This document shows, piece by piece, positions 1 to 64,000 of a stretch of DNA of 64,000 nucleotides (position 1 is the first letter of the stretch; every line of letters starts with the position of its first letter). Source of the stretch: Arthrobacter sp. Lineage in GTDB: Bacteria > Actinomycetota > Actinomycetes > Actinomycetales > Micrococcaceae. The stretch lies in assembly GCA_026393275.1 (NCBI GenBank), contig JAPLAM010000028.1, positions 124,001-188,000 of the forward strand. Reading direction: 5' to 3'. The position numbers and the translations under genes were made by a program. Below the pieces are notes generated by a model that ran no database searches, was not told the DNA's origin, and saw only the letters and a list, made by a program, of their open reading frames with translations.

Positions 1-1
1 T

Positions 2-499
2 TGCATGCTCGGTGCGACCGTCAACGGTACGGCGAAGGACTTCCAGTTCACGGAAGAGATTGCCGGGCGGCGGCAAGGCCCCCTCGCGGAACTGTCCCGG
101 GTGGTCGCTGTCGGCAGCCGGAAGAAGGACGCCGCGACCATGCTCGAAGCTGCCGACCTCGCCGCCGCGCTCGAGCTCGACGCCGTCCAGGCCAGATGCG
201 CCGCGCTCGCCTTCAGCTTCGCCCGGGCCGCCGGCCTGGCGGGGATCGCCGCGGCCGCCCACAGCATGCTCGAATCCTTGTCTGCATCGGTGCCAGCGCT
301 GCCCATAGAGCCGCGGAACAGGGGCCCGCTGCTGACGGATCGGGAGCGGCAGATCGCCGCGCTGGCGGGGAGCGGCGTCTCTAACAAGGACATCGCCCTC
401 GAAATTGGGATTTCGGTTCGAACGGTGGAGGGCCACCTGTACCAGGTGTTCACGAAGTTCGGAGTTTCGTCGCGGAGTGATCTGCTTGGACTCATCTAG
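2..499 (+). CDS. LAL-type LuxR transcriptional regulator, C-terminal part (5' truncated by window)
   Basis: This is the tail of a DNA-binding regulator. The last ~65 residues are a LuxR/NarL helix-turn-helix: LTDRERQIAALAGSG, then SNKDIA and the recognition-helix signature SVRTVEGHLYQVF. The preceding ~100 residues are Ala/Leu-rich helical repeats like those just before the HTH in the three complete genes that follow. An ATG exists at position 5, but the frame is open to the window edge and related proteins are ~900 aa, so the ATP-binding N-terminus is almost certainly outside the window. The TAG at 497-499 lies 40 bp before the next start, so the genes probably form an operon. The ligand and target are unknown. 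What is seen is the HTH; membership of the large-regulator class is inferred from the neighbours. Confidence 0.85.
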   Translation, partial: CMLGATVNGTAKDFQFTEEIAGRRQGPLAELSRVVAVGSRKKDAATMLEAADLAAALELDAVQARCAALAFSFARAAGLAGIAAAAHSMLESLSASVPALPIEPRNRGPLLTDRERQIAALAGSGVSNKDIALEIGISVRTVEGHLYQVFTKFGVSSRSDLLGLI

Positions 500-539
500 G
501 GCCCGTGCGGCGGCTCCCGCCGATGAGGAGCGTCGCGCT

Positions 540-3200
540 GTGACGGGGCGGTCGGAGGACCTGAGCGCGGCAGTTGACGCGCTCAGGGGTGGCACCCACG
601 TCGCTGTGCTGTTGCTGGGCGAGCACGGGATCGGCAAGTCGACGCTGATGGAAGCCGTTGCCGCCCAGTTGGACGGACAGGTGACACCCGTCCGCCTGCA
701 CGGCAGCCCGGCCCTGAGCCAGGTGCCCTACGGCGTGCTGGCGCCGTTCATCGTGGACCTGCCCGTGCAGGATGCCACGTCCCAGCTGGTCGTGCTGCGG
801 ACTTTCTGGGATTACCTCGAAGGGCAGCGGCGGGTGACCCAAAAACCGCTCCTGCTGATTGTCGACGACGCCCACGACCTGGATGAGGCCACAGCGGGGG
901 TCCTGGTAGAACTCGCAGCCGCCGGCTGGGCGAAGCTGCTCGTCGCCGCCGCGGCCCGCCCTGGGCTGCCGGAGCCGCTCCTGCAGCTGTGGTTCGAGGG
1001 CATTGCGGAACGGCACGACCTGCGACCGCTCACCCGGGAACAAACGGCCGATATCCTGGCTCACCGGCTCGGCCCCCAAGTCCTGCCCGCCGTCGCAGAG
1101 ACGCTCTGGGCCGCTTCGGCGGGGAACCCGCTGTTGCTGACCTGTCTGATTGACGACGCGAAGACTGACGGTACGCTGCTCCAGCGCAACGGGGTTTGGC
1201 TGCTCACCCGCCAGCTGAACAGCCACGGCGAACGGTTGAGCGACGTCGTCCGCCGCCAGTTGCTCCGACGCTCCGCGGAGGAAAGCAAGGCCCTGAACCT
1301 CGTGGCCCTGGCGGAACCGGTGGCCAGGACACTGATAGAAGCTTTGGTAAGCGCCCCCACCGTGGCGGGGCTCATCGAGGAGGAGCTGATCCGCGTCTCG
1401 GACGCACCTGAGGCTGAACTGCGGCTGTGGCACTCGGTTTACGGCGACACGCTTCGGACCCTGATTTCGCCTGCGCGAAGCCTCGAGCTCCGGCAGGGCT
1501 TGTTGCGGTTGATGGACCGGGAACCGGCCTCGGCGGAGGGGCTTCTGCGGCACGTGAGCTGGTCGATGGAATGCGGAGTCGAGGTCGAGGACAGACAGCT
1601 GCTCCGCGCCGCCGTGCTCGCCAGCAGGCTCTTCGAGGACGAACTTGCCCGCAAGGCGGCCTCCCAGGTGAAAGACCCTGAACTGCAGATCGCGGCGCGT
1701 GCGGTAATAGCACGAACGTACTACAACACCTCCAACCACGTGGCCGCACGGGACATTCTGGAGGCTGATTTCGCGCAAGGGCGCACGGTGGCCAGCCTGC
1801 TGACGGGGACCCTGCTGTGGGCTGCAGTCTTGTCCGCACTGGGACATTCGCCGGCCGACATCATGCGGCGCGCGGAGGCGCTGTTGCACGCAGGGGAGCG
1901 GCTCGCGACGGCCAATCCCGGCGAGGCCGAAGGCATCCTTGCCGCTTCTAGGGAGCGCGTCCGGACGATCCGAACCATGGTCCTGGCCCTGGCCGGCGAC
2001 GCCGAGGCCCTGGGCGCGCCCGGTGGCGACGCTGCCAGCCCGGGCGGGGAAGGGCCGCCGGCAGGCAATGTCGAAAGGGCCTTCGAGCTGGCACTGGAAG
2101 CCGACCGGCTGCTGCTCCAGGGAAAGCCGGACAGCGCCTTCGCGGCGGCCACCGCAGCATTGGACGCCGCCGGAACCGAGCCTGACGAACTGTACTTCCT
2201 CTCGGACTTCCTCGTGGTCCGCGCCGTCACCACGGCCGTCCACGGGGGCGACTGGAAGGCGGCCCAAGGCTTGCTGGAAGGATTTGTGGCGGGATCCGGA
2301 CCCAGCCTTATCTCCTTCGGCGGAGGGGTCCACGCGGCTACCGGTATCGTGCTGCTCTATCAGGGGAGAGCGGCCCAGGCCAAGAAAACACTACGGGCAG
2401 CGGTCGAAGCACTGCGGGTCTCGGATCCCCAACAACTGTTTTCCCTGACCGCAGCGATGGCCTTCGCCGCGGCCGCCGAGGCGGGTATCACCGAGAAGGC
2501 CGCGGAGTTCCTGGCCGACTACGAGTCCGCCCAGCCACCGCTCTCCCGGTACCTGCGCACCCTCTCCGCGATGGCCGTGGTGTACGGGAAGGCCCGGCTG
2601 GGCGGCTACGACGGCGCGGCGGAGGAGTTGCAGCGGCTCGGGAGGCCCGACGGCGGCCGCCACGATGCGGGCTTGGAGTTCGATGCGCTGGCCTTCAGGC
2701 TGGCACTCGGCGACACGACCGCGGCACCCCGGCTGCGCGAACTGCAGCCTGAGCTGGAAGGACGCAGGGCGGCGGCCATTTGCGGCTACGCCGCTGCGAT
2801 CGAAACGGAGCAGCCCGGGGACCTGGTCGAAGCGGCCAAGACGTGTGAGGAAATTGAACTCTGGGGTTTCGCGGCCCAGGCGTACGGCGCTGCCGCCGAG
2901 GCGTATCGGGAGTCCGGCGACGTGCTGCGGGAGCGCATGGCACTGTCCCAACGGCACCGCTGCCAGGACCGGGCCGAAAACGGACCGGGGCTGGAGCCTG
3001 CCGAGCAAGCGGATACGCTCGGACTCCTGACCCGCCGGGAACGCGACATCGTGGCGCTGGCGGTCCGAGGTATGAGCGACCGGCAAATCGCTACCGAGCT
3101 CCAGGTTTCGGTCCGGACGGTGGAAGGCCACCTTTACCGGAGCTACGCGAAACTGAACGTCAAGGGCCGCGAGGAACTCCGCCGAATGGCCGCGGAGTAG
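540..3200 (+). CDS. Large ATP-binding LuxR-family (LAL) transcriptional regulator 1
   Basis: Cytoplasmic STAND/AAA-type regulator of 886 aa. An N-terminal P-loop GEHGIGKST lies at residues ~27-35 and a Walker B LLIVDDAHDLD near residues 102-112. A long Ala/Leu-rich helical-repeat middle follows, then a LuxR HTH at about residues 825-886 (LTRRERDIVALAVRG, SVRTVEGHLYRSY). The frame is open upstream to 405, overlapping the previous gene out of frame. I chose GTG at 540 because GAGGAG at 525-530 gives a well-spaced ribosome site and the encoded VTGRSEDL matches the family start, in which a short 'GR' segment precedes the P-loop. Such proteins bind ATP and a ligand or partner and then activate transcription. 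Neighbouring paralogues and downstream surface-polysaccharide genes suggest control of the cell surface. The ligand is unknown. Confidence 0.88.
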   Translation: MTGRSEDLSAAVDALRGGTHVAVLLLGEHGIGKSTLMEAVAAQLDGQVTPVRLHGSPALSQVPYGVLAPFIVDLPVQDATSQLVVLRTFWDYLEGQRRVTQKPLLLIVDDAHDLDEATAGVLVELAAAGWAKLLVAAAARPGLPEPLLQLWFEGIAERHDLRPLTREQTADILAHRLGPQVLPAVAETLWAASAGNPLLLTCLIDDAKTDGTLLQRNGVWLLTRQLNSHGERLSDVVRRQLLRRSAEESKALNLVALAEPVARTLIEALVSAPTVAGLIEEELIRVSDAPEAELRLWHSVYGDTLRTLISPARSLELRQGLLRLMDREPASAEGLLRHVSWSMECGVEVEDRQLLRAAVLASRLFEDELARKAASQVKDPELQIAARAVIARTYYNTSNHVAARDILEADFAQGRTVASLLTGTLLWAAVLSALGHSPADIMRRAEALLHAGERLATANPGEAEGILAASRERVRTIRTMVLALAGDAEALGAPGGDAASPGGEGPPAGNVERAFELALEADRLLLQGKPDSAFAAATAALDAAGTEPDELYFLSDFLVVRAVTTAVHGGDWKAAQGLLEGFVAGSGPSLISFGGGVHAATGIVLLYQGRAAQAKKTLRAAVEALRVSDPQQLFSLTAAMAFAAAAEAGITEKAAEFLADYESAQPPLSRYLRTLSAMAVVYGKARLGGYDGAAEELQRLGRPDGGRHDAGLEFDALAFRLALGDTTAAPRLRELQPELEGRRAAAICGYAAAIETEQPGDLVEAAKTCEEIELWGFAAQAYGAAAEAYRESGDVLRERMALSQRHRCQDRAENGPGLEPAEQADTLGLLTRRERDIVALAVRGMSDRQIATELQVSVRTVEGHLYRSYAKLNVKGREELRRMAAE

Positions 3201-3425
3201 GTGTTCCCTGCTTTAGTTGCCCGCACTACGGCCGGGGCACTCGCAGACCCGTCGGCAACTACTTGGTTCGCCGCCGGAGGCGCCCGGCGGCATGTGAGTA
3301 CAGCCGCGTAGAGGCTCGCCGGGTACGCGCCGTGCAATCGAGTACTACCTACGGATGTCTTTGCGGCGGCCAGTCCATACTGTGGATTTATCACTGGTCA
3401 AACATTGATTGCGAAGGTCTCTCCC
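3201..3425 (+). promoter_or_regulatory. Upstream region of LAL regulator 2 with CGRGTA half-sites
   Basis: CGGGTA at 3320-3325 and CGAGTAC at 3339-3345 lie in the same orientation 19 bp apart, about two helical turns. The same half-sites make up the 20-bp palindrome at 9002, 11665 and 18781. No full palindrome is present here. Autoregulation of the array is an inference. Confidence 0.35.
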
Positions 3426-6158
3426 ATGTTTCAGCAAGAAGCCGGCGTGCCTGCGGGCAGCGGCAAAACAGACACGATTTCACTCGCACAACAACCATCG
3501 AAGGGGCGCCCGGAAAAACCATTCACCCGGCAACTGGTCGTTTCCGACGTCGTTGGCACAATGACGTCAGGCTCCGGCTGCGGCGTCGTGCTGGTGGGCG
3601 AACACGGCTCCGGGAAGTCGTTCATCGCTCAGCGCGCCCTGGAACAACTTGGCGACGACTACCTGGTCGTCCAGGTCCGGGGCAGTTCCATTTCATCGAA
3701 ACTCCCGTACGGGGCCCTCAGCGTGCTCCTCAACGACCTCGATTCATCCCACCTCGAGCACCCCCTGATGGTGCTCCGCGGACTCACCCAACTGCTCCAC
3801 ACGAAGGCCCAGGGACGCCCCATCGTCATCTTCGTGGACAACGCCCACGACCTGGACGATCTTTCCTGCATGATGGTGGCCCAGCTCAGCGCCGGGGGCC
3901 ACGTGACGTTGCTGGCCGCCTGCGTGGACCTGCCGCACGTCGGCGGCGACATCATGGGACTCTGGAAGGATGACCTGCTTCGCCGGGTTGACCTGGAACC
4001 GTTCGACTTCGCCGAGACGGCCGCAACGCTCAACCAGGAATACGGCGGACACTTCTCGCATACGGCGTCCCGGGCGCTCTGGAGTGCCAGCGGCGGGAAC
4101 GCGCTGTTCCTCCACTCGCTGGCGCGCGAACAGATCAAGCTTGGCACGATCGTGCGGCAAGGGGACGCCTGGGTCCTCAACGGCCGTCCCATCGCCCTGA
4201 CCGGAGAAGTCCGGGACGTAATTAAAGCCCGGCTGAACAGGCTCAGCCCCGGCCAGCGAGACGTTTTTGAACTCCTGGCGCTCGCCGGTGCCGTTCCGCT
4301 CCAGACGCTCATGGGGATCTTCAACCCGCACGACATGGACAACCTGCAGGAGCGGGGCCTCATCCACGTCAGCCACGACCACCCGCCGATGGTCAGCGTC
4401 GCCAACCCGGTGACCGCGACGATCGTCGCCGGTGTGGTTCCCCCGGGACGCAGCGCGGAACTCCGGCGCCGCCTCACGGCCGTGCTGGCGGACACCGAGC
4501 AGGCCGAACCCGCCGGGTCCGCCGACGTGGCCTGGGCCCTGGACTGCGGGGAGCAAATCAGCATCAGTACAGCACTGACCGCCGCCCGTCTGGCCAACAA
4601 CGCGTCGGACCCGACGTCGGCGCTGCGATTCGTCCACGAAATCGACGGCTTCGGGGCCGCCGCCGGCGTGGCCATCGAATCCGTGCAGGCTCACATCGCG
4701 GTCAACAATGATGAGTCAGCCCGGCGGGTCCTTCACGGCCTTGAAGCTACCAGCGGCGGGGATCTGCCGCTGGTCGAGTGGGTGGCCCTGCAGTTGCTGC
4801 AGGCGGAGCTGGACCAGCGCGGTCCCGGCACTTCCGCCGCGGCACGGGCCAGGTTGAGCCTGGTCCGCGACCGTCTCGCGGAGCCGACCACGGAAGACTC
4901 GGCGGCGCTGGCGGCAGCCCGCGAACAGTTGCGTCTCGCCGAGTGCAAACTGGCTGCCTTCGAGGGCCGCTATGGCGACGTCCTGGCTCTCCTGCCCGAT
5001 CGTGGTCCCGAACTTGCCACGGAGACTGGAATCCTCACCGCGAGCCTGCTCTGCGAAGCCATGGCCGTCAGCGGCGAGGTCCTGGATGCCATGGCGCTGG
5101 GCAAGCAGGTCATCGCAGCAGCCGCGACCGTTCCTCTCGCCGACCGCACCATGCGGGAGATCCGTGGCCGGTTCCTGCTGCTGATGCTGCTGTCCGCAAA
5201 TTTCCGGGACGCCTCCGCCTTCCTTTCGGCCACGTCCGCCACGGACGAGCCGCAGGCGCGCCTTGGCGGGATGTTCGAGATCGGCCAAGGTGTCATCGAT
5301 CTCCACGACGGACACCTGGACGGTGCTATTCCGTGGCTTGAGGCCGGGATGTGGCAGCTCCGGGTGCAGGACCCCGATGCATTGTCCAGTCTGGCCACGG
5401 CGGCCTGCGCCTATGCGGCCGCGCTGGCCGGCGACGAGGAAAAGGCCACCCAGTTGCTCGCCGACGTGACGCAGCCGCGACGTCATGGTTCCTGGCTGGT
5501 GCGTCGGTTGACGCGTTACTTTGAGCTCTGCTCGCTGGCGGAACTCGGCCAGCGGGCGTCTGCGATCCGTACGCTGGTCGCCGAAGCGGACAGCGACGCC
5601 GACGCCGGCGCCCCAGCCACGGGGCTGCTCTTCCTTTCTGCGGCGGCCAGGCTGGGGGAACGGCAGCTTTGCCAGAAACTCGCCGGCGTCGCCGGGCAGG
5701 TGACGGGACAGTTCGCCCTGTTGTGCATGCGGCTAGCCGACGGGGTGAAGGACTTCGCGAGCGAGCAGCTGCTGGCTGTTGCCAAGGACGCCGACGCTGC
5801 CGGGAATGCTGTCTTTGCCCGCGACGTGGCCCGTCGGGCGGTCCATTGCGCCAACGAAGCCGGAAACCGGATAGCGCTCCGCATTTCGCAGCGTACGGAA
5901 CAGTCCCTCGATGACAGATTCGGGAGTCCCAAGAACGGCCTGCACTCGCTGACCACGTCGACGCTCACGGCCAGGGAATGCGAAGTGGCTGTCCGGGCAG
6001 CGGCCGGGGCTTCCAACCGCAAAATCGCCGAACAGATGCACGTGTCCGTGCGCACGGTGGAGGGCCACTTGTACCAGGTTTACGCAAAACTCCATGTTGC
6101 CAGCCGATCGGAGCTCAAAGATGTCATCTCGAGTCCGGTCAGCGCCCGTATCGGTTAG
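3426..6158 (+). CDS. Large ATP-binding LuxR-family (LAL) transcriptional regulator 2
   Basis: A 910-aa paralogue of the genes on either side. The P-loop GEHGSGKS is near residues 57-64 and the Walker B region reads IVIFVDNAHDLDD. The middle is helical repeat. The C-terminal ~65 residues are a LuxR HTH (LTARECEVAVRAAAGASN, SVRTVEGHLYQVYAKLHV). An in-frame TTG lies at 3405, but ATG 3426 is preceded by GAAGG at 3413-3417 with 8-nt spacing and gives a sensible N-terminus. A 204-bp gap precedes this gene, longer than the other gaps in the array, and holds half-sites CGGGTA (3320-3325) and CGAGTAC (3339-3345) related to the palindrome found elsewhere in the window. It may therefore have its own, possibly autoregulated, promoter. 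The effector is unknown. Confidence 0.87.
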   Translation: MFQQEAGVPAGSGKTDTISLAQQPSKGRPEKPFTRQLVVSDVVGTMTSGSGCGVVLVGEHGSGKSFIAQRALEQLGDDYLVVQVRGSSISSKLPYGALSVLLNDLDSSHLEHPLMVLRGLTQLLHTKAQGRPIVIFVDNAHDLDDLSCMMVAQLSAGGHVTLLAACVDLPHVGGDIMGLWKDDLLRRVDLEPFDFAETAATLNQEYGGHFSHTASRALWSASGGNALFLHSLAREQIKLGTIVRQGDAWVLNGRPIALTGEVRDVIKARLNRLSPGQRDVFELLALAGAVPLQTLMGIFNPHDMDNLQERGLIHVSHDHPPMVSVANPVTATIVAGVVPPGRSAELRRRLTAVLADTEQAEPAGSADVAWALDCGEQISISTALTAARLANNASDPTSALRFVHEIDGFGAAAGVAIESVQAHIAVNNDESARRVLHGLEATSGGDLPLVEWVALQLLQAELDQRGPGTSAAARARLSLVRDRLAEPTTEDSAALAAAREQLRLAECKLAAFEGRYGDVLALLPDRGPELATETGILTASLLCEAMAVSGEVLDAMALGKQVIAAAATVPLADRTMREIRGRFLLLMLLSANFRDASAFLSATSATDEPQARLGGMFEIGQGVIDLHDGHLDGAIPWLEAGMWQLRVQDPDALSSLATAACAYAAALAGDEEKATQLLADVTQPRRHGSWLVRRLTRYFELCSLAELGQRASAIRTLVAEADSDADAGAPATGLLFLSAAARLGERQLCQKLAGVAGQVTGQFALLCMRLADGVKDFASEQLLAVAKDADAAGNAVFARDVARRAVHCANEAGNRIALRISQRTEQSLDDRFGSPKNGLHSLTTSTLTARECEVAVRAAAGASNRKIAEQMHVSVRTVEGHLYQVYAKLHVASRSELKDVISSPVSARIG

Positions 6159-6218
6159 CCAGCCCGGGGCCGGTCCCGGTGCCCCGCTCCCGGTCGACGA
6201 CGGTGGGAGTGGACCTGA

Positions 6219-8855
6219 GTGGAAAACCTGACTGAAGCCGCAGCCCTGATCGGCAGGTCCGGCGTCGTCAGGGACGTGGTCCGCTGCCTTCGCGACACAG
6301 GCAGGGCGGGGGCCCTGATTGTCGGCGGCTCGGGGTCCGGGAAGTCGACAGTCGTCAAGGCGGTCCTGGCGGAGCTGCAGCCGCAAGGAGCGGTAGTCCG
6401 ACTCGCTGCCACTCCGGCTCTAGCGGCCGTTCCGTTCGGTGCGCTGGCCCCCTATCTGGCAGGGCTTCCCGCGCAGGACCTTGACTCGTATGCGGCAGTC
6501 CTCGGGGCGGTGACAGCGAGCCTGAAATCCGAGCCGACCACGACACTGTTCGTGATTGACGACGCTCAGAGCCTGGACCGCGGGACCATCCAACTGGTTG
6601 CGCAGGCCGTTGCAACCGGCGCGGCGCGGCTGCTCGCCACGTGCCGTCCCGGGCCGCTGATCCCCGAGGAGTTCCTGGCGCTGTGGGATGACGGCATCAT
6701 CGCAAAATTCGATCTGGCGCCCCTGAGCCGTGCCGAGGTGCACCAGCTCTGCGAACAGGTGCTGCAGGCCGACGTGTCCCCGTGGGTTAGCGAGCTGTTC
6801 GGCAACCTGACCGAGGGCAATCCGTACATGCTGATGTCCTTGATCGATCATGCACGAACCACCGGATCCATTGGACAGCGCCGCGGGACGTGGTTTCTCC
6901 TGGCGCCGCCGGATCTGGGTGGCATCCCGGCCGCGGATCTGGTGGACCACCAGGTCCGCTCCTTGACCGCGGAGGAGAAAACCGCTGCCGACATCGTGGC
7001 CCTGGCCGGCCCGCTGGCACTCGGTCAAATTCTCCGGTTCAGCGGTCCTCGGGCCATCGACGCCCTCGAGATGGCCGGGATCATCACGGTCTCACGCGAC
7101 CTGGACCGCATCGTTAGGCCAGCCAGCCCGCTCATCGGAGAAGTCATCCGCGGCCGCGTCCCGGCGGCCCGGAGCGCCAGTCTCCGGGCCGACCTCCTGG
7201 CTCTTCCCTGGGCGGCGGCACTCCCGGAGTCATTTCTGAACCAGCTGCGCTGGTCGCTGGACGCCGGTGCGGATCTCGCATCCCCAGACTTGATCCGGGG
7301 CGCAACGGCGGCCAACATCGGCTTGGATACCGCGACCGCGCTCCGGGCCGCGGGAGCCGTACGAGAGGAGGGCTTCCTGTCCGAAGCGCGGATCCAGCTG
7401 GCCTATTCCAACTACATCCTCGGACGGTCGGAGGCCTCAACAGGTCTCCTTGAGGCCGCGCAGCCGGTTCGTTACGGGCGTGTGTCGTACCTTGCCGCCC
7501 TCCTCTCCGCCCGGCTCGGAAACCCGGCAGCAGCCCTCGAGCTGCCGCTTCAGGCCGGAGCGGAAGAGCTGAAGCCAGGTCCGGGGCTGCTCCCTTGGGC
7601 AGCGCCAAGCGTTGGCCTCGCCACCGGTCTCCTGCTGCACAGCTGGGACGGCCGGAGTGCGGAGCTTCAGGCCCAGCTCCAGGAGCTGGTCGCCGCCGCC
7701 GAGGGAAATCCGGAAATCCGGATTCCGGCGGTGTCCCGCCTTGCCGGGGTGTGGACCGCCCAGGGCCGGGTGCTTACGGGCCTGGGTATCGACCGGGAGG
7801 CATGGCGCTGGGTGCAGGGCGCCGGGCTGGCTCTTCCCCTGGTCTACGAAGATGTGCTGGCGCGGCACTGCCTGAACCTGATCCGTGCCGGGGAATGGGA
7901 AGAACTCGCTTCGGTACTCGACGACTACACCGCCGGCCTGCCCTCACGGCTGCTCTATAGCGGGGGACTGCTGCATGTGATGCGCGGCTACTCCCGGCTG
8001 CGGCAGGGGAGGATCCCGGAAAGTTTGGCCGAGCTGTTGCTCGGGGTGGAAGAACTCCTGATCGCCGATCCGTGGGAACTGCTTGCCTTTGCCCATGCCG
8101 TTACGGCCTATGCGGCTGCCGCCGTCGGACGCTCAGACGACGCGAAGGAGCAGGCGATTGCCTTCCGAAGCGCCGTTTACCGGGAGCCGGAGACCCTTCG
8201 GCTCCTCGCCGACGCCTATTGCACCGCCGCTGAAATTGCCTGTGGCAGCGGCGGTGAGGACGGCCCGGGCGAGCTCGACCGGCTCGCGGCGGAGGCGCAG
8301 CGGCAGGGACTTAGAGCCGTGGAGACCGATATCCGCCGCCTCGCCCTGCGTGGCGGGGACACAGCGGCAGCGGAGGCCCTGGCAGCCAGCAGCAGCGCCG
8401 TCGAAGGTCCCGAGGCGCGACTGCTGCGCGCATATGCGCTCGCCGTCGCCGCCTCCGACTCGGCCGAGCTTACGGCCCTCAGTGACCAGGCGATGAGCGC
8501 CGGATATCTGCTGCTGGCGCTCGAAGCCGGCCAGCAGGCAGCGTATTTGCTGGAAAGCGACTCGGACAAGTGGAAGCTCACAGCCGTCCAGCGCAAGGTG
8601 CACCACCGGATGGTCGCGGCCGGCATGTCCGGTCACATGAATATCGTCCGCGGCGAACACTATGCCGACCTCACATCCCGGGAATCCGAGATCTTGAAGC
8701 TGGTGGCGGGTGGAGCTTCGAACGCGGAGATTGCCGCCCAGCTGACTGTTTCGCAACGGACCGTGGAGGGGCACCTCTATAGGATTTTCGGGAAGCTAGG
8801 CGTCAGCCGGCGCGCCGAGCTCGTCGATGTGCAACGCGAGCTGCCGCCGGCCTAG
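6219..8855 (+). CDS. Large ATP-binding LuxR-family (LAL) transcriptional regulator 3
   Basis: An 878-aa member of the same tandem family. The P-loop GGSGSGKST is near residues 35-43, the Walker B region reads LFVIDDAQSLD, helical repeats fill the middle, and the C-terminus is a LuxR HTH (LTSRESEILKLVAGGASN, SQRTVEGHLYRIFGKLGV). The GTG start at 6219 has GGGAG upstream and a 60-bp gap to the previous stop, so co-transcription is likely. It is the last regulator of the array. It is followed by a 670-bp non-coding stretch carrying the lux-box-like palindrome at 9002-9021. The paralogues agree strongly in the HTH but diverge in the sensor region, which suggests similar DNA sites and different signals. 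That is inference. Confidence 0.87.
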   Translation: MENLTEAAALIGRSGVVRDVVRCLRDTGRAGALIVGGSGSGKSTVVKAVLAELQPQGAVVRLAATPALAAVPFGALAPYLAGLPAQDLDSYAAVLGAVTASLKSEPTTTLFVIDDAQSLDRGTIQLVAQAVATGAARLLATCRPGPLIPEEFLALWDDGIIAKFDLAPLSRAEVHQLCEQVLQADVSPWVSELFGNLTEGNPYMLMSLIDHARTTGSIGQRRGTWFLLAPPDLGGIPAADLVDHQVRSLTAEEKTAADIVALAGPLALGQILRFSGPRAIDALEMAGIITVSRDLDRIVRPASPLIGEVIRGRVPAARSASLRADLLALPWAAALPESFLNQLRWSLDAGADLASPDLIRGATAANIGLDTATALRAAGAVREEGFLSEARIQLAYSNYILGRSEASTGLLEAAQPVRYGRVSYLAALLSARLGNPAAALELPLQAGAEELKPGPGLLPWAAPSVGLATGLLLHSWDGRSAELQAQLQELVAAAEGNPEIRIPAVSRLAGVWTAQGRVLTGLGIDREAWRWVQGAGLALPLVYEDVLARHCLNLIRAGEWEELASVLDDYTAGLPSRLLYSGGLLHVMRGYSRLRQGRIPESLAELLLGVEELLIADPWELLAFAHAVTAYAAAAVGRSDDAKEQAIAFRSAVYREPETLRLLADAYCTAAEIACGSGGEDGPGELDRLAAEAQRQGLRAVETDIRRLALRGGDTAAAEALAASSSAVEGPEARLLRAYALAVAASDSAELTALSDQAMSAGYLLLALEAGQQAAYLLESDSDKWKLTAVQRKVHHRMVAAGMSGHMNIVRGEHYADLTSRESEILKLVAGGASNAEIAAQLTVSQRTVEGHLYRIFGKLGVSRRAELVDVQRELPPA

Positions 8856-9001
8856 CCTATCGTCCGGTCGGCTGGCCGATTGGGGACGTCAATCAGGGGC
8901 TTTCTGCAGGTTCAGGGAAGACGCCTGCGTAACTACCGCGTGACAAGACGGCCGTGCGGGAGTATGCCTAAGTAGTGGGACAACGAAGACCGTAGGAGAA
9001 G

Positions 9002-9021
9002 TCGGGTAATCCCTACTCGTG
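9002..9021. promoter_or_regulatory. Lux-box-like 20-bp imperfect palindrome, copy B
   Basis: TCGGGTAA-N4-TACTCGTG. It has the same 20-bp architecture as the copies at 11665 and 18781, with half-sites CGGGTA and the inverse of CGAGTA. The length and two-fold symmetry suit a dimeric LuxR/NarL-type HTH. It lies ~55 bp upstream of the TATAAT box of the candidate small RNA. Binding by an adjacent LAL regulator is inferred. Confidence 0.5.
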
Positions 9022-9076
9022 TGCGGCTTGGTCCTTCGCGGTTGACTTAAGTCAGTTCCGAGAACGTCTCACCCTT

Positions 9077-9082
9077 TATAAT
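9077..9082 (+). promoter_or_regulatory. Consensus -10 box of the candidate small RNA
   Basis: A perfect TATAAT in otherwise GC-rich DNA, predicting a transcript start near 9089. No good -35 hexamer sits 17 bp upstream. TTGACT at 9042-9047 is 29 bp away, too far for normal spacing, so an activator may substitute for it. Confidence 0.55.
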
Positions 9083-9088
9083 CCGAAC

Positions 9089-9312
9089 TCCTTCATTGGA
9101 ATCGTACGGTGCCCTTGCCGGGCAGCCGTACCCCGAAGACGGAGCCGGCGGCGTCAGAGCCTTCTGAGACCGAGGCTCTCCCCCCAGCCGCCGCCGGCTC
9201 CCTTAACACGGTCTGCACGCCGTAGGTGCGGTGTACGAAAACCGCACCGGCGATAGCAAGAGAGTGTCGACGCCCCGCCTGTGGACCTACGGCCCGCACG
9301 CGGGGCGTTTCT
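9089..9312 (+). ncRNA. Candidate structured small RNA or leader with intrinsic terminator
   Basis: About 220 nt start just after a consensus -10 box. Stem 1 is GTACGG (9104-9109) with CCGTAC (9126-9131), and GCCC/GGGC pairs inside it. Stem 2 is a perfect 13-bp pairing of 9141-9153 with 9189-9201, topped by AGAGCCT/AGGCTCT. Stem 3 is GGTGCGGT (9225-9232) with ACCGCACC (9241-9248). The terminator is CGCCCCGC (9271-9278) with GCGGGGCG (9300-9307), followed by TTT. In addition GCCGTAGGT (9219-9227) is perfectly complementary to ACCTACGGC (9285-9293) in the terminator loop, which gives a pseudoknot or an anti-terminator. I do not recognise it as 6S, SRP, tmRNA or RNase P RNA. It could be a free small RNA or a leader for sufS. 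Confidence 0.5.
9271..9310 (+). terminator. Intrinsic terminator of the candidate small RNA
   Basis: 8-bp perfect GC stem CGCCCCGC/GCGGGGCG with a 21-nt loop, followed by TTTCTC. The loop contains ACCTACGGC, which can pair with 9219-9227. Confidence 0.6.
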
Positions 9313-9420
9313 CATGCCAGGGCATCAGAGGGCGCGGCCGGCCGAAAAGTCACCGCTTACGGCTGGCCGAACTAGGGGCCGCGACCGCTATTGCTGTCTG
9401 CCCCGGCGTTGCACAGGAGT

Positions 9421-9450
9421 TTGCGGGAACGTGGGATAATTAGGTCTAAT
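9421..9450 (+). promoter_or_regulatory. Possible sufS promoter
   Basis: TTGCGG (9421-9426), an 18-bp spacer, then TCTAAT (9445-9450). A second possible -10, GATAAT, is at 9435-9440. It lies about 78 bp upstream of the sufS start. Confidence 0.35.
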
Positions 9451-9458
9451 CTGCGTGA

Positions 9459-10835
<1,377 letters not shown>

Positions 10836-10847
10836 GGACGGCACTGC

Positions 10848-11318
10848 ATGAGTCTTGACCAGCTGTACCAACAGATCATCCTTGAGCACTCCAAGGCGCG
10901 GCACGGCCATGGGCTGTCTGCGGCCGGAGTGCCGGCGGGCGCCAGCAGCGGCCAGTCGCACCAGCTCAACCCCGTCTGCGGCGACGAAATCACCCTGCGT
11001 GTCTCGGTGGCAGGCGGAAAGGTGAGCGAACTGCGCTGGGACGGGGAAGGCTGCTCCATCTCGATGGCATCCGCCTCCGTCCTGACGGACCTGGCCGAGG
11101 GCCTGGAACCGGAGGAACTCCAGCACGTGATCGACAGCTTCCGCGAGGTGCTGCGCTCGCGCGGAAAGGTCTCGGCTGACCCGGAGATCCTGGGCGACGC
11201 GGCCGCTTTCGAAGGAGTGTCCCGCTACGCCGCACGGGTAAAGTGCGCCATGCTCTCCTGGGTTGCCGCCGAGGACGCCCTTGGCCAGGCCACGGCCGGT
11301 ACCTCCGCAGATAGCTGA
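10848..11318 (+). CDS. sufU: SufU-type Fe-S assembly / sulfur-transfer protein
   Basis: Zinc-dependent sulfur acceptor that takes persulfide sulfur from SufS. Its 156 aa carry the three conserved cysteines of the SufU family in NPVCGDEITL, DGEGCSISMASASVL and KCAMLSW, together with the Asp of the zinc site. The start ATG at 10848 has GAGGA upstream, 12 bp after the sufS stop. A short GC hairpin with a T-containing tail (11336-11361) may end the operon. Confidence 0.95.
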   Translation: MSLDQLYQQIILEHSKARHGHGLSAAGVPAGASSGQSHQLNPVCGDEITLRVSVAGGKVSELRWDGEGCSISMASASVLTDLAEGLEPEELQHVIDSFREVLRSRGKVSADPEILGDAAAFEGVSRYAARVKCAMLSWVAAEDALGQATAGTSADS

Positions 11319-11335
11319 TCCGTAAGCGCTGATCG

Positions 11336-11361
11336 GGCGGCGTACTGATGCCGCCTCGTTT
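11336..11361 (+). terminator. Weak intrinsic terminator after sufSU
   Basis: GGCGGC/GCCGCC stem (11336-11341 with 11350-11355), an 8-nt loop, then TCGTTT. Confidence 0.35.
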
Positions 11362-11664
11362 GAAGGCACGCCGTGTTGTGGTCTCCGCCTCCTGTTGACG
11401 TACCTGCCTGGTAAAGCGGACCCGGCGTTGTTGAGCCTGGATGAGTGGTTCCTAGCGGCGCCGTGCCCGCCCATCCAAGCTCCACACACCTGCTCCGCGC
11501 CGGCACTCAACGTGCGTGCCCTTGCTGTGGCCGCAGACCCTCCGACATGCCGTCAGGAAGGCTAGCTGCCCCTTCCCGCGATGATCGACGAGTAGCCAAC
11601 CGAGTGGTGGAACGATGCCGAAACGGGTATTCGGCTGCCACTTCGCGGTGGGCCCCCCATAAAG

Positions 11665-11684
11665 ACGGGTAGACCCCACTCGTG
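11665..11684. promoter_or_regulatory. Lux-box-like 20-bp palindrome, copy C, with promoter
   Basis: ACGGGTAG-N4-CACTCGTG. The flanks are also conserved with copy D: AAAG before it and CCTGAAG after it. TACCCT at 11706-11711 fits the actinobacterial TAnnnT -10 box and places the palindrome centre about 42 bp before the predicted start, the usual position for an activator overlapping -35. ACGAGTAG and ACGGGTAT half-sites lie 35-77 bp further upstream. Confidence 0.6.
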
Positions 11685-11979
11685 CCTGAAGTAGTGCTTG
11701 GTTCCTACCCTGAATCATGTTGGGGCATAGAAAAGACCGGGAAGTACTGGAACCCCGGAAGATGCAAGATGCACCTGACTCTCGGCAGCAGGGGCCGCGA
11801 TTCTATGTTCCCCTTTCCCCCGAGGTCAGACGCCTTCCATCCGATTGGGAGCAGCCATCCAGTTCTGAACCGGTGACGAGCGGGGACGTTTCCGTGGAAC
11901 TCAGACCTCTCCGTCGTCGGCTCCTACAGGTCCACAGAAAATCAACGGGACAGCACGAAAACCGGAAGGTCGAAGAATC

Positions 11980-13401
11980 ATGACGCCGAACACTAAAACA
12001 AAGAATCGCCGAGCCAAGGCGCCGGAAGTCCCGCCGCTGTCGGACGCGGAGACTCAATGGCCGGATGAGATGACCCGGAACGTGGCCCCGGCGCAGGCAA
12101 TCACGACAGTGCCGTTCAGTGAGCCGGCGGATGCGGCACAGGCCTTCAGCTTCGATGTGGCGATCGTAGGCCTGGGCTACGTGGGTCTCCCGACAGCGCT
12201 TGCAATCAATGCCTCCGGCCGGCGTGTTCTCGGGCTCGACGTCTCGGAGGCGCGGCTGGCCGTCATCCGCTCCCAAGAGGCCGATCTGCTGGACTCCGAC
12301 AAAGTCCGGCTGGAATCCGCCCTAAGTGACCCCGCCTTCATGATCAGCACCGATCTTTCCTTGCTGGCACGTGCCGCCGCTGTCGTTGTCTGCGTTCCTA
12401 CCCCCGTGGACCCGTATCTCGTTCCTGACCTCGGAATCCTCCGGGCAGCATGCGCCTCCGTGGTCGAATTTGCCGTTCCGGGCCAGCTTTTGATGCTGAC
12501 CTCAACAACCTATGTCGGATCCACCCGCGACCTCCTGGCCACGCCCTTGGCAGCCAGGGGCCTGATCCCCGGACGGGACGTTTTCGTGGCGTTCTCGCCG
12601 GAACGCATTAACCCGGGTGTGGATGCCTTCTCGCATGAGGACGTCCCCCGGGTCGTTGGCGGGGTGACCCAGGCCTGCGGCGATGCTGCAGCCGCGCTGC
12701 TCGGTATGAGCACCAAGCTCGTACATAAAGTCCCCTCGGCAGATGTGGCCGAAATGACCAAGCTCGTGGAAAACACCTTCCGGGCCGTGAACATCGCACT
12801 GGCAAACGAGTTCGCGGACATCTGCCAAGGGCTTGGCATGGAGGTCATGGACGTCATCGATGCCGCATCAACCAAACCATACGGCTACATGCCGTTCACT
12901 CCCGGACCCGGCGTCGGCGGCCACTGCATCCCCTGTGATCCGCACTACCTGCTCTGGCAGTTGCGGAAGGCCCGGGTCACTTCACCGGTCATCGAACATG
13001 CGATGGCAGGCATCGCCGGTAGGCCCCACCAGGTGGTCGAAAAGGCGCGCAAGATCCTCTCCGAGCGCAACCATGGTCTCACGGGTGCGAGGGTCCTCGT
13101 CCTGGGCGTGGCATACAAACCGGACGTCGAGGACCTGCGGGAGTCGCCAGCGCTGGAAATCATCGCCGAGTTGATCGCAGACGGCGCCGACGTGGCCTAC
13201 CACGACCAGTGGTGCCCCACGGCGCCGGACGGGCACGGCGGTCAGCTTCAATCGCTCGCGGATCCGAGGCTTTGGGAGGCCGATCTGGTGATCATGCACA
13301 CGAAGCATTCGGCCATGGATGTCGGCTGGCTCGCAGAAGCCCCGGCCGTCCTGGACACGACCTATCGGCTTCCCGCCCACGCCAACGTGACGCGGTTGTG
13401 A
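11980..13401 (+). CDS. Nucleotide-sugar dehydrogenase (UDP-HexNAc 6-dehydrogenase type)
   Basis: NAD-dependent four-electron oxidation of a UDP-hexosamine to a uronic acid is predicted. The 473-aa protein has ~50 polar residues before the Rossmann motif VAIVGLGYVGLPTALAI. The catalytic segment GPGVGGHCIPCDPHYLLW follows the HCIP-x-DPxYL pattern of the WbpA/WecC/VipA group (GlcNAc/ManNAc substrates) rather than the GFGGxCFPKD of UDP-glucose dehydrogenases. The C-terminal domain LVLGVAYKPDVEDLRESPALEI completes the family. The start ATG 11980 has GGAAGG ~12 nt upstream and overlaps a small upstream frame by ATGA. The epimerase gene follows 40 bp later. Together they would supply an activated amino-uronic sugar for the polysaccharide genes downstream. 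The exact substrate is uncertain. Confidence 0.85.
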   Translation: MTPNTKTKNRRAKAPEVPPLSDAETQWPDEMTRNVAPAQAITTVPFSEPADAAQAFSFDVAIVGLGYVGLPTALAINASGRRVLGLDVSEARLAVIRSQEADLLDSDKVRLESALSDPAFMISTDLSLLARAAAVVVCVPTPVDPYLVPDLGILRAACASVVEFAVPGQLLMLTSTTYVGSTRDLLATPLAARGLIPGRDVFVAFSPERINPGVDAFSHEDVPRVVGGVTQACGDAAAALLGMSTKLVHKVPSADVAEMTKLVENTFRAVNIALANEFADICQGLGMEVMDVIDAASTKPYGYMPFTPGPGVGGHCIPCDPHYLLWQLRKARVTSPVIEHAMAGIAGRPHQVVEKARKILSERNHGLTGARVLVLGVAYKPDVEDLRESPALEIIAELIADGADVAYHDQWCPTAPDGHGGQLQSLADPRLWEADLVIMHTKHSAMDVGWLAEAPAVLDTTYRLPAHANVTRL

Positions 13402-13441
13402 CCCGATATGCCGCGGAAGCCAGAATAGGAAAGTAGGAGCA

Positions 13442-14449
13442 ATGAAGACCACAATCACTGGGGGAGCCGGCTTCATCGGAAGTCACCTTGTCGAACACCT
13501 GCTGGCTGCAGGTGACGAGGTAACCGTGCTCGACAATCTCTCCACCGGTCGCCTGGAGAATCTGCGCAATGTCATCGGACACCGCAAGTTTCATTTCGTC
13601 GAGGGGAACATCCTCGACAGGTCAGCGGTGGACAGGGTGGTTTCCGGGTCCGATCGCGTCTTCCACCTGGCGGCCGCCGTCGGGGTGAACCTGATCGTCG
13701 AACATCCTCTGGAGAGCCTCCGGACGAACATTCATGGCACGGAAGTTGTTTTGGACGCTGTCCTCGAAGCCGGCGCCTCGCTTCTGCTGGCCTCAACCAG
13801 CGAGATCTATGGAAAGAACGCCTCGGACAGCCTGAGCGAGGAAGCCGACCGTATTCTCGGATCCGCACTGAAATCCCGGTGGACCTACGCCGCAGCGAAA
13901 GGCATAGACGAGGCCTTCGCGCATGCCTACTGGCGGGAGTTCGGACTGCGAGTGGCAATCGTACGGCTCTTCAACACGGTGGGACCGCGGCAGACCGGTC
14001 GCTATGGCATGGTGGTGCCGCGTCTCGTGAAGCAGGCCCTCTCCGGCCAGCCCCTTACCGTGTACGGCGATGGGAAACAGACCCGTTGCTTCTCGTATGT
14101 GGGGGACATCGTGCCGGCGATCACCAGGATTTCGGCGGAAACCTCGGCCTACGGCAACGCCTACAACCTCGGGGGAAGCTATGAGATCTCGATCCTCACG
14201 CTTGCCGAGCGGATCGTGGAGCTTCTAGGCAGCAAGAGCGACATCCTTTTAGTCCCCTACGAAGAGGCATACGCCGAAGGCTACGAGGACATGCGCCGCC
14301 GAGTACCAGACAACAGCAAGGCGCGGCAGCTGGTCGGATTCGACCCGAAAACGACATTGGACCAGATCATCCAGAACGTCGCTGCAGAACACCGTCCGCC
14401 CAATACGCCGGACCCGGTCCAGTGGAAAGTGACCATGGCTATCAACTAG
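13442..14449 (+). CDS. NAD-dependent sugar epimerase/dehydratase (SDR)
   Basis: Extended SDR enzyme acting on a nucleotide sugar. The N-terminal TGGAGFIGSHLVEHLL binds NAD. A catalytic serine/threonine region lies in LLASTSEIYG and the active-site YxxxK in WTYAAAKGIDEAFA. RLFNTVGPRQTGRYGMVVP and CFSYVGDIVPAI are typical of UDP-glucose 4-epimerase and UDP-glucuronate decarboxylase-like members. It is 335 aa, a normal length. The start has AGGAG 4-5 nt upstream. It sits between the dehydrogenase and the first deacetylase and is probably co-transcribed with the former. It likely converts the uronic sugar made by its neighbour. Epimerase and decarboxylase activities cannot be told apart by eye. 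Confidence 0.85.
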   Translation: MKTTITGGAGFIGSHLVEHLLAAGDEVTVLDNLSTGRLENLRNVIGHRKFHFVEGNILDRSAVDRVVSGSDRVFHLAAAVGVNLIVEHPLESLRTNIHGTEVVLDAVLEAGASLLLASTSEIYGKNASDSLSEEADRILGSALKSRWTYAAAKGIDEAFAHAYWREFGLRVAIVRLFNTVGPRQTGRYGMVVPRLVKQALSGQPLTVYGDGKQTRCFSYVGDIVPAITRISAETSAYGNAYNLGGSYEISILTLAERIVELLGSKSDILLVPYEEAYAEGYEDMRRRVPDNSKARQLVGFDPKTTLDQIIQNVAAEHRPPNTPDPVQWKVTMAIN

Positions 14450-14450
14450 C

Positions 14451-14516
14451 CCTTAAAAAGGTGCCGCGCCGAATGGGGGGCGGTCACCACGACAAGTTAG
14501 CCGCACCTTAAAAAGG
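14451..14516 (+). repeat. Paired CCTTAAAAAGG repeats in the deacetylase leader
   Basis: CCTTAAAAAGG occurs at 14451-14461 and again at 14506-14516, 55 bp apart. AAGGTGC after the first copy is complementary to GCACCTT at the second, so a hairpin could cover the ribosome site (AAGGA, 14513-14517) of the next gene. Both copies are also near-palindromes. Translational control is a guess. Confidence 0.4.
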
Positions 14517-14522
14517 AAAGAG

Positions 14523-16499
14523 TTGAGTCTCATGAGCATGCTGAAGCGGTCAAGTGCGTCCTCGTTTCCACCTCGACACAGATCAGGGACCCCCCCGGGC
14601 ATGCGCAGACGCGGTCTGACGGCGGGGTCAACCCTGCTGCTGATGGTGGCGTCGCTGATGGGGCTGTCGGTCCCTGCCGCTCACGCGGCCGGCACAACCA
14701 TCGTGACATTCACCTTCGACGACGCCAACTCGGACCAGTTGGTGGCCGCTGACGCCTTGAAGGCGGCAGGGATGGCCGGGACGTTCTTCCTAAATTCCGG
14801 CTACCTGAACGGCGTCAATCATATGACGACGGCGCAGGCTCAAGGCCTGCAGGCAGCCGGGCACGAGGTCGGTGGCCACACAGTGACCCACGCGGATCTG
14901 GCCCAGGTCGGCCCGGACGAGGTCAGGCGGCAGATCTGCAATGACAGGGTAACTCTCGCCGGGCTTGGTTTGACCGTGACTAACTTCGCTTATCCCTTTG
15001 CAAGCACCAGCCCCGACGCGGAAGCTGCCGTTGCGGCCTGTGGTTACAACAGCGGCCGCGGCCTCGGCGACCTTAAGAGCAAAGTTGTTGGAACCGAGGC
15101 TCTCCCCGTCGCGGAGACGGTGCCCCCGGCGACTCCGTTCTTCACCAAGGCCCCGGACCAGTTGGATAACACCTGGACCCTGCTGGACCTGGAGAACCTC
15201 GTGACCAACGCCCAGGCCGGCGGGGGCGGGTGGGTACAACTGACGTTCCACCACATCGGCGACGGCAAAGACCCAACGTCGGGCGTCGTCGACCCGCTCT
15301 CGGTAAGCACCGATATCTTCAACCAATTCGTGACCTGGGTCGCCGGGCAGCAGACGAACGCGACCAGCCCTGTCCAGGTGAAGACCGTGGCTGGTGTTAT
15401 CGGGGGCGCCATGAAGCCGGTCGTGCCTGGGCCCGCGGCTCCGCCTGCCCAGACCGCAGGTAACCTGATCAAAAACCCCAGCCTCGAAACCCCGGGGCTC
15501 AACGCCTCGACTGTTCCCCGCTGCTGGCAGGAAGGCGGCTATGGGGCAAACACCCGGGCGTTCACCCGTGTCGTCCCCGGCCACGCGGGGTCCGCAACTG
15601 CCGCCGAGCAGTTGATCGTTTCAGCCCTTACGAGTGGCTCCGGGGCGATGCTCCCGTACCTCGACACGGGTGAGTGTGCACCCAGCGCCACCGCCGGCCA
15701 TTCCTACCGGGCCATGGCCTGGTACAAGTCAACCGCCACCACCCAGTTCGATGTGCATTACCGGACGGGAACGGGTTCGTGGGTGTACTGGACCTCCAGT
15801 CCCTACTTCGCAGTATCAGCTGGCTGGTCCCAGGCCAGCTGGGATACCGGACCCGTTCCGGCAGGGGCCACGGCGATCAGCATCGGACTAAACCTCATCA
15901 GCAACGGCACGCTGGTTACGGACGACTACGAGCTGTACGACCTGGCCGGAGTGAAGACCTTCAGCGATGTAACCGCCACGAACCAGTTCAACAGGGAAAT
16001 TAGCTGGCTCTCGAACAACCTCATTACCCAGGGCTACCCCGACGGCACTTTCCGCCCGGTGACCTCTATCAGCCGGGAAGCAATGGCGGCCTTCCTGTAC
16101 CGTTTGGCGGGTAGCCCGGCTGTCCCGGCTACGGCCCCGACTTTCGTGGACGTACCATCAGGCAACCAGTTCTACAACGAAATTCGGTGGCTTGCTTCCA
16201 CTGGCATCACGACGGGCTATCCCGACAAAACCTTCCGTCCGGGCGACCCTGTGAATCGCGACGCGATGGCGGCATTCCTCTACCGCTACAACGGCAAGCC
16301 TGCGGTTCCTGCGACGGCCCCGACGTTCCCGGACGTCGCTCAGTCCAATCTCTTCTACAACGAGATTAGGTGGCTTGCCGCAACCCAGATCACGACAGGC
16401 TATCCGGACAACACCTTCCGCCCGGTCCAGCCAATCAACAGGGACGCGATGGCAGCCTTCGTCTACCGCTACAGCATGGACTTTCCCAAGCTATTCTGA
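14523..16499 (+). CDS. Secreted polysaccharide deacetylase with CBM-like and three SLH domains
   Basis: Extracellular CE4 (NodB) enzyme expected to remove N-acetyl groups from an amino-sugar polymer. Of 658 aa, residues 1-56 are a signal peptide ending AHA. NodB covers about 59-290 with the metal/base motif TFDD (63-66) and HTVTH (119-123), both intact. Residues ~313-475 form a beta-rich CBM-like module with Cys in PRCWQ and GECAP. Residues ~476-655 hold three SLH repeats (ITQGYPDGTFRP, ITTGYPDKTFRP, ITTGYPDNTFRP) that should anchor it to the cell wall. The TTG at 14523 is 5 nt after AAGGA. ATG 14532 or 14538 are alternatives. It is the only one of the three deacetylase homologues here that carries SLH repeats. 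Confidence 0.9.
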   Translation: MSLMSMLKRSSASSFPPRHRSGTPPGMRRRGLTAGSTLLLMVASLMGLSVPAAHAAGTTIVTFTFDDANSDQLVAADALKAAGMAGTFFLNSGYLNGVNHMTTAQAQGLQAAGHEVGGHTVTHADLAQVGPDEVRRQICNDRVTLAGLGLTVTNFAYPFASTSPDAEAAVAACGYNSGRGLGDLKSKVVGTEALPVAETVPPATPFFTKAPDQLDNTWTLLDLENLVTNAQAGGGGWVQLTFHHIGDGKDPTSGVVDPLSVSTDIFNQFVTWVAGQQTNATSPVQVKTVAGVIGGAMKPVVPGPAAPPAQTAGNLIKNPSLETPGLNASTVPRCWQEGGYGANTRAFTRVVPGHAGSATAAEQLIVSALTSGSGAMLPYLDTGECAPSATAGHSYRAMAWYKSTATTQFDVHYRTGTGSWVYWTSSPYFAVSAGWSQASWDTGPVPAGATAISIGLNLISNGTLVTDDYELYDLAGVKTFSDVTATNQFNREISWLSNNLITQGYPDGTFRPVTSISREAMAAFLYRLAGSPAVPATAPTFVDVPSGNQFYNEIRWLASTGITTGYPDKTFRPGDPVNRDAMAAFLYRYNGKPAVPATAPTFPDVAQSNLFYNEIRWLAATQITTGYPDNTFRPVQPINRDAMAAFVYRYSMDFPKLF

Positions 16500-16531
16500 T
16501 CCGGCACAGCAAAGCTAGATTGGTTGGGGGC

Positions 16532-16584
16532 GGACGGCCGTGCATCCGGAGATGCTTTCCGGAGGTGCGGCCGTCCTACGTTTC
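16532..16584 (+). terminator. Hairpin after the SLH deacetylase gene
   Basis: GGACGGCCG (16532-16540) pairs perfectly with CGGCCGTCC (16568-16576), with further CCGGA/TCCGG pairing inside. TACGTTTC follows. Probable terminator separating the deacetylase from the lipoprotein gene. Confidence 0.5.
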
Positions 16585-16624
16585 AAAGCTACCTATTGGT
16601 GATCGATGGTCTGGGCGGGACACA

Positions 16625-17413
16625 GTGAAGCAAAGAGTGCAGCGGTACATGGTTTCAATCCCCAAACGATTTGTCGTGGTGGGCCTTGTAGGACTCCTGG
16701 TGGCGTCCTGCTCGGGGCCTCAACCGGCACCTAGTCCCACGAGTTCAGCGAGTCAAACGACGCAGCAGGGGTATCCGTGGCATACAGGAATCGTGGCGAC
16801 GACGTTCTGGGTGGGAGAAATTTTCGACCCCAGCGCATCGGACGGCAGCCAGGTGCTGTCGACCTACGACAGCCAATGGATGCAAAGCTACGGTGGATGT
16901 GACGGCGTGCTGAAAAATGGGTGCGAGACCGAGGCCAGGACCAGCGCCAACGACTTCTTTCCCAGCACCATGACACCCCGGGAAAACCCGTTCTATTTGG
17001 ACTTGCCATATGACGACATCAACAATGCGGCCGCGTTCGGAGAACGGGCGGCCGTCATTCCCTGGGCGAAGGAAGCCTCGCTGGCCAGCGAGGCCGGCAA
17101 TCGGAGAATTAGCTACATGAAGAATCGTTGGGTCAAGATCCGGATGAACGGCAAGGAATGCTACGGCCAGATCGAGGATGCCGGACCGGGCCAGTACCAA
17201 GATAAGGAATACGTCTTCGGGCAGAACGACGCCCGGCCAAAGAATAAGAACTTCAACGGGGCAGGGATGGACGTTTCTCCCGCTCTCAACGGTTGCTTGG
17301 GCTTCAAGGAGCTGAATGGAGAGGACGACAAGGTGGACTGGCAGTTCGTGGACCGCAAGGATGTGCCTGCCGGCCCGTGGTTAAAGCTGGAGACGCAGAC
17401 CCCGGTCCAGTAG
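16625..17413 (+). CDS. Lipoprotein of unfamiliar family, possible double-psi barrel (copy 1)
   Basis: Surface lipoprotein of 262 aa. A signal peptide ends in lipobox LVASC (Cys ~29), followed by a short Ser/Pro/Thr linker. The rest is a globular domain with TTFWVGEIFDPSASDGSQV, ENPFYLDLPYDDIN, YMKNRWVKI and CYGQIEDAGP, then GAGMDVSPALNGCLGF and VPAGPWLK. The same sequence blocks recur in the gene at 23950-25032. The D-x-GP ... (M)DVSPA pattern resembles the DRGP ... IDLSPAA of RlpA/expansin-like double-psi barrels, so wall-polysaccharide binding or cleavage is possible. This is inference from motif shape only. The start is ambiguous (GTG 16625, GTG 16637 or ATG 16649); none has a strong ribosome site. 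Confidence 0.7.
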   Translation: MKQRVQRYMVSIPKRFVVVGLVGLLVASCSGPQPAPSPTSSASQTTQQGYPWHTGIVATTFWVGEIFDPSASDGSQVLSTYDSQWMQSYGGCDGVLKNGCETEARTSANDFFPSTMTPRENPFYLDLPYDDINNAAAFGERAAVIPWAKEASLASEAGNRRISYMKNRWVKIRMNGKECYGQIEDAGPGQYQDKEYVFGQNDARPKNKNFNGAGMDVSPALNGCLGFKELNGEDDKVDWQFVDRKDVPAGPWLKLETQTPVQ

Positions 17414-17431
17414 GCCGGCGGGCGGGGGCGT

Positions 17432-18577
17432 TTATTCCATCCGTCCCTTCAAGCCTGCCCCGAGGATTTCCGAGAACTGCCCGGATCTCTGGCTGACTCC
17501 GCTGCAGACGTGACTGGCAGTCTCCGGTCCGGATCCCTCAGGGCACTGCAGGTCTCTGTTCAACGACCACATCGACAAGCGCTGGACTCCCTTTGCAAGC
17601 GCAAAATCCCGAAGCTTCTGGGTAGCTGCAAGATCAAACACTTCACCGGGCAGATCGTTCTGACCGATCATCGGCGTAAGGCCCAGCTTTGCCCAGAGCT
17701 CCTCGCTGCTGAGGTTAATTCCCGCCCGTTGGTAAACGATGCTCAGCTGGTCATGGACGGCCGTGGCAGCGGATGTGGAAGCGTCCAGCATGCTTTGTGA
17801 TGGTGGCCGGCTTTCGCCGTAGTTCATCGTCATGACGTTTACGCCCGCGAGCTCGACCCCGGCCGCGAGCATCTGGTCGACGGTCGTAACGCCCGCATCC
17901 GTAAGTCCCCGGGGCGACGCCGGGAGCGTCAGCCAGACATCGAGCTTGTTATCGCTGGAGCCACGCTCCAGCTGCAACTCCCGGATGACTTTTGCCCTGC
18001 GCTCGCCGGCCGCTGCGTCCAGCAGGTTGTCGCCTTCAATATCGAAATCCAGGGCCACCGGACCATAGCGCCCGACGACCTGCCCGTAGGCGGACTTCAG
18101 GGCCGATTCTTCACGGCAGGCGTTCGCGAGCTCAAGATTCAGCGCACCCCCGAACGAAATCGCGACCCGGCCGCCACGGGACTTCAGGGACTTTACCCGG
18201 TCGTCCAGATTCAGTGCCTGGGCGGCGGCATCCAGGCTATAGAGACTTCCCCAACTGGGAGCGCAGGAATCGCCCGGAGAGGCAACTATGAACGCCATGA
18301 CGACGTCGTTGAGCGCTGCCGTTTCGAAGGCGTAGGCCGGGCTGACCGTGACGTCGGCATAGCCTGCGAACCAAGCAGGTTTCGTGACGTCCCGCCCTGC
18401 GCCGAATCTAGACACCACAACCAGCACTACTGCCAGGATCAGCGCCACTGAGGCCCCGATGACTCGGCGACGGTGGGGAGGCTTCCACTCCCACCGCAGG
18501 CGACGGCGGACCCGGCGCCCTCCGCGGGGAGGTGCCAGCGGGTCCGCGGCCCGATCCGGGTCGCTGTGGGCTGTCAT
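17432..18577 (-). CDS. Membrane-anchored GH18-type glycoside hydrolase
   Basis: Chitinase-like hydrolase (381 aa) predicted to act outside the membrane on beta-1,4/1,6-GlcNAc-containing polymer. An Arg-rich cytoplasmic N-terminus (~35 residues) precedes one membrane segment (VALILAVVLVVV) and then the catalytic barrel. The GH18 active-site strand reads VALDFDIEGD near residue 174. The catalytic Glu and two Asp of DxxDxDxE are present, while the first Asp is Val. VNVMTMNYGES and LSMWSLNRD match later barrel strands of bacterial chitinases. The ATG at 18577 has AAGGG just upstream. It is divergent from the second deacetylase homologue and shares a 545-bp regulatory gap with it. Its role could be trimming or releasing the polymer made by the neighbouring glycosyltransferase. 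Confidence 0.85.
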   Translation of the reverse strand: MTAHSDPDRAADPLAPPRGGRRVRRRLRWEWKPPHRRRVIGASVALILAVVLVVVSRFGAGRDVTKPAWFAGYADVTVSPAYAFETAALNDVVMAFIVASPGDSCAPSWGSLYSLDAAAQALNLDDRVKSLKSRGGRVAISFGGALNLELANACREESALKSAYGQVVGRYGPVALDFDIEGDNLLDAAAGERRAKVIRELQLERGSSDNKLDVWLTLPASPRGLTDAGVTTVDQMLAAGVELAGVNVMTMNYGESRPPSQSMLDASTSAATAVHDQLSIVYQRAGINLSSEELWAKLGLTPMIGQNDLPGEVFDLAATQKLRDFALAKGVQRLSMWSLNRDLQCPEGSGPETASHVCSGVSQRSGQFSEILGAGLKGRME

Positions 18578-18751
18578 ACGACCCTTCTGTCCTCTGCCGT
18601 CCTGTCATGACTACACCATTCCATCACGTCGAAAGCCCTCTCGGGGCTGCCGCTGCTCCCGGATCTCCAGGGGTCCGCGCCTGCGCATGCGCTGTGCGCG
18701 TGGCTACGGTGCGGAGCGAGTACTGGAACGAGCAATACCTAGACGGGGTGT

Positions 18752-18761
18752 CGAGTACTCG
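18752..18761. promoter_or_regulatory. Perfect 10-bp palindrome CGAGTACTCG
   Basis: Two abutting CGAGTA-type half-sites, 20 bp upstream of the larger palindrome. A further CGAGTAC lies at 18717-18723. Probably an accessory or alternative operator for the divergent genes. Confidence 0.45.
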
Positions 18762-18780
18762 AAATATGTCCCCGCGAAAG

Positions 18781-18800
18781 ACGGGTAGAGGCCACTCGTG
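18781..18800. promoter_or_regulatory. Lux-box-like 20-bp palindrome, copy D, with promoter
   Basis: ACGGGTAG-N4-CACTCGTG, identical in both half-sites to copy C. AAAG precedes it and TCCTGAAG follows it. TACGCT at 18821-18826 is placed as in copy C (21 versus 22 bp after the palindrome), and ATGTTGG follows the -10 box in both. Confidence 0.6.
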
Positions 18801-19122
18801 TCCTGAAGATAAGCGCTCTTTACGCTGTGGATGTTGGTTGCACGGAAATTTGGGGAAGAAGCAGGTCTCAAAATGGTACGGGTACTCACGGCCGGCTCGG
18901 CGTCAGGCGTAGGGTTCCGGCGGACAAACTGCCGGACAGCAGCCCTCCGGCGCGGACTCAGGCGCCAACCGCGCTCACTTGAGCGGCGAGCCAGGAGTCA
19001 GAGAGCCCATTTCCCGCGGCACGTCGCCGCTCCCTGGAATCGGTACGCGCTCGATCGCGGTTGAACGGACGATATCTGGGTAGAAGCGCGGACCGGCCGG
19101 CACGATGAGAGGGGCATCTGAC

Positions 19123-20568
19123 ATGACGAATAATTCGGGGAGTAAGAAGGCGCCGAAGCGGGCCCTCCTGCAGCGCGCAGGAGCAACCGGCCGGAAGTTC
19201 GACGTCAAAGCTGTCTGGGTCGTGTCCTCTGTGCTCGCTCTCGCCGCCCTGACCGTTCCCGCGCTCCTGGCACCGAGAGGCCAGACTGCGTCGCCGGCCC
19301 CCAACGAAGCCGGCGCCGGCCCTCCTTCCGTCGCCGATGCCCGTCCGGCACTGACGACCGTGAGTTTCACCTTCGACAGCGGCCGATCCAGCCAACTGGC
19401 GGCGGCGGCGACACTCAAGAAGGAAGGCATGCGCGGCACCTTCTTCGTCAACTCCGGATTTCTGCAGGAACCCGGCTACATGCGCGTCGACGATCTCCAC
19501 GCCTTGGTGGCCGACGGAAACGAAATCGGCGGCCACACGGTCACGCTGGCAGACCTGAGCGTCGTCACCGGCGACGAGGCCGGCCGACAGGTCTGCTCCG
19601 ACCGCAGCAATCTGGCAGATCTCGGCTTCAAGGTATTTTCCTTTGCCTACCCGTTTGGCGCCGTCACGCCAGCGGCAGAAAGCCAAGTGGCCGCCTGCGG
19701 ATATAACAGCGCACGGAGCAGCGCTGACATCCGGAGCCCCTTCGGATGCGCAGACTGCGACGTTGCCGAAACGGTCCGGCCCGCCGATCCGTTCCGGACC
19801 CGTTCCGTCGTCGAAATCGGCAACACCTGGAATCTAGCGAACCTGCAGCAGGTGGTGACAGCCGCGGAGGAGCGTGGCGGCTGGCTGCAGCTGGTCTTTT
19901 ACGACATCGACGAAAGCGGATCTCCGCGCTCGATAACCCCGCAGCTGTTTAAGGACTTCGCAGAGTGGCTGGCACCGCGGAACGAGGCGAAATCGACGGC
20001 TGTCCGGACGGTGCATGAGGTCATCGGAGGCGGTGCTAAGCCGGCCGTCCCGGGCCCTTCGGCCCCTCCCGCGCCGCCGGGAGTCAACGCACTGAAAAAT
20101 CCCGGGCTGGAGACCGCGGGTAGGTACGGCCTGCCGCAGTGCTGGCAAACGGCCTCGTACGGCGAAAACGACCACGTTTTGAGCAGCCTCAGCCCGGGGC
20201 ATAGCGGCACCATAGCCCGTCGCCTGGACGTCAGCGGCTACAAGTCCGGAGATGCCAAGTTACTGCCCACACTCGATCTGGGCGAATGCTCGCCCAGCGT
20301 CGTGGCTGGACGCGCGTACACGATCAGTGCGTGGTACACCTCCACGGGGCCCACGCAGTTCGAACTTTACTATCGCAACAAGGCCGGCACCTGGACCTAC
20401 TGGACGGCCAGCCCTTGGTTTACCTCCACCCTTAGTTACCAAGAGGCCCGGTGGACAACCCCCGCCGTGCCCGCAGACGCCGTCGGGCTCAGCTTCGGCC
20501 TGAACCTGTTCAGCAACGGCGAGCTTGCCACCGACGATTACGAAATGTTGGATGCCGGCACACCCTGA
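19123..20568 (+). CDS. NodB/CE4 homologue with lost metal ligands and CBM-like domain (probable pseudo-deacetylase)
   Basis: The 481-aa protein has a hydrophobic N-terminal segment (about residues 32-52) as signal peptide or anchor. A NodB-like domain covers ~75-300 and one CBM-like module ~321-480 (NPGLE, PQCWQT, ECSP, TDDYEML). The metal-site motifs are altered: TFDS (83-86) where relatives have TFDD, and HTVTL (138-142) where relatives have HTVTH. Two of the three CE4 metal ligands are thus replaced, so catalysis is unlikely. A binding or scaffolding role is possible. The rest of the fold is well conserved with the active paralogues, so this is not decay. ATG 19123 is chosen over 19105 because GAGAGGGG at 19107-19114 sits 8 nt before it. 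Confidence 0.85.
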   Translation: MTNNSGSKKAPKRALLQRAGATGRKFDVKAVWVVSSVLALAALTVPALLAPRGQTASPAPNEAGAGPPSVADARPALTTVSFTFDSGRSSQLAAAATLKKEGMRGTFFVNSGFLQEPGYMRVDDLHALVADGNEIGGHTVTLADLSVVTGDEAGRQVCSDRSNLADLGFKVFSFAYPFGAVTPAAESQVAACGYNSARSSADIRSPFGCADCDVAETVRPADPFRTRSVVEIGNTWNLANLQQVVTAAEERGGWLQLVFYDIDESGSPRSITPQLFKDFAEWLAPRNEAKSTAVRTVHEVIGGGAKPAVPGPSAPPAPPGVNALKNPGLETAGRYGLPQCWQTASYGENDHVLSSLSPGHSGTIARRLDVSGYKSGDAKLLPTLDLGECSPSVVAGRAYTISAWYTSTGPTQFELYYRNKAGTWTYWTASPWFTSTLSYQEARWTTPAVPADAVGLSFGLNLFSNGELATDDYEMLDAGTP

Positions 20569-20627
20569 ATCACGCCCACCCGTGTGCACGCCAGCGCGTT
20601 GCCGGCTGCAATGTATGGAATCGAGTC

Positions 20628-22514
20628 ATGCTCATGAATGAAACCGGACGAATGATGTCATCCGATCGACGTGATGGCCCCTGGCGGGCCACCGGTTTCT
20701 GGTCAAAGGCCGTCACGGCGCTGGGCGTCTTCACCTTGACCGTCGCCGGGTTGGCGGCCGGGGTCCCGGCCGCCATGGCCGCGGCACCAACGGTGGTGAC
20801 CCTGACGTTCGACGACGGGAACGCCGACCAGCTGAATGCGGCCCAGATCCTGAACAACAACGGACTGAAGGGGACTTTCTTTATCCCCTCCGGAGCTGTA
20901 GGCACGCCCAATTACATGACGCTCGCGAATCTTCAGGGCCTGGCCGCGGCCGGGCACGAGATTGCCGGGCACACGGTTACCCACCCGGATTTGACGACAC
21001 TGACGTCCGATGAGGCCACGCGGCAGATCTGCAATGACCGTGTCAACCTTACGAATTGGGGATTCCGAGTCACGAATTTCGCGTATCCCTTCGCGGCGGA
21101 AAACGCCGCGACCGAGGCCATCGTGAAGAACTGCGGATACAACAGCGCCCGCGGTTTGGGCGATATCCGGACACGTTTCAGTTGCGCAGGCTGTGCCCTC
21201 GCGGAGACCATCCCGCCGGCAAACCTCTACAACACTGCCGCGCCGGATGAAGAGGATTCGTCTTGGACCCTGGCGGACCTCCAAAAGTCGGTAACCCAGG
21301 CTGAAGCAGGCGGAGGATGGGTGCAGTTGACGTTCCACCATGTTGCGGCCACCAGCACGGATCCGCTGAACATCACCCCCAGCCTGCTGGCCCAGTTCGC
21401 GACCTGGCTGAAGGCCCGGCCCGCCACGACTACGGTGAAAACCGTGGACCAGGTCATTGGGGGCACCGTGAAACCCGTCGTCGCCGGACCCGCGGTGCCG
21501 CCACAGGCGACGAGCGGAAACCTGGTGAAAAATCCCGGCCTCGAGACGCTCGTCGGGGGAGCCCCACAGTGCTGGCAGGCAGGGGGTTATGGAACGAACA
21601 CCGCCGCCTTCAGTGTGGTCAGTCCCGGACACACCGGAAGTGTTGCCGAGCGCCTTGTCGTGACCGGTTACGCCAATGGCGATGCCAAGTTCCTGCCCGC
21701 GCTGGATCTGGGCGGGTGCTCGCCCTCGGCGACAGCCGGGCACACCTATAACCTCGGCACCTGGTACAAGTCGACAGCAAGTACGCAGTTCGCCCTTTAC
21801 TACCGGAGCGGTGTGGGCTCGTGGGTTTATTGGACCTCAAGTCCCTGGTTTGCCCCAGCGACCACGTTTCAGAAGGCAAGCTGGACGACGCCGGCGCTTC
21901 CCAGCGGTGCCAGCGGGATCAGCTTCGGTCTGAACCTGTTCAGCAATGGAACGCTTATCACCGATGACTACGAAATGATCGACACTGCCAACGCTCCGGC
22001 GCCGGCACCGCCGCCGGCAGGCACGAACCTCGTGCAGAATGCCGGCCTCGAGACCGCGGGCGGTAGCACGCCGCAGTGCTGGCAGGCCGCGGGGTACGGC
22101 ACCAACACCGCAGCGTTCAGCACTGTGACGGCGGCCCACACCGGCACCGCCGCGATGCGCCTGGCCGTCACCGCATACAGCAGTGGAGATGCCAAGCTGC
22201 TGCAGACCCTGGACAGCGGGTCCTGCGCCCCGCCCGCAATTGCGGGCCACACCTACTCGCTCAGAGCCTGGTACACGTCCACGGCCGTCACTCAATTCAC
22301 GGCTTACTACCGTAACTCAGCGGGGACCTGGGTCTATTGGACATCCAGCCCCTGGCTGGCTGCGTCCGGAAGCTATGTGCAGGCAAGTTTCACAACGCCC
22401 GTCCTGCCGGCTGGTGCGACGGCAATTAGCTTTGGCCTCAACCTCTTTAGCAACGGCACGCTCACGACCGACGACTATGCGATGTACGACACGATAGGAG
22501 CGCCAGCGCTGTGA
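20628..22514 (+). CDS. Secreted polysaccharide deacetylase with two CBM-like modules
   Basis: Extracellular CE4 enzyme of 628 aa. The signal peptide ends AAMA near residue 45. The NodB domain has intact TFDDG (60-64) and HTVTH (115-119). Two tandem CBM-like modules follow at ~297-460 and ~466-628, each with the NxGLE ... QCWQ ... C(S/A)P ... WVYWTSSPW ... TDDYxMxD pattern. There is no SLH or membrane anchor, so it is probably released or held by polysaccharide binding. The frame is open further upstream, but ATG 20628 (or 20634) is the first that gives a sensible signal peptide. Its stop overlaps the glycosyltransferase start by GTGA, so the two are translationally coupled. This is good evidence that it acts on that enzyme's product. 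Confidence 0.9.
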   Translation: MLMNETGRMMSSDRRDGPWRATGFWSKAVTALGVFTLTVAGLAAGVPAAMAAAPTVVTLTFDDGNADQLNAAQILNNNGLKGTFFIPSGAVGTPNYMTLANLQGLAAAGHEIAGHTVTHPDLTTLTSDEATRQICNDRVNLTNWGFRVTNFAYPFAAENAATEAIVKNCGYNSARGLGDIRTRFSCAGCALAETIPPANLYNTAAPDEEDSSWTLADLQKSVTQAEAGGGWVQLTFHHVAATSTDPLNITPSLLAQFATWLKARPATTTVKTVDQVIGGTVKPVVAGPAVPPQATSGNLVKNPGLETLVGGAPQCWQAGGYGTNTAAFSVVSPGHTGSVAERLVVTGYANGDAKFLPALDLGGCSPSATAGHTYNLGTWYKSTASTQFALYYRSGVGSWVYWTSSPWFAPATTFQKASWTTPALPSGASGISFGLNLFSNGTLITDDYEMIDTANAPAPAPPPAGTNLVQNAGLETAGGSTPQCWQAAGYGTNTAAFSTVTAAHTGTAAMRLAVTAYSSGDAKLLQTLDSGSCAPPAIAGHTYSLRAWYTSTAVTQFTAYYRNSAGTWVYWTSSPWLAASGSYVQASFTTPVLPAGATAISFGLNLFSNGTLTTDDYAMYDTIGAPAL

Positions 22515-23953
22515 TTGTCTTCTACATGATCCTAGTTCTGGGTGTCACGACAATTTTCTGGACGCTGGTCGGCTTGACGAGAGCCGTCAGCGAAGAATAC
22601 GACCATTACCGGGCGGGCCGGCCGGCCCTAGGATTTACCGGGAGACGGCGTTGGCTGGCGGGCGATGAATTTCCCTCCGGTACCAGACGCTTTCCTTCTC
22701 TTCCTTCCCGGGGCGGCGCGAGCAGAATCCGCCGGATTCACGGACGGCGCAGGGCCATTCCTGCACGGGTGCTGCCGGCGGACGTCGCCGTTTTGATCGC
22801 GGCCCACAATGAAGCGTTGGTGATCAGCGAGACCATCCGGACCGCCGCCGTTTTGGTTCCGCTGGAGAATATCCACGTCATTTCGGACATGTCCTCCGAC
22901 GACACTGCGGAGATTGCGCGCAAGGCAGGGGTCAAGGTGCTTGAGCTCGCTCCAAACCGGGGCAAGGCGGGGGCTCTGGCTGCCGGCATCGCCCACTTCG
23001 AGCTGTGCAAAAAATTTGAAGTGGTGATGCTCCTGGACGCGGACACGCGTCCCGCCCCGGACTACCTCGAAACCGGACTGCCGTTGTTCTCCGACCCGAC
23101 AGTAGCCGCCGTAGCTGGCCGCGCGAGATCCATCATGCACCCGAACTCGCCGAGCTGGCTGGGCAGTTTCCTGGTGGCATATCGGGAGCGGCTGTACATC
23201 GTGGTGCAACTATTACTGAAGTACGGGCAGGCCGCGAAGGGCGCGAACGTCGTATCGATCGTTCCCGGGTTTGCCAGCATGTATCGGACTGCGGCGCTCG
23301 AAAAGGTTGACGTGCTGGCTCCCGGGCTGGTTATCGAGGACTTCAACATGACCTTCGAGCTCCATGCCAAGAAGCTCGGCAGGATCGCTTTCCACCCCGC
23401 CGCGGCGATAGCCTACACGCAGGATCCGGACACGCTCCGTGACTACACCCGGCAAGTGCGGCGCTGGTGTCTCGGGTTTTGGCAGACCGTCCGTCGTCAC
23501 AAGGTCCAGGCCGGCAAGTTTTGGCTCGCGCTCGCGGTCTACATAGTCGAGCTGATCCTTAGCTCCCTCTTCTTTGTGCTGCTTGTCCCGGTCTTCCTGC
23601 TCTCCGTTGTGGCGGCGGTGCTGGTTCAGGCCGGCAACGCGTCCCCGGAATTGATCGCCGTGGCAGGCTTGCTCCGCCCCCAGGACGTCCTCCTTGGCGT
23701 ATTCGTGCCTGATCTGCTGCTGACGGTCATCGCGGCCGTGTCCCTCCGACGGCCTTCCTTCCTGCTGCTGGCTCCGTTGTTCCCGCTCATGCGGATTCTC
23801 GACGCAGGGATCTGCTTGATGGTTTTGCCACGGGCGTTCTCGACACACTCGTCAGGAGTCTGGACCAGTCCGGTGCGCCGGGCGCAGAATCAGCCGCCAA
23901 GCGGGGAACCGCTTGAAAGCTCTACTGCGCCCGGCGCACGCTTCAGCGGCTAG
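22511..23953 (+). CDS. Membrane family 2 glycosyltransferase (PgaC/IcaA/cellulose-synthase-like)
   Basis: Processive polysaccharide synthase candidate, 480 aa. An N-terminal membrane helix is followed by a GT-A domain (VAVLIAAHNEALVISETIR), the metal-binding DxD in MLLDADTRPAPDY, and the processive-enzyme signature QxxRW in RQVRRWCLGFW. Two or more membrane helices lie at the C-terminus. This layout fits enzymes making poly-GlcNAc, hyaluronan or cellulose and exporting it through the membrane. The GTG start overlaps the deacetylase stop by 4 bp. Its stop codon overlaps the stop of the convergent lipoprotein gene within CTAG. The polymer is not proven. Coupling to deacetylases and a GH18 enzyme favours an N-acetylhexosamine polymer. 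Confidence 0.88.
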   Translation: MIVFYMILVLGVTTIFWTLVGLTRAVSEEYDHYRAGRPALGFTGRRRWLAGDEFPSGTRRFPSLPSRGGASRIRRIHGRRRAIPARVLPADVAVLIAAHNEALVISETIRTAAVLVPLENIHVISDMSSDDTAEIARKAGVKVLELAPNRGKAGALAAGIAHFELCKKFEVVMLLDADTRPAPDYLETGLPLFSDPTVAAVAGRARSIMHPNSPSWLGSFLVAYRERLYIVVQLLLKYGQAAKGANVVSIVPGFASMYRTAALEKVDVLAPGLVIEDFNMTFELHAKKLGRIAFHPAAAIAYTQDPDTLRDYTRQVRRWCLGFWQTVRRHKVQAGKFWLALAVYIVELILSSLFFVLLVPVFLLSVVAAVLVQAGNASPELIAVAGLLRPQDVLLGVFVPDLLLTVIAAVSLRRPSFLLLAPLFPLMRILDAGICLMVLPRAFSTHSSGVWTSPVRRAQNQPPSGEPLESSTAPGARFSG

Positions 23954-25032
23954 CTGACGCCGGAAGTTGTCTGCACCTTGAGCCACGGTCCGGCCGGAAC
24001 GTTGGCGCGGTCGACGAAGGACCAGGAGACGTGGTCGCCGCTACCGTTCAGCTCGGCGAACCCGAGGCAGCCGTTCAGTGCGGGGGAAACGTCCATTCCG
24101 GCACCCTGGGTGGCGTCGGTCGAGAAGTCGGTGTTGGCAGGACGGAGGTTCTGGGAACCGAAGACGTACCCGGCATCGTGGTACGCGGTGCCGCTGGACG
24201 GGCCGGCGTCCTGGATCTGGCCGTAGCAAACGTTTCCGTTCGGTCCGGTGAGCTTGACCCAGTGGTTCTTCATGTAGCTGTAGTTGGGGTCCTTGCAGTG
24301 GTCGACGCCGGTGGCGGCGTTGTCCGCAGCCGCCCAGGGGATGACGGTGCAGCGTTGCTGGAAGGCAACGGTGTCGTTGACGTCGTCGTAGGGCAGATCC
24401 AAGTAGAAGGGGTTCTCCTTGGGCTGGGGCTGGTTCTTCGGGAAATACCCATTGGAGGCGTCGCGGGCTTCGGTCGAGCAGGTGAAATTGCTGCCGGTAC
24501 CGGAGCTCACGCCGTCGCAGCCGCCGTAGATGCTTCCCGGGCAACCGGATGCGGATGCCGGGGTGGTGCCCAGGTTGACCCCGGTATGCTGGAAGGCCCA
24601 CTGGCTGCTGTAAGTGGAGCAGACCTGGGATCCATCGGCGAGGCTGGCGTTGAAGATCTCGCCCACCCAGAAGGTCGTGCTGATGATGTTGGTGTGCGTC
24701 GGGTAGACGCTCGTGGCGGGGCTGCCAGCCGGGGCGACCGGGGCTGGCTTCGCAGCCTTGGCAGGAGCCGGAGCCGCGGCTTTGGCCGGAGCAGCAGGTG
24801 CTGCCGGCGGGGCGACGGTGCTCGCGGCCGGAGCCGGCGCGGCCGGAATCGACTCGGTAGGCGTTGCCGAGGACGTAGCGGACGACGGCGACGACGCTGC
24901 GACCGAGGTACTGGGGGACTGGCTCGCAGCCTGCGGACTGGACGAGGCCGCGCAACCGGTGGCGAGTCCGCCGATCAGGAGGACAAGGGTTGCCATGCGG
25001 ATTCTACTCAGTGGTTTCATTGGTGGGTGCAT
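23950..25032 (-). CDS. Lipoprotein of unfamiliar family, possible double-psi barrel (copy 2)
   Basis: Paralogue of the lipoprotein at 16625-17413, 360 aa. The lipobox LATGC has Cys at ~27. About 75 residues of Ala/Pro/Ser-rich linker follow, probably crossing the cell wall, then the globular domain. Shared blocks are TTFWVGEIFN, ADGSQVCSTYSSQW, YGGCDGV, ENPFYLDLPYDDVND, SYMKNHWVKL, CYGQIQDAGP, GAGMDVSPALNGCLGF and VPAGPWLKV. It has several extra cysteines that copy 1 lacks, suggesting added disulfides. The two copies bracket the deacetylase/glycosyltransferase genes. A DPBB (RlpA/expansin-like) fold is inferred from the DAGP ... MDVSPA spacing. ATG 25032 or 25020 could be the start; neither has a clear ribosome site. 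Confidence 0.7.
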   Translation of the reverse strand: MHPPMKPLSRIRMATLVLLIGGLATGCAASSSPQAASQSPSTSVAASSPSSATSSATPTESIPAAPAPAASTVAPPAAPAAPAKAAAPAPAKAAKPAPVAPAGSPATSVYPTHTNIISTTFWVGEIFNASLADGSQVCSTYSSQWAFQHTGVNLGTTPASASGCPGSIYGGCDGVSSGTGSNFTCSTEARDASNGYFPKNQPQPKENPFYLDLPYDDVNDTVAFQQRCTVIPWAAADNAATGVDHCKDPNYSYMKNHWVKLTGPNGNVCYGQIQDAGPSSGTAYHDAGYVFGSQNLRPANTDFSTDATQGAGMDVSPALNGCLGFAELNGSGDHVSWSFVDRANVPAGPWLKVQTTSGVS

Positions 25033-25378
25033 ATTCTGTAGAGGACATGGAAAAAGACAGCACTGAGCCAGTGACGGCGTGCTGCAATTCGGCCACGATG
25101 AGACCGGGCGCGATTAGCCCACGGTCTGTGTGCTGGTAATCCGGCAGTCAAAGCCGGCCAGCCATGCCGGCCAACTCCCCCCGGAGCGGCCAGTTGAGCA
25201 TCATGGCACGCGAAGACCAATTCGTGCAGGCTCAACCATACATGAGGTCCCGCTCTCGTTTGCCACGCCGGAGATGTTCCTCCAGTTTTCCGTGATCATT
25301 GTCACGTCAGGGCGTACCGCCACGAGAGACGGCTGCCGATGCCCGTGCCGAGGCTGTGCTGCCGGGCCTGTAAACATG
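25033..25378. other. Intergenic stretch upstream of lipoprotein copy 2
   Basis: Read on either strand it shows no protein gene, no copy of the lux-box-like palindrome and no strong hairpin. It must contain the promoter of the minus-strand lipoprotein gene, but I see no convincing hexamers. Confidence 0.4.
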
Positions 25379-25413
25379 GAAAACCCCGGCCGAATGATTT
25401 TCGACCGGGGTTG
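25379..25413 (-). terminator. Intrinsic terminator after the 43-aa membrane peptide gene
   Basis: Stem of AACCCCGG and CCGGGGTT arms with further CGA/TCG pairing around an AT-rich loop. On the minus strand the stem runs into TTTTCC. It lies about 30 bp after the stop of the small minus-strand gene. Confidence 0.6.
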
Positions 25414-25441
25414 TAAATAGTGGTGTCAGGAATTGTCCGGG

Positions 25442-25573
25442 CTAATGCGGATAGACAACTAAGACCCACGAAATAAGGACCAGCAGCATCAGTGCGGAAT
25501 ACATAGACCAATTCCGGCCGCCGGGCTTGCGGTGGCTCCCATGCCACACCCGCTCCATTCCGTTCATGTTCAT
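25442..25573 (-). CDS. Small single-span membrane protein (43 aa)
   Basis: A 43-residue open frame, previously easy to miss. It has a basic, polar N-terminal half (MNMNGMERVWHGSHRKPGG) followed by a hydrophobic stretch MYSALMLLVLISWVLVV and the end YPH. Positive-inside topology predicts a cytoplasmic N-terminus and one membrane helix. ATG also occurs at 25567. There is no ribosome site, but TAATTT ends 9 nt before the ATG and could be a -10 box giving a leaderless mRNA. An intrinsic terminator follows the stop, supporting a real short transcription unit. No family is recognised and the function is unknown. Confidence 0.5.
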   Translation of the reverse strand: MNMNGMERVWHGSHRKPGGRNWSMYSALMLLVLISWVLVVYPH

Positions 25574-25720
25574 GAGCCGATTAAATTACTGCGGGACCGC
25601 GAGCAACAGCGTGCTCCTCACTCAATAAATTGTCCCCCGCCACCTATTCGGTCCAGCCACCTACTCGGGCTGCCAGGGCAGGCCGTGATTCCGCGCCGCC
25701 CGGGCGGGGGAAGCTGAAGT
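25574..25720. other. Short gap between the small membrane gene and ugd
   Basis: It contains the AT-rich TAATTT element on the minus strand immediately upstream of the 43-aa gene. Nothing else was recognised. Confidence 0.3.
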
Positions 25721-27034
25721 TCAGGGTCGGCCCAGGCCCTTGTAAGTCCAACCGGCCGCGCGCCATTTGGCCGGATCCAGCACGTTCCGCCCGTCGAGAA
25801 TGCGCGGCGCCGTCACCAGGGCCAGGGTGTCGTGCGGGTCCAATTCGCGGTACTGCCGCCACTCGGTCAACAGGAGCACGGCGTCGGCCTTGTGCAGGGT
25901 GGTTTCCAAGTCCGGCTCCATCGGGAGTTCCGGGAAGCGCTTGGCAGCGTTGTCCAGGGCCTGCGGGTCGGTCACCGTCACCACGGCGCCCTGAAGCTGC
26001 AACTGGGCCGCGGCGCTCAGCGCCGGAGAGTCCCGGACGTCGTCGCTCTCGGGCTTGAAAGCCGCACCCAGCACCGCGATCCGTTGCCCCATCAGGGAGC
26101 CGCCGCATAGTTCCCGGGTGAGCTCCACGACGCGGGTCCGTCGCCGCATGTTGATCGCGTCCACCTCGCGCAGAAAGGTCAAGGCCTGGTCCGCTCCCAG
26201 CTCGCCGGCGCGGGCCATGAACGCGCGGATGTCCTTGGGCAGGCAACCCCCGCCGAAGCCGATCCCGGCGTTGAGGAACTTCCGGCCAATCCGATCGTCA
26301 AGGCCGATCGCGTCCGCCAGCTTGGTCACATCCCCTCCGGTTGCCTCGCAGACCTCGGCCATCGCGTTGATAAACGAGATCTTGGTGGCGAGAAAGGAGT
26401 TCGCGGCCGTCTTGACGAGTTCGGCCGTGGCGTAGTCCGTGATGAGCCGCGGCGTCCCGCTGCCGAGCGGCGTCGCATAGACCATGTCCAGAACGGCGAC
26501 GGCGGGGTGGTCTTCACTGCCGTCCGGGAGGCCGTAGACGAACCTGTCCGGGTTCAGAGTGTCGGTGACGGCGTGGCCCTCCCGCAGGAACTCCGGATTC
26601 CAGACCAAGGTGGCGCCGGGCTCCGTTTCGGCGAGCAACTCGGCAAGCCGGGCCGCGGTCCCTACCGGCACCGTGGATTTTCCGGCGATGACGTCGCCGG
26701 GGGCGACCTGGCCGATCAGTGCTTCCACAGCCGCGTCGACGAAGCGCAAATCCGCCCCGTTTTCGCCCCGTTTCTGCGGGGTGCCGACGCAGACGAAGTG
26801 AACCTCGGATCCGCGGGCGGCGGCCATTTCGGTGGTGAACCTCAGCCGGCCGCATCCTTCGAGTTCAGACAGGAGCTCGTTAAGCGTGGGCTCGTAGAAA
26901 GGGGCCTGTCCCTGGGACAACAGGTCCACTTTGTTCTTGTCGAGATCGATGCCGACCACATCATGACCCAGCTTGGCCATGCACGCCGCGTGGACAGCGC
27001 CCAGGTAGCCGCAACCGATAACTGAGATCCGCAT
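25721..27034 (-). CDS. ugd: UDP-glucose 6-dehydrogenase
   Basis: Oxidises UDP-glucose to UDP-glucuronate with two NAD+ in the cytoplasm, supplying glucuronic acid for surface polysaccharide. The 437-aa protein begins with the Rossmann motif MRISVIGCGYLGAVHAACMA. It carries NPEFLREGHAV, the central-helix NSFLATKISFINAMA, and the catalytic cysteine motif GFGGGCLPKD, which identifies UDP-glucose rather than UDP-HexNAc dehydrogenases. The C-terminal LGAAFKPESDDVRDSPAL is also typical. The ATG at 27034 has CAGGAT upstream. It closes the polysaccharide locus and is distinct from the UDP-HexNAc-type enzyme at 11980. Confidence 0.93.
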   Translation of the reverse strand: MRISVIGCGYLGAVHAACMAKLGHDVVGIDLDKNKVDLLSQGQAPFYEPTLNELLSELEGCGRLRFTTEMAAARGSEVHFVCVGTPQKRGENGADLRFVDAAVEALIGQVAPGDVIAGKSTVPVGTAARLAELLAETEPGATLVWNPEFLREGHAVTDTLNPDRFVYGLPDGSEDHPAVAVLDMVYATPLGSGTPRLITDYATAELVKTAANSFLATKISFINAMAEVCEATGGDVTKLADAIGLDDRIGRKFLNAGIGFGGGCLPKDIRAFMARAGELGADQALTFLREVDAINMRRRTRVVELTRELCGGSLMGQRIAVLGAAFKPESDDVRDSPALSAAAQLQLQGAVVTVTDPQALDNAAKRFPELPMEPDLETTLHKADAVLLLTEWRQYRELDPHDTLALVTAPRILDGRNVLDPAKWRAAGWTYKGLGRP

Positions 27035-27209
27035 TCTGAGATCCTGCCGCTGATGGTGTGATCACAGAGTACGTGCTGGTGCCCGGTTTCGGACAGACCC
27101 GCGGCATTGCTTTGTCAGGCGGGCTGCTGCGCGGCAAAACACCGGACGCGGCCGCCGGGACAAACCGGCAACCGCGTCCGTGGGGTGTGCCCCGGGGAGA
27201 GCAACGGGC

Positions 27210-27431
27210 TTAGCCGAACAGGCCGGCGATCCCGATGACCGCCGTCGCAGCGCCAAGGAGCATCGAGATGCTCACCAGGACGACGTGGACCGTGAGGAAA
27301 CGGGTGGCCTTGCCGCCGGCGTCACGCGCCCTGGGGTCCTTCATAACGCGGCGCAGGAACTGCGGCCAGACAACCAGGGACCAGACGCCGGCCACGATCA
27401 GGACGACGGCCAGGACCGCGGGGAGCTCCAC
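27210..27431 (-). CDS. SCO4848-family small membrane protein
   Basis: A 73-aa protein with two membrane helices (LPAVLAVVLIVAGVWSLVVW and VHVVLVSISMLLGAATAVIG) joined by a polar loop containing FLRRVMKDPRARD. The pattern VWSxVxWxxFxxxxxKD with a second helix ending in VIGxxG matches the SCO4848 family of actinobacteria, whose function is unknown. The GTG start lies 3 bp after the DUF2505 gene stop, so the two are in one operon. Confidence 0.8.
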   Translation of the reverse strand: MELPAVLAVVLIVAGVWSLVVWPQFLRRVMKDPRARDAGGKATRFLTVHVVLVSISMLLGAATAVIGIAGLFG

Positions 27432-27434
27432 AGG

Positions 27435-27932
27435 CTAGTGGCTCTCGAGCCAGGCCTGGGCCTGGGTGGACTGGATGTTGAGGGCCTTGCCGACCATCGG
27501 TTCGGCCGCATCGGCGATCTTGCCGCCCAGCAGCGGCACGGATGACGTCACGGTGCCCTCCAGCTCGATGCGCGTGCTGCCGCCCTCGGCAACAAGGCGC
27601 TGCACGGCTTTGACGTCCAGCGGTGCGCCGGAGACCTTCAGCGAGATGTTGTTCTGCCGCGAACCGTCGGCGGCCGGGGCACTCCAGCTCTCCAGCTGCG
27701 TCACCTTAAGGCTCTCGCCGACGAACTTGCGGGCCAGCTCGGGCATCCGCGTCGTGGGGATGGTGCGGACCGTGGTGGTGTTGAACGCGCCCGCAGGGTC
27801 TCCGTCGACGGCAAAGGATTCGAGCGTCCCGCCGACGAGTTCGCTGGTGTGGCGCAGGAAGTCCTCATTGACGAAAACTGCCGTAACGCTCTCAACGCTG
27901 TGCGGAAGGGTGGTGGATGCACTCAGGGCCAT
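27435..27932 (-). CDS. DUF2505 domain protein
   Basis: A soluble 165-aa protein matching the DUF2505 (START/SRPBCC-like) family found throughout actinobacteria. It shows a start of alternating strands (LSASTTLPHSVESVTAVF), a middle ISLKVSGAPLDVKAVQRLVAEG, and the end VPLLGGKIADAAEPMVGKAL. The fold suggests binding of a hydrophobic ligand, but no function is established. The ribosome site GGAGGA is well placed. The downstream SCO4848-like membrane gene is 3 bp away, suggesting the pair acts together. Confidence 0.85.
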   Translation of the reverse strand: MALSASTTLPHSVESVTAVFVNEDFLRHTSELVGGTLESFAVDGDPAGAFNTTTVRTIPTTRMPELARKFVGESLKVTQLESWSAPAADGSRQNNISLKVSGAPLDVKAVQRLVAEGGSTRIELEGTVTSSVPLLGGKIADAAEPMVGKALNIQSTQAQAWLESH

Positions 27933-27995
27933 TGGGGGTCCTCCATGGGGTGGAACTGGACGTTTCGGGCTCCCAACATCCTACGCGGTGGGTCC

Positions 27996-29504
27996 CTACG
28001 GTTTCGATTCGGCCTCTGGCTCCTTCTCTGCGAGGCGTTGGGCCGCTGCGGCGATGTTCCGCGACATGGCGGGGAATATCAGGCTATGGAAGGGCAGCAC
28101 CGCGAGCCAGTACAGCTTGCCGCTGAGACCTTTCGGGAAGAAGATGGCCCGCTGGCGGTAGCGGCTGCCGGTGCCCTCGGGTTCCACCGAAAGTTCCAGC
28201 CAGGCCCGGCCCGGGGCCCTCATCTCGGCACGCAGCCGGAGCAACCGGCCGCGGTCGATCCGCTCGACCCGCCACCAGTCCACCACTTCGCCGTCGGCCA
28301 GCAGATGCGGATTTCGCCGGCCGCGGGCCAGGCCCGCCCCGCCGGTGAGCTTGTCGAGCCAGCCGCGCACGCTCCACGCCAGCGGGAGCGAGTACCAGCC
28401 GTTGCCGCCGCCGATGCCTTCGATGATGGTCCAAACGTGTTTAGGGTCCACGGCACTGGGGTAGCTGCGCTCGTCGACATAGACGCGGTGGCCGGCCCAC
28501 TCGGGGTCGCTGGGGAGCGGATCGGCGTCGGCTCCGGCGTTGGCCCAGGTGGTCTCCACCTGGCCGTCCCGTTCCTTGCCCAGGGCGAGGGCGACGGCGC
28601 GCCGGTACGGGGTCAGGCCGCCCTCGGGCAGCGGAATGTAGGCGTCGATGTCGTGCTCCCGGGAAACGGCGTCGTGTTGCAGCGACTCCACGAGCGGCAG
28701 CGACATGGACAGCGGGATCGGCGTGGTCAACGCGACCCACATGCCCGCGAGTTTGGGCGCGGGAATGGGGAGCGCCAGCACCACGCGGTGGGGGAGCCCG
28801 GCCTCCGCGGCGTATTCCTGCATCATGCCCGCATAGCTCAGGACCTGCCGGGAGCCGATGTCGAAGGTGCGGTTGATCCGGCCCTCCAGCACCGCCGCGC
28901 CGGTGAGGTAGTGCAGCACGTCCCGGACAGCGATGGCCTCGATCTTGTTCCGCACCCAGCTGGGGGCGGGCATCAACGGCAGGGTCTCGGACAGGTGCCG
29001 GATCATCTCGAAAGAGGCCGAGCCCGAGCCGATCACCACGCCGGCCTGGAACACAATCGCGTCCACCGGCCCGTCGAGGAAGACCTTGCCCACGGCTTCG
29101 CGGGACCGCATGTGGGTGGAGAGTTCGGCGCCGGCCGGGTGCAGCCCGCCGAGGTACACGATCCGGCCGACGGCGGCCCCGGCGGCGGCGCGGGCCGCTG
29201 TTTCCGCCATCGCCTTTTCCTTGGTCTCGAACCCGGCGCCGCCCGCCATCGAGTGGACCAGGTAGTAGAGCACGTCGACGCCCTCCAGTGCCTGCTGCAG
29301 CGCCGCGGCGTCGTCGAGGCTGCTTTGGACCACCTCGACCTGCTCGAGCCACGGGACGCCAGCGATTTTCGCCGGAGTCCGGACCAGAACCTTCACCTGG
29401 TGCCCGGCCTCCAGCAGCCGGGGGACCAGCCTGCCGCCGATGTAGCCGGTGGCGCCGGTCACGAGCACTGTCTTCGCGTTCGTAGCGTGGGGGGTGCCGT
29501 TCAT
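27996..29504 (-). CDS. SDR oxidoreductase with C-terminal DUF2867
   Basis: A 502-aa protein. The N-terminal ~290 residues are an atypical (NAD(P)-binding) SDR domain with TGATGYIGGRLVPRLLEAGH and YYLVHSM. The C-terminal ~190 residues match DUF2867, with the WxVERIDRGRLLRLRAEM and GxRYRQRAIFFPKGLSGKLYW segments and a final hydrophobic stretch. This two-domain arrangement is common in actinobacteria. The substrate is unknown; quinone or cell-envelope lipid modification has been suggested for relatives only by context. AAGGAG lies 6 nt before ATG 29504. Confidence 0.85.
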   Translation of the reverse strand: MNGTPHATNAKTVLVTGATGYIGGRLVPRLLEAGHQVKVLVRTPAKIAGVPWLEQVEVVQSSLDDAAALQQALEGVDVLYYLVHSMAGGAGFETKEKAMAETAARAAAGAAVGRIVYLGGLHPAGAELSTHMRSREAVGKVFLDGPVDAIVFQAGVVIGSGSASFEMIRHLSETLPLMPAPSWVRNKIEAIAVRDVLHYLTGAAVLEGRINRTFDIGSRQVLSYAGMMQEYAAEAGLPHRVVLALPIPAPKLAGMWVALTTPIPLSMSLPLVESLQHDAVSREHDIDAYIPLPEGGLTPYRRAVALALGKERDGQVETTWANAGADADPLPSDPEWAGHRVYVDERSYPSAVDPKHVWTIIEGIGGGNGWYSLPLAWSVRGWLDKLTGGAGLARGRRNPHLLADGEVVDWWRVERIDRGRLLRLRAEMRAPGRAWLELSVEPEGTGSRYRQRAIFFPKGLSGKLYWLAVLPFHSLIFPAMSRNIAAAAQRLAEKEPEAESKP

Positions 29505-29569
29505 GGTGGCTCCTTCTCATCGGGACATAAGCCAGCGGATATAAGGCATTCGGAGCGCAAGCGGCGCCG

Positions 29570-29621
29570 GACTGCAGCGCCCCCAGACTGCAGCGCGGCC
29601 GGACTCCAGCGCGGCCGGAGC
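29570..29621. repeat. 16-bp tandem repeat, about three units
   Basis: GACTGCAGCGC-type units start at 29570, 29586 and 29602, an exact 16-bp period with small changes (GACTCCAGCGC in the third). It lies between the SDR gene and mfd. Too short and too imperfect to be a CRISPR array. Confidence 0.5.
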
Positions 29622-29752
29622 CGGTTCGGCCAGCTTAGCCCGGGGTGCCGGCCCGCTGCCGGGGCGCGGTAGGCTAAAAGGACCCGGGATTCTTGCGAAT
29701 TTCGGCTATTTGTGTTGCCTGCATGCCCGTGATTACTTCAGGAGTTCCCGCC

Positions 29753-32700
29753 ATGAGCCTCAACGGCCCTTCTCTCACCGGTCTGCGGCGTGTCCTCGCC
29801 GGGGACAAGACCTTCGCGCGGGTTCAGGCTGAAGCGTCCAGGCCGTTTACGGGCCGCAGCGAGGACTATCAGATCAGCGCGCCGGCAGGCCTGCGGGCCG
29901 CGTTGCTGGCCGAGATCGCCGACGGCCTCGCGGCCGGCTCCCTGCCCGACGGCTCCCTGCCCGACAGCGGCACTGACGGTGGCGCTGCCGACGGCGGCGC
30001 CGCCACTGGTGCCCGCACGCCGGTGGTGCTGGCCGTCACCGCCACGGGCCGGGAGGCCGAGGACCTGGCCGCCGCGCTGGGCGCGTTCCTGCCGGCGGCC
30101 ACGGTCGCGGAATTCCCCAGCTGGGAGACCCTGCCGCACGAGCGGCTCTCACCGCGTTCGGACACCGTTGGCCGCCGGCTCTCCGTGCTGCGCCGCCTCG
30201 TCCACCCCGAAACTGCCGGCAGCGGAGCCTTGCGCGTTGTGGTCGCCCCGGTCCGCGCCGTGGTCCAGCCGATCGTGGCCGGGCTCGGCGAACTGGTCCC
30301 GGTGACCCTCAAGGTCGGCCAGGAGGCCCCCTTCGGCGAGGTCGTGAAGAGCCTCGCCGACGCCGCCTACGCCCGCGTGGACATGGTCACCCGGCGCGGC
30401 GAATTCGCGGTCCGCGGCGGCATGCTGGATGTCTTCCCGCCCACCGAGGACCACCCGATCCGGGTGGAGTTCTTCGGCGACGAGGTCGAGCAGATGCGCT
30501 GGTTCGCCGTCGCGGACCAGCGCTCACTCACCGCGCCGGGCGTGCACCACCCCACCGAACTGCACGCACCGCCCTGCCGCGAACTCCTGATCACGCCGTC
30601 GGTGATGTCCCGGGCCGCGACGTTGAAGACCCAGCTGCCGGCCGCCGCGGACATGCTGGAGAAGATCGCCGGCGGGATCGCGGTCGAAGGCATGGAGTCC
30701 CTCGCCCCGGTGCTGGTCGATTCCATGGTCCCGTTCCTGGACCAGTTCCCCGAGGGCTCCATCGCGGTGGTGATCGAACCCGAAAAGGTCCGCACCCGCG
30801 CCCACGACCTCGCCGCCACCAACGAGGAATTCCTCGAGGCAGCCTGGTCCACGGCGTCCGACGGCGGCACCGCACCTTTGGTGCTGAACACGGATCTAAG
30901 CTCCGCGGCGTCCGAGGCCCTGCACTCCGCGAGCTTCCGCTCGCTGGGCCAGACCCGCTCCACCGCGCTGCGGCACGGCGTGTCCTGGTGGTCCATCACC
31001 TCGCTGGCCAGCGATGAGGAGCTGATGCCCGACGTCGACGTGCTGAACCTGCATGCCCGCGAACCCCGCGGCTACCAGGGCGACGTGGCCGAAATGATGG
31101 ACTTCATCGGCTCGCACGTGCGGGACCAGTGGCGGATCGTCGTCGCCACCCAGGGCCCGGGCCCGGCACAGCGCCTCGCGGAACTGTTCCACGACAACGA
31201 CATCCCGTGCGCCCGGGTGGACTCCCTCGACGCCGAGCCGCAGCCGGGCCTGATCGAGGTGACCACCGCCGCCGTCGGCCGCGGCTTCGTCCTGGACACG
31301 CTCAAGGTGGGCCTGCTGACCGAGGCCGACCTGCTGGGCCGCACCTCCGCGGGTTCCACCAAGGACATGCGCCGGATGCCGTCCAAGCGGCGGAATGCCG
31401 TCGATCCGCTCCAGCTCGTGGCCGGCGACTCCGTGGTGCACGAACAGCACGGCATCGGCCGGTTCGTGGAGCTCATCCAGCGCAAGGTGGCTGGCGGTGG
31501 CGACGGGGTGCGCGAATACCTGGTCCTGGAATATGCCCCGTCCAAGCGCGGAGCCCCGGGGGACCGGCTCTTTGTGCCCACGGACCAGCTGGATCAGGTA
31601 ACCCGCTACGTCGGCGGAGATACCCCTGCGCTGAGCAAGATGGGCGGCGCGGACTGGGCCAGCACCAAGTCCAAGGCCCGCAAGGCGGTCAAGGAGATCG
31701 CCGGCGAGCTGATCCGGCTGTACTCGGCCCGGATGGCCTCCCGCGGCTACGCCTTCGGCCCGGACACGCCGTGGCAGCGTGAGTTGGAGGAAGCCTTCCC
31801 GTATGTGGAAACCCCGGACCAGCTGACCACCATCAACGAGGTCAAGGCCGACATGGAGCGCGAGATCCCGATGGACCGGCTGATCTCCGGCGACGTCGGT
31901 TACGGCAAGACCGAGATCGCGGTCCGTGCCGCGTTCAAGGCGGTCCAGGACGGCAAGCAGGTCGCCGTGCTGGTGCCCACGACACTGCTCGCCCAGCAGC
32001 ACTACGAGACGTTCACCGAACGGTTCTCCGGCTTCCCGCTCGTGGTGAAGCCGCTGTCCCGCTTCCAGACCGGCAAGGAAGCCAAGGAAACAGCCGACGG
32101 CGTCAAGGCTGGCTCCGTGGACGTGGTGATCGGCACGCACCGGCTGCTGTCCAAGGACTTCGGCTTCAAGGACCTCGGCCTGGTGATCGTGGACGAGGAG
32201 CAGCGCTTCGGCGTCGAACACAAGGAAGCGCTCAAGAAGATGCGCACCAACGTGGACGTCCTGGCGATGAGCGCCACCCCGATTCCGCGCACCCTGGAAA
32301 TGTCCCTGACCGGCATCCGCGAGACCTCCACCCTGGCCACCCCGCCGGAGGAACGCCACCCGGTCCTCACCTATGTGGGGCCGTACACGGACAAGCAGAC
32401 CTCCGCCGCGATCCGCCGCGAGCTGATGCGCGAGGGCCAGGTGTTTTTCGTCCACAACCGGGTGTCCACGATCGACCGCACTGCCGCGAAGATCCGGGAA
32501 CTGGTCCCGGAGGCCCGGGTGGAAGTGGCGCACGGGCAGATGTCCGAGAGCCGGCTGGAACAGATCATTGTGGACTTCTGGGAAAAGCGCTTCGACGTCC
32601 TGGTCTGCACCACCATCATCGAGACCGGCCTGGACATCTCCAACGCCAACACGCTGATCGTGGACGGCGCGGACAAGTACGGCCTGTCCCAGCTGCACCA

Positions 32701-33463
32701 GCTGCGCGGACGGGTGGGCCGCGGCCGGGAACGCGCCTACGCGTACTTCCTCTACCCGTCGGAAAAGCCGCTCGGTGAGGTGGCGCTGGAACGGCTCAAG
32801 GCCGTGGCGACGCACAACGAGCTCGGCGCGGGCATGCAGCTGGCCATGAAGGACCTGGAGATCCGCGGCGCCGGCAACCTGCTCGGCGGCGAGCAGTCCG
32901 GCCACATCCAGGGCGTCGGCTTCGACCTCTACATCCGGCTGGTCGGCGAGGCCGTGGCCGACTACCGGGGCGAGGCCGAGGAGAAGGCCGCCGAAATGAA
33001 GATCGAGCTGCCGGTCAATGCGCACCTGCCGCACGACTACGTGCCGGGCGAACGGCTGCGGCTGGAGGCCTACCGTAAACTCGCCAGCGCCATCACCCAC
33101 GAGGCGATCGACGAGGTCCTCGCAGAGCTCGTGGACCGCTACGGCGAGCTGCCGCTGCCGGCAACAAACCTGATCGACGTCGCCCGGTTCCGGGTGGGAG
33201 CCCGCGCGGCCGGCCTCACCGACGTCGCACTGCAGGGCAACTTCATCAAGTTCTCGCCCGCCCAGCTGCCCGAGTCCAAGCTCATGAGGCTCGCCCGGAT
33301 GTACCCCGGCTCGCAGGCGAAGCCGGCCTTGGACGCGGTGTTGATCCCCAAGCCCAAGACCGCCCGGATCGGCGGCCGCGACCTGCAGGACGCCGAAATC
33401 CTGGCCTGGGCCAACGGCGTGATCGAGGCGATCTTCTCCGACGTCCCGCTCTCAGTGGGCTAG
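29753..33463 (+). CDS. mfd: Transcription-repair coupling factor Mfd
   Basis: ATP-dependent translocase that removes stalled RNA polymerase at DNA lesions and recruits UvrA. The 1236-aa protein has an N-terminal UvrB-homology part (GGMLDVFPPTEDHPIRVEFFGDEVE), the RNA-polymerase-interacting CarD-like domain (LVAGDSVVHEQHGIGRF), and the RecG-like helicase motor with P-loop SGDVGYGKTEIA, DEEQRFG box and SATPIPRTL. The TRCF C-terminal domain follows. ATG 29753 is chosen over an upstream TTG at 29693 because AGGAG at 29740-29744 is correctly spaced and MSLNGPSLTGL is a family-like start. An Asp/Gly/Ala-rich low-complexity loop lies around residues 60-85. Confidence 0.97.
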   Translation: MSLNGPSLTGLRRVLAGDKTFARVQAEASRPFTGRSEDYQISAPAGLRAALLAEIADGLAAGSLPDGSLPDSGTDGGAADGGAATGARTPVVLAVTATGREAEDLAAALGAFLPAATVAEFPSWETLPHERLSPRSDTVGRRLSVLRRLVHPETAGSGALRVVVAPVRAVVQPIVAGLGELVPVTLKVGQEAPFGEVVKSLADAAYARVDMVTRRGEFAVRGGMLDVFPPTEDHPIRVEFFGDEVEQMRWFAVADQRSLTAPGVHHPTELHAPPCRELLITPSVMSRAATLKTQLPAAADMLEKIAGGIAVEGMESLAPVLVDSMVPFLDQFPEGSIAVVIEPEKVRTRAHDLAATNEEFLEAAWSTASDGGTAPLVLNTDLSSAASEALHSASFRSLGQTRSTALRHGVSWWSITSLASDEELMPDVDVLNLHAREPRGYQGDVAEMMDFIGSHVRDQWRIVVATQGPGPAQRLAELFHDNDIPCARVDSLDAEPQPGLIEVTTAAVGRGFVLDTLKVGLLTEADLLGRTSAGSTKDMRRMPSKRRNAVDPLQLVAGDSVVHEQHGIGRFVELIQRKVAGGGDGVREYLVLEYAPSKRGAPGDRLFVPTDQLDQVTRYVGGDTPALSKMGGADWASTKSKARKAVKEIAGELIRLYSARMASRGYAFGPDTPWQRELEEAFPYVETPDQLTTINEVKADMEREIPMDRLISGDVGYGKTEIAVRAAFKAVQDGKQVAVLVPTTLLAQQHYETFTERFSGFPLVVKPLSRFQTGKEAKETADGVKAGSVDVVIGTHRLLSKDFGFKDLGLVIVDEEQRFGVEHKEALKKMRTNVDVLAMSATPIPRTLEMSLTGIRETSTLATPPEERHPVLTYVGPYTDKQTSAAIRRELMREGQVFFVHNRVSTIDRTAAKIRELVPEARVEVAHGQMSESRLEQIIVDFWEKRFDVLVCTTIIETGLDISNANTLIVDGADKYGLSQLHQLRGRVGRGRERAYAYFLYPSEKPLGEVALERLKAVATHNELGAGMQLAMKDLEIRGAGNLLGGEQSGHIQGVGFDLYIRLVGEAVADYRGEAEEKAAEMKIELPVNAHLPHDYVPGERLRLEAYRKLASAITHEAIDEVLAELVDRYGELPLPATNLIDVARFRVGARAAGLTDVALQGNFIKFSPAQLPESKLMRLARMYPGSQAKPALDAVLIPKPKTARIGGRDLQDAEILAWANGVIEAIFSDVPLSVG

Positions 33464-33466
33464 GCC

Positions 33467-34297
33467 GTGATGGGAGGACACCACGCCGCGTCCGGGGCCG
33501 CGGCGTGGGTGGCTATTGCCTCGACCGGGCCGTACACGCTGGGCTGGTATCCGCTGGACGCCACCGGGATTGTGATCGGCGGGATGGCGACGGCGGGAAC
33601 GGCCCTGGTCTGCGACTGGGACCACCGCGCCAGCACCATCGCGCACTCGCTGCCGCCGCTGTCCAATATGATCGCCGTCGGGATCGAAAACGCGTCCGGC
33701 GGCCACCGACAAGGGACCCATTCGGTGCTCGGCGGAGCATTCTTCGTGCTGCTCGCGGCACTGGCAGGGCAGGCCCAGCTGCAGACGGACTGGGGCCTGC
33801 TGTCCGTGGGCGCCGGGCTGCTGTGCATGTTCATGATCAACATCGCGGCGAAGGCGCTGAAGCTGTTTCCCAAGTATGGCTGGATCAGCAACTGGATCTT
33901 CGCCCTGGTGATGGCCGGCCTCGTGACCTGGTTCGCGCCGCACCAATGGTCCTGGCTGCCGGTGTCCATGCTCACCGGCGTCCTCGTGCACATCCTGGGC
34001 GACATGATCACCAGCGGGGGAGTCCCGCTGCTCTGGCCGCTGGTGGTCAAGCCGCCGAAGTTCCTGCGCAGGTTGCCGCTGGTCAAAGACGTCTGGAAGG
34101 CCAACGGGGCGTTCTCCATCCCGCTGCTGGGCCGGGCCGGCTCACGGCGGGAATGGTTCGTGTTGATCCCGGTCAGTGCCTACGCCATGGTGGGCCTGTT
34201 CTCCGCCGGCCTGGACCTGGCCAGAGGGCACTTCCCGGCCGCCCTGGCGCTGGGGACCGCCTTGGTGGACCGACTGTTCGCCGCCGTCGGAGGTTAA
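33467..34297 (+). CDS. YdjM/DUF457-like membrane-bound metal-dependent hydrolase
   Basis: A 276-aa integral membrane protein with about five hydrophobic segments. MGGHHAASGAAAWVA near the start, then CDWDHRAST, GGHRQGTHSVLGGAF and HILGDMITSGGVPLLWP supply the His/Asp pattern of the YdjM/DUF457 family, annotated as membrane-bound metal-dependent hydrolases (LexA-regulated in enterics). It starts 3 bp after mfd (GTG 33467 or ATG 33470), so it is co-transcribed with a repair gene. That gives mild support for a DNA-damage link, but activity is unproven. Confidence 0.8.
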   Translation: MMGGHHAASGAAAWVAIASTGPYTLGWYPLDATGIVIGGMATAGTALVCDWDHRASTIAHSLPPLSNMIAVGIENASGGHRQGTHSVLGGAFFVLLAALAGQAQLQTDWGLLSVGAGLLCMFMINIAAKALKLFPKYGWISNWIFALVMAGLVTWFAPHQWSWLPVSMLTGVLVHILGDMITSGGVPLLWPLVVKPPKFLRRLPLVKDVWKANGAFSIPLLGRAGSRREWFVLIPVSAYAMVGLFSAGLDLARGHFPAALALGTALVDRLFAAVGG

Positions 34298-34493
34298 ATC
34301 CTTCGACGGCGGCGGGGGGGGCGGGCTGATCAACCGTCTGGTCGGCGGCGACGCGTCAACAGGCTCCCCGACGTCGGCGCGCAGCCGCGTCGGCCGTCCG
34401 GGGCGGCTATGGCGACTACAGGGCCTGTCGGTCTCCGCCGGGCGGCGTGTCCGTGTCAAAGTGCCCCCGGTACGCATCTGCTGGCCGACGGCG

Positions 34494-34523
34494 GCGGCCG
34501 GCTTTGGAACCGGCCGCTTAAAT
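34494..34523 (+). terminator. Intrinsic terminator after the mfd operon
   Basis: Perfect 8-bp stem GCGGCCGG/CCGGCCGC (34494-34501 with 34510-34517), 8-nt loop, then TTAAAT. It is followed immediately by a second hairpin facing the other way. The 200 bp before it contain an 8-G run and no gene. Confidence 0.55.
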
Positions 34524-34525
34524 AA

Positions 34526-34553
34526 CTGAAGCCCCGGAGAACCGGGGCTTCAG
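34526..34553 (-). terminator. Intrinsic terminator of the small membrane gene
   Basis: Perfect 12-bp stem CTGAAGCCCCGG/CCGGGGCTTCAG with a 4-nt loop. On the minus strand it is followed by TTATTTAA. Confidence 0.7.
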
Positions 34554-34576
34554 CCGTTGCGTCGAGGTAGGTGTGA

Positions 34577-34801
34577 TTAGCTCTCGCCGGCGGAATCCGA
34601 GCGGCCGGTAATGGTCTGCGGGATCCAGAACGCCAACGCGAACAGGCCCAAGCAGACGGCCATCGGCCAAGGGTTGCCCAGGGTGAGGAAGGACAGCGAG
34701 TACAGGGCACCGAAAAACAGGAGCATCATCGGGACAAACATCGCGATGCTGGATGCGAGGCTGTTCTCGGCCTTAGGCGTCGTGGTGGTGTTGCTGGACA
34801 T
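34577..34801 (-). CDS. Small two-span membrane protein
   Basis: A 74-aa protein. MSSNTTTTPKAENS is followed by two hydrophobic helices (MFVPMMLLFFGALYSLSFLTL and PMAVCLGLFALAFWIP) and a short polar tail. The frame is open further upstream, but ATG 34801 has a strong GAGGAGGA just before it. It lies downstream of deoC on the same strand and ends at a clear terminator. No specific function is recognised. Confidence 0.7.
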   Translation of the reverse strand: MSSNTTTTPKAENSLASSIAMFVPMMLLFFGALYSLSFLTLGNPWPMAVCLGLFALAFWIPQTITGRSDSAGES

Positions 34802-34866
34802 TCGTTCCTCCTCGGCCCCGCGGGGCTGTAAAAACTGTGGCGGCTGCGGCTGTGAACCCATTGCGA

Positions 34867-35595
34867 TCAGTACGCGGACGAACCCTGTTCACCCTTGACG
34901 ATCGCGATGCCGGAGCTGGCGCCAATACGTGTTGCACCTGCAGCAATCATAGCCTGCGCATCCGCGAGGGAACGCACGCCGCCGGAGGCCTTGACGCCGA
35001 GTCCCGGGCCCACGGTGCGGCGCATCAGGGCGACGTCTTCCACCGTGGCGCCGCCGCCGTTGAAGCCGGTGGAGGTCTTCACGAAGTCGGCACCGGCCTC
35101 CACCGCGGCCTCGCAGGCGAGGACCTTCTGGGCGTCGTCCAGCAGCGAGGTCTCGATGATGACCTTCAGGATGGCGCCGCCGGCGTGGACGGTCTCGGCC
35201 ACCGCGCGGATGTCGTCGACCAGGGCACCCTTGTCATTGGCGCGCGCGGCGGCAATGTTGATCACCATGTCGATCTCGTCCGCACCGTCCAGTGCCGCGC
35301 CGCGGGCCTCGAAGGCCTTGACGTCGCTCGGCGTGGCGCCCAGCGGGAAGCCGATCACCGAGCAGGTCAGGACGCCGGACCCCTTGAGGGCGGTCTTGAC
35401 GGTCTTGACCCAGATGGGGTTCACGCAGACGGACTTGAAGTGGTACTCGGCCGCCTCGGCACAAACCTTCAGCACCTCGGCCTCGCCGGCCTCCGGCTTG
35501 AGCAGGGTGTGATCGATGTACGAGGCAATGGTGCCTTGGTTGTCGGGGCTGGCGGGGCCGGCAGCCGTGCCGGCCGTGGTGGCTTCGTTGCTCAT
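34867..35595 (-). CDS. deoC: Deoxyribose-phosphate aldolase
   Basis: Cleaves 2-deoxyribose-5-phosphate to glyceraldehyde-3-phosphate and acetaldehyde in nucleoside catabolism. The 242-aa class I aldolase has [11 protein letters not shown] at its start. The Schiff-base lysine is in [15 protein letters not shown] and the second catalytic lysine in [10 protein letters not shown]. It ends -SSAY, with the C-terminal Tyr typical of DeoC. GAAAGGGA lies 8 nt before ATG. punA, which produces deoxyribose-1-phosphate in the same pathway, is ~9 kb away. Confidence 0.96.
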
Positions 35596-35709
35596 GATGG
35601 TCCCTTTCCTGGCGGGCCTGGTTCGTGGCCGGCCCGGCCCGCTGACACGGCATACGTCGTGGCTTCTCAGTGCACCATCTTGCCATAAAGCGACCGGCCG
35701 GAGCCGCTC

Positions 35710-36585
35710 CTACGCCGCCTGCGCGAGTGGTCCGGACAGGCAGGCCTGAAGCAGTTGCGCGGCGCAGACCCCGGCGGCGGGACCGGCCGCCACCAGCAGG
35801 CCCAGCCGGACGCCGTCGTGCGCCGCGGCGTCGCCGATGGCCCAGATCCCCGGCACCGAGGTGCGGAAGTCCTGCCCCACCACGATGCCGCCCTGCGGAG
35901 CGATGGCCAGGCCGGCCGTGCGGGCCAGGCTGTCCCGGGACAAGCGCTCTTCGGCGAGGACCACGAGGTCGCCGCTCATGCTGGAGCCGTCCTCGAAAAC
36001 GATGCCGGCCGCCGGCAGGGCGGAGCCGGCGAGGGTGGGGACGACGGCGGTCGGCCGCAGCGTGGTGCGGACCGGGCGAACGCCGCGCGCCCGGAGCACT
36101 GCTTCGGCCTGGCCCGCAGCAGTGCCGGTGCCCACCAGGATGCCCAGCGGCCTGCGGCCCAGGACCCGGGTGACGTCCTTGACCGCGTCCCCGAGGCGGG
36201 TGGCGTCGTCGATCGTGGAATAGCTCAGGCACCGGCCGGCGCCCTCGATCGGTGCCTGGGCAGGCGCCGACCCGGTGGCGATCACCAGCTGGTCGTAGCT
36301 GAACTCGAGGCCGTCCGCCGTCGTGACCAGCCGTTCCGCGGCGTCGATGAAGCTGGCGGGTTGGCCGAAGCGGACCGAGACCTGGGGCAGGGCGGCGAGC
36401 TCCAGCAATTCCTGCGGGGCGTCATCGCGGTTGCTGAGCACGGTGATGCCGCCGGCGAAAGGCGTGCGGGTGAGCCGGTGGACCAGGGCCTGCGCCGCCG
36501 GGCCGGCTCCCGCAATCACGATCCGCGGCCGGGTCTGGGAGGTGGCGGACACAGTGGAGATGGCGGGTGCTTCCGTAACGGACAT
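35710..36585 (-). CDS. FAD-dependent pyridine-nucleotide-disulphide oxidoreductase domain protein (NirB-N-like)
   Basis: A 291-aa flavoprotein containing only the FAD/NAD fold. IVIAGAGPAAQALVHRL is the dinucleotide-binding motif, YDQLVIATGS is the second FAD contact, and PGIWAIGDAAAHDGVRLG is the C-terminal FAD motif. It resembles the N-terminal reductase domain of NirB and NasB but has no [2Fe-2S] or siroheme part and is shorter than usual (~400 aa). It follows hemD and cobA on the same strand with GAAAGGG before ATG, so a role in electron supply to nitrite/nitrate reduction or siroheme is plausible. No electron acceptor is identified. Confidence 0.75.
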   Translation of the reverse strand: MSVTEAPAISTVSATSQTRPRIVIAGAGPAAQALVHRLTRTPFAGGITVLSNRDDAPQELLELAALPQVSVRFGQPASFIDAAERLVTTADGLEFSYDQLVIATGSAPAQAPIEGAGRCLSYSTIDDATRLGDAVKDVTRVLGRRPLGILVGTGTAAGQAEAVLRARGVRPVRTTLRPTAVVPTLAGSALPAAGIVFEDGSSMSGDLVVLAEERLSRDSLARTAGLAIAPQGGIVVGQDFRTSVPGIWAIGDAAAHDGVRLGLLVAAGPAAGVCAAQLLQACLSGPLAQAA

Positions 36586-36736
36586 GTGCTGGCCCTTTCG
36601 CTGGTGGGCCGGTGGATGTGGCCCGTGTTACTGGTGTTTCCCAGCGTAGAGGGCTGATTTTTCGCGCAGGTTTCCGTGTTGTTGCAGTATTTCCCGGGTT
36701 TGTTCGCCAGTTGTTACCGGCTGGTAATGCCGTGGC

Positions 36737-37933
36737 TCACATCCGGAGCCGGTACCCGCGCTTGACCACCGTCTCGACCAGGCTGCCATCCGGCAGCGCG
36801 GAGCGGAGCCGGCTGACGGTCATGTCCAGGGCGTGGACCGACCCGCGCAGTTCCAGCAGCTCGGAGAGTGCTTCGCGGGACAGCACGGCGCCGCCGGCGC
36901 CCAGCAGCGCTCGCAGGAGCAACAGCGGCGCCGGGGCCAGTTCCAGCTCCTCGCCGTCGATCCGCAGCGAGCGGCCGCGCAGTTCCAACGCGCCTGAGGC
37001 GGTGTCCAGGCGGCGCACATGGTTCAGGGCCAGGTGTTCGCAGACGAGCCGGATCAGGGCGCCCATCCGGAACCGTTCAGGGATCAGCGGCTGCACCCCG
37101 GCGTCGAGCAACGGCTGGGCGGTGATGGGGCCGACGACGGCGGTGGCCACGTCGGACTTCAGGCTCTCCACGAGCTGCTTGTAGAGGCCCATCTCGTGCG
37201 CGGTGCTCCACAGCGCGTCGACGGCGGGGGCGCTGGTGAAGGTCAGGACGTCCAGGTGGCCGTTGCAGGCCGCCTCGATCAGCTTTGGCAGCCGGTCTTC
37301 GCCGTCAGGTTTGACCCAGCGGTACGGCGTGACCGTCATGACGTTGGCGCCGGACAGCCGCAGCCGCTCCAGCTGCCGGACATCGGTGTAGCCGTGCAGC
37401 TGCACGGCGACGGTCTTGCCGCGCACGCCTTCGGCCAGCAGCATGTCCACCAGCGTGGCCGTGGTCTCGTCGCTGCTGATCCCGACGTCGGCCAGTCCGG
37501 CCGCGCGGACGGCGCCGCGGGCCTTGGGGCCGCGGACGAACATCCTGGTGGCGCCGAGGGCTTCCAGCAGCTGCTCGCCGATCCCGAAGGTGTCCGCCGC
37601 CTCGCACCAGCGGCGCATCCCGTAGGCGGTGGTGGCGATGCAGAGCTCCGGCCGGGCCTCGATAATAGCGCGGGTATCCTCGATCAGCCGCTGGTCCTCC
37701 TGGACCGGGGCGATTTTCAGCGCCGGGGCGTGAAGTACCTCGGCGCCGCGCCGTTCCAGGGCTTCGATCAGGTCCTGCGAACGGCGGTGCGAGGTGACTC
37801 CGATCCGGAAGCCTTCCAGCGGCAGCTCGGCTTTCGTCAAGGTGTCATCCGCAGCCGGCCCGTCGGGGTGCGCGGACTGGCCTGCGGCGGGGCCGGAGCC
37901 GGCGATGGCGCCCAGCGCGCTCACGGCGCTCAC
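36737..37933 (-). CDS. hemD: Uroporphyrinogen-III synthase fused to winged-helix DNA-binding domain
   Basis: The N-terminal ~270 residues are a HemD domain (FRIGVTSHRRSQDLIEALERRGAEV, VDALTFTSAPAVDALW-type segments, ATAVVGPITAQPLLDAG) that cyclises hydroxymethylbilane to uroporphyrinogen III. The C-terminal ~100 residues are an OmpR-type winged helix (LSREALSELL, ALDMTVSRLRSAL, VETVVKRGYRLRM). Such fusions are known in actinobacterial nitrate-assimilation clusters and may act as regulators. The GTG start overlaps the cobA stop by 4 bp, so it is translationally coupled to siroheme synthesis for nirB. Whether both domains are active is not shown by sequence. Confidence 0.9.
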   Translation of the reverse strand: MSAVSALGAIAGSGPAAGQSAHPDGPAADDTLTKAELPLEGFRIGVTSHRRSQDLIEALERRGAEVLHAPALKIAPVQEDQRLIEDTRAIIEARPELCIATTAYGMRRWCEAADTFGIGEQLLEALGATRMFVRGPKARGAVRAAGLADVGISSDETTATLVDMLLAEGVRGKTVAVQLHGYTDVRQLERLRLSGANVMTVTPYRWVKPDGEDRLPKLIEAACNGHLDVLTFTSAPAVDALWSTAHEMGLYKQLVESLKSDVATAVVGPITAQPLLDAGVQPLIPERFRMGALIRLVCEHLALNHVRRLDTASGALELRGRSLRIDGEELELAPAPLLLLRALLGAGGAVLSREALSELLELRGSVHALDMTVSRLRSALPDGSLVETVVKRGYRLRM

Positions 37934-38964
37934 GCCCCCGTCAGCGCCGAGGCGAGGCGGTCCAGTTCGGCTTCGGCCCCCGCGTAGCCCAGGTTGGCCT
38001 CGGCCACCTTCACCACGTCGCCGATCACCAGCACGGCGGGGTTGCTGCAGCCCGCGGCCGCCGTCGTGATGGTGCCCAGATCGGCGATGGTGGTCCGCTG
38101 GCCCGGGCGGTAGCCGCGTTCGACGACGGCCATCGGCATGTCCACCCGCATCCCCGCCCGGCGCATCCCGGCGGCGAGGTGGTGCAGGGTGCCGATGCCC
38201 ATCAGCACCACAATGGTCCCGCCGAGCCCGGCGAGGTGCGTGTGTTCCCGCTCGGTCAGCGGTGCGTGCCCGGAGACGACGGTGAACAGATGGCTGACCC
38301 CGCGGTGCGTGACCGGGATCCCGGCCGCGGCCGGGACGGAGATGGCGCTCGTCACCCCGGAAATCACCCGGACCGGCACCCCGGCCGTGATGCAGGCGGC
38401 CACCTCTTCGCCGCCCCGGCCGAAGACATACGGATCGCCGCCCTTGAGCCGGACGACGTTCTTCCCGGCCAGGGCAGCGTCCACCATGAGTTCCTCGATG
38501 CCGGACTGGCTGACGGGATGGTGCCCGGGGCGCTTGCCGACGTCCAGGAGGTCCGCCGTCGTGAGGGCGGGCAGTTCCTGGTACGGGGCGAGCCGGTCAT
38601 AGAAGACGACGTCGGCGTCTCGCAGCGCGCTGACGGCCGCCACGGTCAGTAACTCGGTGCTTCCCGGGCCGCCGCCCACCAGGGTGACGTGGCCGGCGGG
38701 GCCCGCAGCGGGCTCGGCGGCGACGGGAACGCCGGTCTCGCGGTAGCGTCCCAGCACCGCCGCCCAGCCGGGCTGGCCGTCGTCGACCGCCGCGACCAGG
38801 AACGGGCGCTCGGGCAGCGGGCCGGCCTGGGCCGCGCCGGCGGGGCTGCTGAGCCGGGACACCACCGCGCCGGCGGCCCGGTAGCGGCGGACGGCCTGGC
38901 GGGCGGCGGTGTCCGAACCGGTGATGAGGACTTCGCGGCCCGTGAGATCGATGCTGAGCTGCAT
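37930..38964 (-). CDS. cobA: Uroporphyrinogen-III C-methyltransferase (SUMT) with degenerate N-terminal domain
   Basis: Makes precorrin-2 from uroporphyrinogen III and two SAM, the first step to the siroheme needed by NirB. Of 344 aa, the first ~90 are a shortened CysG-like NAD-binding region (REVLITGSDTAARQAVRRYRAAG). The rest is the methyltransferase with VGGGPGSTELLTVAAV, LKGGDPYVFGRGGEE, and SVPAAAGIPVTHRG. ATG 38964 starts 1 bp after the nirB stop with an AGG ribosome site in the nirB end, and its stop overlaps hemD. This is therefore a nirB-cobA-hemD operon. The upstream extension to 39024 is not needed. Confidence 0.93.
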   Translation of the reverse strand: MQLSIDLTGREVLITGSDTAARQAVRRYRAAGAVVSRLSSPAGAAQAGPLPERPFLVAAVDDGQPGWAAVLGRYRETGVPVAAEPAAGPAGHVTLVGGGPGSTELLTVAAVSALRDADVVFYDRLAPYQELPALTTADLLDVGKRPGHHPVSQSGIEELMVDAALAGKNVVRLKGGDPYVFGRGGEEVAACITAGVPVRVISGVTSAISVPAAAGIPVTHRGVSHLFTVVSGHAPLTEREHTHLAGLGGTIVVLMGIGTLHHLAAGMRRAGMRVDMPMAVVERGYRPGQRTTIADLGTITTAAAGCSNPAVLVIGDVVKVAEANLGYAGAEAELDRLASALTGA

Positions 38965-38965
38965 G

Positions 38966-41728
38966 CTAGACCTGGCTTTCGGTGGCAGTAGCGGGGCTGT
39001 CGGCGGCTCCCGCGCCGGCGGCACGGACCGGGATGGAGGAACCGATCAGGACCGGCTGCTGACCGGCCCGGGCCTTCTCCTCGGCCGTCGCGGGGCGCAT
39101 CTGGCCGCGTTCGTCAGAGACGAAGGTGATGGAATCGTCCCTCTGGTCGGGGGCGTTGACGAAGGAACGGAAGCGGCGGAGGCGCTCGGGATCCTTCAGG
39201 GTGTCGGCCCATTCGTCGACGTAGGTGTCCACGTGCTTGGCCATGGCGGCCTCCAGGTCCCCGGCGATGCCCAGGGTGTCGTGCACCACCACGTCCTCGA
39301 CGTGCTTGATCCCGCCGTCGAGCTCTTCCTGCCAGCGCGCGGTGCGCTGCAGCCGGTCGGCGGTGCGGATGTAGTACATGAAGTAGCGGTCGATGTACTT
39401 GATCAGGGTTTCGTCGTCGAGGTCCTTGGCCAGCAGCTGGGCGTGGGCCGGGGTGGCCCCGCCGTTGCCGCCGACGTACAGGTTCCAGCCGTCCGCGGTG
39501 GCAATCACGCCGACGTCCTTGCCGCGCGCCTCGGCACATTCGCGGGCGCAGCCGGAGACGCCCATTTTCAGTTTGTGCGGGCTGCGGAGGCCGCGGTAGC
39601 GCAGCTCCAGCGCGATTGCCATGGCCACCGAGTCCTGGACCCCGAAACGGCACCAGGTGGAGCCGACGCAGGACTTCACCGTGCGCAGGCTCTTGCCGTA
39701 GGCCTGGCCGGATTCGAACCCGGCGTCCACGAGCAGCTTCCAGATTTCCGGAAGCTGCTCCAGCCGGGCGCCGAACATGTCGATCCGCTGGCCGCCGGTG
39801 ATCTTGGTGTAGAGGCCGTACTGCTCGGCGACCGCGGCGATCACGCCGAGCTTCTTCGGGGTGATCTCGCCGCCGGCGATCCGCGGAACCACTGAGTAGG
39901 TGCCGTCCTTCTGCATGTTGGCCAAGGCGCGGTCGTTGGTGTCCTGCAGGGTGCCTCGGCCGGCGTCGAGGACGTAGGCGCTGTTCTGGCTGGCCAGGAT
40001 GTTGGCGATGGTCGGCTTGCAGATGTCGCAGCCGGCCCCGGTGCCGTACGCGGCCATGATCTCTTCGAAGGAGCTCAGTTCCAGGACCCGGATGGTCTCG
40101 AAGAGTTCCTGGCGGGACAGCTCGATGTGCTCGCACAGTGCCTTGGAAACCTCGACGCCGGACTTGGTCAGTTCGGTTTCCAGCAGCTTCTTCAGCATCG
40201 GCACACACGAACCGCAGCTGGTGCCGGCGCGGGTGCAGCTCTTGAGTTCGCCGAGTTCCCGGACCGGAGCGTTGCCATCGCAGGTCCCGCAGCCGTTGAC
40301 GGTATCCCGGATGGTACCGGTGGAGACGTTGTTGCAGGAACACAAGACGGCGTCGTCCGGCAGGCTGAGTTCCAGGGCCTCGCCCCCCGCGTCGCCGCCG
40401 GCCGCGGTGAGGTACGCGCCGGGTTCGGCGGCCAGTTCGCGGCCCAGCATCGGGCGCAGGGACGTGTACGGGGAGGCGTCGCCGACGAAGATGCCGCCGA
40501 GAAGCGTCTTGGCGTCGTCAGTGGTGACGATCTTCTGGTAGACGCCGCGGGCGGGGTCGGCGTAGACGATTTCGAGCGAGTGCTCGGTCTTGGCGAAGGC
40601 GTCACCGAAGCTGGCGACATCGACGCCGGAGAGCTTGAGTTTGGTGGCGGTGTCGAAGCCCGGGAAGGTGGCCCCGCCGCCGTGCAGCCGGTCGGCGACG
40701 ATCTCCGCCATGGTGTTGGCAGGGGCCACCAGGCCCAGGCACATGCCGCCGAAGTTGGCCACCTCGCCGATCGCCCAGACGCCGGGAACCTGGGTTTGGC
40801 AGCCGTCGGAGATCACGACGCCGCCGCGCGGGCCGAGCTCGAACAGCGGAGCTGTGTCCTCCGCCGCGATGCCGTCGATTGCCGTGCCGTCTGTCGCGGT
40901 GCCGTTCGCGGCGCGGAACAGCTCGTCGCGGGGCCGCACACCGACCGCGACGATCACGATGTCCGCGTCGATGGTCCGGCCGTCCGCCATGAGGACCCCG
41001 GTGACTTGGCCGTCGTCGTCGGCGAGGACCTCGGAGGGGAACACCCCGCCGTGGACGGTGAAGCCCTTGGCCTCGATGAGCCGACCCAGGGCTTGGCCGG
41101 CGCCCTCGTCCAGCTGGGTGTTCATCAGCCAGGGGGAGCCGTTGATGACAATCGGGGTGGCGCCGAGTTGTTCGGTGCCGGCAGCGGATTCCAGGCCGAG
41201 CAGGCCGCCGCCGATGGTGACCGCGTTGACCTTGCGGCCAAGCCTCTCGGTGAGGTCCGCGATCGCCTGGTTGATGGCCCGGACGTCCGCCAGCGTGCGG
41301 TAGACGTGGGTGAGTTCGGAGCCCGGGATGGGCAGACGGGCCGCGTCCGAGCCGGTGGCAACGACCAGCTCGTCGTAGGGGTAGACGGTGCCGGCGGCTG
41401 TTTCCACGGTTTTGGCCCCGGTGTCGATGCCGGTGACGCGCTCGCCGGTCCGGAGGGTGATGGCGTGGTGGTCCCACATCGAGGGGTTGCCGAGGGTGAG
41501 GTCCGTCCCGGTGTCGGTCAGGGCCTTGCTGAGCGCGACGCGGTCGTAGGGCAGGTGAGCTTCCTCGGTGAGGACGGTGAGCTGCCAGCCGTCGAGGCCG
41601 CGGGAGTGCATGGCATCCGCGAAGCGGTGCGCGGCGGGTCCGCCGCCGGCGACGACGACGCGGCGGGGCGTCTGCCCGGAAGCGGTCCGGGGAGGCATGT
41701 TTTCGGGGCTGGCGGTCTGTCCGGTCAC
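38966..41728 (-). CDS. nirB: Assimilatory nitrite reductase [NAD(P)H] large subunit
   Basis: Reduces nitrite to ammonium with NAD(P)H in the cytoplasm. The 920-aa protein has an N-terminal FAD/NAD reductase (VVVAGGGPAAHRFADAM), then a BFD-type [2Fe-2S] domain near residues 463-505 (CSCNN, GCGTC, SCGSC). The sulfite/nitrite reductase domains follow, with the siroheme/4Fe-4S ligands SCVGSTWCRFG near 687 and SGCARECAEA near 726. GTG 41728 is preferred over 41791 because AAAGG lies ~7 nt upstream. It heads an operon with cobA and hemD. The upstream gap carries 11-bp-phased half-sites resembling a GlnR operator, which would link it to nitrogen limitation. Confidence 0.95.
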   Translation of the reverse strand: MTGQTASPENMPPRTASGQTPRRVVVAGGGPAAHRFADAMHSRGLDGWQLTVLTEEAHLPYDRVALSKALTDTGTDLTLGNPSMWDHHAITLRTGERVTGIDTGAKTVETAAGTVYPYDELVVATGSDAARLPIPGSELTHVYRTLADVRAINQAIADLTERLGRKVNAVTIGGGLLGLESAAGTEQLGATPIVINGSPWLMNTQLDEGAGQALGRLIEAKGFTVHGGVFPSEVLADDDGQVTGVLMADGRTIDADIVIVAVGVRPRDELFRAANGTATDGTAIDGIAAEDTAPLFELGPRGGVVISDGCQTQVPGVWAIGEVANFGGMCLGLVAPANTMAEIVADRLHGGGATFPGFDTATKLKLSGVDVASFGDAFAKTEHSLEIVYADPARGVYQKIVTTDDAKTLLGGIFVGDASPYTSLRPMLGRELAAEPGAYLTAAGGDAGGEALELSLPDDAVLCSCNNVSTGTIRDTVNGCGTCDGNAPVRELGELKSCTRAGTSCGSCVPMLKKLLETELTKSGVEVSKALCEHIELSRQELFETIRVLELSSFEEIMAAYGTGAGCDICKPTIANILASQNSAYVLDAGRGTLQDTNDRALANMQKDGTYSVVPRIAGGEITPKKLGVIAAVAEQYGLYTKITGGQRIDMFGARLEQLPEIWKLLVDAGFESGQAYGKSLRTVKSCVGSTWCRFGVQDSVAMAIALELRYRGLRSPHKLKMGVSGCARECAEARGKDVGVIATADGWNLYVGGNGGATPAHAQLLAKDLDDETLIKYIDRYFMYYIRTADRLQRTARWQEELDGGIKHVEDVVVHDTLGIAGDLEAAMAKHVDTYVDEWADTLKDPERLRRFRSFVNAPDQRDDSITFVSDERGQMRPATAEEKARAGQQPVLIGSSIPVRAAGAGAADSPATATESQV

Positions 41729-42034
41729 GGGTGGCCTTTCGTTGGGCCGCAGGCGGTGCACTGCAACGGTTCGTTCCAGTTGTTCGAACAACGGTGTCGA
41801 CCAACTGGTCCGTTCAGCCTAGGGACCGGCAGTTTCCCTTCAGTTTCCTTTGTGTTTCGTCAACTTAACCTCTGCATCACGGACACGTTTCCGCCGGCGT
41901 GAGGTCCCTTTTACCCGCCGGACACATTGGCCGCACGCCGTTGAAACACCGCAGTCCTAGCGTGGGGTATGGCCGCAGCCGTGGCCGGGAACATTGAGCC
42001 GGGGAACATGGCCCGGGAATTGATAGGGGCCGAC
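41729..42034. other. Divergent nirB-nirD intergenic region
   Basis: It holds the phased half-site array at 41832-41891 and the alternative nirD starts at 41969 and 42008. No other gene was seen. Confidence 0.5.
41832..41891. promoter_or_regulatory. GlnR-like operator array, six half-sites at 11-bp spacing
   Basis: On the plus strand GTTTC starts at 41832, 41843 and 41854, TTAAC at 41865, ATCAC at 41876 and GTTTC again at 41887. Each is separated by exactly 6 bp. On the minus strand GTTTC reads GAAAC, so the array follows the known GlnR arrangement gTnAC-n6-GaAAC. It lies ~100 bp before nirB and 80-140 bp before nirD. Confidence 0.65.
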
Positions 42035-42418
42035 ATGACTGCCGTACTGGAAAGTGCAGCCCGCAGCTTTGTGGAGCACATCGGGGGTGCCGGCGGAACC
42101 ACCTGGCACCGGGTGTGCGCCGTGGCGGACCTGGAGCCCGGCTGGGGCGAGGCCGCGCTGATCGCAGGACGCCAACTAGCGGTGTTCCGCACGGCGGCCG
42201 GTGAGGTTTTCGCCGTCGAGCACGCCGATCCGGCGACCGGGGCGCATGTCATGGCCCGCGGCATCACCGGCTCGCGCGGGGCCCGTCCCACGTTGGCTTC
42301 GCCGTTGCACAAGGAGGTCTACGACCTCGGAACGGGGGAGTGCCTCGGCAACCCGGAGCTGTGCCTGGGCACCTTCGCCGCCCGGGTCTCGGCCGGCTTC
42401 ATCGAGGTGGAACTCTAG
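42035..42418 (+). CDS. nirD: Nitrite reductase small subunit
   Basis: Partner of NirB; a Rieske-like fold that lacks the iron-sulfur ligands, as is normal for NirD. The 127-aa protein shows WHRVCAVADLEPGWGEAALI, LAVFRTAAGEVFAVEHADP in place of the Rieske CPH segment, and SPLHKEVYDLGTGECLG, the conserved NirD SPLHKxxxxLxxGxC motif. ATG 42035 is preferred because AGGGG precedes it. ATG 41969 and 42008 are in frame and would add 13-22 residues. Unusually it is divergent from nirB rather than following it. Its stop overlaps that of the convergent phosphohexomutase gene in CTAG. Confidence 0.9.
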   Translation: MTAVLESAARSFVEHIGGAGGTTWHRVCAVADLEPGWGEAALIAGRQLAVFRTAAGEVFAVEHADPATGAHVMARGITGSRGARPTLASPLHKEVYDLGTGECLGNPELCLGTFAARVSAGFIEVEL

Positions 42419-44154
42419 AGCCCCAGCGCCTCGCGCACATCGGCCAGCACGCCGTCCAGGGCTGCGCGGGCTTCGAGCCGCGCGGCCGGCAACTCGGCGG
42501 CGGATCCGACGCTGCGGATCACCTCGAGGTAGCACTTGAGCTTCGGTTCGGTGCCGCTGGGGCGGATGATGACGCGGGTGTGGTCCCTGGTCAGGTAGAG
42601 CATTCCTTCGGTGGGCGGGAGGTGCTCACTGCCTTCCGCCAGGTCCACCGCGGTTTCGACAGCGGAGCCGCCGAAGGAGTCCGGCGGGCTGACCCGCAAC
42701 CGGTTCATCATGGCGTCCAGCAGCCCCAGGTCCGCAACCCGGATGCTGAGTTGGTCGTTTGCGTGCAGCCCGTGCACCAGGTAGAGCTCGTCGAGGGTGT
42801 CGAAGATGGTCTTCCCGTCGGCCTTCGCAGCGGCCGCGAGTTCGGCGATCAGCACCGCGGCGGAGATCCCGTCCTTGTCCCGTACGAGGGTGGGTGCGAC
42901 GCAGTAGCCCAGCGCCTCTTCGTAGCCGTAGAGCAGGCCGGGGACCCGGGCGATCCACTTGAATCCGGTGAGGGTTTCCTCGTGGGTGTAGCCGGCGGCG
43001 GCGGCGATGCGGGCCAGCAGCCGGGAGGACACGATCGAGTTGGCGAAGACGCCGACCGCGGCGCCTCCGATGCCGTCCAGGCGGGCCACCACGTGGGCCC
43101 CCAACAGCGCGCCCACTTCGTCGCCGCGCAGCATCCGCCAGGCGCCGGTGTCCGGGTCCTTCGCCGCAACCGCAGCGCGGTCGGCGTCGGGGTCGTTGGC
43201 AATCACAATGTCGGCGCCCACCCCGGCAGCGGTTTCCAGCGCCAGGTCCAGGGCGCCGGGCTCTTCGGGGTTCGGGAAGTTGACGGTGGGGAAGTCGGGG
43301 TCCGGCTCCGCCTGCTCGGTGACCAGGGTGACGTCGGTGAAGCCGGCGGCCTTCAGTACCGCGACGGCCGTCTTGCCGCCCACGCCGTGCATGGGGGTGA
43401 GGACAATCTTGAGGTCGCGGGCCGGGAACCGCGCCGGAGCGGCGAGGGCGGCGACGGCGGCCTCGTAGTCGGCGGCGACGGACGGAGCCAGCACCGTCCA
43501 GCCCGCGGGGGCCAGCACGATCGAATCCAGCGCGCCGACAGACTCGATCTCCGCGGCGATCAACGCGTCGTAGGGCGCCACGATCTGGGCGCCGCGGCCG
43601 CTCTCCTCGACGGCGTGGCGGCCCAGATACACCTTGTAGCCGTTGTCCTGCGGGGGGTTGTGGCTGGCCGTGACCATGACGCCGCCGTCGCAGTCCAGGG
43701 CCCGGACGGCGTAGGCGAGCAGCGGTGTGGGCAGCGCGGCGGGCATCAGGAACGTCTCGATGCCGGCGGCGGTAAAGATCGCGGCGGTCTCTTCGGCAAA
43801 GACGTCAGAGTTGTAGCGGGCATCGTAGCCCACGACGGCGCGCGGCCGGGTTCCCGGTGCGGCCTGTGCGACGGTGCTGCCCAGGAACGCGGCGAGGCCG
43901 GCGGCCGCGCGGCGCACCACCACGCGGTTCATCCGGTTCGGCCCGGCGCCAAGGGCTGCCCGCAGTCCCGCGGTGCCGAACTGGAGCGTGCCGCTGAAAC
44001 TGTCGGCCAGCTCCTGCCGGGCTCCCGCGACGCCCGCGTCGGAGAGGCGGATCAGCTCGGTCAAGGCGGCGGCGGTGGCCGGATCAGGATCCTGGGCCGC
44101 CCAGGTGCGGGCGTCGCTCAACAGTTGGGTCAATGCGGCATCGGAAGACGTCAT
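42415..44154 (-). CDS. Phosphohexomutase (phosphoglucomutase/phosphomannomutase family)
   Basis: Interconverts hexose 1- and 6-phosphates (possibly also pentose phosphates), feeding sugar-nucleotide synthesis. Its 579 aa carry the phosphoserine loop MVTASHNPPQDNGYKVYLG, the Mg-binding ANDPDADR segment (VIANDPDADRAA), the sugar-binding region TGFKWIARVPGLLYGYEEALGY and the phosphate-binding RPSGTEPKLKCYLEV. It matches mycobacterial PmmB in length and in its position beside punA. ATG 44154 is preferred to TTG 44163. Specificity cannot be fixed by eye. Confidence 0.9.
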   Translation of the reverse strand: MTSSDAALTQLLSDARTWAAQDPDPATAAALTELIRLSDAGVAGARQELADSFSGTLQFGTAGLRAALGAGPNRMNRVVVRRAAAGLAAFLGSTVAQAAPGTRPRAVVGYDARYNSDVFAEETAAIFTAAGIETFLMPAALPTPLLAYAVRALDCDGGVMVTASHNPPQDNGYKVYLGRHAVEESGRGAQIVAPYDALIAAEIESVGALDSIVLAPAGWTVLAPSVAADYEAAVAALAAPARFPARDLKIVLTPMHGVGGKTAVAVLKAAGFTDVTLVTEQAEPDPDFPTVNFPNPEEPGALDLALETAAGVGADIVIANDPDADRAAVAAKDPDTGAWRMLRGDEVGALLGAHVVARLDGIGGAAVGVFANSIVSSRLLARIAAAAGYTHEETLTGFKWIARVPGLLYGYEEALGYCVAPTLVRDKDGISAAVLIAELAAAAKADGKTIFDTLDELYLVHGLHANDQLSIRVADLGLLDAMMNRLRVSPPDSFGGSAVETAVDLAEGSEHLPPTEGMLYLTRDHTRVIIRPSGTEPKLKCYLEVIRSVGSAAELPAARLEARAALDGVLADVREALGL

Positions 44155-44396
44155 GGGTACCAAACTAGCGCCAAACGCAGGCCCGGCGCGCCCGGACGAG
44201 CCCGGGGCAGGCTTACAGTTCCGTCACACTCGGGACCGCCGCTGTCCGCCGGGCGGCGCGCCGCAGCAGTGCTTCCGGCCGACATTGCCGCGCTGCGCCG
44301 CTCGGCGCAGGGCTTCCGAAGTATCCGCTCAAGACCGCGGCGGATGACGCGGCGGATCATTGACAGCCATTTTTCCGGACACGTAGCGTCTGGAAT

Positions 44397-44882
44397 ATGA
44401 AAATGGGCCGAGGGGTGGAATGGGCCGTGCACTCGTGCGTCAACATGTCCTGGACACCGCCGGGGGAGGCCGTGAACAGCGCCAGGCTCGCCGCCTTCTA
44501 CAGGCTGCCCGCGGCGTACTTGAACAAGCAGCTCCAGGCCCTCGTCCGGGCCGGCATCCTGACCTCGGTCTCGGGCCCGCGCGGCGGCTTCCACCTCGCG
44601 CGCCGGCCGGAAAACATCACCGTGCTGGACGTGGTGCTGGCCTTGGAAGGAGCGGAGCCGGCCTTCCGCTGTGAAGGCATCCTGGGCGATGTCCCGGACG
44701 CGGACCAGCAGGAAAACTTCGTCAGGACCTGCCTGATCTCCCAGACCATGCGGCAGGCCGAGCTGGCCTGGCGGCAGGCGCTGGCGCGGCAGACCATCGC
44801 GGGAATCGCCGACTCGATGGAACGCCGCTTCCCCGGGGACCGGGACAAGGCCGTCCGGCACCTGGCCGGCGGCAGGCCATAA
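44397..44882 (+). CDS. Rrf2-family transcriptional regulator
   Basis: A 161-aa winged-helix repressor-type protein. MKMGRGVEWAVHSCVNMSW is the family start, PAAYLNKQLQALVRAGILTS is the recognition region, and SGPRGGFHLARRP is the wing (GxxGGxxLA). ITVLDVVLALEG follows. It has cysteines near residues 92 and 109, fewer than the three clustered ligands of Fe-S sensors IscR and NsrR, so an iron-sulfur cluster is uncertain. It lies between the phosphohexomutase and punA on the opposite strand. Its targets are unknown. Confidence 0.88.
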   Translation: MKMGRGVEWAVHSCVNMSWTPPGEAVNSARLAAFYRLPAAYLNKQLQALVRAGILTSVSGPRGGFHLARRPENITVLDVVLALEGAEPAFRCEGILGDVPDADQQENFVRTCLISQTMRQAELAWRQALARQTIAGIADSMERRFPGDRDKAVRHLAGGRP

Positions 44883-44927
44883 CCAGGCTCAGCGGGATGG
44901 CCCGCCGGCCGCCGGGCAGGACCCGGC

Positions 44928-45746
44928 TCAGAGTTTGGCGATGATTTCCGCGAGCAGCTTGGAGATACGCGGAGCCGCTGCCTGGCCGGCCTCCAGGACC
45001 TCACCGTGGCTCAGCGGAACCGGGCTGATGCCGGCGGCCAGGTTGGTCACGAGCGAGATGCCGAAGACCTCCATGCCGGCGTGGCGGCCGGCGATGGCTT
45101 CGAGCGCGGTGGACATGCCCACCAGGGACGCGCCGATCCGTTTGGCGTACTGCACCTCGGCCGGGGTCTCGTAGTGCGGGCCGGTGAACTGGGCGTAGAT
45201 GCCTTCGTCCAGGCTGGGGTCAACTTCGCGGGCCAGTCCGCGGATCCGCGAGGAGTACAGGTCGGTGAGGTCCACGAAGGTGGCGCCTTCAAGCGGGGAC
45301 GTGGCGGTGAGGTTGATGTGGTCGCTGATCAGCACGGGGGTGCCCGGCGCCCAGTCCTCGTTCAAGCCGCCGCAACCGTTGGTCAGCACCAGCGTCTTGC
45401 AACCCGCGGCTGCCGCAGTGCGGACGCCGTGCACCACCGCACGGACGCCCTTGCCCTCGTAGTAGTGGGTGCGCGCGCCCAAGACCAGGGCGCGCTTGCC
45501 TTCCCGGGTCAGCACCGAGCGGATGGTGCCCACATGGCCCACCACGGAGGGGGAGGAGAATCCGGGGACCTCGTCCGCCGAGAGGGTGGCGGTGGTCTCG
45601 CCGATCAGTTCGGCGGCGTCGCCCCAGCCCGAGCCGAGCACCAGGGCGACGTCGTGGCTGTCGACGCCGGTCTCTTGGGCGATGTAGTCGGCGGCGGCGC
45701 GGGCGGCGTCGAAGGGGTCTGTGTTCAGGAATTCTGTATTACTCAC
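44928..45746 (-). CDS. punA: Purine-nucleoside phosphorylase (trimeric type)
   Basis: Phosphorolysis of purine (deoxy)nucleosides to base and (deoxy)ribose-1-phosphate in purine salvage. The 272-aa protein has the low-molecular-mass (trimeric) PNP features LVLGSGWGDAAELIG, GARTHYYEGKG, LTNGCGGLNEDWAPGTPVLISDHIN (family signature), GPHYETPAE, and VGMSTALEAIAGRHAGMEV with the purine-site region. The GTG start at 45746 is 76 bp from the divergent LpdA-like gene. A pmm-punA-lpdA neighbourhood is also seen in mycobacteria. Confidence 0.95.
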   Translation of the reverse strand: MSNTEFLNTDPFDAARAAADYIAQETGVDSHDVALVLGSGWGDAAELIGETTATLSADEVPGFSSPSVVGHVGTIRSVLTREGKRALVLGARTHYYEGKGVRAVVHGVRTAAAAGCKTLVLTNGCGGLNEDWAPGTPVLISDHINLTATSPLEGATFVDLTDLYSSRIRGLAREVDPSLDEGIYAQFTGPHYETPAEVQYAKRIGASLVGMSTALEAIAGRHAGMEVFGISLVTNLAAGISPVPLSHGEVLEAGQAAAPRISKLLAEIIAKL

Positions 45747-45822
45747 TGGAATAAGCTACCGCGCCCGTGCGGCGCTGCCCAGCATCCATATTGGTGGCGC
45801 CGGTTCGAATGGTGGACAATGG

Positions 45823-47244
45823 ATGATTGTGACTACGCACCCCGATTTCAGCGCTCCCCGAATTGCAATTCTTGGCGGAGGGCCCGGCGGCTACGAAGCC
45901 GCCATGGTCGCCGCTTCCCTGGGGGCGCAGGTCACCATCGTCGAACGCGCCGGTCTCGGCGGGTCCGCGGTGCTGACCGACGTCGTGCCGTCCAAGACCC
46001 TGATCGCGACGGCGGACCTGATGACCCGCATGGCTGAGGCCGGCGAGCTGGGCGTCAAATTCGACGTGGACGGCGGCGACTGCGCCCCGACGATGCGCGC
46101 GGACCTTAAGCACATCAACGACCGGCTGCTGGGCCTGGCCCGGCAGCAGTCCGCCGACATCAGGCGGGGCCTGGAGAAGCAGGGTGTCCGCATTCTGATC
46201 GGCTCCGGGAAGATGCTGGACAGCCACACGATCGAGGTCCTGACCGTCGACGGCACCGAGACGATCGAAGCCGACGCGGTCCTGCTGGCGGTCGGCGCGC
46301 ACCCGCGCGAGCTGCCCACGGCCCGTCCGGACGGCGTGCGGATCCTGAACTGGGCCCAGATCTACAACCTGGACGAGCTCCCGGAGGAGCTGATCGTGGT
46401 GGGTTCCGGCGTCACCGGTGCCGAGTTTGCCTCCGCGTACAACGGCCTGGGCTCCAAGGTCACCCTTATTTCCAGCCGTGACCGGGTGCTGCCCGGCTCG
46501 GACACGGACGCGGCGGAGGTGCTGGAAGGCGTCTTCGAACGACGCGGCGTGAAGGTGCTGTCGAGGGCCCGGGCCCAGACCGTGGAACGCACGGACGACG
46601 GCGTCGTGGTCACCCTGGGCGACGGCTCCAAGGTCACCGGCAGCCACTGCCTGGTGGCCGTCGGCTCCATCCCGAACACCGCCGGGATCGGCCTGGAGGA
46701 GGCCGGCGTCGCGCTGACCGAGAGCGGCCACATCAAGGTCGATGGCGTCTCGCGCACCACCGCACCGAACATCTACGCCGCTGGCGACTGCACCGGCGTG
46801 CTGGCCCTCGCCTCGGTGGCCGCGATGCAGGGACGCATTGCGATCGCGCACTTCCTCGGCGACGGCGTCACCCCGCTCAAGCTGCACCAGGTGGCGTCGA
46901 ACATCTTCACCTCGCCCGAAATCGCCAATGTCGGCGTCTCCGAGGCCGAAATCGATTCCGGCAAGTACCAGGGCGACGTCATTAAGCTTTCGCTCAGCAG
47001 CAACGCACGGGCCAAGATGCGCAACCACAAGGACGGCTTCGTCAAGATCTTCGCGCGCAAGGGATCCGGCACCGTGATCGGCGGCGTCGTGGTGGGACCG
47101 AACGCCTCCGAGCTGATCTTCGCCATTTCCCTCGCGGTGACGCAGAAACTGCACGTCGACGACGTCGCCAGCACCTTCACCGTGTACCCGTCGCTGAGCG
47201 GCTCCATTTCCGAAGCGGCACGGCGCCTGCACGTCCACATGTAG
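45823..47244 (+). CDS. NAD(P)H-quinone dehydrogenase of LpdA (flavoprotein disulfide reductase-like) type
   Basis: A 473-aa cytoplasmic flavoprotein. IAILGGGPGGYEAAMVAASLG binds FAD. Where true lipoamide dehydrogenases have GGTCLNVGCIPSK, this protein reads GLGGSAVLTDVVPSKTLI, so both redox-active cysteines are absent. VVGSGVTGAEFASAY is the NAD site and NIYAAGDCTGVLALASVAAMQGRIA the second FAD motif. The pattern fits M. tuberculosis LpdA (Rv3303c), which reduces quinones rather than lipoamide. ATG 45823 is chosen because GGTGGA is 6 nt upstream; an extension to 45721 would run into punA. Confidence 0.9.
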   Translation: MIVTTHPDFSAPRIAILGGGPGGYEAAMVAASLGAQVTIVERAGLGGSAVLTDVVPSKTLIATADLMTRMAEAGELGVKFDVDGGDCAPTMRADLKHINDRLLGLARQQSADIRRGLEKQGVRILIGSGKMLDSHTIEVLTVDGTETIEADAVLLAVGAHPRELPTARPDGVRILNWAQIYNLDELPEELIVVGSGVTGAEFASAYNGLGSKVTLISSRDRVLPGSDTDAAEVLEGVFERRGVKVLSRARAQTVERTDDGVVVTLGDGSKVTGSHCLVAVGSIPNTAGIGLEEAGVALTESGHIKVDGVSRTTAPNIYAAGDCTGVLALASVAAMQGRIAIAHFLGDGVTPLKLHQVASNIFTSPEIANVGVSEAEIDSGKYQGDVIKLSLSSNARAKMRNHKDGFVKIFARKGSGTVIGGVVVGPNASELIFAISLAVTQKLHVDDVASTFTVYPSLSGSISEAARRLHVHM

Positions 47245-47273
47245 GCGTGCTTTAGCGACGTGCACAGGAATGA

Positions 47274-47310
47274 GAGCAACCAGCGGAAGTTTCCGCCGGT
47301 TGCTCCCTTT
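47274..47310. terminator. Terminator between convergent genes
   Basis: GAGCAACC/GGTTGCTC outer stem with CGGAA/TTCCG inner stem, followed on the plus strand by CCTTT and on the minus strand by TCATTCC. It serves the LpdA-like gene and perhaps the aldehyde dehydrogenase gene as well. Confidence 0.65.
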
Positions 47311-47334
47311 CCCGTTGTCCGCCTGTCCTTCCGG

Positions 47335-48792
47335 CTAGAACGGGTACGGCGCGATTTCCGGGCGCATGGTGAGCCACTGGAGTTCCGTGAAGGACTCGAT
47401 ATTGGCGTGGTGTCCGCCGATCCGTGAGCCGTTGCCGGAATTCTTCACCCCGCCGAAGGGCGAGTTCGCCTCGTCGGAGACCGTCTGTTCGTTGATGTGG
47501 ACCTTGCCGGAGTCCAGCCGGTCCGCGACGATCATGGCCATGCCGACGTCGCCCAGGATGCCGATGGAAAGACCGTATTCGTTGTCGTTCGCCAGCGCCA
47601 CGGCCTCATCAAGGGTGGAGAACTTCATCACCGGCGCCACCGGGCCAAAGATTTCGTCCTTCCAGGCCGGGCTGTCCTGCTGCAGATCCACCAGGACGGT
47701 GGGCTGGTAGAAGCGGCCGTCATGGGTTCCGCCGGCGGCCAGCCGGGCACCGCCCCTCACCGAGTCCTGGACGATCCCGTCCACCCGCTGCAGCTGCCGC
47801 TCGTCGATCAACGGCCCAAGCGCCACGGTGCCGCTCTTGGGATCTCCGACCGGAAGGTGGCCGGCCTTCTCGGCGAGGGCGGCGACGTAGTCCTCGTAAA
47901 TGTCCTCGTGCACGATGTGCCGACCGGCCGACATGCAGATCTGGCCCTGGTGCATGAACGATCCGAACGCCGCCGCGGAGGCCGCCTTGGCCAGGTCCGC
48001 GCCCGGCAGCACGATCAGCGCGTTGTTTCCGCCCAGCTCAAGGTGGGCGCGCTTGAGCAGCCGACCGGCTGTTTCGCCGACCTTCCGGCCGGCCGACGTC
48101 GACCCGGTAAACGCGATCACGCGGACTTCCGGGGCCTCGACGACGGCGGCACCGACGTCCGCGCCGCCCGGCAGCAGTGCGAGCAGCCCCGGCGGGAGCC
48201 CGGCCTCCTCGAAGATCCGCATCACCGTCACACCGCCGCAGACCGCGGTGCGCGGGTCCGGCTTGAGCAGCACCGCGTTGCCGAGGGCCAGGGCGGGGGC
48301 GACGGCGCGGATCGAGAGGATCAGCGGGAAGTTGAATGGCGCGATCACGGACACCACGCCCACCGGACGGCGGCGTGCGAAGGACCAGCGGTTCTCGTTC
48401 GAGGTCAGCACGTCGCCAGCCGGGAGCGCGGGCAGCGCCGAGGCGTCGTAGCACTCGTTGGCTGCGATGTGCGTTTCCAGGCCCGCCTTGGGCGGGATCC
48501 CGCCGGATTCGCGGACGATCCAGTCCTGGATTTCGGCGGCGTGTTCCTCCCAGAGCTGTCCCGCGCGGCGCAGTACTGCGGCCCGGTCCTCCGGGTTGCG
48601 GGCGGCCCACTCCTTTTGCGCCTTCGCGGCGGCCGAGGCAGCCTCGCGGACGTCCGCCACGGAGGCGACGCCGTAGCTGCCCAGCTGCTCGCCGGTAGCC
48701 GGTTCGATGCTGGCGCCGGTGCCGCCGCCGGCGGCGCGCCAGCCGTTGAGGTAGATCTTGCCGTCCCAGAGGGCGGGGTCGAGCAGGGACAT
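47335..48792 (-). CDS. Aldehyde dehydrogenase (benzaldehyde dehydrogenase-like)
   Basis: NAD(P)-dependent oxidation of an aldehyde to its acid. The 485-aa protein shows PFNFPLILSIRAVAPALALGN for cofactor binding, FTGSTSAGRKVGE, the catalytic glutamate in HLELGGNNALIV, and the catalytic cysteine in HQGQICMSAGRHIV. NSGNGSRIGGHHANIESFTELQWLT resembles the C-terminus of benzaldehyde and vanillin dehydrogenases. ATG 48792 is preferred to 48828 because AAAGGA precedes it. It is a single-gene unit facing the HemG-like gene. The natural substrate is unknown. Confidence 0.9.
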   Translation of the reverse strand: MSLLDPALWDGKIYLNGWRAAGGGTGASIEPATGEQLGSYGVASVADVREAASAAAKAQKEWAARNPEDRAAVLRRAGQLWEEHAAEIQDWIVRESGGIPPKAGLETHIAANECYDASALPALPAGDVLTSNENRWSFARRRPVGVVSVIAPFNFPLILSIRAVAPALALGNAVLLKPDPRTAVCGGVTVMRIFEEAGLPPGLLALLPGGADVGAAVVEAPEVRVIAFTGSTSAGRKVGETAGRLLKRAHLELGGNNALIVLPGADLAKAASAAAFGSFMHQGQICMSAGRHIVHEDIYEDYVAALAEKAGHLPVGDPKSGTVALGPLIDERQLQRVDGIVQDSVRGGARLAAGGTHDGRFYQPTVLVDLQQDSPAWKDEIFGPVAPVMKFSTLDEAVALANDNEYGLSIGILGDVGMAMIVADRLDSGKVHINEQTVSDEANSPFGGVKNSGNGSRIGGHHANIESFTELQWLTMRPEIAPYPF

Positions 48793-48982
48793 ATTGTGTC
48801 CTTTCGTGGCGGAATTATTGGGCGTCACCCGGCCCGTGGAAGGCGAACGGGCCGGTCCCGTCCATCAGATGCTGTGCCGCCGTCGCCGTCAAGACCCCTG
48901 CCCGGGGATGTGCGGCCGTGGCCGCCAGCCGCCGGGGCCTTGGACCCTTCCCGTCCGGGCTCACGCGGGCGCACAGTGGACC

Positions 48983-49522
48983 ATGCCCAGCATCTATATC
49001 CTGTTCGGGACCGTCGAGGGACAGACTGCCCGGATCGCCGACTATATTGCCGACGTCGTTCGCGAGCATGGTTTTCAGGCCCGGACGGCTGATCTCAAGA
49101 GCTTCGGCAATGCCCTCCCGGATGAGTGCGACGGCGTCATCGTCGGCGCCTCGGTCCACATGGGCAAACACGAGGGGTACGTCACCGACTTCGTCCGCGC
49201 GAACAAGGCGGCGCTCGAACGCCTGCCGTCCGCGCTGTTCTCCGTCAGCCTTGCCGTGCACGGGGACGAGGCCAACGCGGAGGACTATGTGGAGAAGTTC
49301 GAGCAGGAGACCGGCTGGCGGCCGGCCCACGTCGGCTTGTTCGGCGGGGCGCTGCCCTACACGCAGTACGGCTTCTTCAAGCGGCACATGATGAAGAAAA
49401 TTGTCAGCAGCAAGGGCTCCCCGGACACGGACATGTCCCGCGACTACGTTTACACCGAGTGGGACGGCGTCCGGCGCTTCGCCGAGGATTTCCTGGCGGG
49501 GCGGTTTGCTGCCCCGGACTAG
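48983..49522 (+). CDS. Flavodoxin-domain protein, HemG-like
   Basis: A 179-aa FMN protein. IYILFGTVEGQTARIADYIAD is the FMN phosphate-binding loop. VIVGASVHMGKHEGYVTDFVRANKAALERLPSALFSVSLAV closely follows menaquinone-dependent protoporphyrinogen IX oxidase (HemG), and LFGGALPYTQYGFFKRHMMKKIV fits the C-terminal half. It would oxidise protoporphyrinogen IX or act as another flavodoxin. The frame is open upstream to 48758, but the family start MPSIYILFGT is at 48983 with GTGGA just before it. Confidence 0.85.
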   Translation: MPSIYILFGTVEGQTARIADYIADVVREHGFQARTADLKSFGNALPDECDGVIVGASVHMGKHEGYVTDFVRANKAALERLPSALFSVSLAVHGDEANAEDYVEKFEQETGWRPAHVGLFGGALPYTQYGFFKRHMMKKIVSSKGSPDTDMSRDYVYTEWDGVRRFAEDFLAGRFAAPD

Positions 49523-49595
49523 GCAGGGCGCAGGTTCACCCCTACCGATCCAGGATTGGTCAAATCCGTCTCACTATTGGGTCACACGCCGTCAT

Positions 49596-49637
49596 TTGGG
49601 GTGCCCAAGGACGGGGCGGTCTTGCTATCGTCGCAAG
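49596..49637. promoter_or_regulatory. Two inverted repeats upstream of the ABC transporter operon
   Basis: TTGGG-GTG-CCCAA (49596-49608) and CTTGC-N7-GCAAG (49621-49637), with TAGAAT at 49638-49643 as a possible -10. They may be operator sites. The regulator is unknown. Confidence 0.35.
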
Positions 49638-49698
49638 TAGAATGCCGCCAAGCGGCGAAGCTGTCGAGCCCCGTCCGGCTCCTCTATGAAGGACCATC

Positions 49699-50520
49699 AT
49701 GAAGCGCACACGACTTTCCGTCATCGGCCTTATCGCAGCGGCAGGACTGGCCCTCGCCGGATGCGGGTCGGCGTCCACGAGCCCGTCCGGCTCCGCACCG
49801 GCGGGCGGCGCGGACACCTCTTTGAGCGACGTCAAGAGTGCCGGCGTGCTCAAGGTCGGCACGGAGGGCACCTACAAGCCCTTCTCCTTCCACGCCAACG
49901 GCAGCGGGGAACTGACGGGATACGACGTGGAAATCATCACCGCCGTCGCCGGCAAGCTGGGCGTCAAACCGACCTTCCAGGAAACGCAGTTCGACGCCAT
50001 CTTTGCCGGCCTCGAAGCGAAGCGGTTCGACGTCGTCGCCAACCAGGTTTCGATCACGGACGAACGCAAGGCGAAATACGATTTCTCCACCCCCTACACG
50101 GTGAGCACGGGCGTCATTGTCACCAAGTCGGACAACGCCGGCATCAACTCCTTTGACGACCTCAAGGGCAAGACCACGGCGCAATCGCTGACGAGCAACT
50201 GGTACAAGCTGGCCCAGCAGAGCGGAGCCAACGTGCAGGCGGTCGAGGGCTGGGCGCAGGCGGTCACGCTGCTCAAGCAGGGCCGCGTCGATGCCACCAT
50301 CAACGACAAACTGACCTACCTGGACCAGCAAAAGCAGGCTAAGGACGACAGCATCAAGATTGCCGCGGAGACCACCGACAAGTCGCTGAGTGCCTTCGCG
50401 TTCCGCAAGGGCTCCACCAGCCTCACCGACGCTGTCAATAAGGCCCTGACCGAACTGCAGGCCGACGGAACCCTGACGAAAATTTCGCAAAAGTACTTTG
50501 ACGCCGACGTCACCAAGTAG
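49699..50520 (+). CDS. Polar amino acid (cystine-type) ABC transporter substrate-binding lipoprotein
   Basis: A 273-aa family 3 solute-binding protein held outside the membrane by a lipid. The lipobox LALAGCGS is followed by a Ser/Pro/Ala linker, then LKVGTEGTYKPFSFHANGSGELTGYDVEII, TQFDAIFAGLEAKRFDVVANQVSITDERK and GWAQAVTLLKQGRVDATIND. These fit TcyA/FliY-like cystine binders better than glutamine binders. AAGGA lies 6 nt before ATG. The permease and ATPase follow, forming a three-gene operon. Confidence 0.9.
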   Translation: MKRTRLSVIGLIAAAGLALAGCGSASTSPSGSAPAGGADTSLSDVKSAGVLKVGTEGTYKPFSFHANGSGELTGYDVEIITAVAGKLGVKPTFQETQFDAIFAGLEAKRFDVVANQVSITDERKAKYDFSTPYTVSTGVIVTKSDNAGINSFDDLKGKTTAQSLTSNWYKLAQQSGANVQAVEGWAQAVTLLKQGRVDATINDKLTYLDQQKQAKDDSIKIAAETTDKSLSAFAFRKGSTSLTDAVNKALTELQADGTLTKISQKYFDADVTK

Positions 50521-50556
50521 CGGGATGGTTACCGTCGACGAACGCCGCGCCCGGTC

Positions 50557-51222
50557 ATGACGGCCAACTGGGAGCTTGTCTGGAGCTCGCTCGGACCGAT
50601 CCTGATGGGTGCCGTTACCGGCACTATCCCGGTGGCGCTGGCCTCGTTCGGGCTTGGGCTGCTGCTGGCCCTCGTGGTCGCCCTGATGCGGCTGAGCCGG
50701 AATCCGGTCCTCTCCGGAATCGCGAGGATCTACATTTCGGTGATCCGCGGTACGCCCCTGCTGGTTCAGTTGTTTGTCATCTTCTACGGGCTGCCCTCCG
50801 TCGGCATCACCATCAGCCCCTGGCCGAGTGCAATCATCGCCTTCTCGCTGAACGTGGGCGGCTACGCCGCGGAGGTCATCCGGGCGGCCATCCTGTCGGT
50901 TCCGAAGGGCCAGTGGGAGGCCGGACACACCATCGGCATGTCCCGGCGCCAGTCCCTGGTGCGGATCATCCTGCCGCAGGCCGCCCGCGTCTCCGTCCCG
51001 CCGCTGTCCAACACCTTCATCAGCCTGGTCAAGGACACGTCCCTGGCCTCGCTGATCCTCGTGACCGAGCTGTTCCGGCAGGCACAGCAGGTGGCGGCCT
51101 TCAGCCAGGAGTTCATGCTGCTGTATCTGGAGGCGGCCGTCATCTACTGGATCATCTGCCTGGCCCTCGCCGGCGGACAGTCCGTCCTCGAGAAGAGATT
51201 GGACCGCTATGTCGCCCACTGA
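50557..51222 (+). CDS. Polar amino acid ABC transporter permease
   Basis: A 221-aa inner-membrane permease of the His/Glu/Gln/Arg/opine family with about five helices. Visible features are TIPVALASFGLGLLLALVVALMRLS, IRGTPLLVQLFVIFYGLP, and the EAA coupling loop GQWEAGHTIGMSRRQSLVRIILPQAARVSVPPLSN. It follows the binding-protein gene by 36 bp and its end overlaps the ATPase gene by 14 bp, so the three proteins form one importer, probably for cystine. Confidence 0.92.
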   Translation: MTANWELVWSSLGPILMGAVTGTIPVALASFGLGLLLALVVALMRLSRNPVLSGIARIYISVIRGTPLLVQLFVIFYGLPSVGITISPWPSAIIAFSLNVGGYAAEVIRAAILSVPKGQWEAGHTIGMSRRQSLVRIILPQAARVSVPPLSNTFISLVKDTSLASLILVTELFRQAQQVAAFSQEFMLLYLEAAVIYWIICLALAGGQSVLEKRLDRYVAH

Positions 51223-51994
51223 ATCCGATCTCCCGGGCACCGCCCCGCTGCTGACCGTCCGCGGACTGCGCAAGGCCTTCGGCCGGCACGAAGTGTTGAA
51301 ATCCATTGACATCGACGTCCGCCGGGGCGAAGTGGTCACCTTAATCGGGCCCTCAGGCTCAGGCAAGACGACGGTCCTGCGGTGCCTCAACGGACTCGAA
51401 GTTCCCGACGCCGGCGTCGTCGAGTTCGGCGGCGAGCTGACGGTCGACTTTTCCGCCCAGGCGTCGAAGAAACAGCTGTCCGCCTTGCGGGACCGCAGCG
51501 CCATGGTGTTCCAGCACTACAATCTCTTCCCGCACAAGACCGCCCTGGAAAACATCATCGAGGGTCCGGTCCAGGTGCAGAAGCGGCCCAAGGCAGAGGC
51601 TGTCCAGGACGCCAGGGAGCTGCTGGCCCGCGTCGGACTCGCGGACAAGGAGAACAGCTACCCGTTCGAGCTCTCCGGCGGCCAGCAGCAGCGCGTCGGG
51701 ATTGTCCGCGCGCTGGCCCTGCGCCCGCAACTGCTGCTTTTCGATGAGCCGACGTCGGCGTTGGACCCGGAACTGGTTGGCGAGGTCCTGACGGTGATCA
51801 AGGAACTGGCGGACGAAGGCTGGACCATGGTGGTGGTCACCCATGAACTGGCGTTTGCTCGCGAGGTCGCCAATGAAGTCATCTTCATGGACGGCGGAGT
51901 CGTCGTGGAACGCGGCCACCCGGACACCGTGCTCCGCGACCCGCGTGAGGAACGCACCCGCCAGTTCGTGGACCGGCTGCTGAATCCTTTCTAG
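51209..51994 (+). CDS. Polar amino acid ABC transporter ATP-binding protein
   Basis: A 261-aa ATPase that powers the importer. Walker A is GPSGSGKTTVLRC, the Q-loop VFQHYNLFPHKTALENI is typical of amino acid importers, the ABC signature is LSGGQQQRVGI, Walker B is LLLFDEPTSALDPELV, and the switch His is in VVVTHELAFA. ATG 51209 lies inside the permease gene end. The last ~110 bp overlap the 3' extension of the convergent nasB frame. Confidence 0.95.
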   Translation: MSPTESDLPGTAPLLTVRGLRKAFGRHEVLKSIDIDVRRGEVVTLIGPSGSGKTTVLRCLNGLEVPDAGVVEFGGELTVDFSAQASKKQLSALRDRSAMVFQHYNLFPHKTALENIIEGPVQVQKRPKAEAVQDARELLARVGLADKENSYPFELSGGQQQRVGIVRALALRPQLLLFDEPTSALDPELVGEVLTVIKELADEGWTMVVVTHELAFAREVANEVIFMDGGVVVERGHPDTVLRDPREERTRQFVDRLLNPF

Positions 51995-53576
51995 GCAACC
52001 GGCTTAAGCAACCCGGCCGGTACGCCACCGCCACCTGGTAGTGCTTCTCGATGAGTGCCTTGATGTCGTCGTGGCAGCCGCCGCAGCCGGTTCCGGCGCG
52101 GGTGGAGGCCGAGACCTCGGCCACCGTCCCGCACCCGCCGGATGCCGCCGCGGCAATGGCTGTCCCGCTCACCCCGGCGCAGCGGCACACGGTGCGTTCC
52201 GGATCGGCCGCAGCCACCACCGCCTGGTCCGGTCCGTCCAGACGGAGCAGCAGTGACCGGTCGGCCGGGAGCTCGTCGCCGCGCTCGAAGAGCTGCACCA
52301 GCTCGGCCGCGGCGCGTGGCATCCCGACGGCCACGAGGCCTTCAAGCACTCCGGCCCGGGTGATCATCTTGACGTAGCGGCCATGCTCGGGGTCGGCCCA
52401 CTGGGCAACCTGCCGCGGTGCCCGGCCGTTCACAGCTCCGGCGGTCAGGGCTTCCACGTCCCAGGGATCGGCGGCCACGTCGCCGGCGGCGGCCAGGTTC
52501 ATGCCACGGGCCTTGAGCACGATCACGCCCGGCCGTTCCGCCGGAAGCGCAGGCAAAGCCTCGGCCTCCGCCTCGGCGCCGGACGCCAGCAGGGTCAGGT
52601 AGTCGCCAAGCCATTCGGCCTGCCGCCAGCCCGGACCGACCAGCCCGGACGGCCCGCGCGCGGTCCGGCACTCCGCGCACTCCGGGTCGGGGCAGCGGAC
52701 CTCGGCGCAGTCGCCGATCGCAAAAATGTGGGGCTCGTGGTGGGCGCGGAGCTTGTGGTCCACCAGGATCCCGGCGCCGATCGAGAGTCCGCAGCCTTCG
52801 GCCAGTTCGGTCCGCGGACGGACACCGCAGGAGAGCACGAGCAGCTCGCCGTCGATCGCCGAGCCGTCATCGAGCAGCAGGGCGGAGAAGCCGCCGTCGG
52901 GCGCGTGGTGCTCCACGCCGACCGAGCGGGCGTTGCCGGCCACCCGCACCCCGCAGGTCCGCAAGGACGCTGCGAGCACGGCGCCGCCGCCGCGGTCGAT
53001 GTTCCGGGCCAGGGGATGCGGGCCGTTGTGCACCACGGTCACGGTGGCGCCTTCCTCGGCCGCGGCGAGGGCCGTCTCCAGGCCCAGCACACCACCGCCC
53101 AGGACCACGACCCGCTTGCCGCCCGCCACCGCGGAGCGGAGCACGGACGCGTCGCGGAGATCCCGCAGCGCGGTCACGCCCGGCGGCAGGACGGGGGCTG
53201 CCGGGTCCGGGTTGAGCCCGGTGAGGTTCGGGATGACGGGCCGGGACCCGGTGGCGAAGACCAGCCGGTCATAACCCGGGGTGGTTCCGTCGGTGAGCAC
53301 AACCTGCTGGCGGGCGCGGTCCACGCGCCGGACCCGGACGCCCAGCCGGACGTCGACGCCGTCGGCCACCAACGCCGCCGCGTCCGCGAGGGCCAGGGCT
53401 GCCTGCGTGGTCCGGCCGACGCCGAGATCGGCCACCAGGACGCGGTTATACGCGGCCTCGGACTCTTCACCGATCACGGTCAGGTGCGCGATGCCGCCGC
53501 GCACGGCAGGCAGCAGCGCGTCGATCAGCCTCGCGGCGACCGGCCCGAAGCCCACCACCACAATCCGCTCCGTCAT
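51885..53576 (-). CDS. nasB: Assimilatory nitrate reductase electron-transfer flavoprotein (NasB-like)
   Basis: FAD/NAD(P)H reductase passing electrons to the nitrate reductase encoded upstream. The 563-aa frame has IVVVGFGPVAARLIDALL, YDRLVFATGSRPVIP, VVVLGGGVLGLETALAA, PHIFAIGDCAEV and a C-terminal BFD-type [2Fe-2S] domain (CRCAGVSG, GCGTV, AGTGCGGCHDDIKALIEKHY). The last ~37 residues run antisense through the ABC ATPase gene and are Arg/Gly/Pro-rich with no family character. In a neighbouring frame a stop occurs at 51991, so a small frameshift or a run-on is possible. ATG 53576 overlaps the nasC stop by 4 bp. Confidence 0.85.
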   Translation of the reverse strand: MTERIVVVGFGPVAARLIDALLPAVRGGIAHLTVIGEESEAAYNRVLVADLGVGRTTQAALALADAAALVADGVDVRLGVRVRRVDRARQQVVLTDGTTPGYDRLVFATGSRPVIPNLTGLNPDPAAPVLPPGVTALRDLRDASVLRSAVAGGKRVVVLGGGVLGLETALAAAEEGATVTVVHNGPHPLARNIDRGGGAVLAASLRTCGVRVAGNARSVGVEHHAPDGGFSALLLDDGSAIDGELLVLSCGVRPRTELAEGCGLSIGAGILVDHKLRAHHEPHIFAIGDCAEVRCPDPECAECRTARGPSGLVGPGWRQAEWLGDYLTLLASGAEAEAEALPALPAERPGVIVLKARGMNLAAAGDVAADPWDVEALTAGAVNGRAPRQVAQWADPEHGRYVKMITRAGVLEGLVAVGMPRAAAELVQLFERGDELPADRSLLLRLDGPDQAVVAAADPERTVCRCAGVSGTAIAAAASGGCGTVAEVSASTRAGTGCGGCHDDIKALIEKHYQVAVAYRPGCLSRLPRKDSAAGPRTGGCVPHAGRGARCPGGRVPRRLRRP

Positions 53577-55783
53577 GAGGTCTCCTCGGCTTGAAGAACG
53601 CGGGCCCGAACACCGCTGTTATTACCGGCCGGGACATCCCCCGACACGGCCGGGCGGATCCACACCCTGCTGGTCTTGAACTCGGGCATCCCGGAAATGG
53701 GGTCCGTGGCCGCCTCGGTGAGCCGGTTGGCGCTCTCGAGCCCCGGGAAATGGAACGGCAGGAACACCGTCTCCGGGCGGATGTCCGTGCTGAGCTCGGC
53801 ACGGCACCTCACCACGCCGCGCTCATTGGAAATCGAGACGAAGTCGCCGTCGGCGATGCCCTGGGCGGCGGCAGCGGCGGGGTGCAGTAGCAGCTTGGCT
53901 TCCGGCCGGGCTTCGGCCAGCGCGGCCACCCGGCGGGTCTGCGCCCCGGACTGGTAGTGCTCCATGAGCCGGCCGGTGATCAGGGTCATCGGCCGTCCGG
54001 ACTGCTCAGCGCCGGCGCCCTCCGCAGCAGCCCGACGCCGGGGCGAGACGGGGGTGAACACGGCCCGGCCGCCGGTGTGGGCGAAGGCATCCAGGAAGAG
54101 CCGCGGCGTTCCTCCGCTGCCGGCGGGGTACGGCCAGTACGCGGCGTCGCCGCGATCCAGCATGGCGTAGTCAATCCCTGAGTAGTCGGCCGGGCCGCCG
54201 GCGGACGCGAGTCGGAGCTCCTCGAACACGGTTTCCGGGTCCTCGCTGAACATCGAGGGTGCCTGCAGCAATTCGGCCAGCCGGGTCATGATCCACAGTT
54301 CGCTGCGCACCCCGGGCGGGGGAGCGATCGCCCGCCGGCGGCGGAGCACCCGGCCCTCGAGATTGGTCAGGGTGCCTTCCTCCTCCGCCCACTGGGTCAC
54401 CGGCAGGATCAGGTCCGCTTCGGCGGCGGTCTCGGAAATGAAGAAGTCGCAGACCACCAGGAAATCGAGGCTGCGCAGGCCCGCCATCACGGCGTTCGCG
54501 TCCGGGGCGGAGACTGCCACGTTGGCGCCGTGCACGAACAGGCAGCGGACGCCGTCGGGCTGTCCCAGCGACTTGAGCAGCTCGACGGCGGGGACGCCGG
54601 GCCCGGGGATCGCGGACTCCGGGACGCCCCAGACGGCCGCGATGTGGGCGCGGGCGGCAGGGTCGGTGATCTTGCGGTAGCCGGGGAGCTGGTCCGCTTT
54701 CTGGCCGTGTTCGCGGCCGCCCTGGCCGTTGCCCTGCCCTGTGAGGGTGCCGTACCCGCTGCGTGCCGAGCCCGGCAGGCCCAGCAGCAGGGCGAGATTG
54801 ATCGCGGCGGTGGCGGTGTCGGTGCCGTCGACGTGCTGTTCGACGCCGCGGCCGGTAAGGATGTAGCTGCCACCGTGCAGGGCGCCGGCGGCCAGCCGCC
54901 GTGCGGTGTCGCGGATCAGCCCGGCGGGAACTCCGGTGAGGGATTGCACCCGCTCGGGCCAGTAGCCGGCGACGCTCCGGGCCAGCGCCGCGTAGCCCGT
55001 GGTCCGGGTCGCGACGTACCCGCTGTCCGCGAGGCCCTCGTGGACCACCACGTGGGCCAGGCCCAGCAGCAGGGTGAGGTCCGTGCCCGGCAGCGGCTGT
55101 AGGTGCAGGCCCCCGCCGTCGGCCGTGAACGCCGCGGTGGCGGAGCGGCGGGGGTCGACGACGATCAGCCCGCCCGCGTCGCGCGCCCCCCGCAGGTGCT
55201 GGACGAACGGTGGCATGGTCTCGGCGACGTTGGAGCCAAGCAGCAGGATGGTGCTGGCGGAATCAAGGTCCGCCAGCGGGAACGGCAGGCCCCGGTCCAG
55301 CCCGAAGGCGCGGATCCCGGCCGCGGCGGCCGAGGACATGCAGAACCGGCCGTTGTAGTCGATCCGCGAGGTGCCCAGGGCGAGCCGGGCGAATTTGCCC
55401 AGCTGGTAGGCCTTCTCGTTGGTCAGCCCCCCGCCGCCGAACACGCCGACGGCGTCCGGACCGTACCCGGAACGGGCCTTCCTTACCGCCGTGGCGGTGA
55501 GCTCCAGCGCCATGTCCCAGCTGACCGGGCGGTGGACGCCGTCGGCGCCCTTAAGCAGCGGCTCCGTGACGCGCCCCGGGTGGTCCAGCAGCGACGCCGA
55601 GGTCCAGCCCTTGCGGCACAGGCCGCCGCGGTTGGTGGGGAAGTCACGGCCGGCCACCTCCAGCAGGGCAGCCAGCGGCCGTGCCGGCATTGCAGCAACT
55701 GCCGGAACGGCAGCCGGAGCGGTCAGCGTCATGGCGCACTGGAGCGCGCAGTAGGGGCAGTGGCTGGCGGCGCCGTCGGTCAT
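53573..55783 (-). CDS. nasC: Assimilatory nitrate reductase catalytic subunit (molybdopterin)
   Basis: Reduces nitrate to nitrite in the cytoplasm using bis-MGD molybdenum. The 736-aa protein starts with the [4Fe-4S] ligand set SHCPYCALQC ... GGLCRKGW. It continues with FGGGGLTNEKAYQLGKFARLALGTSRIDYNGRFCM and LLLGSNVAETMPP, and ends with the molydopterin dinucleotide-binding domain (TLITGRLMEHYQSGAQTRR, FLPFHFPGLESANRLTEAATDPISGMPEFK). It starts 1 bp after the narK stop and its end overlaps nasB, giving operon narK-nasC-nasB. The symbol narB is used in some genomes. Confidence 0.93.
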   Translation of the reverse strand: MTDGAASHCPYCALQCAMTLTAPAAVPAVAAMPARPLAALLEVAGRDFPTNRGGLCRKGWTSASLLDHPGRVTEPLLKGADGVHRPVSWDMALELTATAVRKARSGYGPDAVGVFGGGGLTNEKAYQLGKFARLALGTSRIDYNGRFCMSSAAAAGIRAFGLDRGLPFPLADLDSASTILLLGSNVAETMPPFVQHLRGARDAGGLIVVDPRRSATAAFTADGGGLHLQPLPGTDLTLLLGLAHVVVHEGLADSGYVATRTTGYAALARSVAGYWPERVQSLTGVPAGLIRDTARRLAAGALHGGSYILTGRGVEQHVDGTDTATAAINLALLLGLPGSARSGYGTLTGQGNGQGGREHGQKADQLPGYRKITDPAARAHIAAVWGVPESAIPGPGVPAVELLKSLGQPDGVRCLFVHGANVAVSAPDANAVMAGLRSLDFLVVCDFFISETAAEADLILPVTQWAEEEGTLTNLEGRVLRRRRAIAPPPGVRSELWIMTRLAELLQAPSMFSEDPETVFEELRLASAGGPADYSGIDYAMLDRGDAAYWPYPAGSGGTPRLFLDAFAHTGGRAVFTPVSPRRRAAAEGAGAEQSGRPMTLITGRLMEHYQSGAQTRRVAALAEARPEAKLLLHPAAAAAQGIADGDFVSISNERGVVRCRAELSTDIRPETVFLPFHFPGLESANRLTEAATDPISGMPEFKTSRVWIRPAVSGDVPAGNNSGVRARVLQAEETS

Positions 55784-55784
55784 C

Positions 55785-57218
55785 CTAAACGTGTCCTTTT
55801 CCGTGGCGGGTGGTGGGGCGCAGGTAGCAGGCCCAGCAAACCAGCAGCATCACGAGGTAGGCGGCGACGAAACCGTAGAAGGCCGGCGTGTAGGAGCCGG
55901 ACGCGGTGTTGGAAGCGTTGAGGACCTGCGGGATCACGAAGCCGCCGTAGGCGCCGACCGCGGAAATCAGGCCGAGCGCGGAGGACGCCAGCCGCTGAGT
56001 GTTCAGGGCGCTGGCCCCGGAGAGGGCCGCCCTGCTGTGCAGGGCGAAGATCACCGGGATCATCCGGTACGTGGCGCCGTTGCCGAAGCCGCTGGCGGTG
56101 AACAGGGCCATGAACAGTGCCAGAAAGAGCCAGAAGTTCCCCAGCGGCAGGGTCCAGATCATGACCAGGGTGATGACGGCCATCGACGCGAACGCGCTGA
56201 CGGTCATGCGGGCCCCGCCCATCCGGTCCGCCATGCGTCCGCCGTAGGGCCGTGCCAGCGAGCCGACCAGCGGGCCGAGGAACGCCAGGGAGAGGGCCAC
56301 GGTGCCGACGCCGATCGAGGAGAACGCCGGGAAGTAGTCCTTGATGAGCTTGGGGAAGACCCCGGCGAAGCCGATGAAGGAGCCGAAGGTGCCGATGTAG
56401 AGCAGGGCCATGATCCACAGGTGTGGTTCCTTGACCGCGGTGAGCGAGCCGGCGACGTCGCCCTTGGCGCTGGTGAGGTTGTTCATGTACTTCCAGGCGC
56501 CGAACGCGGCGAGCAGGATCAGCGGGATCCACATCAACCCGGCCACCGGCAGGTTCACGGTGCCGGCGGCCAGCAGCGTGACGGCGACCGGCACGGCGAG
56601 CTGCGCGACGGCGGCGCCCAGGTTTCCGCCGGCGGCGTTGAGCCCCAGCGCCCAGCCCTTTTCGCGGGCGGGGTAGAAGAACGTGATGTTGGCCATGGAA
56701 CTGGCGAAATTTCCGCCGCCAAGGCCGGCCAAGGCGGCAACCAGCAACATCACGCCGAACGGAGTGCCGGGGTTGGCGACGCAGAGCGCCAGCCCGGTCG
56801 AGGGGATCAGCAGCAGCATGGCGGAGACGATCGTCCAGTTCCGGCCGCCGAAGCGCGGGACCATGAACGTGTAGGGAATCCGGAGCGTCGCGCCGACCAG
56901 GCTGGGCATCGAGATCAGCCAGAAGATTTCACTGGTGGAGAAGCGGAAACCGGCAGCCGGGAGCTGGACCACCACGATCGACCAGAGCTGCCAGACCACG
57001 AAGCCCAGGAACTCGGCGAAGATGGACCAGTTCAGGTTCCGGCGGGCGATGCCGCGGCCCTGGGACTCCCACTGGGACTTGTTTTCGGCGTCCCAGTTGG
57101 CGATCCAGCGGCCCGGCCGGAACTCCAGCGCGGGGCCGCCAAGGGCAGTGCTTTCGTCGGAGCGGGCGGCTGGGTTCGGGGAAACGCTGGTAGGGGCGTC
57201 TGCAAAGCGTTCAGTCAC
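55785..57218 (-). CDS. narK: Nitrate/nitrite MFS transporter NarK
   Basis: A 477-aa membrane transporter with about 12 helices, importing nitrate and/or exporting nitrite. NLNWSIFAEFLGFVVWQLWSIVVVQLP and IPYTFMVPRFGGRNWTIVSA carry the first-half Arg of nitrate porters. LAGLGGGNFASSMANITFFYPAREKGWALGLNAAGGN is the nitrate signature region, and FIGFAGVFPKLIKDYFP is also typical. GTG 57218 is preferred to 57233 because AGGAGGT sits directly before it. First gene of narK-nasC-nasB. The upstream gap has possible GlnR-like half-sites. Confidence 0.94.
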   Translation of the reverse strand: MTERFADAPTSVSPNPAARSDESTALGGPALEFRPGRWIANWDAENKSQWESQGRGIARRNLNWSIFAEFLGFVVWQLWSIVVVQLPAAGFRFSTSEIFWLISMPSLVGATLRIPYTFMVPRFGGRNWTIVSAMLLLIPSTGLALCVANPGTPFGVMLLVAALAGLGGGNFASSMANITFFYPAREKGWALGLNAAGGNLGAAVAQLAVPVAVTLLAAGTVNLPVAGLMWIPLILLAAFGAWKYMNNLTSAKGDVAGSLTAVKEPHLWIMALLYIGTFGSFIGFAGVFPKLIKDYFPAFSSIGVGTVALSLAFLGPLVGSLARPYGGRMADRMGGARMTVSAFASMAVITLVMIWTLPLGNFWLFLALFMALFTASGFGNGATYRMIPVIFALHSRAALSGASALNTQRLASSALGLISAVGAYGGFVIPQVLNASNTASGSYTPAFYGFVAAYLVMLLVCWACYLRPTTRHGKGHV

Positions 57219-57260
57219 GGGGACCTCCTTCAAGGTGTCCCTCTAAACTAGGCACGGCGC

Positions 57261-57298
57261 GTTTCCGGGACGCTCGTGCTTTGTTAACGCGCTGTGAC
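57261..57298. promoter_or_regulatory. Possible GlnR-like half-sites upstream of narK
   Basis: GTTTC at 57261, GTTAA(C) at 57283 and GTGAC at 57294, on the same 11-bp grid as the nirB array but with the 57272 position not matching. Weaker than the nirB array. Confidence 0.35.
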
Positions 57299-57503
57299 GT
57301 TTGCCTAATCTGGCCCCAGCGACGGCGTGAGGCGGAGTGAGGATCGACGGCGGAGTGTCCAGTGGGTGAGACCGCACCATGTGTCCAAATAGTGGACCAT
57401 TTGTCCATTGAGTGGACGCCGGGAACTATTATGGCAGATATATCCATTCCTTTTCCGGACGCTTCCCCGCAGGGCGATCCGGTCTTCATGAAAGCGTTGT
57501 TAC

Positions 57504-58910
57504 ATGTCATCCACTGCCACGTCGACGAAGAATGGGGCCAAGCAGGTGAACTCGCGCGGCCGCGTGATCGTCGCCAGCCTGATCGGCACCACCGTCGAGT
57601 TTTACGACTTCTATGTCTACGCCACGGCCGCCGTCCTGGTCTTCCCGAAGCTCTTCTTCCCGGGCCAGAACGAGACCACCCAGCTGCTCAGCTCGTTCGC
57701 CGTATTCGGCGTCGCCTTCGTCGCCCGCCCGCTCGGGTCAATCGTGTTCGGCCACTTCGGTGACAAGTTCGGCCGCAAGGGAACCCTCGTCGCCTCGCTG
57801 CTGACGATGGGTATCGCCACCTTCCTGATCGGCTGCCTCCCCACCGCCCTTGTTCCGGGCTGGGAGTTCTGGGCGCCGGCACTGCTGGTGGTCATGCGCT
57901 TCGCCCAGGGCCTGGCCCTCGGCGGCGAATGGAGCGGCGCGGCCCTGCTGGCCACGGAGAACGCCCCGGCCAACAAGCGCGCCATCTACGGTACGTTCCC
58001 GCAGCTCGGTGCGCCGATCGGCTTCATCATCGCCAACGTGCTGTTCCTGGTGTTCAGCTACGCCCTCTCGCCGGCGGCATTCATGGAGTGGGGCTGGCGT
58101 GTGCCGTTCCTCGTCAGCGCGGTCATGGTGATCATCGGCCTCTACGTCCGCCTCAAGCTGATCGAAACCCCGGCCTTCACCAAGGTGCTCGAGTCCAAAG
58201 AGGTAGCCAAGCTGCCGGTCGGCCGCGTCTTCAAGACCAGCTGGCGTCCGCTGATCCTGGGCACCTTCATCATGCTGGCCACCTACGTGCTCTTCTACCT
58301 GATGACCACGTTCACGCTGACCTACGGCACCAAGCCGACGCTGGCCGGCGCGCAGGCCGCCGCCGAGAAGGCCGGCAAGCCGATGACGGACGCGGCAGCC
58401 GCCGCCTTCGTCCCCGGGCTGGGCTTCACGCGCAACGACTTCCTGTGGATGTTGATTGCCGGCGTCGTCTTCTTCGGTATCTTTACCCTCGTGTCCGGCC
58501 CGCTGGCCGAAAAGTACGGCCGCCGCAAGATGCTGATGAGCGTGACCGCGGGCATCTTCATCTTCGGCCTCCTGTTCGTCCCGCTGTTCAGCGGCGGCTT
58601 CGTCGGCACCATGGCCCTGCTGATCCTCGGCTTCAGCCTGATGGGCCTTACGTTCGGACCGATGGGCGCGATCCTGCCGGAACTGTTCCCGACCAACGTC
58701 CGGTACACCGGCTCGGCCATCAGCTACAACGTCTCCAGCATCCTGGGTGCGGCCGTGGCTCCGTTCATCGCCGTCTGGCTCTGGGAGATGGCCAAGGGCA
58801 GCCCGGTGCTGGTGGGTGTCTACCTCAGCGTGATGTCCGTGCTGACCCTGATCGCGCTCTTTGTGAGCAAGGAAACCAAGGACGTCGACTTCGAGAACAA
58901 CGTGGCCTGA
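57504..58910 (+). CDS. MHS-family MFS transporter (metabolite:H+ symporter)
   Basis: A 468-aa membrane protein with 12 predicted helices of the metabolite:H+ symporter family (ProP, ShiA, KgtP relatives). RVIVASLIGTTVEFYDFYVYATAAVLVFPKLFFP is the family start. FGHFGDKFGRKGTLVASLLTMG and ALGGEWSGAALLATENAP are conserved loops, and GPLAEKYGRRKMLM is the second-half repeat. The substrate is not defined. It is divergent from narK, so a nitrogen-linked compatible solute or organic acid is possible. The ribosome site is weak. Confidence 0.88.
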   Translation: MSSTATSTKNGAKQVNSRGRVIVASLIGTTVEFYDFYVYATAAVLVFPKLFFPGQNETTQLLSSFAVFGVAFVARPLGSIVFGHFGDKFGRKGTLVASLLTMGIATFLIGCLPTALVPGWEFWAPALLVVMRFAQGLALGGEWSGAALLATENAPANKRAIYGTFPQLGAPIGFIIANVLFLVFSYALSPAAFMEWGWRVPFLVSAVMVIIGLYVRLKLIETPAFTKVLESKEVAKLPVGRVFKTSWRPLILGTFIMLATYVLFYLMTTFTLTYGTKPTLAGAQAAAEKAGKPMTDAAAAAFVPGLGFTRNDFLWMLIAGVVFFGIFTLVSGPLAEKYGRRKMLMSVTAGIFIFGLLFVPLFSGGFVGTMALLILGFSLMGLTFGPMGAILPELFPTNVRYTGSAISYNVSSILGAAVAPFIAVWLWEMAKGSPVLVGVYLSVMSVLTLIALFVSKETKDVDFENNVA

Positions 58911-58954
58911 CGCTCCGGTCCGACTGCCAGATGAGCAGTTGAAAATTGGAAACT

Positions 58955-58996
58955 GAAATGCCCGGTGTGTTCGCTGAACATGCCGGGCATTTCCGT
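58955..58996 (+). terminator. Intrinsic terminator after the MHS transporter
   Basis: GAAATGCCCGG (58955-58965) pairs with CCGGGCATTTC (58983-58993), with TGTTC/GAACA pairing above. A very stable stem between convergent genes; it can serve both. Confidence 0.65.
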
Positions 58997-59065
58997 ATCT
59001 CGGCGCTCCGGCACGTCCTGCGGGAGCGTCGTCGGCGTTTGTCCGGCTCGCCGGCCCTATTGGCC

Positions 59066-59797
59066 TTACCGGGCGTAGCGTTCCGCGAAGTTGCGCAGGA
59101 TGGTCATCGGCTCGGTGGCGTGATGCTGCCGGGCCTGGATCATGAGTTCCTCGGCCGAGTCGGGCGGGAAGTAGCCGGCATGCCGGTAGATGTCGATCCG
59201 CGTGATGAGGCCGTCGGCGTCGAGTTCGGGATGGAACTGGGTGGCATAGAGGTTGGAGCGGATCCGGAACATCTGCACCGGGCAGGCCGCGGAGCTTGCC
59301 AGCAGCACCGCCCCGCGCGGCAGCACGGTGCAGGCCTCTTTGTGGCCCACGAACGCCGTAAACTGCTCCGGCAAGCCCTGCAGCAACGGATCCAGCAATC
59401 CCTCCGGCGTGAGGCTGATGGTCACACCGCCCAGCCCCTCGCCGTAGGTCCGGTCGATCACGGCGCCCTGGTGCAGGCCAAGGGTCCCGACGCCGTAGCA
59501 GGCACCCAGGAATGGGAAGTCTTCGGCCACGATCCGGTCCAGCAGGGCGAACAGTTCGCGCTCTACCCGGTGCTGGGCCTCGCTCTTGTGCTCCGCCGGG
59601 TCGCTGGAGGTGAAGGGGCTGCCGCCCACGATCACGCCGGAATAGCGATCCAGGTCCAGCGGGGGCAGCGGCGCGGCCTCCATCCGGATCCGGTGCAGCT
59701 GGGTTTCGGAGAGGCCGGTGTAGCGCAGGTAGGCGAGGTATTCGTCGTCGGCGGCGGCGTCCTCGGCGCGGGAGGCGAGGAGCAGGAATGGCTTCAC
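59066..59797 (-). CDS. Class I glutamine amidotransferase-like protein
   Basis: A 243-aa stand-alone GATase of the GMP-synthase-like group (YfeJ/GuaA-N type). The nucleophile is in FLGACYGVGTLG, the catalytic His-Glu in YATQFHPELDADG, and YSGVIVGGSPFTSSD is the oxyanion region. No synthetase domain is attached, so it may hydrolyse gamma-glutamyl compounds or serve an unlinked synthase. GTG start with a weak ribosome site; 33 bp from the carboxylase gene end on the same strand. Confidence 0.85.
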   Translation of the reverse strand: MKPFLLLASRAEDAAADDEYLAYLRYTGLSETQLHRIRMEAAPLPPLDLDRYSGVIVGGSPFTSSDPAEHKSEAQHRVERELFALLDRIVAEDFPFLGACYGVGTLGLHQGAVIDRTYGEGLGGVTISLTPEGLLDPLLQGLPEQFTAFVGHKEACTVLPRGAVLLASSAACPVQMFRIRSNLYATQFHPELDADGLITRIDIYRHAGYFPPDSAEELMIQARQHHATEPMTILRNFAERYAR

Positions 59798-59830
59798 GTA
59801 ACCAAGTCTGCCCCCGCCGTCCCGTTGCCG

Positions 59831-61672
<1,842 letters not shown>

Positions 61673-61796
61673 GGCGTCTCCTTCTTTCCTTCAGGGAGCC
61701 TAGCGCGGTTTTGTGGGGTCCGCCGATATTACTTGCGGATCCCGCGCGTAAACAGGCGATCCTTTGTGGGGTTCCTACAAGGTGGTGCGCATTGGC

Positions 61797-62483
61797 TCAC
61801 TCCGCGCGGACGTCGGCCGGGTCGGCGGCCCCGCCGGTCCAGAGTTCGGTGACCCCAACCTTCGCCTGGCCCAGGAGGCCGCGCAGGGTGGAGATGGAGA
61901 GCCCGACGACGGTGTGCGGGTCGCCGTCGACCTTGCGGATGAACGCCCCGCCGTAGCCGTCGATCGTGAAGGAGCCAGCGCACTGGAGCGGCTCGCCGGT
62001 GGCGATATAGGTGTCGACCTCGTCCTCGCTCATCTCCATGAAGTGCACCTCCGCGGACGTGACGGAGCCAAGCGTCGCGCCGGTGCCGGAGCCCGGGGCG
62101 TCGGTTTCCGATGCGCCGGAATCGGTGTCGCGGCAGTCCACCAGCCAGTGGCCGGTGTGCAGCACGCCCATGCTGCCGCTCATCCGAAGCATCCGCTCCC
62201 TGGCGACCTCGGCGGTGTAGGGCTTCCCGTGGGCTTCGCCGTCGAACTCGAACACCGAATCGCAGCCGATCACCAGGGCGCCGTCGGCCTCCGGCAGCGA
62301 GGCGACCGCCTCGGCCTTGGCGCGGGCCAGCAGCAGGGCGGTGTCGTGCGGGTCGGTCACGCCGTAGCGGGCCTGCACGGCGTCTTCATCAACGTCGGAG
62401 ACGAGGACCTCGTGGGCGATGCCGGCGTTGCGGAGCAGTTTGGTGCGGGCGGGGGACTGGGAAGCAAGAATGAGACGGGTCAC
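61797..62483 (-). CDS. maf: Maf nucleoside-triphosphate pyrophosphatase
   Basis: Hydrolyses non-canonical or modified nucleoside triphosphates; linked to septum control. The 228-aa protein has LILASQSPARTKLLRNAGI (substrate loop), LLLARAKAEAV and VIGCDSVFEFDGEAHGKP (catalytic Asp region). Its C-terminal half contains FTIDGYGGAFIRKVDGDPHTVVGLSI. An internal Ser/Gly/Thr-rich insert (about residues 118-142) is not part of the core fold. GTG start. Position next to the carboxylase subunit is conserved in actinobacteria. Confidence 0.94.
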   Translation of the reverse strand: MTRLILASQSPARTKLLRNAGIAHEVLVSDVDEDAVQARYGVTDPHDTALLLARAKAEAVASLPEADGALVIGCDSVFEFDGEAHGKPYTAEVARERMLRMSGSMGVLHTGHWLVDCRDTDSGASETDAPGSGTGATLGSVTSAEVHFMEMSEDEVDTYIATGEPLQCAGSFTIDGYGGAFIRKVDGDPHTVVGLSISTLRGLLGQAKVGVTELWTGGAADPADVRAE

Positions 62484-62683
62484 GGCTCCAGCCTAGTTCA
62501 CGGCCTGGAAACAACGCGGGGTCAGCTACGGCCCATCCGGAGGGGATTTTGGGGCGCGAGGTGACCGCTCGTTGCGGCTGGGAGCCGCAAGCTGGCAGGC
62601 CGGGGCGGGGGCGAAAGACTCTGGTTGCGGGTACTTGGCCATGGTGTGCTGGAGCCAGGATCCGACAGAGAATCGAGGATTCC

Positions 62684-62851
62684 ATGGCCGGTTGGCTGGT
62701 CGCAGGCGTCGCCACAACGGGCGCCGGAACATTTCTTGGCTGGGACGGCTTCACCATTCAATTGGGAAACCTGATTGTGATCCTGGTGATGATCGTCCTC
62801 TTCGTCCTTGCCCTCATCCTTCCCTTTCCCGGCGGGAAGCGGCGGAAATGA
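62684..62851 (+). CDS. Small membrane protein of the cytochrome b operon
   Basis: A 55-aa protein. GWLVAGVATTGAGTFLGWDGFTIQLG is followed by a strong membrane helix LIVILVMIVLFVLALILPFP and the basic end GGKRRK. ATG 62684 has GAGG about 6 nt upstream. Its stop overlaps the cytochrome b start by ATGA, so it is translationally coupled and probably a small accessory subunit of that complex. No known family is recognised. Confidence 0.7.
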   Translation: MAGWLVAGVATTGAGTFLGWDGFTIQLGNLIVILVMIVLFVLALILPFPGGKRRK

Positions 62852-63588
62852 CCGCGCACACCCCGGCGGCGGATGGCGTGCCGGTCGAGGACGACGACGC
62901 GCACACGTGGACCGGCAAGGCCCGCCGGTGGATGCTCGGGAAGCTGCCCCCGGACAAGCTCCTGCCCGAGGACCAGCCCAGCTATGTCATGTCCTGGGCC
63001 TATGTCTTCGGCATGGGGGCTGTCGCTTCGCTGCTCTGGATCATCATTTCCGGGGTCGTGCTGGGACTGAACGGGCCCCAGTGGTACCACGTGTCGTCCC
63101 TGGGCAGCTTCGTCAACAGCACGCACTTGTGGAGCGTCGAACTGTTCTTCATGTTCATGGTGGTGCACCTCTGGCTCAAATTCTGGATGGCTGCCTGGCG
63201 CGGTGGCCGGGTCCTGACCTGGATCACCGGCATGGTCTCCTTCGTCGTTTCCATCGTGGCGGCATTCACCGGGTACCTCCTTCAGACGAACTTCGATTCC
63301 CAGTGGATTGCCTTCGAAGCCAAGGACGCGCTGAACGCCGTGGGAGTGGGCGCATGGTTCAACGTGACCAATGTCGGACAGATCTTCGTTTGGCACATTA
63401 CGTTGTTGCCCATGGCCGTCGGTGCCGTGGTGGTCCTGCATGTGTTGCTGGTCCGGGTCCACGGGGTCGTACCGCCGCTGGAGGCGGCCGAGGGCGACGC
63501 CCAGTTGCGGGACAGCGCGTGGGCGCCCAGCCATCCTCCGGAGCCCGTCAGTCCCCGGGATTCCGCTAAGCCGGGGGACCCGGCGTGA
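62848..63588 (+). CDS. Cytochrome b6-like N-terminal domain protein
   Basis: A 246-aa di-haem membrane cytochrome. After a polar N-terminus come four hydrophobic helices. Haem ligands are the His pairs in STHLWSVELFFMFMVVHLW and VWHITLLPMAVGAVVVLHVL, each pair 13-14 residues apart as in cytochrome b/b6. GYLLQTNFDSQW follows the GY-x-LP-W region of the quinol site, although without the usual RD pair. The polar C-terminal tail is Pro/Ser/Glu-rich. It lacks the C-terminal half of full cytochrome b (subunit IV), like b6. The next gene overlaps by GTGA. The electron partner is unknown and may lie outside the window. Confidence 0.85.
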   Translation: MTAHTPAADGVPVEDDDAHTWTGKARRWMLGKLPPDKLLPEDQPSYVMSWAYVFGMGAVASLLWIIISGVVLGLNGPQWYHVSSLGSFVNSTHLWSVELFFMFMVVHLWLKFWMAAWRGGRVLTWITGMVSFVVSIVAAFTGYLLQTNFDSQWIAFEAKDALNAVGVGAWFNVTNVGQIFVWHITLLPMAVGAVVVLHVLLVRVHGVVPPLEAAEGDAQLRDSAWAPSHPPEPVSPRDSAKPGDPA

Positions 63589-64000
63589 TGACCGGCAGGG
63601 CCGGCAACTCCGCCTCGTGGCGCAGGACGGACGATGTGACCGGCAGGCCGTGGACGGGCCGTGTCCGTGAATACGACCTGCTCAAGGAACTCACGATCGG
63701 CGTCGTGGTGGTGGGGCTGCTGGTCCTCGGGGTGGCCGCAATTTTCGGTTCCCCGGATGAGCCCAGCGTCAGCCTGAAGACGTGGGCCGTGGCCGCCCCT
63801 GCGGACTTCGTCGCAACCGCGGCCAAGGAGCTGGGCGGGACCAGTGACACCGCTGGCTATGGGCCGCCGTACAACTCGACGCCGGACGCGTCGCAGAAGA
63901 TCGGCCCGGTGGATCTGCAAAGTCTGTCCGGCGTCCGTCTTCCGGTCGATACCGCCCAGGACTTCGTGGTCGGCCCGCTCGAGTCTTTGCCATCGCCCCC
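63585..64000 (+). CDS. Membrane protein, third gene of cytochrome b operon (3' truncated by window)
   Basis: The open frame runs off the window, with at least 138 residues visible. GTG 63585 or ATG 63588 overlaps the cytochrome b stop. A polar start (~35 residues) precedes a membrane helix LTIGVVVVGLLVLGVAAIFG, then an extracytoplasmic part with SLKTWAVAAPADFVATAAKEL and AGYGPPYNSTPDASQKIG. No CxxCH haem motif or Rieske ligands appear in the visible part. It is probably a subunit of the same membrane redox complex. The family is not recognised. Confidence 0.7.
   Translation, partial: MMTGRAGNSASWRRTDDVTGRPWTGRVREYDLLKELTIGVVVVGLLVLGVAAIFGSPDEPSVSLKTWAVAAPADFVATAAKELGGTSDTAGYGPPYNSTPDASQKIGPVDLQSLSGVRLPVDTAQDFVVGPLESLPSP

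Follow-up and report, generated by a model that had tools for sequence, protein, structure and literature searches.

A candidate LAL-type operator linking surface-polysaccharide promoters to a conserved structured RNA in Arthrobacter

The DNA stretch analysed here, referred to as the window, comprises 64,000 nucleotides of an Arthrobacter sp. genome (contig JAPLAM010000028.1) and opens with a tandem array of LAL-type LuxR regulator genes, the first of which starts upstream of the window (Table 1). Pfam searches assigned an ATP-binding domain and a C-terminal GerE helix-turn-helix (HTH) domain to three of these proteins of about 900 amino acids, while LAL0 was assigned by size and HTH sequence only. 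All four genes end in the helix S[VQ]RTVEGHLY[QR], in agreement with the four regulators with near-identical recognition helices described in a first-pass annotation of this DNA. The array is followed by a structured RNA, by sufS, listed as a neighbour with no claim that it is a target, and by two gene groups headed by the nucleotide-sugar dehydrogenase gene (UGD) and the polysaccharide deacetylase gene PDA2, which by their sequence constitute an extracellular polysaccharide locus. Two conserved proteins of this cluster (16370-17413 and 17432-18577) had no Pfam or NCBIfam match, and a third (23950-25032) gave only a weak, sub-threshold NCBIfam match.

Table 1. Positions of genes and sequence features in the window.
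Feature	Position	Strand	Basis or remark
LAL regulator 0, 3' end (gene starts upstream, contig C39:121752-124499)	1..499	+	GerE-type helix SVRTVEGHLYQ
LAL regulator 1 (ORF limits; true start uncertain)	405..3200	+	Pfam AAA_16 and GerE
LAL regulator 2	3405..6158	+	Pfam AAA_16 and GerE
LAL regulator 3	6219..8855	+	Pfam AAA_16 and GerE
Operator site C, TCGGGTA-N5-TACTCGT	9002..9020	+	motif scan; similar sites after LAL array in relatives
Palindromic box TTGACTTAAGTCAG at -10 distance from site C	9042..9055	+	variants present behind site C of relatives
Structured RNA, outer limits estimated	9098..9206	+	R1 match, fold z, covariation
Hairpin followed by TTTCTC, possible end of site C transcript	9269..9309	+	fold z -3.9 for 9255-9325
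sufS, cysteine desulfurase (neighbour)	9504..10835	+	
Operator site A, ACGGGTA-N5-CACTCGT	11665..11683	+	motif scan, conservation in relatives
-10 box TACCCT, putative UGD promoter	11706-11711	+	TANNNT spacing conserved at site A loci
UGD leader ORF, 73 codons (alternative in-frame ATG at 11717)	11762..11983	+	stop overlaps UGD start as ATGA
Degenerate RNA copy in UGD leader	11858..11934	+	R1 18.2 bits, E 0.007 in window
Nucleotide-sugar dehydrogenase (UGD)	11980..13401	+	
NAD-dependent sugar epimerase/dehydratase	13442..14449	+	
Polysaccharide deacetylase with S-layer homology (SLH) domains	14523..16499	+	
Operator site B, ACGGGTA-N5-CACTCGT	18781..18799	+	motif scan, conservation in relatives
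-10 box TACGCT, putative PDA2 promoter	18821-18826	+	TANNNT spacing conserved at site B loci
Element E1, GGGG...GGTCTC-AAA-ATG, leader-ORF ribosome-binding region	18852..18875	+	complementary to RNA loop
PDA2 leader ORF, 63 codons; no RNA copy recognised within	18873..19064	+	GGTCTC kept
Polysaccharide deacetylase PDA2 (start 19105 or 19123)	19105..20568	+	
Polysaccharide deacetylase PDA3	20451..22514	+	
GT2 glycosyltransferase, PgaC/IcaA-like	22511..23953	+	below curated cut-off

Three operator sites were located in the window, TCGGGTAATCCCTACTCGTG at 9002 (site C), ACGGGTAGACCCCACTCGTG at 11665 (site A) and ACGGGTAGAGGCCACTCGTG at 18781 (site B), exactly where the first-pass annotation had placed them. 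Its 20-bp palindrome proved to be a genuine inverted repeat, but is better read as the 19-bp sequence ACGRGTA-N5-YACTCGT. Sites A and B also share the reported AAAG before and CCTGAAG after the repeat as well as ATGTTGG, and each is followed by the TANNNT-type -10 box expected from the annotation. If transcription starts 6-7 nt downstream of this box, the operator centre lies about 42-44 bp before the start, close to the 42 bp proposed earlier, and by direct reading of the sequence its position is likely class-II-like. Site C lacks the -10 spacing of sites A and B and carries a conserved TTGACTTAAGTCAGT at that place instead; a sigma-70 promoter scan around site C gave no match. The conserved palindrome TTGACTTAAGTCAG at 9042-9055 is not explained by the promoter type of sites A and B.

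Across the 3.96-Mb genome, the exact pattern CGGGTA-N6-ACTCGTG matched three times, always within the window and on the plus strand, compared to a single exact match of the reversed control pattern. The sites are thus local rather than scattered through the genome. When two mismatches were permitted, 37 motif matches stood against 47 control matches, which is noise and added no further sites in this genome, and in the window alone a scan with three mismatches returned 4 matches, not clearly above the shuffle mean of 2.1. Since these looser scans fall to shuffle or control level, it is the exact form of the motif that is special, and the two-mismatch search pattern defines no wider regulon in this genome.

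Among 121 genomes of the genus, 60 contained the exact motif (99 sites versus 27 control matches, counted manually), and a longer form with one mismatch was found in 91 (about 187 sites versus about 55 in the control, likewise counted manually). To these scans we added the PDA2 regions of all 25 Arthrobacter genomes matching the PDA2 deacetylase, located by the earlier site positions or by the position of the protein. In 24 of them a site with at most one mismatch was present both before UGD (site A) and before a deacetylase gene (site B), the latter being PDA2 in every case except one locus with PDA3 (L076); the 25th genome (G076, locus L094) had a single variant site before a lone deacetylase gene. 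The search of related genomes that the first-pass annotation had suggested hence revealed conservation upstream of both genes. Relative to the start of site A, the TANNNT box began at offset 41 in 22 loci, 40 in one and 38 in one, and, for site B, after 40 nt at 20 loci and 41 nt at the other 4, so that 47 of the 48 sites have a -10 box 40-41 nt from the site start, whereas site C has no such box. Sites A and B thereby combine the inverted repeat and the fixed -10 distance of LuxR/GerE-class operators, and the promoter part of the proposed regulatory module is well supported.

In loci viewed from relatives, the site also preceded genes for a LysM protein, a phosphatidylglycerol lysyltransferase-like protein, an AMP-binding/hexapeptide protein, a PqqD-containing cluster and another deacetylase; these are examples and the list is incomplete. 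By association, they suggest an envelope regulon. The site class ACGGGCATGCCCCACTCGTG is probably due to chance, as the nearest called genes at the two loci viewed (L107 and L108) lie on the opposite strand. Transcripts of the PqqD-containing cluster seem to open, just downstream of the motif, with a long inverted repeat, GTGCCGGCGA...TCGCCGGCAC or a close variant (loci L080, L110, L111, L112 and L117, less clearly L098), which is perhaps a distant cousin of the structured RNA described below.

The structured RNA downstream of site C is composed of a hairpin P1 (9104-9131, with a 5-nt loop in the window copy) and an outer stem of 12-13 bp (approximately 9141-9153 and 9189-9201) enclosing an inner hairpin with the loop TGAGACC (9165-9171) and an unpaired CCCCCC strand. 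The region 9078-9215 has a fold z of -5.0. Model R1, built from 21 copies including the window copy itself, matched the core at 9133-9211 with 81.7 bits. Downstream of site C this segment is nearly identical over 12 copies, and their LAL neighbours have diverged. In an alignment of 104 copies (94 distinct), two-sided changes occurred in 14 of 17 base pairs and 96.1 percent of pair cells could form, values that none of 500 shuffles reached; this alignment was fitted to the R1 model, which favours the covariation score, and a plain MAFFT alignment retained two-sided changes in 8 of the 17 pairs. L076, whose one RNA copy is also contained in L135, and the loci repeating others (L130, L145, L156, L163, L165 and L172) were excluded from the alignment. 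Compensatory changes above the controls identify the element as a structured RNA. At every position of TGAGACC, the same letter is retained by 95 percent or more of the 104 copies. The hairpin at 9269, which resembles hairpins seen by eye in some relatives, was not called in a terminator scan around site C, which called none, and is retained only as a possible transcript end.

Searches against Rfam 15 at the gathering threshold assigned no family within the window. The segment 8850-9510, compared at E values up to 5, matched only MIR4374 on the minus strand, at a chance-level 19 bits (gathering score 105), and 12 loci bearing RNA copies yielded tRNAs only. R1 at E up to 0.01 matched all 121 genus genomes with 1-10 matches each, the weak ones among them possibly due to chance or to the antisense strand of a true copy, and weak matches in the window's own genome on contigs C37 and C49 (27.6 and 24.6 bits) were treated as chance. 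With the limit set at E 0.001, the model matched 101 of 197 genomes of the family, in 19 of its 32 sampled genera. A sample of the order gave 13 matching genomes out of 248, 12 of them from the family and one from outside with 32.5 bits, which was treated as chance, and in a sample of the phylum 2 of 296 genomes matched, both of the genus.

The RNA is linked to the operator. In 42 of 62 copies found by the RNA model, a motif agreeing in at least 12 of 14 positions was present within 420 nt upstream, compared to 1 of 62 in the downstream control. Members of some paralogue groups are among the 20 copies with no good upstream motif, as are several copies of other genera, in which the motif may differ. 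When loci fetched by the motif were included, 83 of 103 copies had the upstream motif versus 1 of 103 downstream; one of the 104 copies was not counted, and as many loci had been fetched by the motif, the 62-copy count is the less biased one. The high antisense count (60 of 103) results from the palindromic nature of the site. The promoter module proposed in the first-pass annotation is real and conserved, but its conservation extends far past the promoter into the leader RNA, and the conserved unit consists of promoter, leader ORF and RNA. Likewise, the RNA, regarded earlier as a further target, is indeed linked to the operator, but is a family-wide structured RNA that also occurs in most UGD and PDA2 leaders of relatives. 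RNA copies are also present at loci lacking polysaccharide genes.

R1 at E up to 1e-7 detected the RNA in 21 of 24 site A (UGD) leaders and 17 of 24 site B leaders. Both leaders of the window are among the 10 of 48 in which it was missed: its PDA2 leader gave no R1 match and its UGD leader only a trace of 18.2 bits. In A and B leaders, and in some putative site C transcripts, a leader ORF opens at GGTCTC-N3-ATG, which is often preceded by GGGGA; the UGD leader of the window has lost the GGTCTC of this element, E1. The pattern GGGGR-N6-GGTCTC-N3-ATG matched 27 times in 17 of the 121 genomes, exclusively at sites A or B by coordinates, compared to 4 control matches. The leader ORFs span 23-103 codons, mostly 61-103, and most of them run through the RNA position; the four with just 23 codons, which end early, belong to site B and account for 4 of the 7 site B leaders without RNA. 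The leader layout at UGD is the same in relatives as in the window. For UGD, a leader ORF was detected in 20 of 24 loci, and its stop was invariably positioned -1 to +5 nt from the start of UGD. All 24 site B loci have a detected leader ORF; its stop falls -1 to +10 nt from a main-frame start in 16 of them, while the ORFs of the other 8, including that of the window, do not abut the detected main start. Leaders whose stop lies at or overlaps the next start, as expected for translational coupling, are thus found at UGD in 20 of the 20 detected cases, and in the window, and at site B in 16 of 24.

The leader-ORF start region containing GGTCTC is complementary over 6-7 nt to the nearly invariant RNA loop TGAGACC, and a second match, of the RNA C-run to GGGGA, follows in the correct antiparallel order. 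For the 35 leaders containing both parts, the predicted duplex of E1 and RNA had a mean energy of -24.2 kcal/mol versus -15.9 kcal/mol for shuffled E1, and 22 of the 35 duplexes ranked within the best 5 percent of shuffles. For the site C RNA and the PDA2 leader of the window, a duplex of -24.6 kcal/mol was predicted. Since E1 and the loop are both nearly invariant, the pairing gains little support from covariation, and in some relatives E1 and loop mismatch.

We consider a LAL operator combined with a second control layer of leader ORF and RNA to be the best explanation of the whole, and hold it with moderate confidence. The 19-bp ACGRGTA-N5-YACTCGT would be the operator of the LAL-type LuxR regulators encoded next door, and a regulator bound at about -43 would activate the promoters of the surface-polysaccharide operons and of the structured RNA. 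The polysaccharide mRNAs would start with a leader ORF carrying GGTCTC in its ribosome-binding region, whose body would span a copy of the RNA element in most relatives. In most leaders, the stop of this ORF, placed at or close to the structural-gene start, would couple translation of the two. The loop TGAGACC and the C-run are predicted to pair with the leader-ORF ribosome-binding region, either within the same mRNA (cis), from the separate site C RNA (trans), or both. Such pairing would block the leader ORF and, through the coupling, repress the polysaccharide gene at the level of translation until a presumed signal lifts the block. In this module the mechanism of the RNA is inferred.

A further-reaching version is tentative: the RNA may represent a new riboregulator family, universal in sampled Arthrobacter, within a two-tier circuit under one LAL-type operator. 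Here, the regulator would switch on both the polysaccharide mRNAs and a free RNA sharing the same loop and target pair, and the RNA would act in trans on GGTCTC leader-ORF starts, in the window as site C RNA on the PDA2 leader, as a brake on surface-polymer synthesis. Alternatively, the RNA could be a cis-acting riboswitch or attenuator, with a ligand or protein at the conserved loops altering translation or termination of the leader and the E1 pairing being incidental. The strongly conserved unpaired nucleotides inside a covarying stem, the leader position before UGD and PDA2, and a T-rich run after the outer stem in the UGD leader of many relatives would fit such a device. It is a serious alternative, though less likely, given that in the window the most conserved copy sits beside the LAL genes and has no structural gene shortly after it, that many other copies lie between unrelated genes, and that 6-7 nt of the loop are complementary to the ribosome-binding region.

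Concerning the regulator of the LAL operator model, co-location is the basis on which we infer that LAL proteins bind the operator, while the existence of a regulon is supported. Of 33 genus genomes, 32 have a LAL gene adjacent to the RNA copy, with a 1.7-kb contig as the only exception, and sufS lay inside the 3-kb RNA locus in 23 of the 33; these genomes, represented by one RNA copy each, are the 29 best-scoring of the 121 and 4 others. In relatives, sites A and B are flanked by same-helix LAL genes despite LAL identities to the window proteins as low as about 31-36 percent. Relatives of LAL3 occur in the named genomes Arthrobacter sp. Soil763 and H-02-3. The first-pass annotation had further proposed a local regulon joining the LAL array to surface-polysaccharide genes and a small RNA, which is borne out next to the array in its own genome; it is not purely local in all species, as many motif sites of relatives, including those before other envelope genes, had no LAL gene within the 12-20 kb fetched. 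These distant sites could instead indicate a different regulator of the operator, such as a response regulator of the NarL/FixJ type, with the LAL genes being mere neighbours or targets. GerE-type half-sites are common to the whole HTH class, and response regulators make up many of the nearest solved structures to the LAL3 HTH. Same-helix LAL genes, which recur next to the RNA in 32 of the 33 genomes examined and next to the UGD and PDA2 sites even at low LAL identity, render this improbable.

That the RNA is a REP- or MITE-like repeat spread by transposition and carried along with the promoter appears very unlikely. Matches number 1-10 in each genus genome, and most copies are diverged. The genomes with as many as 10 matches, the partial copies on three plasmids and the two near-identical copies in one genome are reminiscent of such repeats, but the element is present in every one of the 121 genus genomes, has a low copy number and a LAL context in 32 of the 33 examined, shows compensatory changes between its copies, and is linked to the promoter motif. 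Still less credible is that the leader ORFs, mostly open over 61-103 codons with ribosome-binding-like starts, encode functional small proteins whose coding constraint conserves the RNA: the reading frame of the RNA core in PDA2 leaders differs from that in UGD and site C leaders, and 798 nonsynonymous versus 345 synonymous single changes in the largest group reveal little peptide constraint, which together argue against conserved proteins.

Several known systems resemble parts of the locus. The lux box, ACCTGTA-N6-TACAGGT, and other operators of the LuxR, NarL or GerE class share with the window operator an inverted repeat with a GTA...TAC core and the class-II promoter position, whereas the 19-bp ACGRGTA-N5-YACTCGT lies beside LAL regulators rather than autoinducer-binding ones. 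LAL regulators are common in actinobacteria and, to our knowledge, few have known sites. MalT has the AAA-type ATPase domain and C-terminal GerE HTH in common with them, but recognises short asymmetric direct-repeat boxes, in contrast to the palindrome, the four tandem LAL genes and the linked RNA element of the window. VpsT, a Vibrio biofilm regulator and the best PDB match of the LAL3 HTH by sequence, is likewise tied to matrix polysaccharide, but differs in lacking the LAL ATPase part. The structured 6C or C-rich-loop sRNAs of actinobacteria also possess a C-run able to bind G-rich ribosome-binding sites, whereas the window RNA has no Rfam match and consists of a single long stem and an inner hairpin with the nearly invariant TGAGACC. 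Leaders with an upstream ORF and translational coupling share the leader stop overlapping or abutting a start codon; here, by contrast, the ribosome-binding region is complementary to a structured element in the same ORF, under a LuxR-type operator.

According to the part of the source available, ANTAR-target RNAs are multi-copy structured RNAs reported in Arthrobacter, consisting of two stem-loops whose hexanucleotide loops carry A1 and G4 (PMC8164766). On this description, the window RNA, which has a single nested arm whose loop region measures 8 nt, and a 5-nt P1 loop in the copy of the window, is not an ANTAR target. Ms1, as portrayed in the available part of its source (PMC9130861), fits neither in anatomy nor in context. 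A literature search by half-sites revealed no paper on this operator, judged by titles. Among the matches listed in open-access searches by topic and sequence, we recognised no description of the RNA or the operator, and the same applies to the accessible part of PMC9659744. The RNA, which is matched in all 121 Arthrobacter genomes sampled and in 19 of 32 sampled genera of the family but has no Rfam match, appears to have been overlooked. The analysis yields a candidate LAL operator, its putative targets and a testable promoter, and the association of the operator with leader ORF and RNA points to a way in which common soil bacteria may tune surface polymer synthesis.

Some RNA copies merit mention for their surroundings. 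Searches by blastn with the RNA detected no copy in phages and partial matches on three Arthrobacter plasmids. RNA-like segments occupy unannotated gaps of the plasmids p232 of Arthrobacter sp. Rue61a (L226) and pRK01 of A. alpinus (L227), one of them beside a MobF relaxase gene. Two places in one genome (L169 and L176) have the same printed RNA core and a common flanking ORF, and L169 is near two tRNA genes, which suggests a duplicated or mobile segment. In three genomes (L168, L173 and L175), RNAs of a separate subgroup that lacks the motif are positioned about 110-150 nt after seemingly the same gene. In other genera (L180, L182, L183, L184, L186 and L219) the RNA occurs beside LAL-like genes, in several cases between two ORFs, and in these genera of the family it may be the leader of a LAL gene; L186 contains two RNA copies about 40 nt apart.
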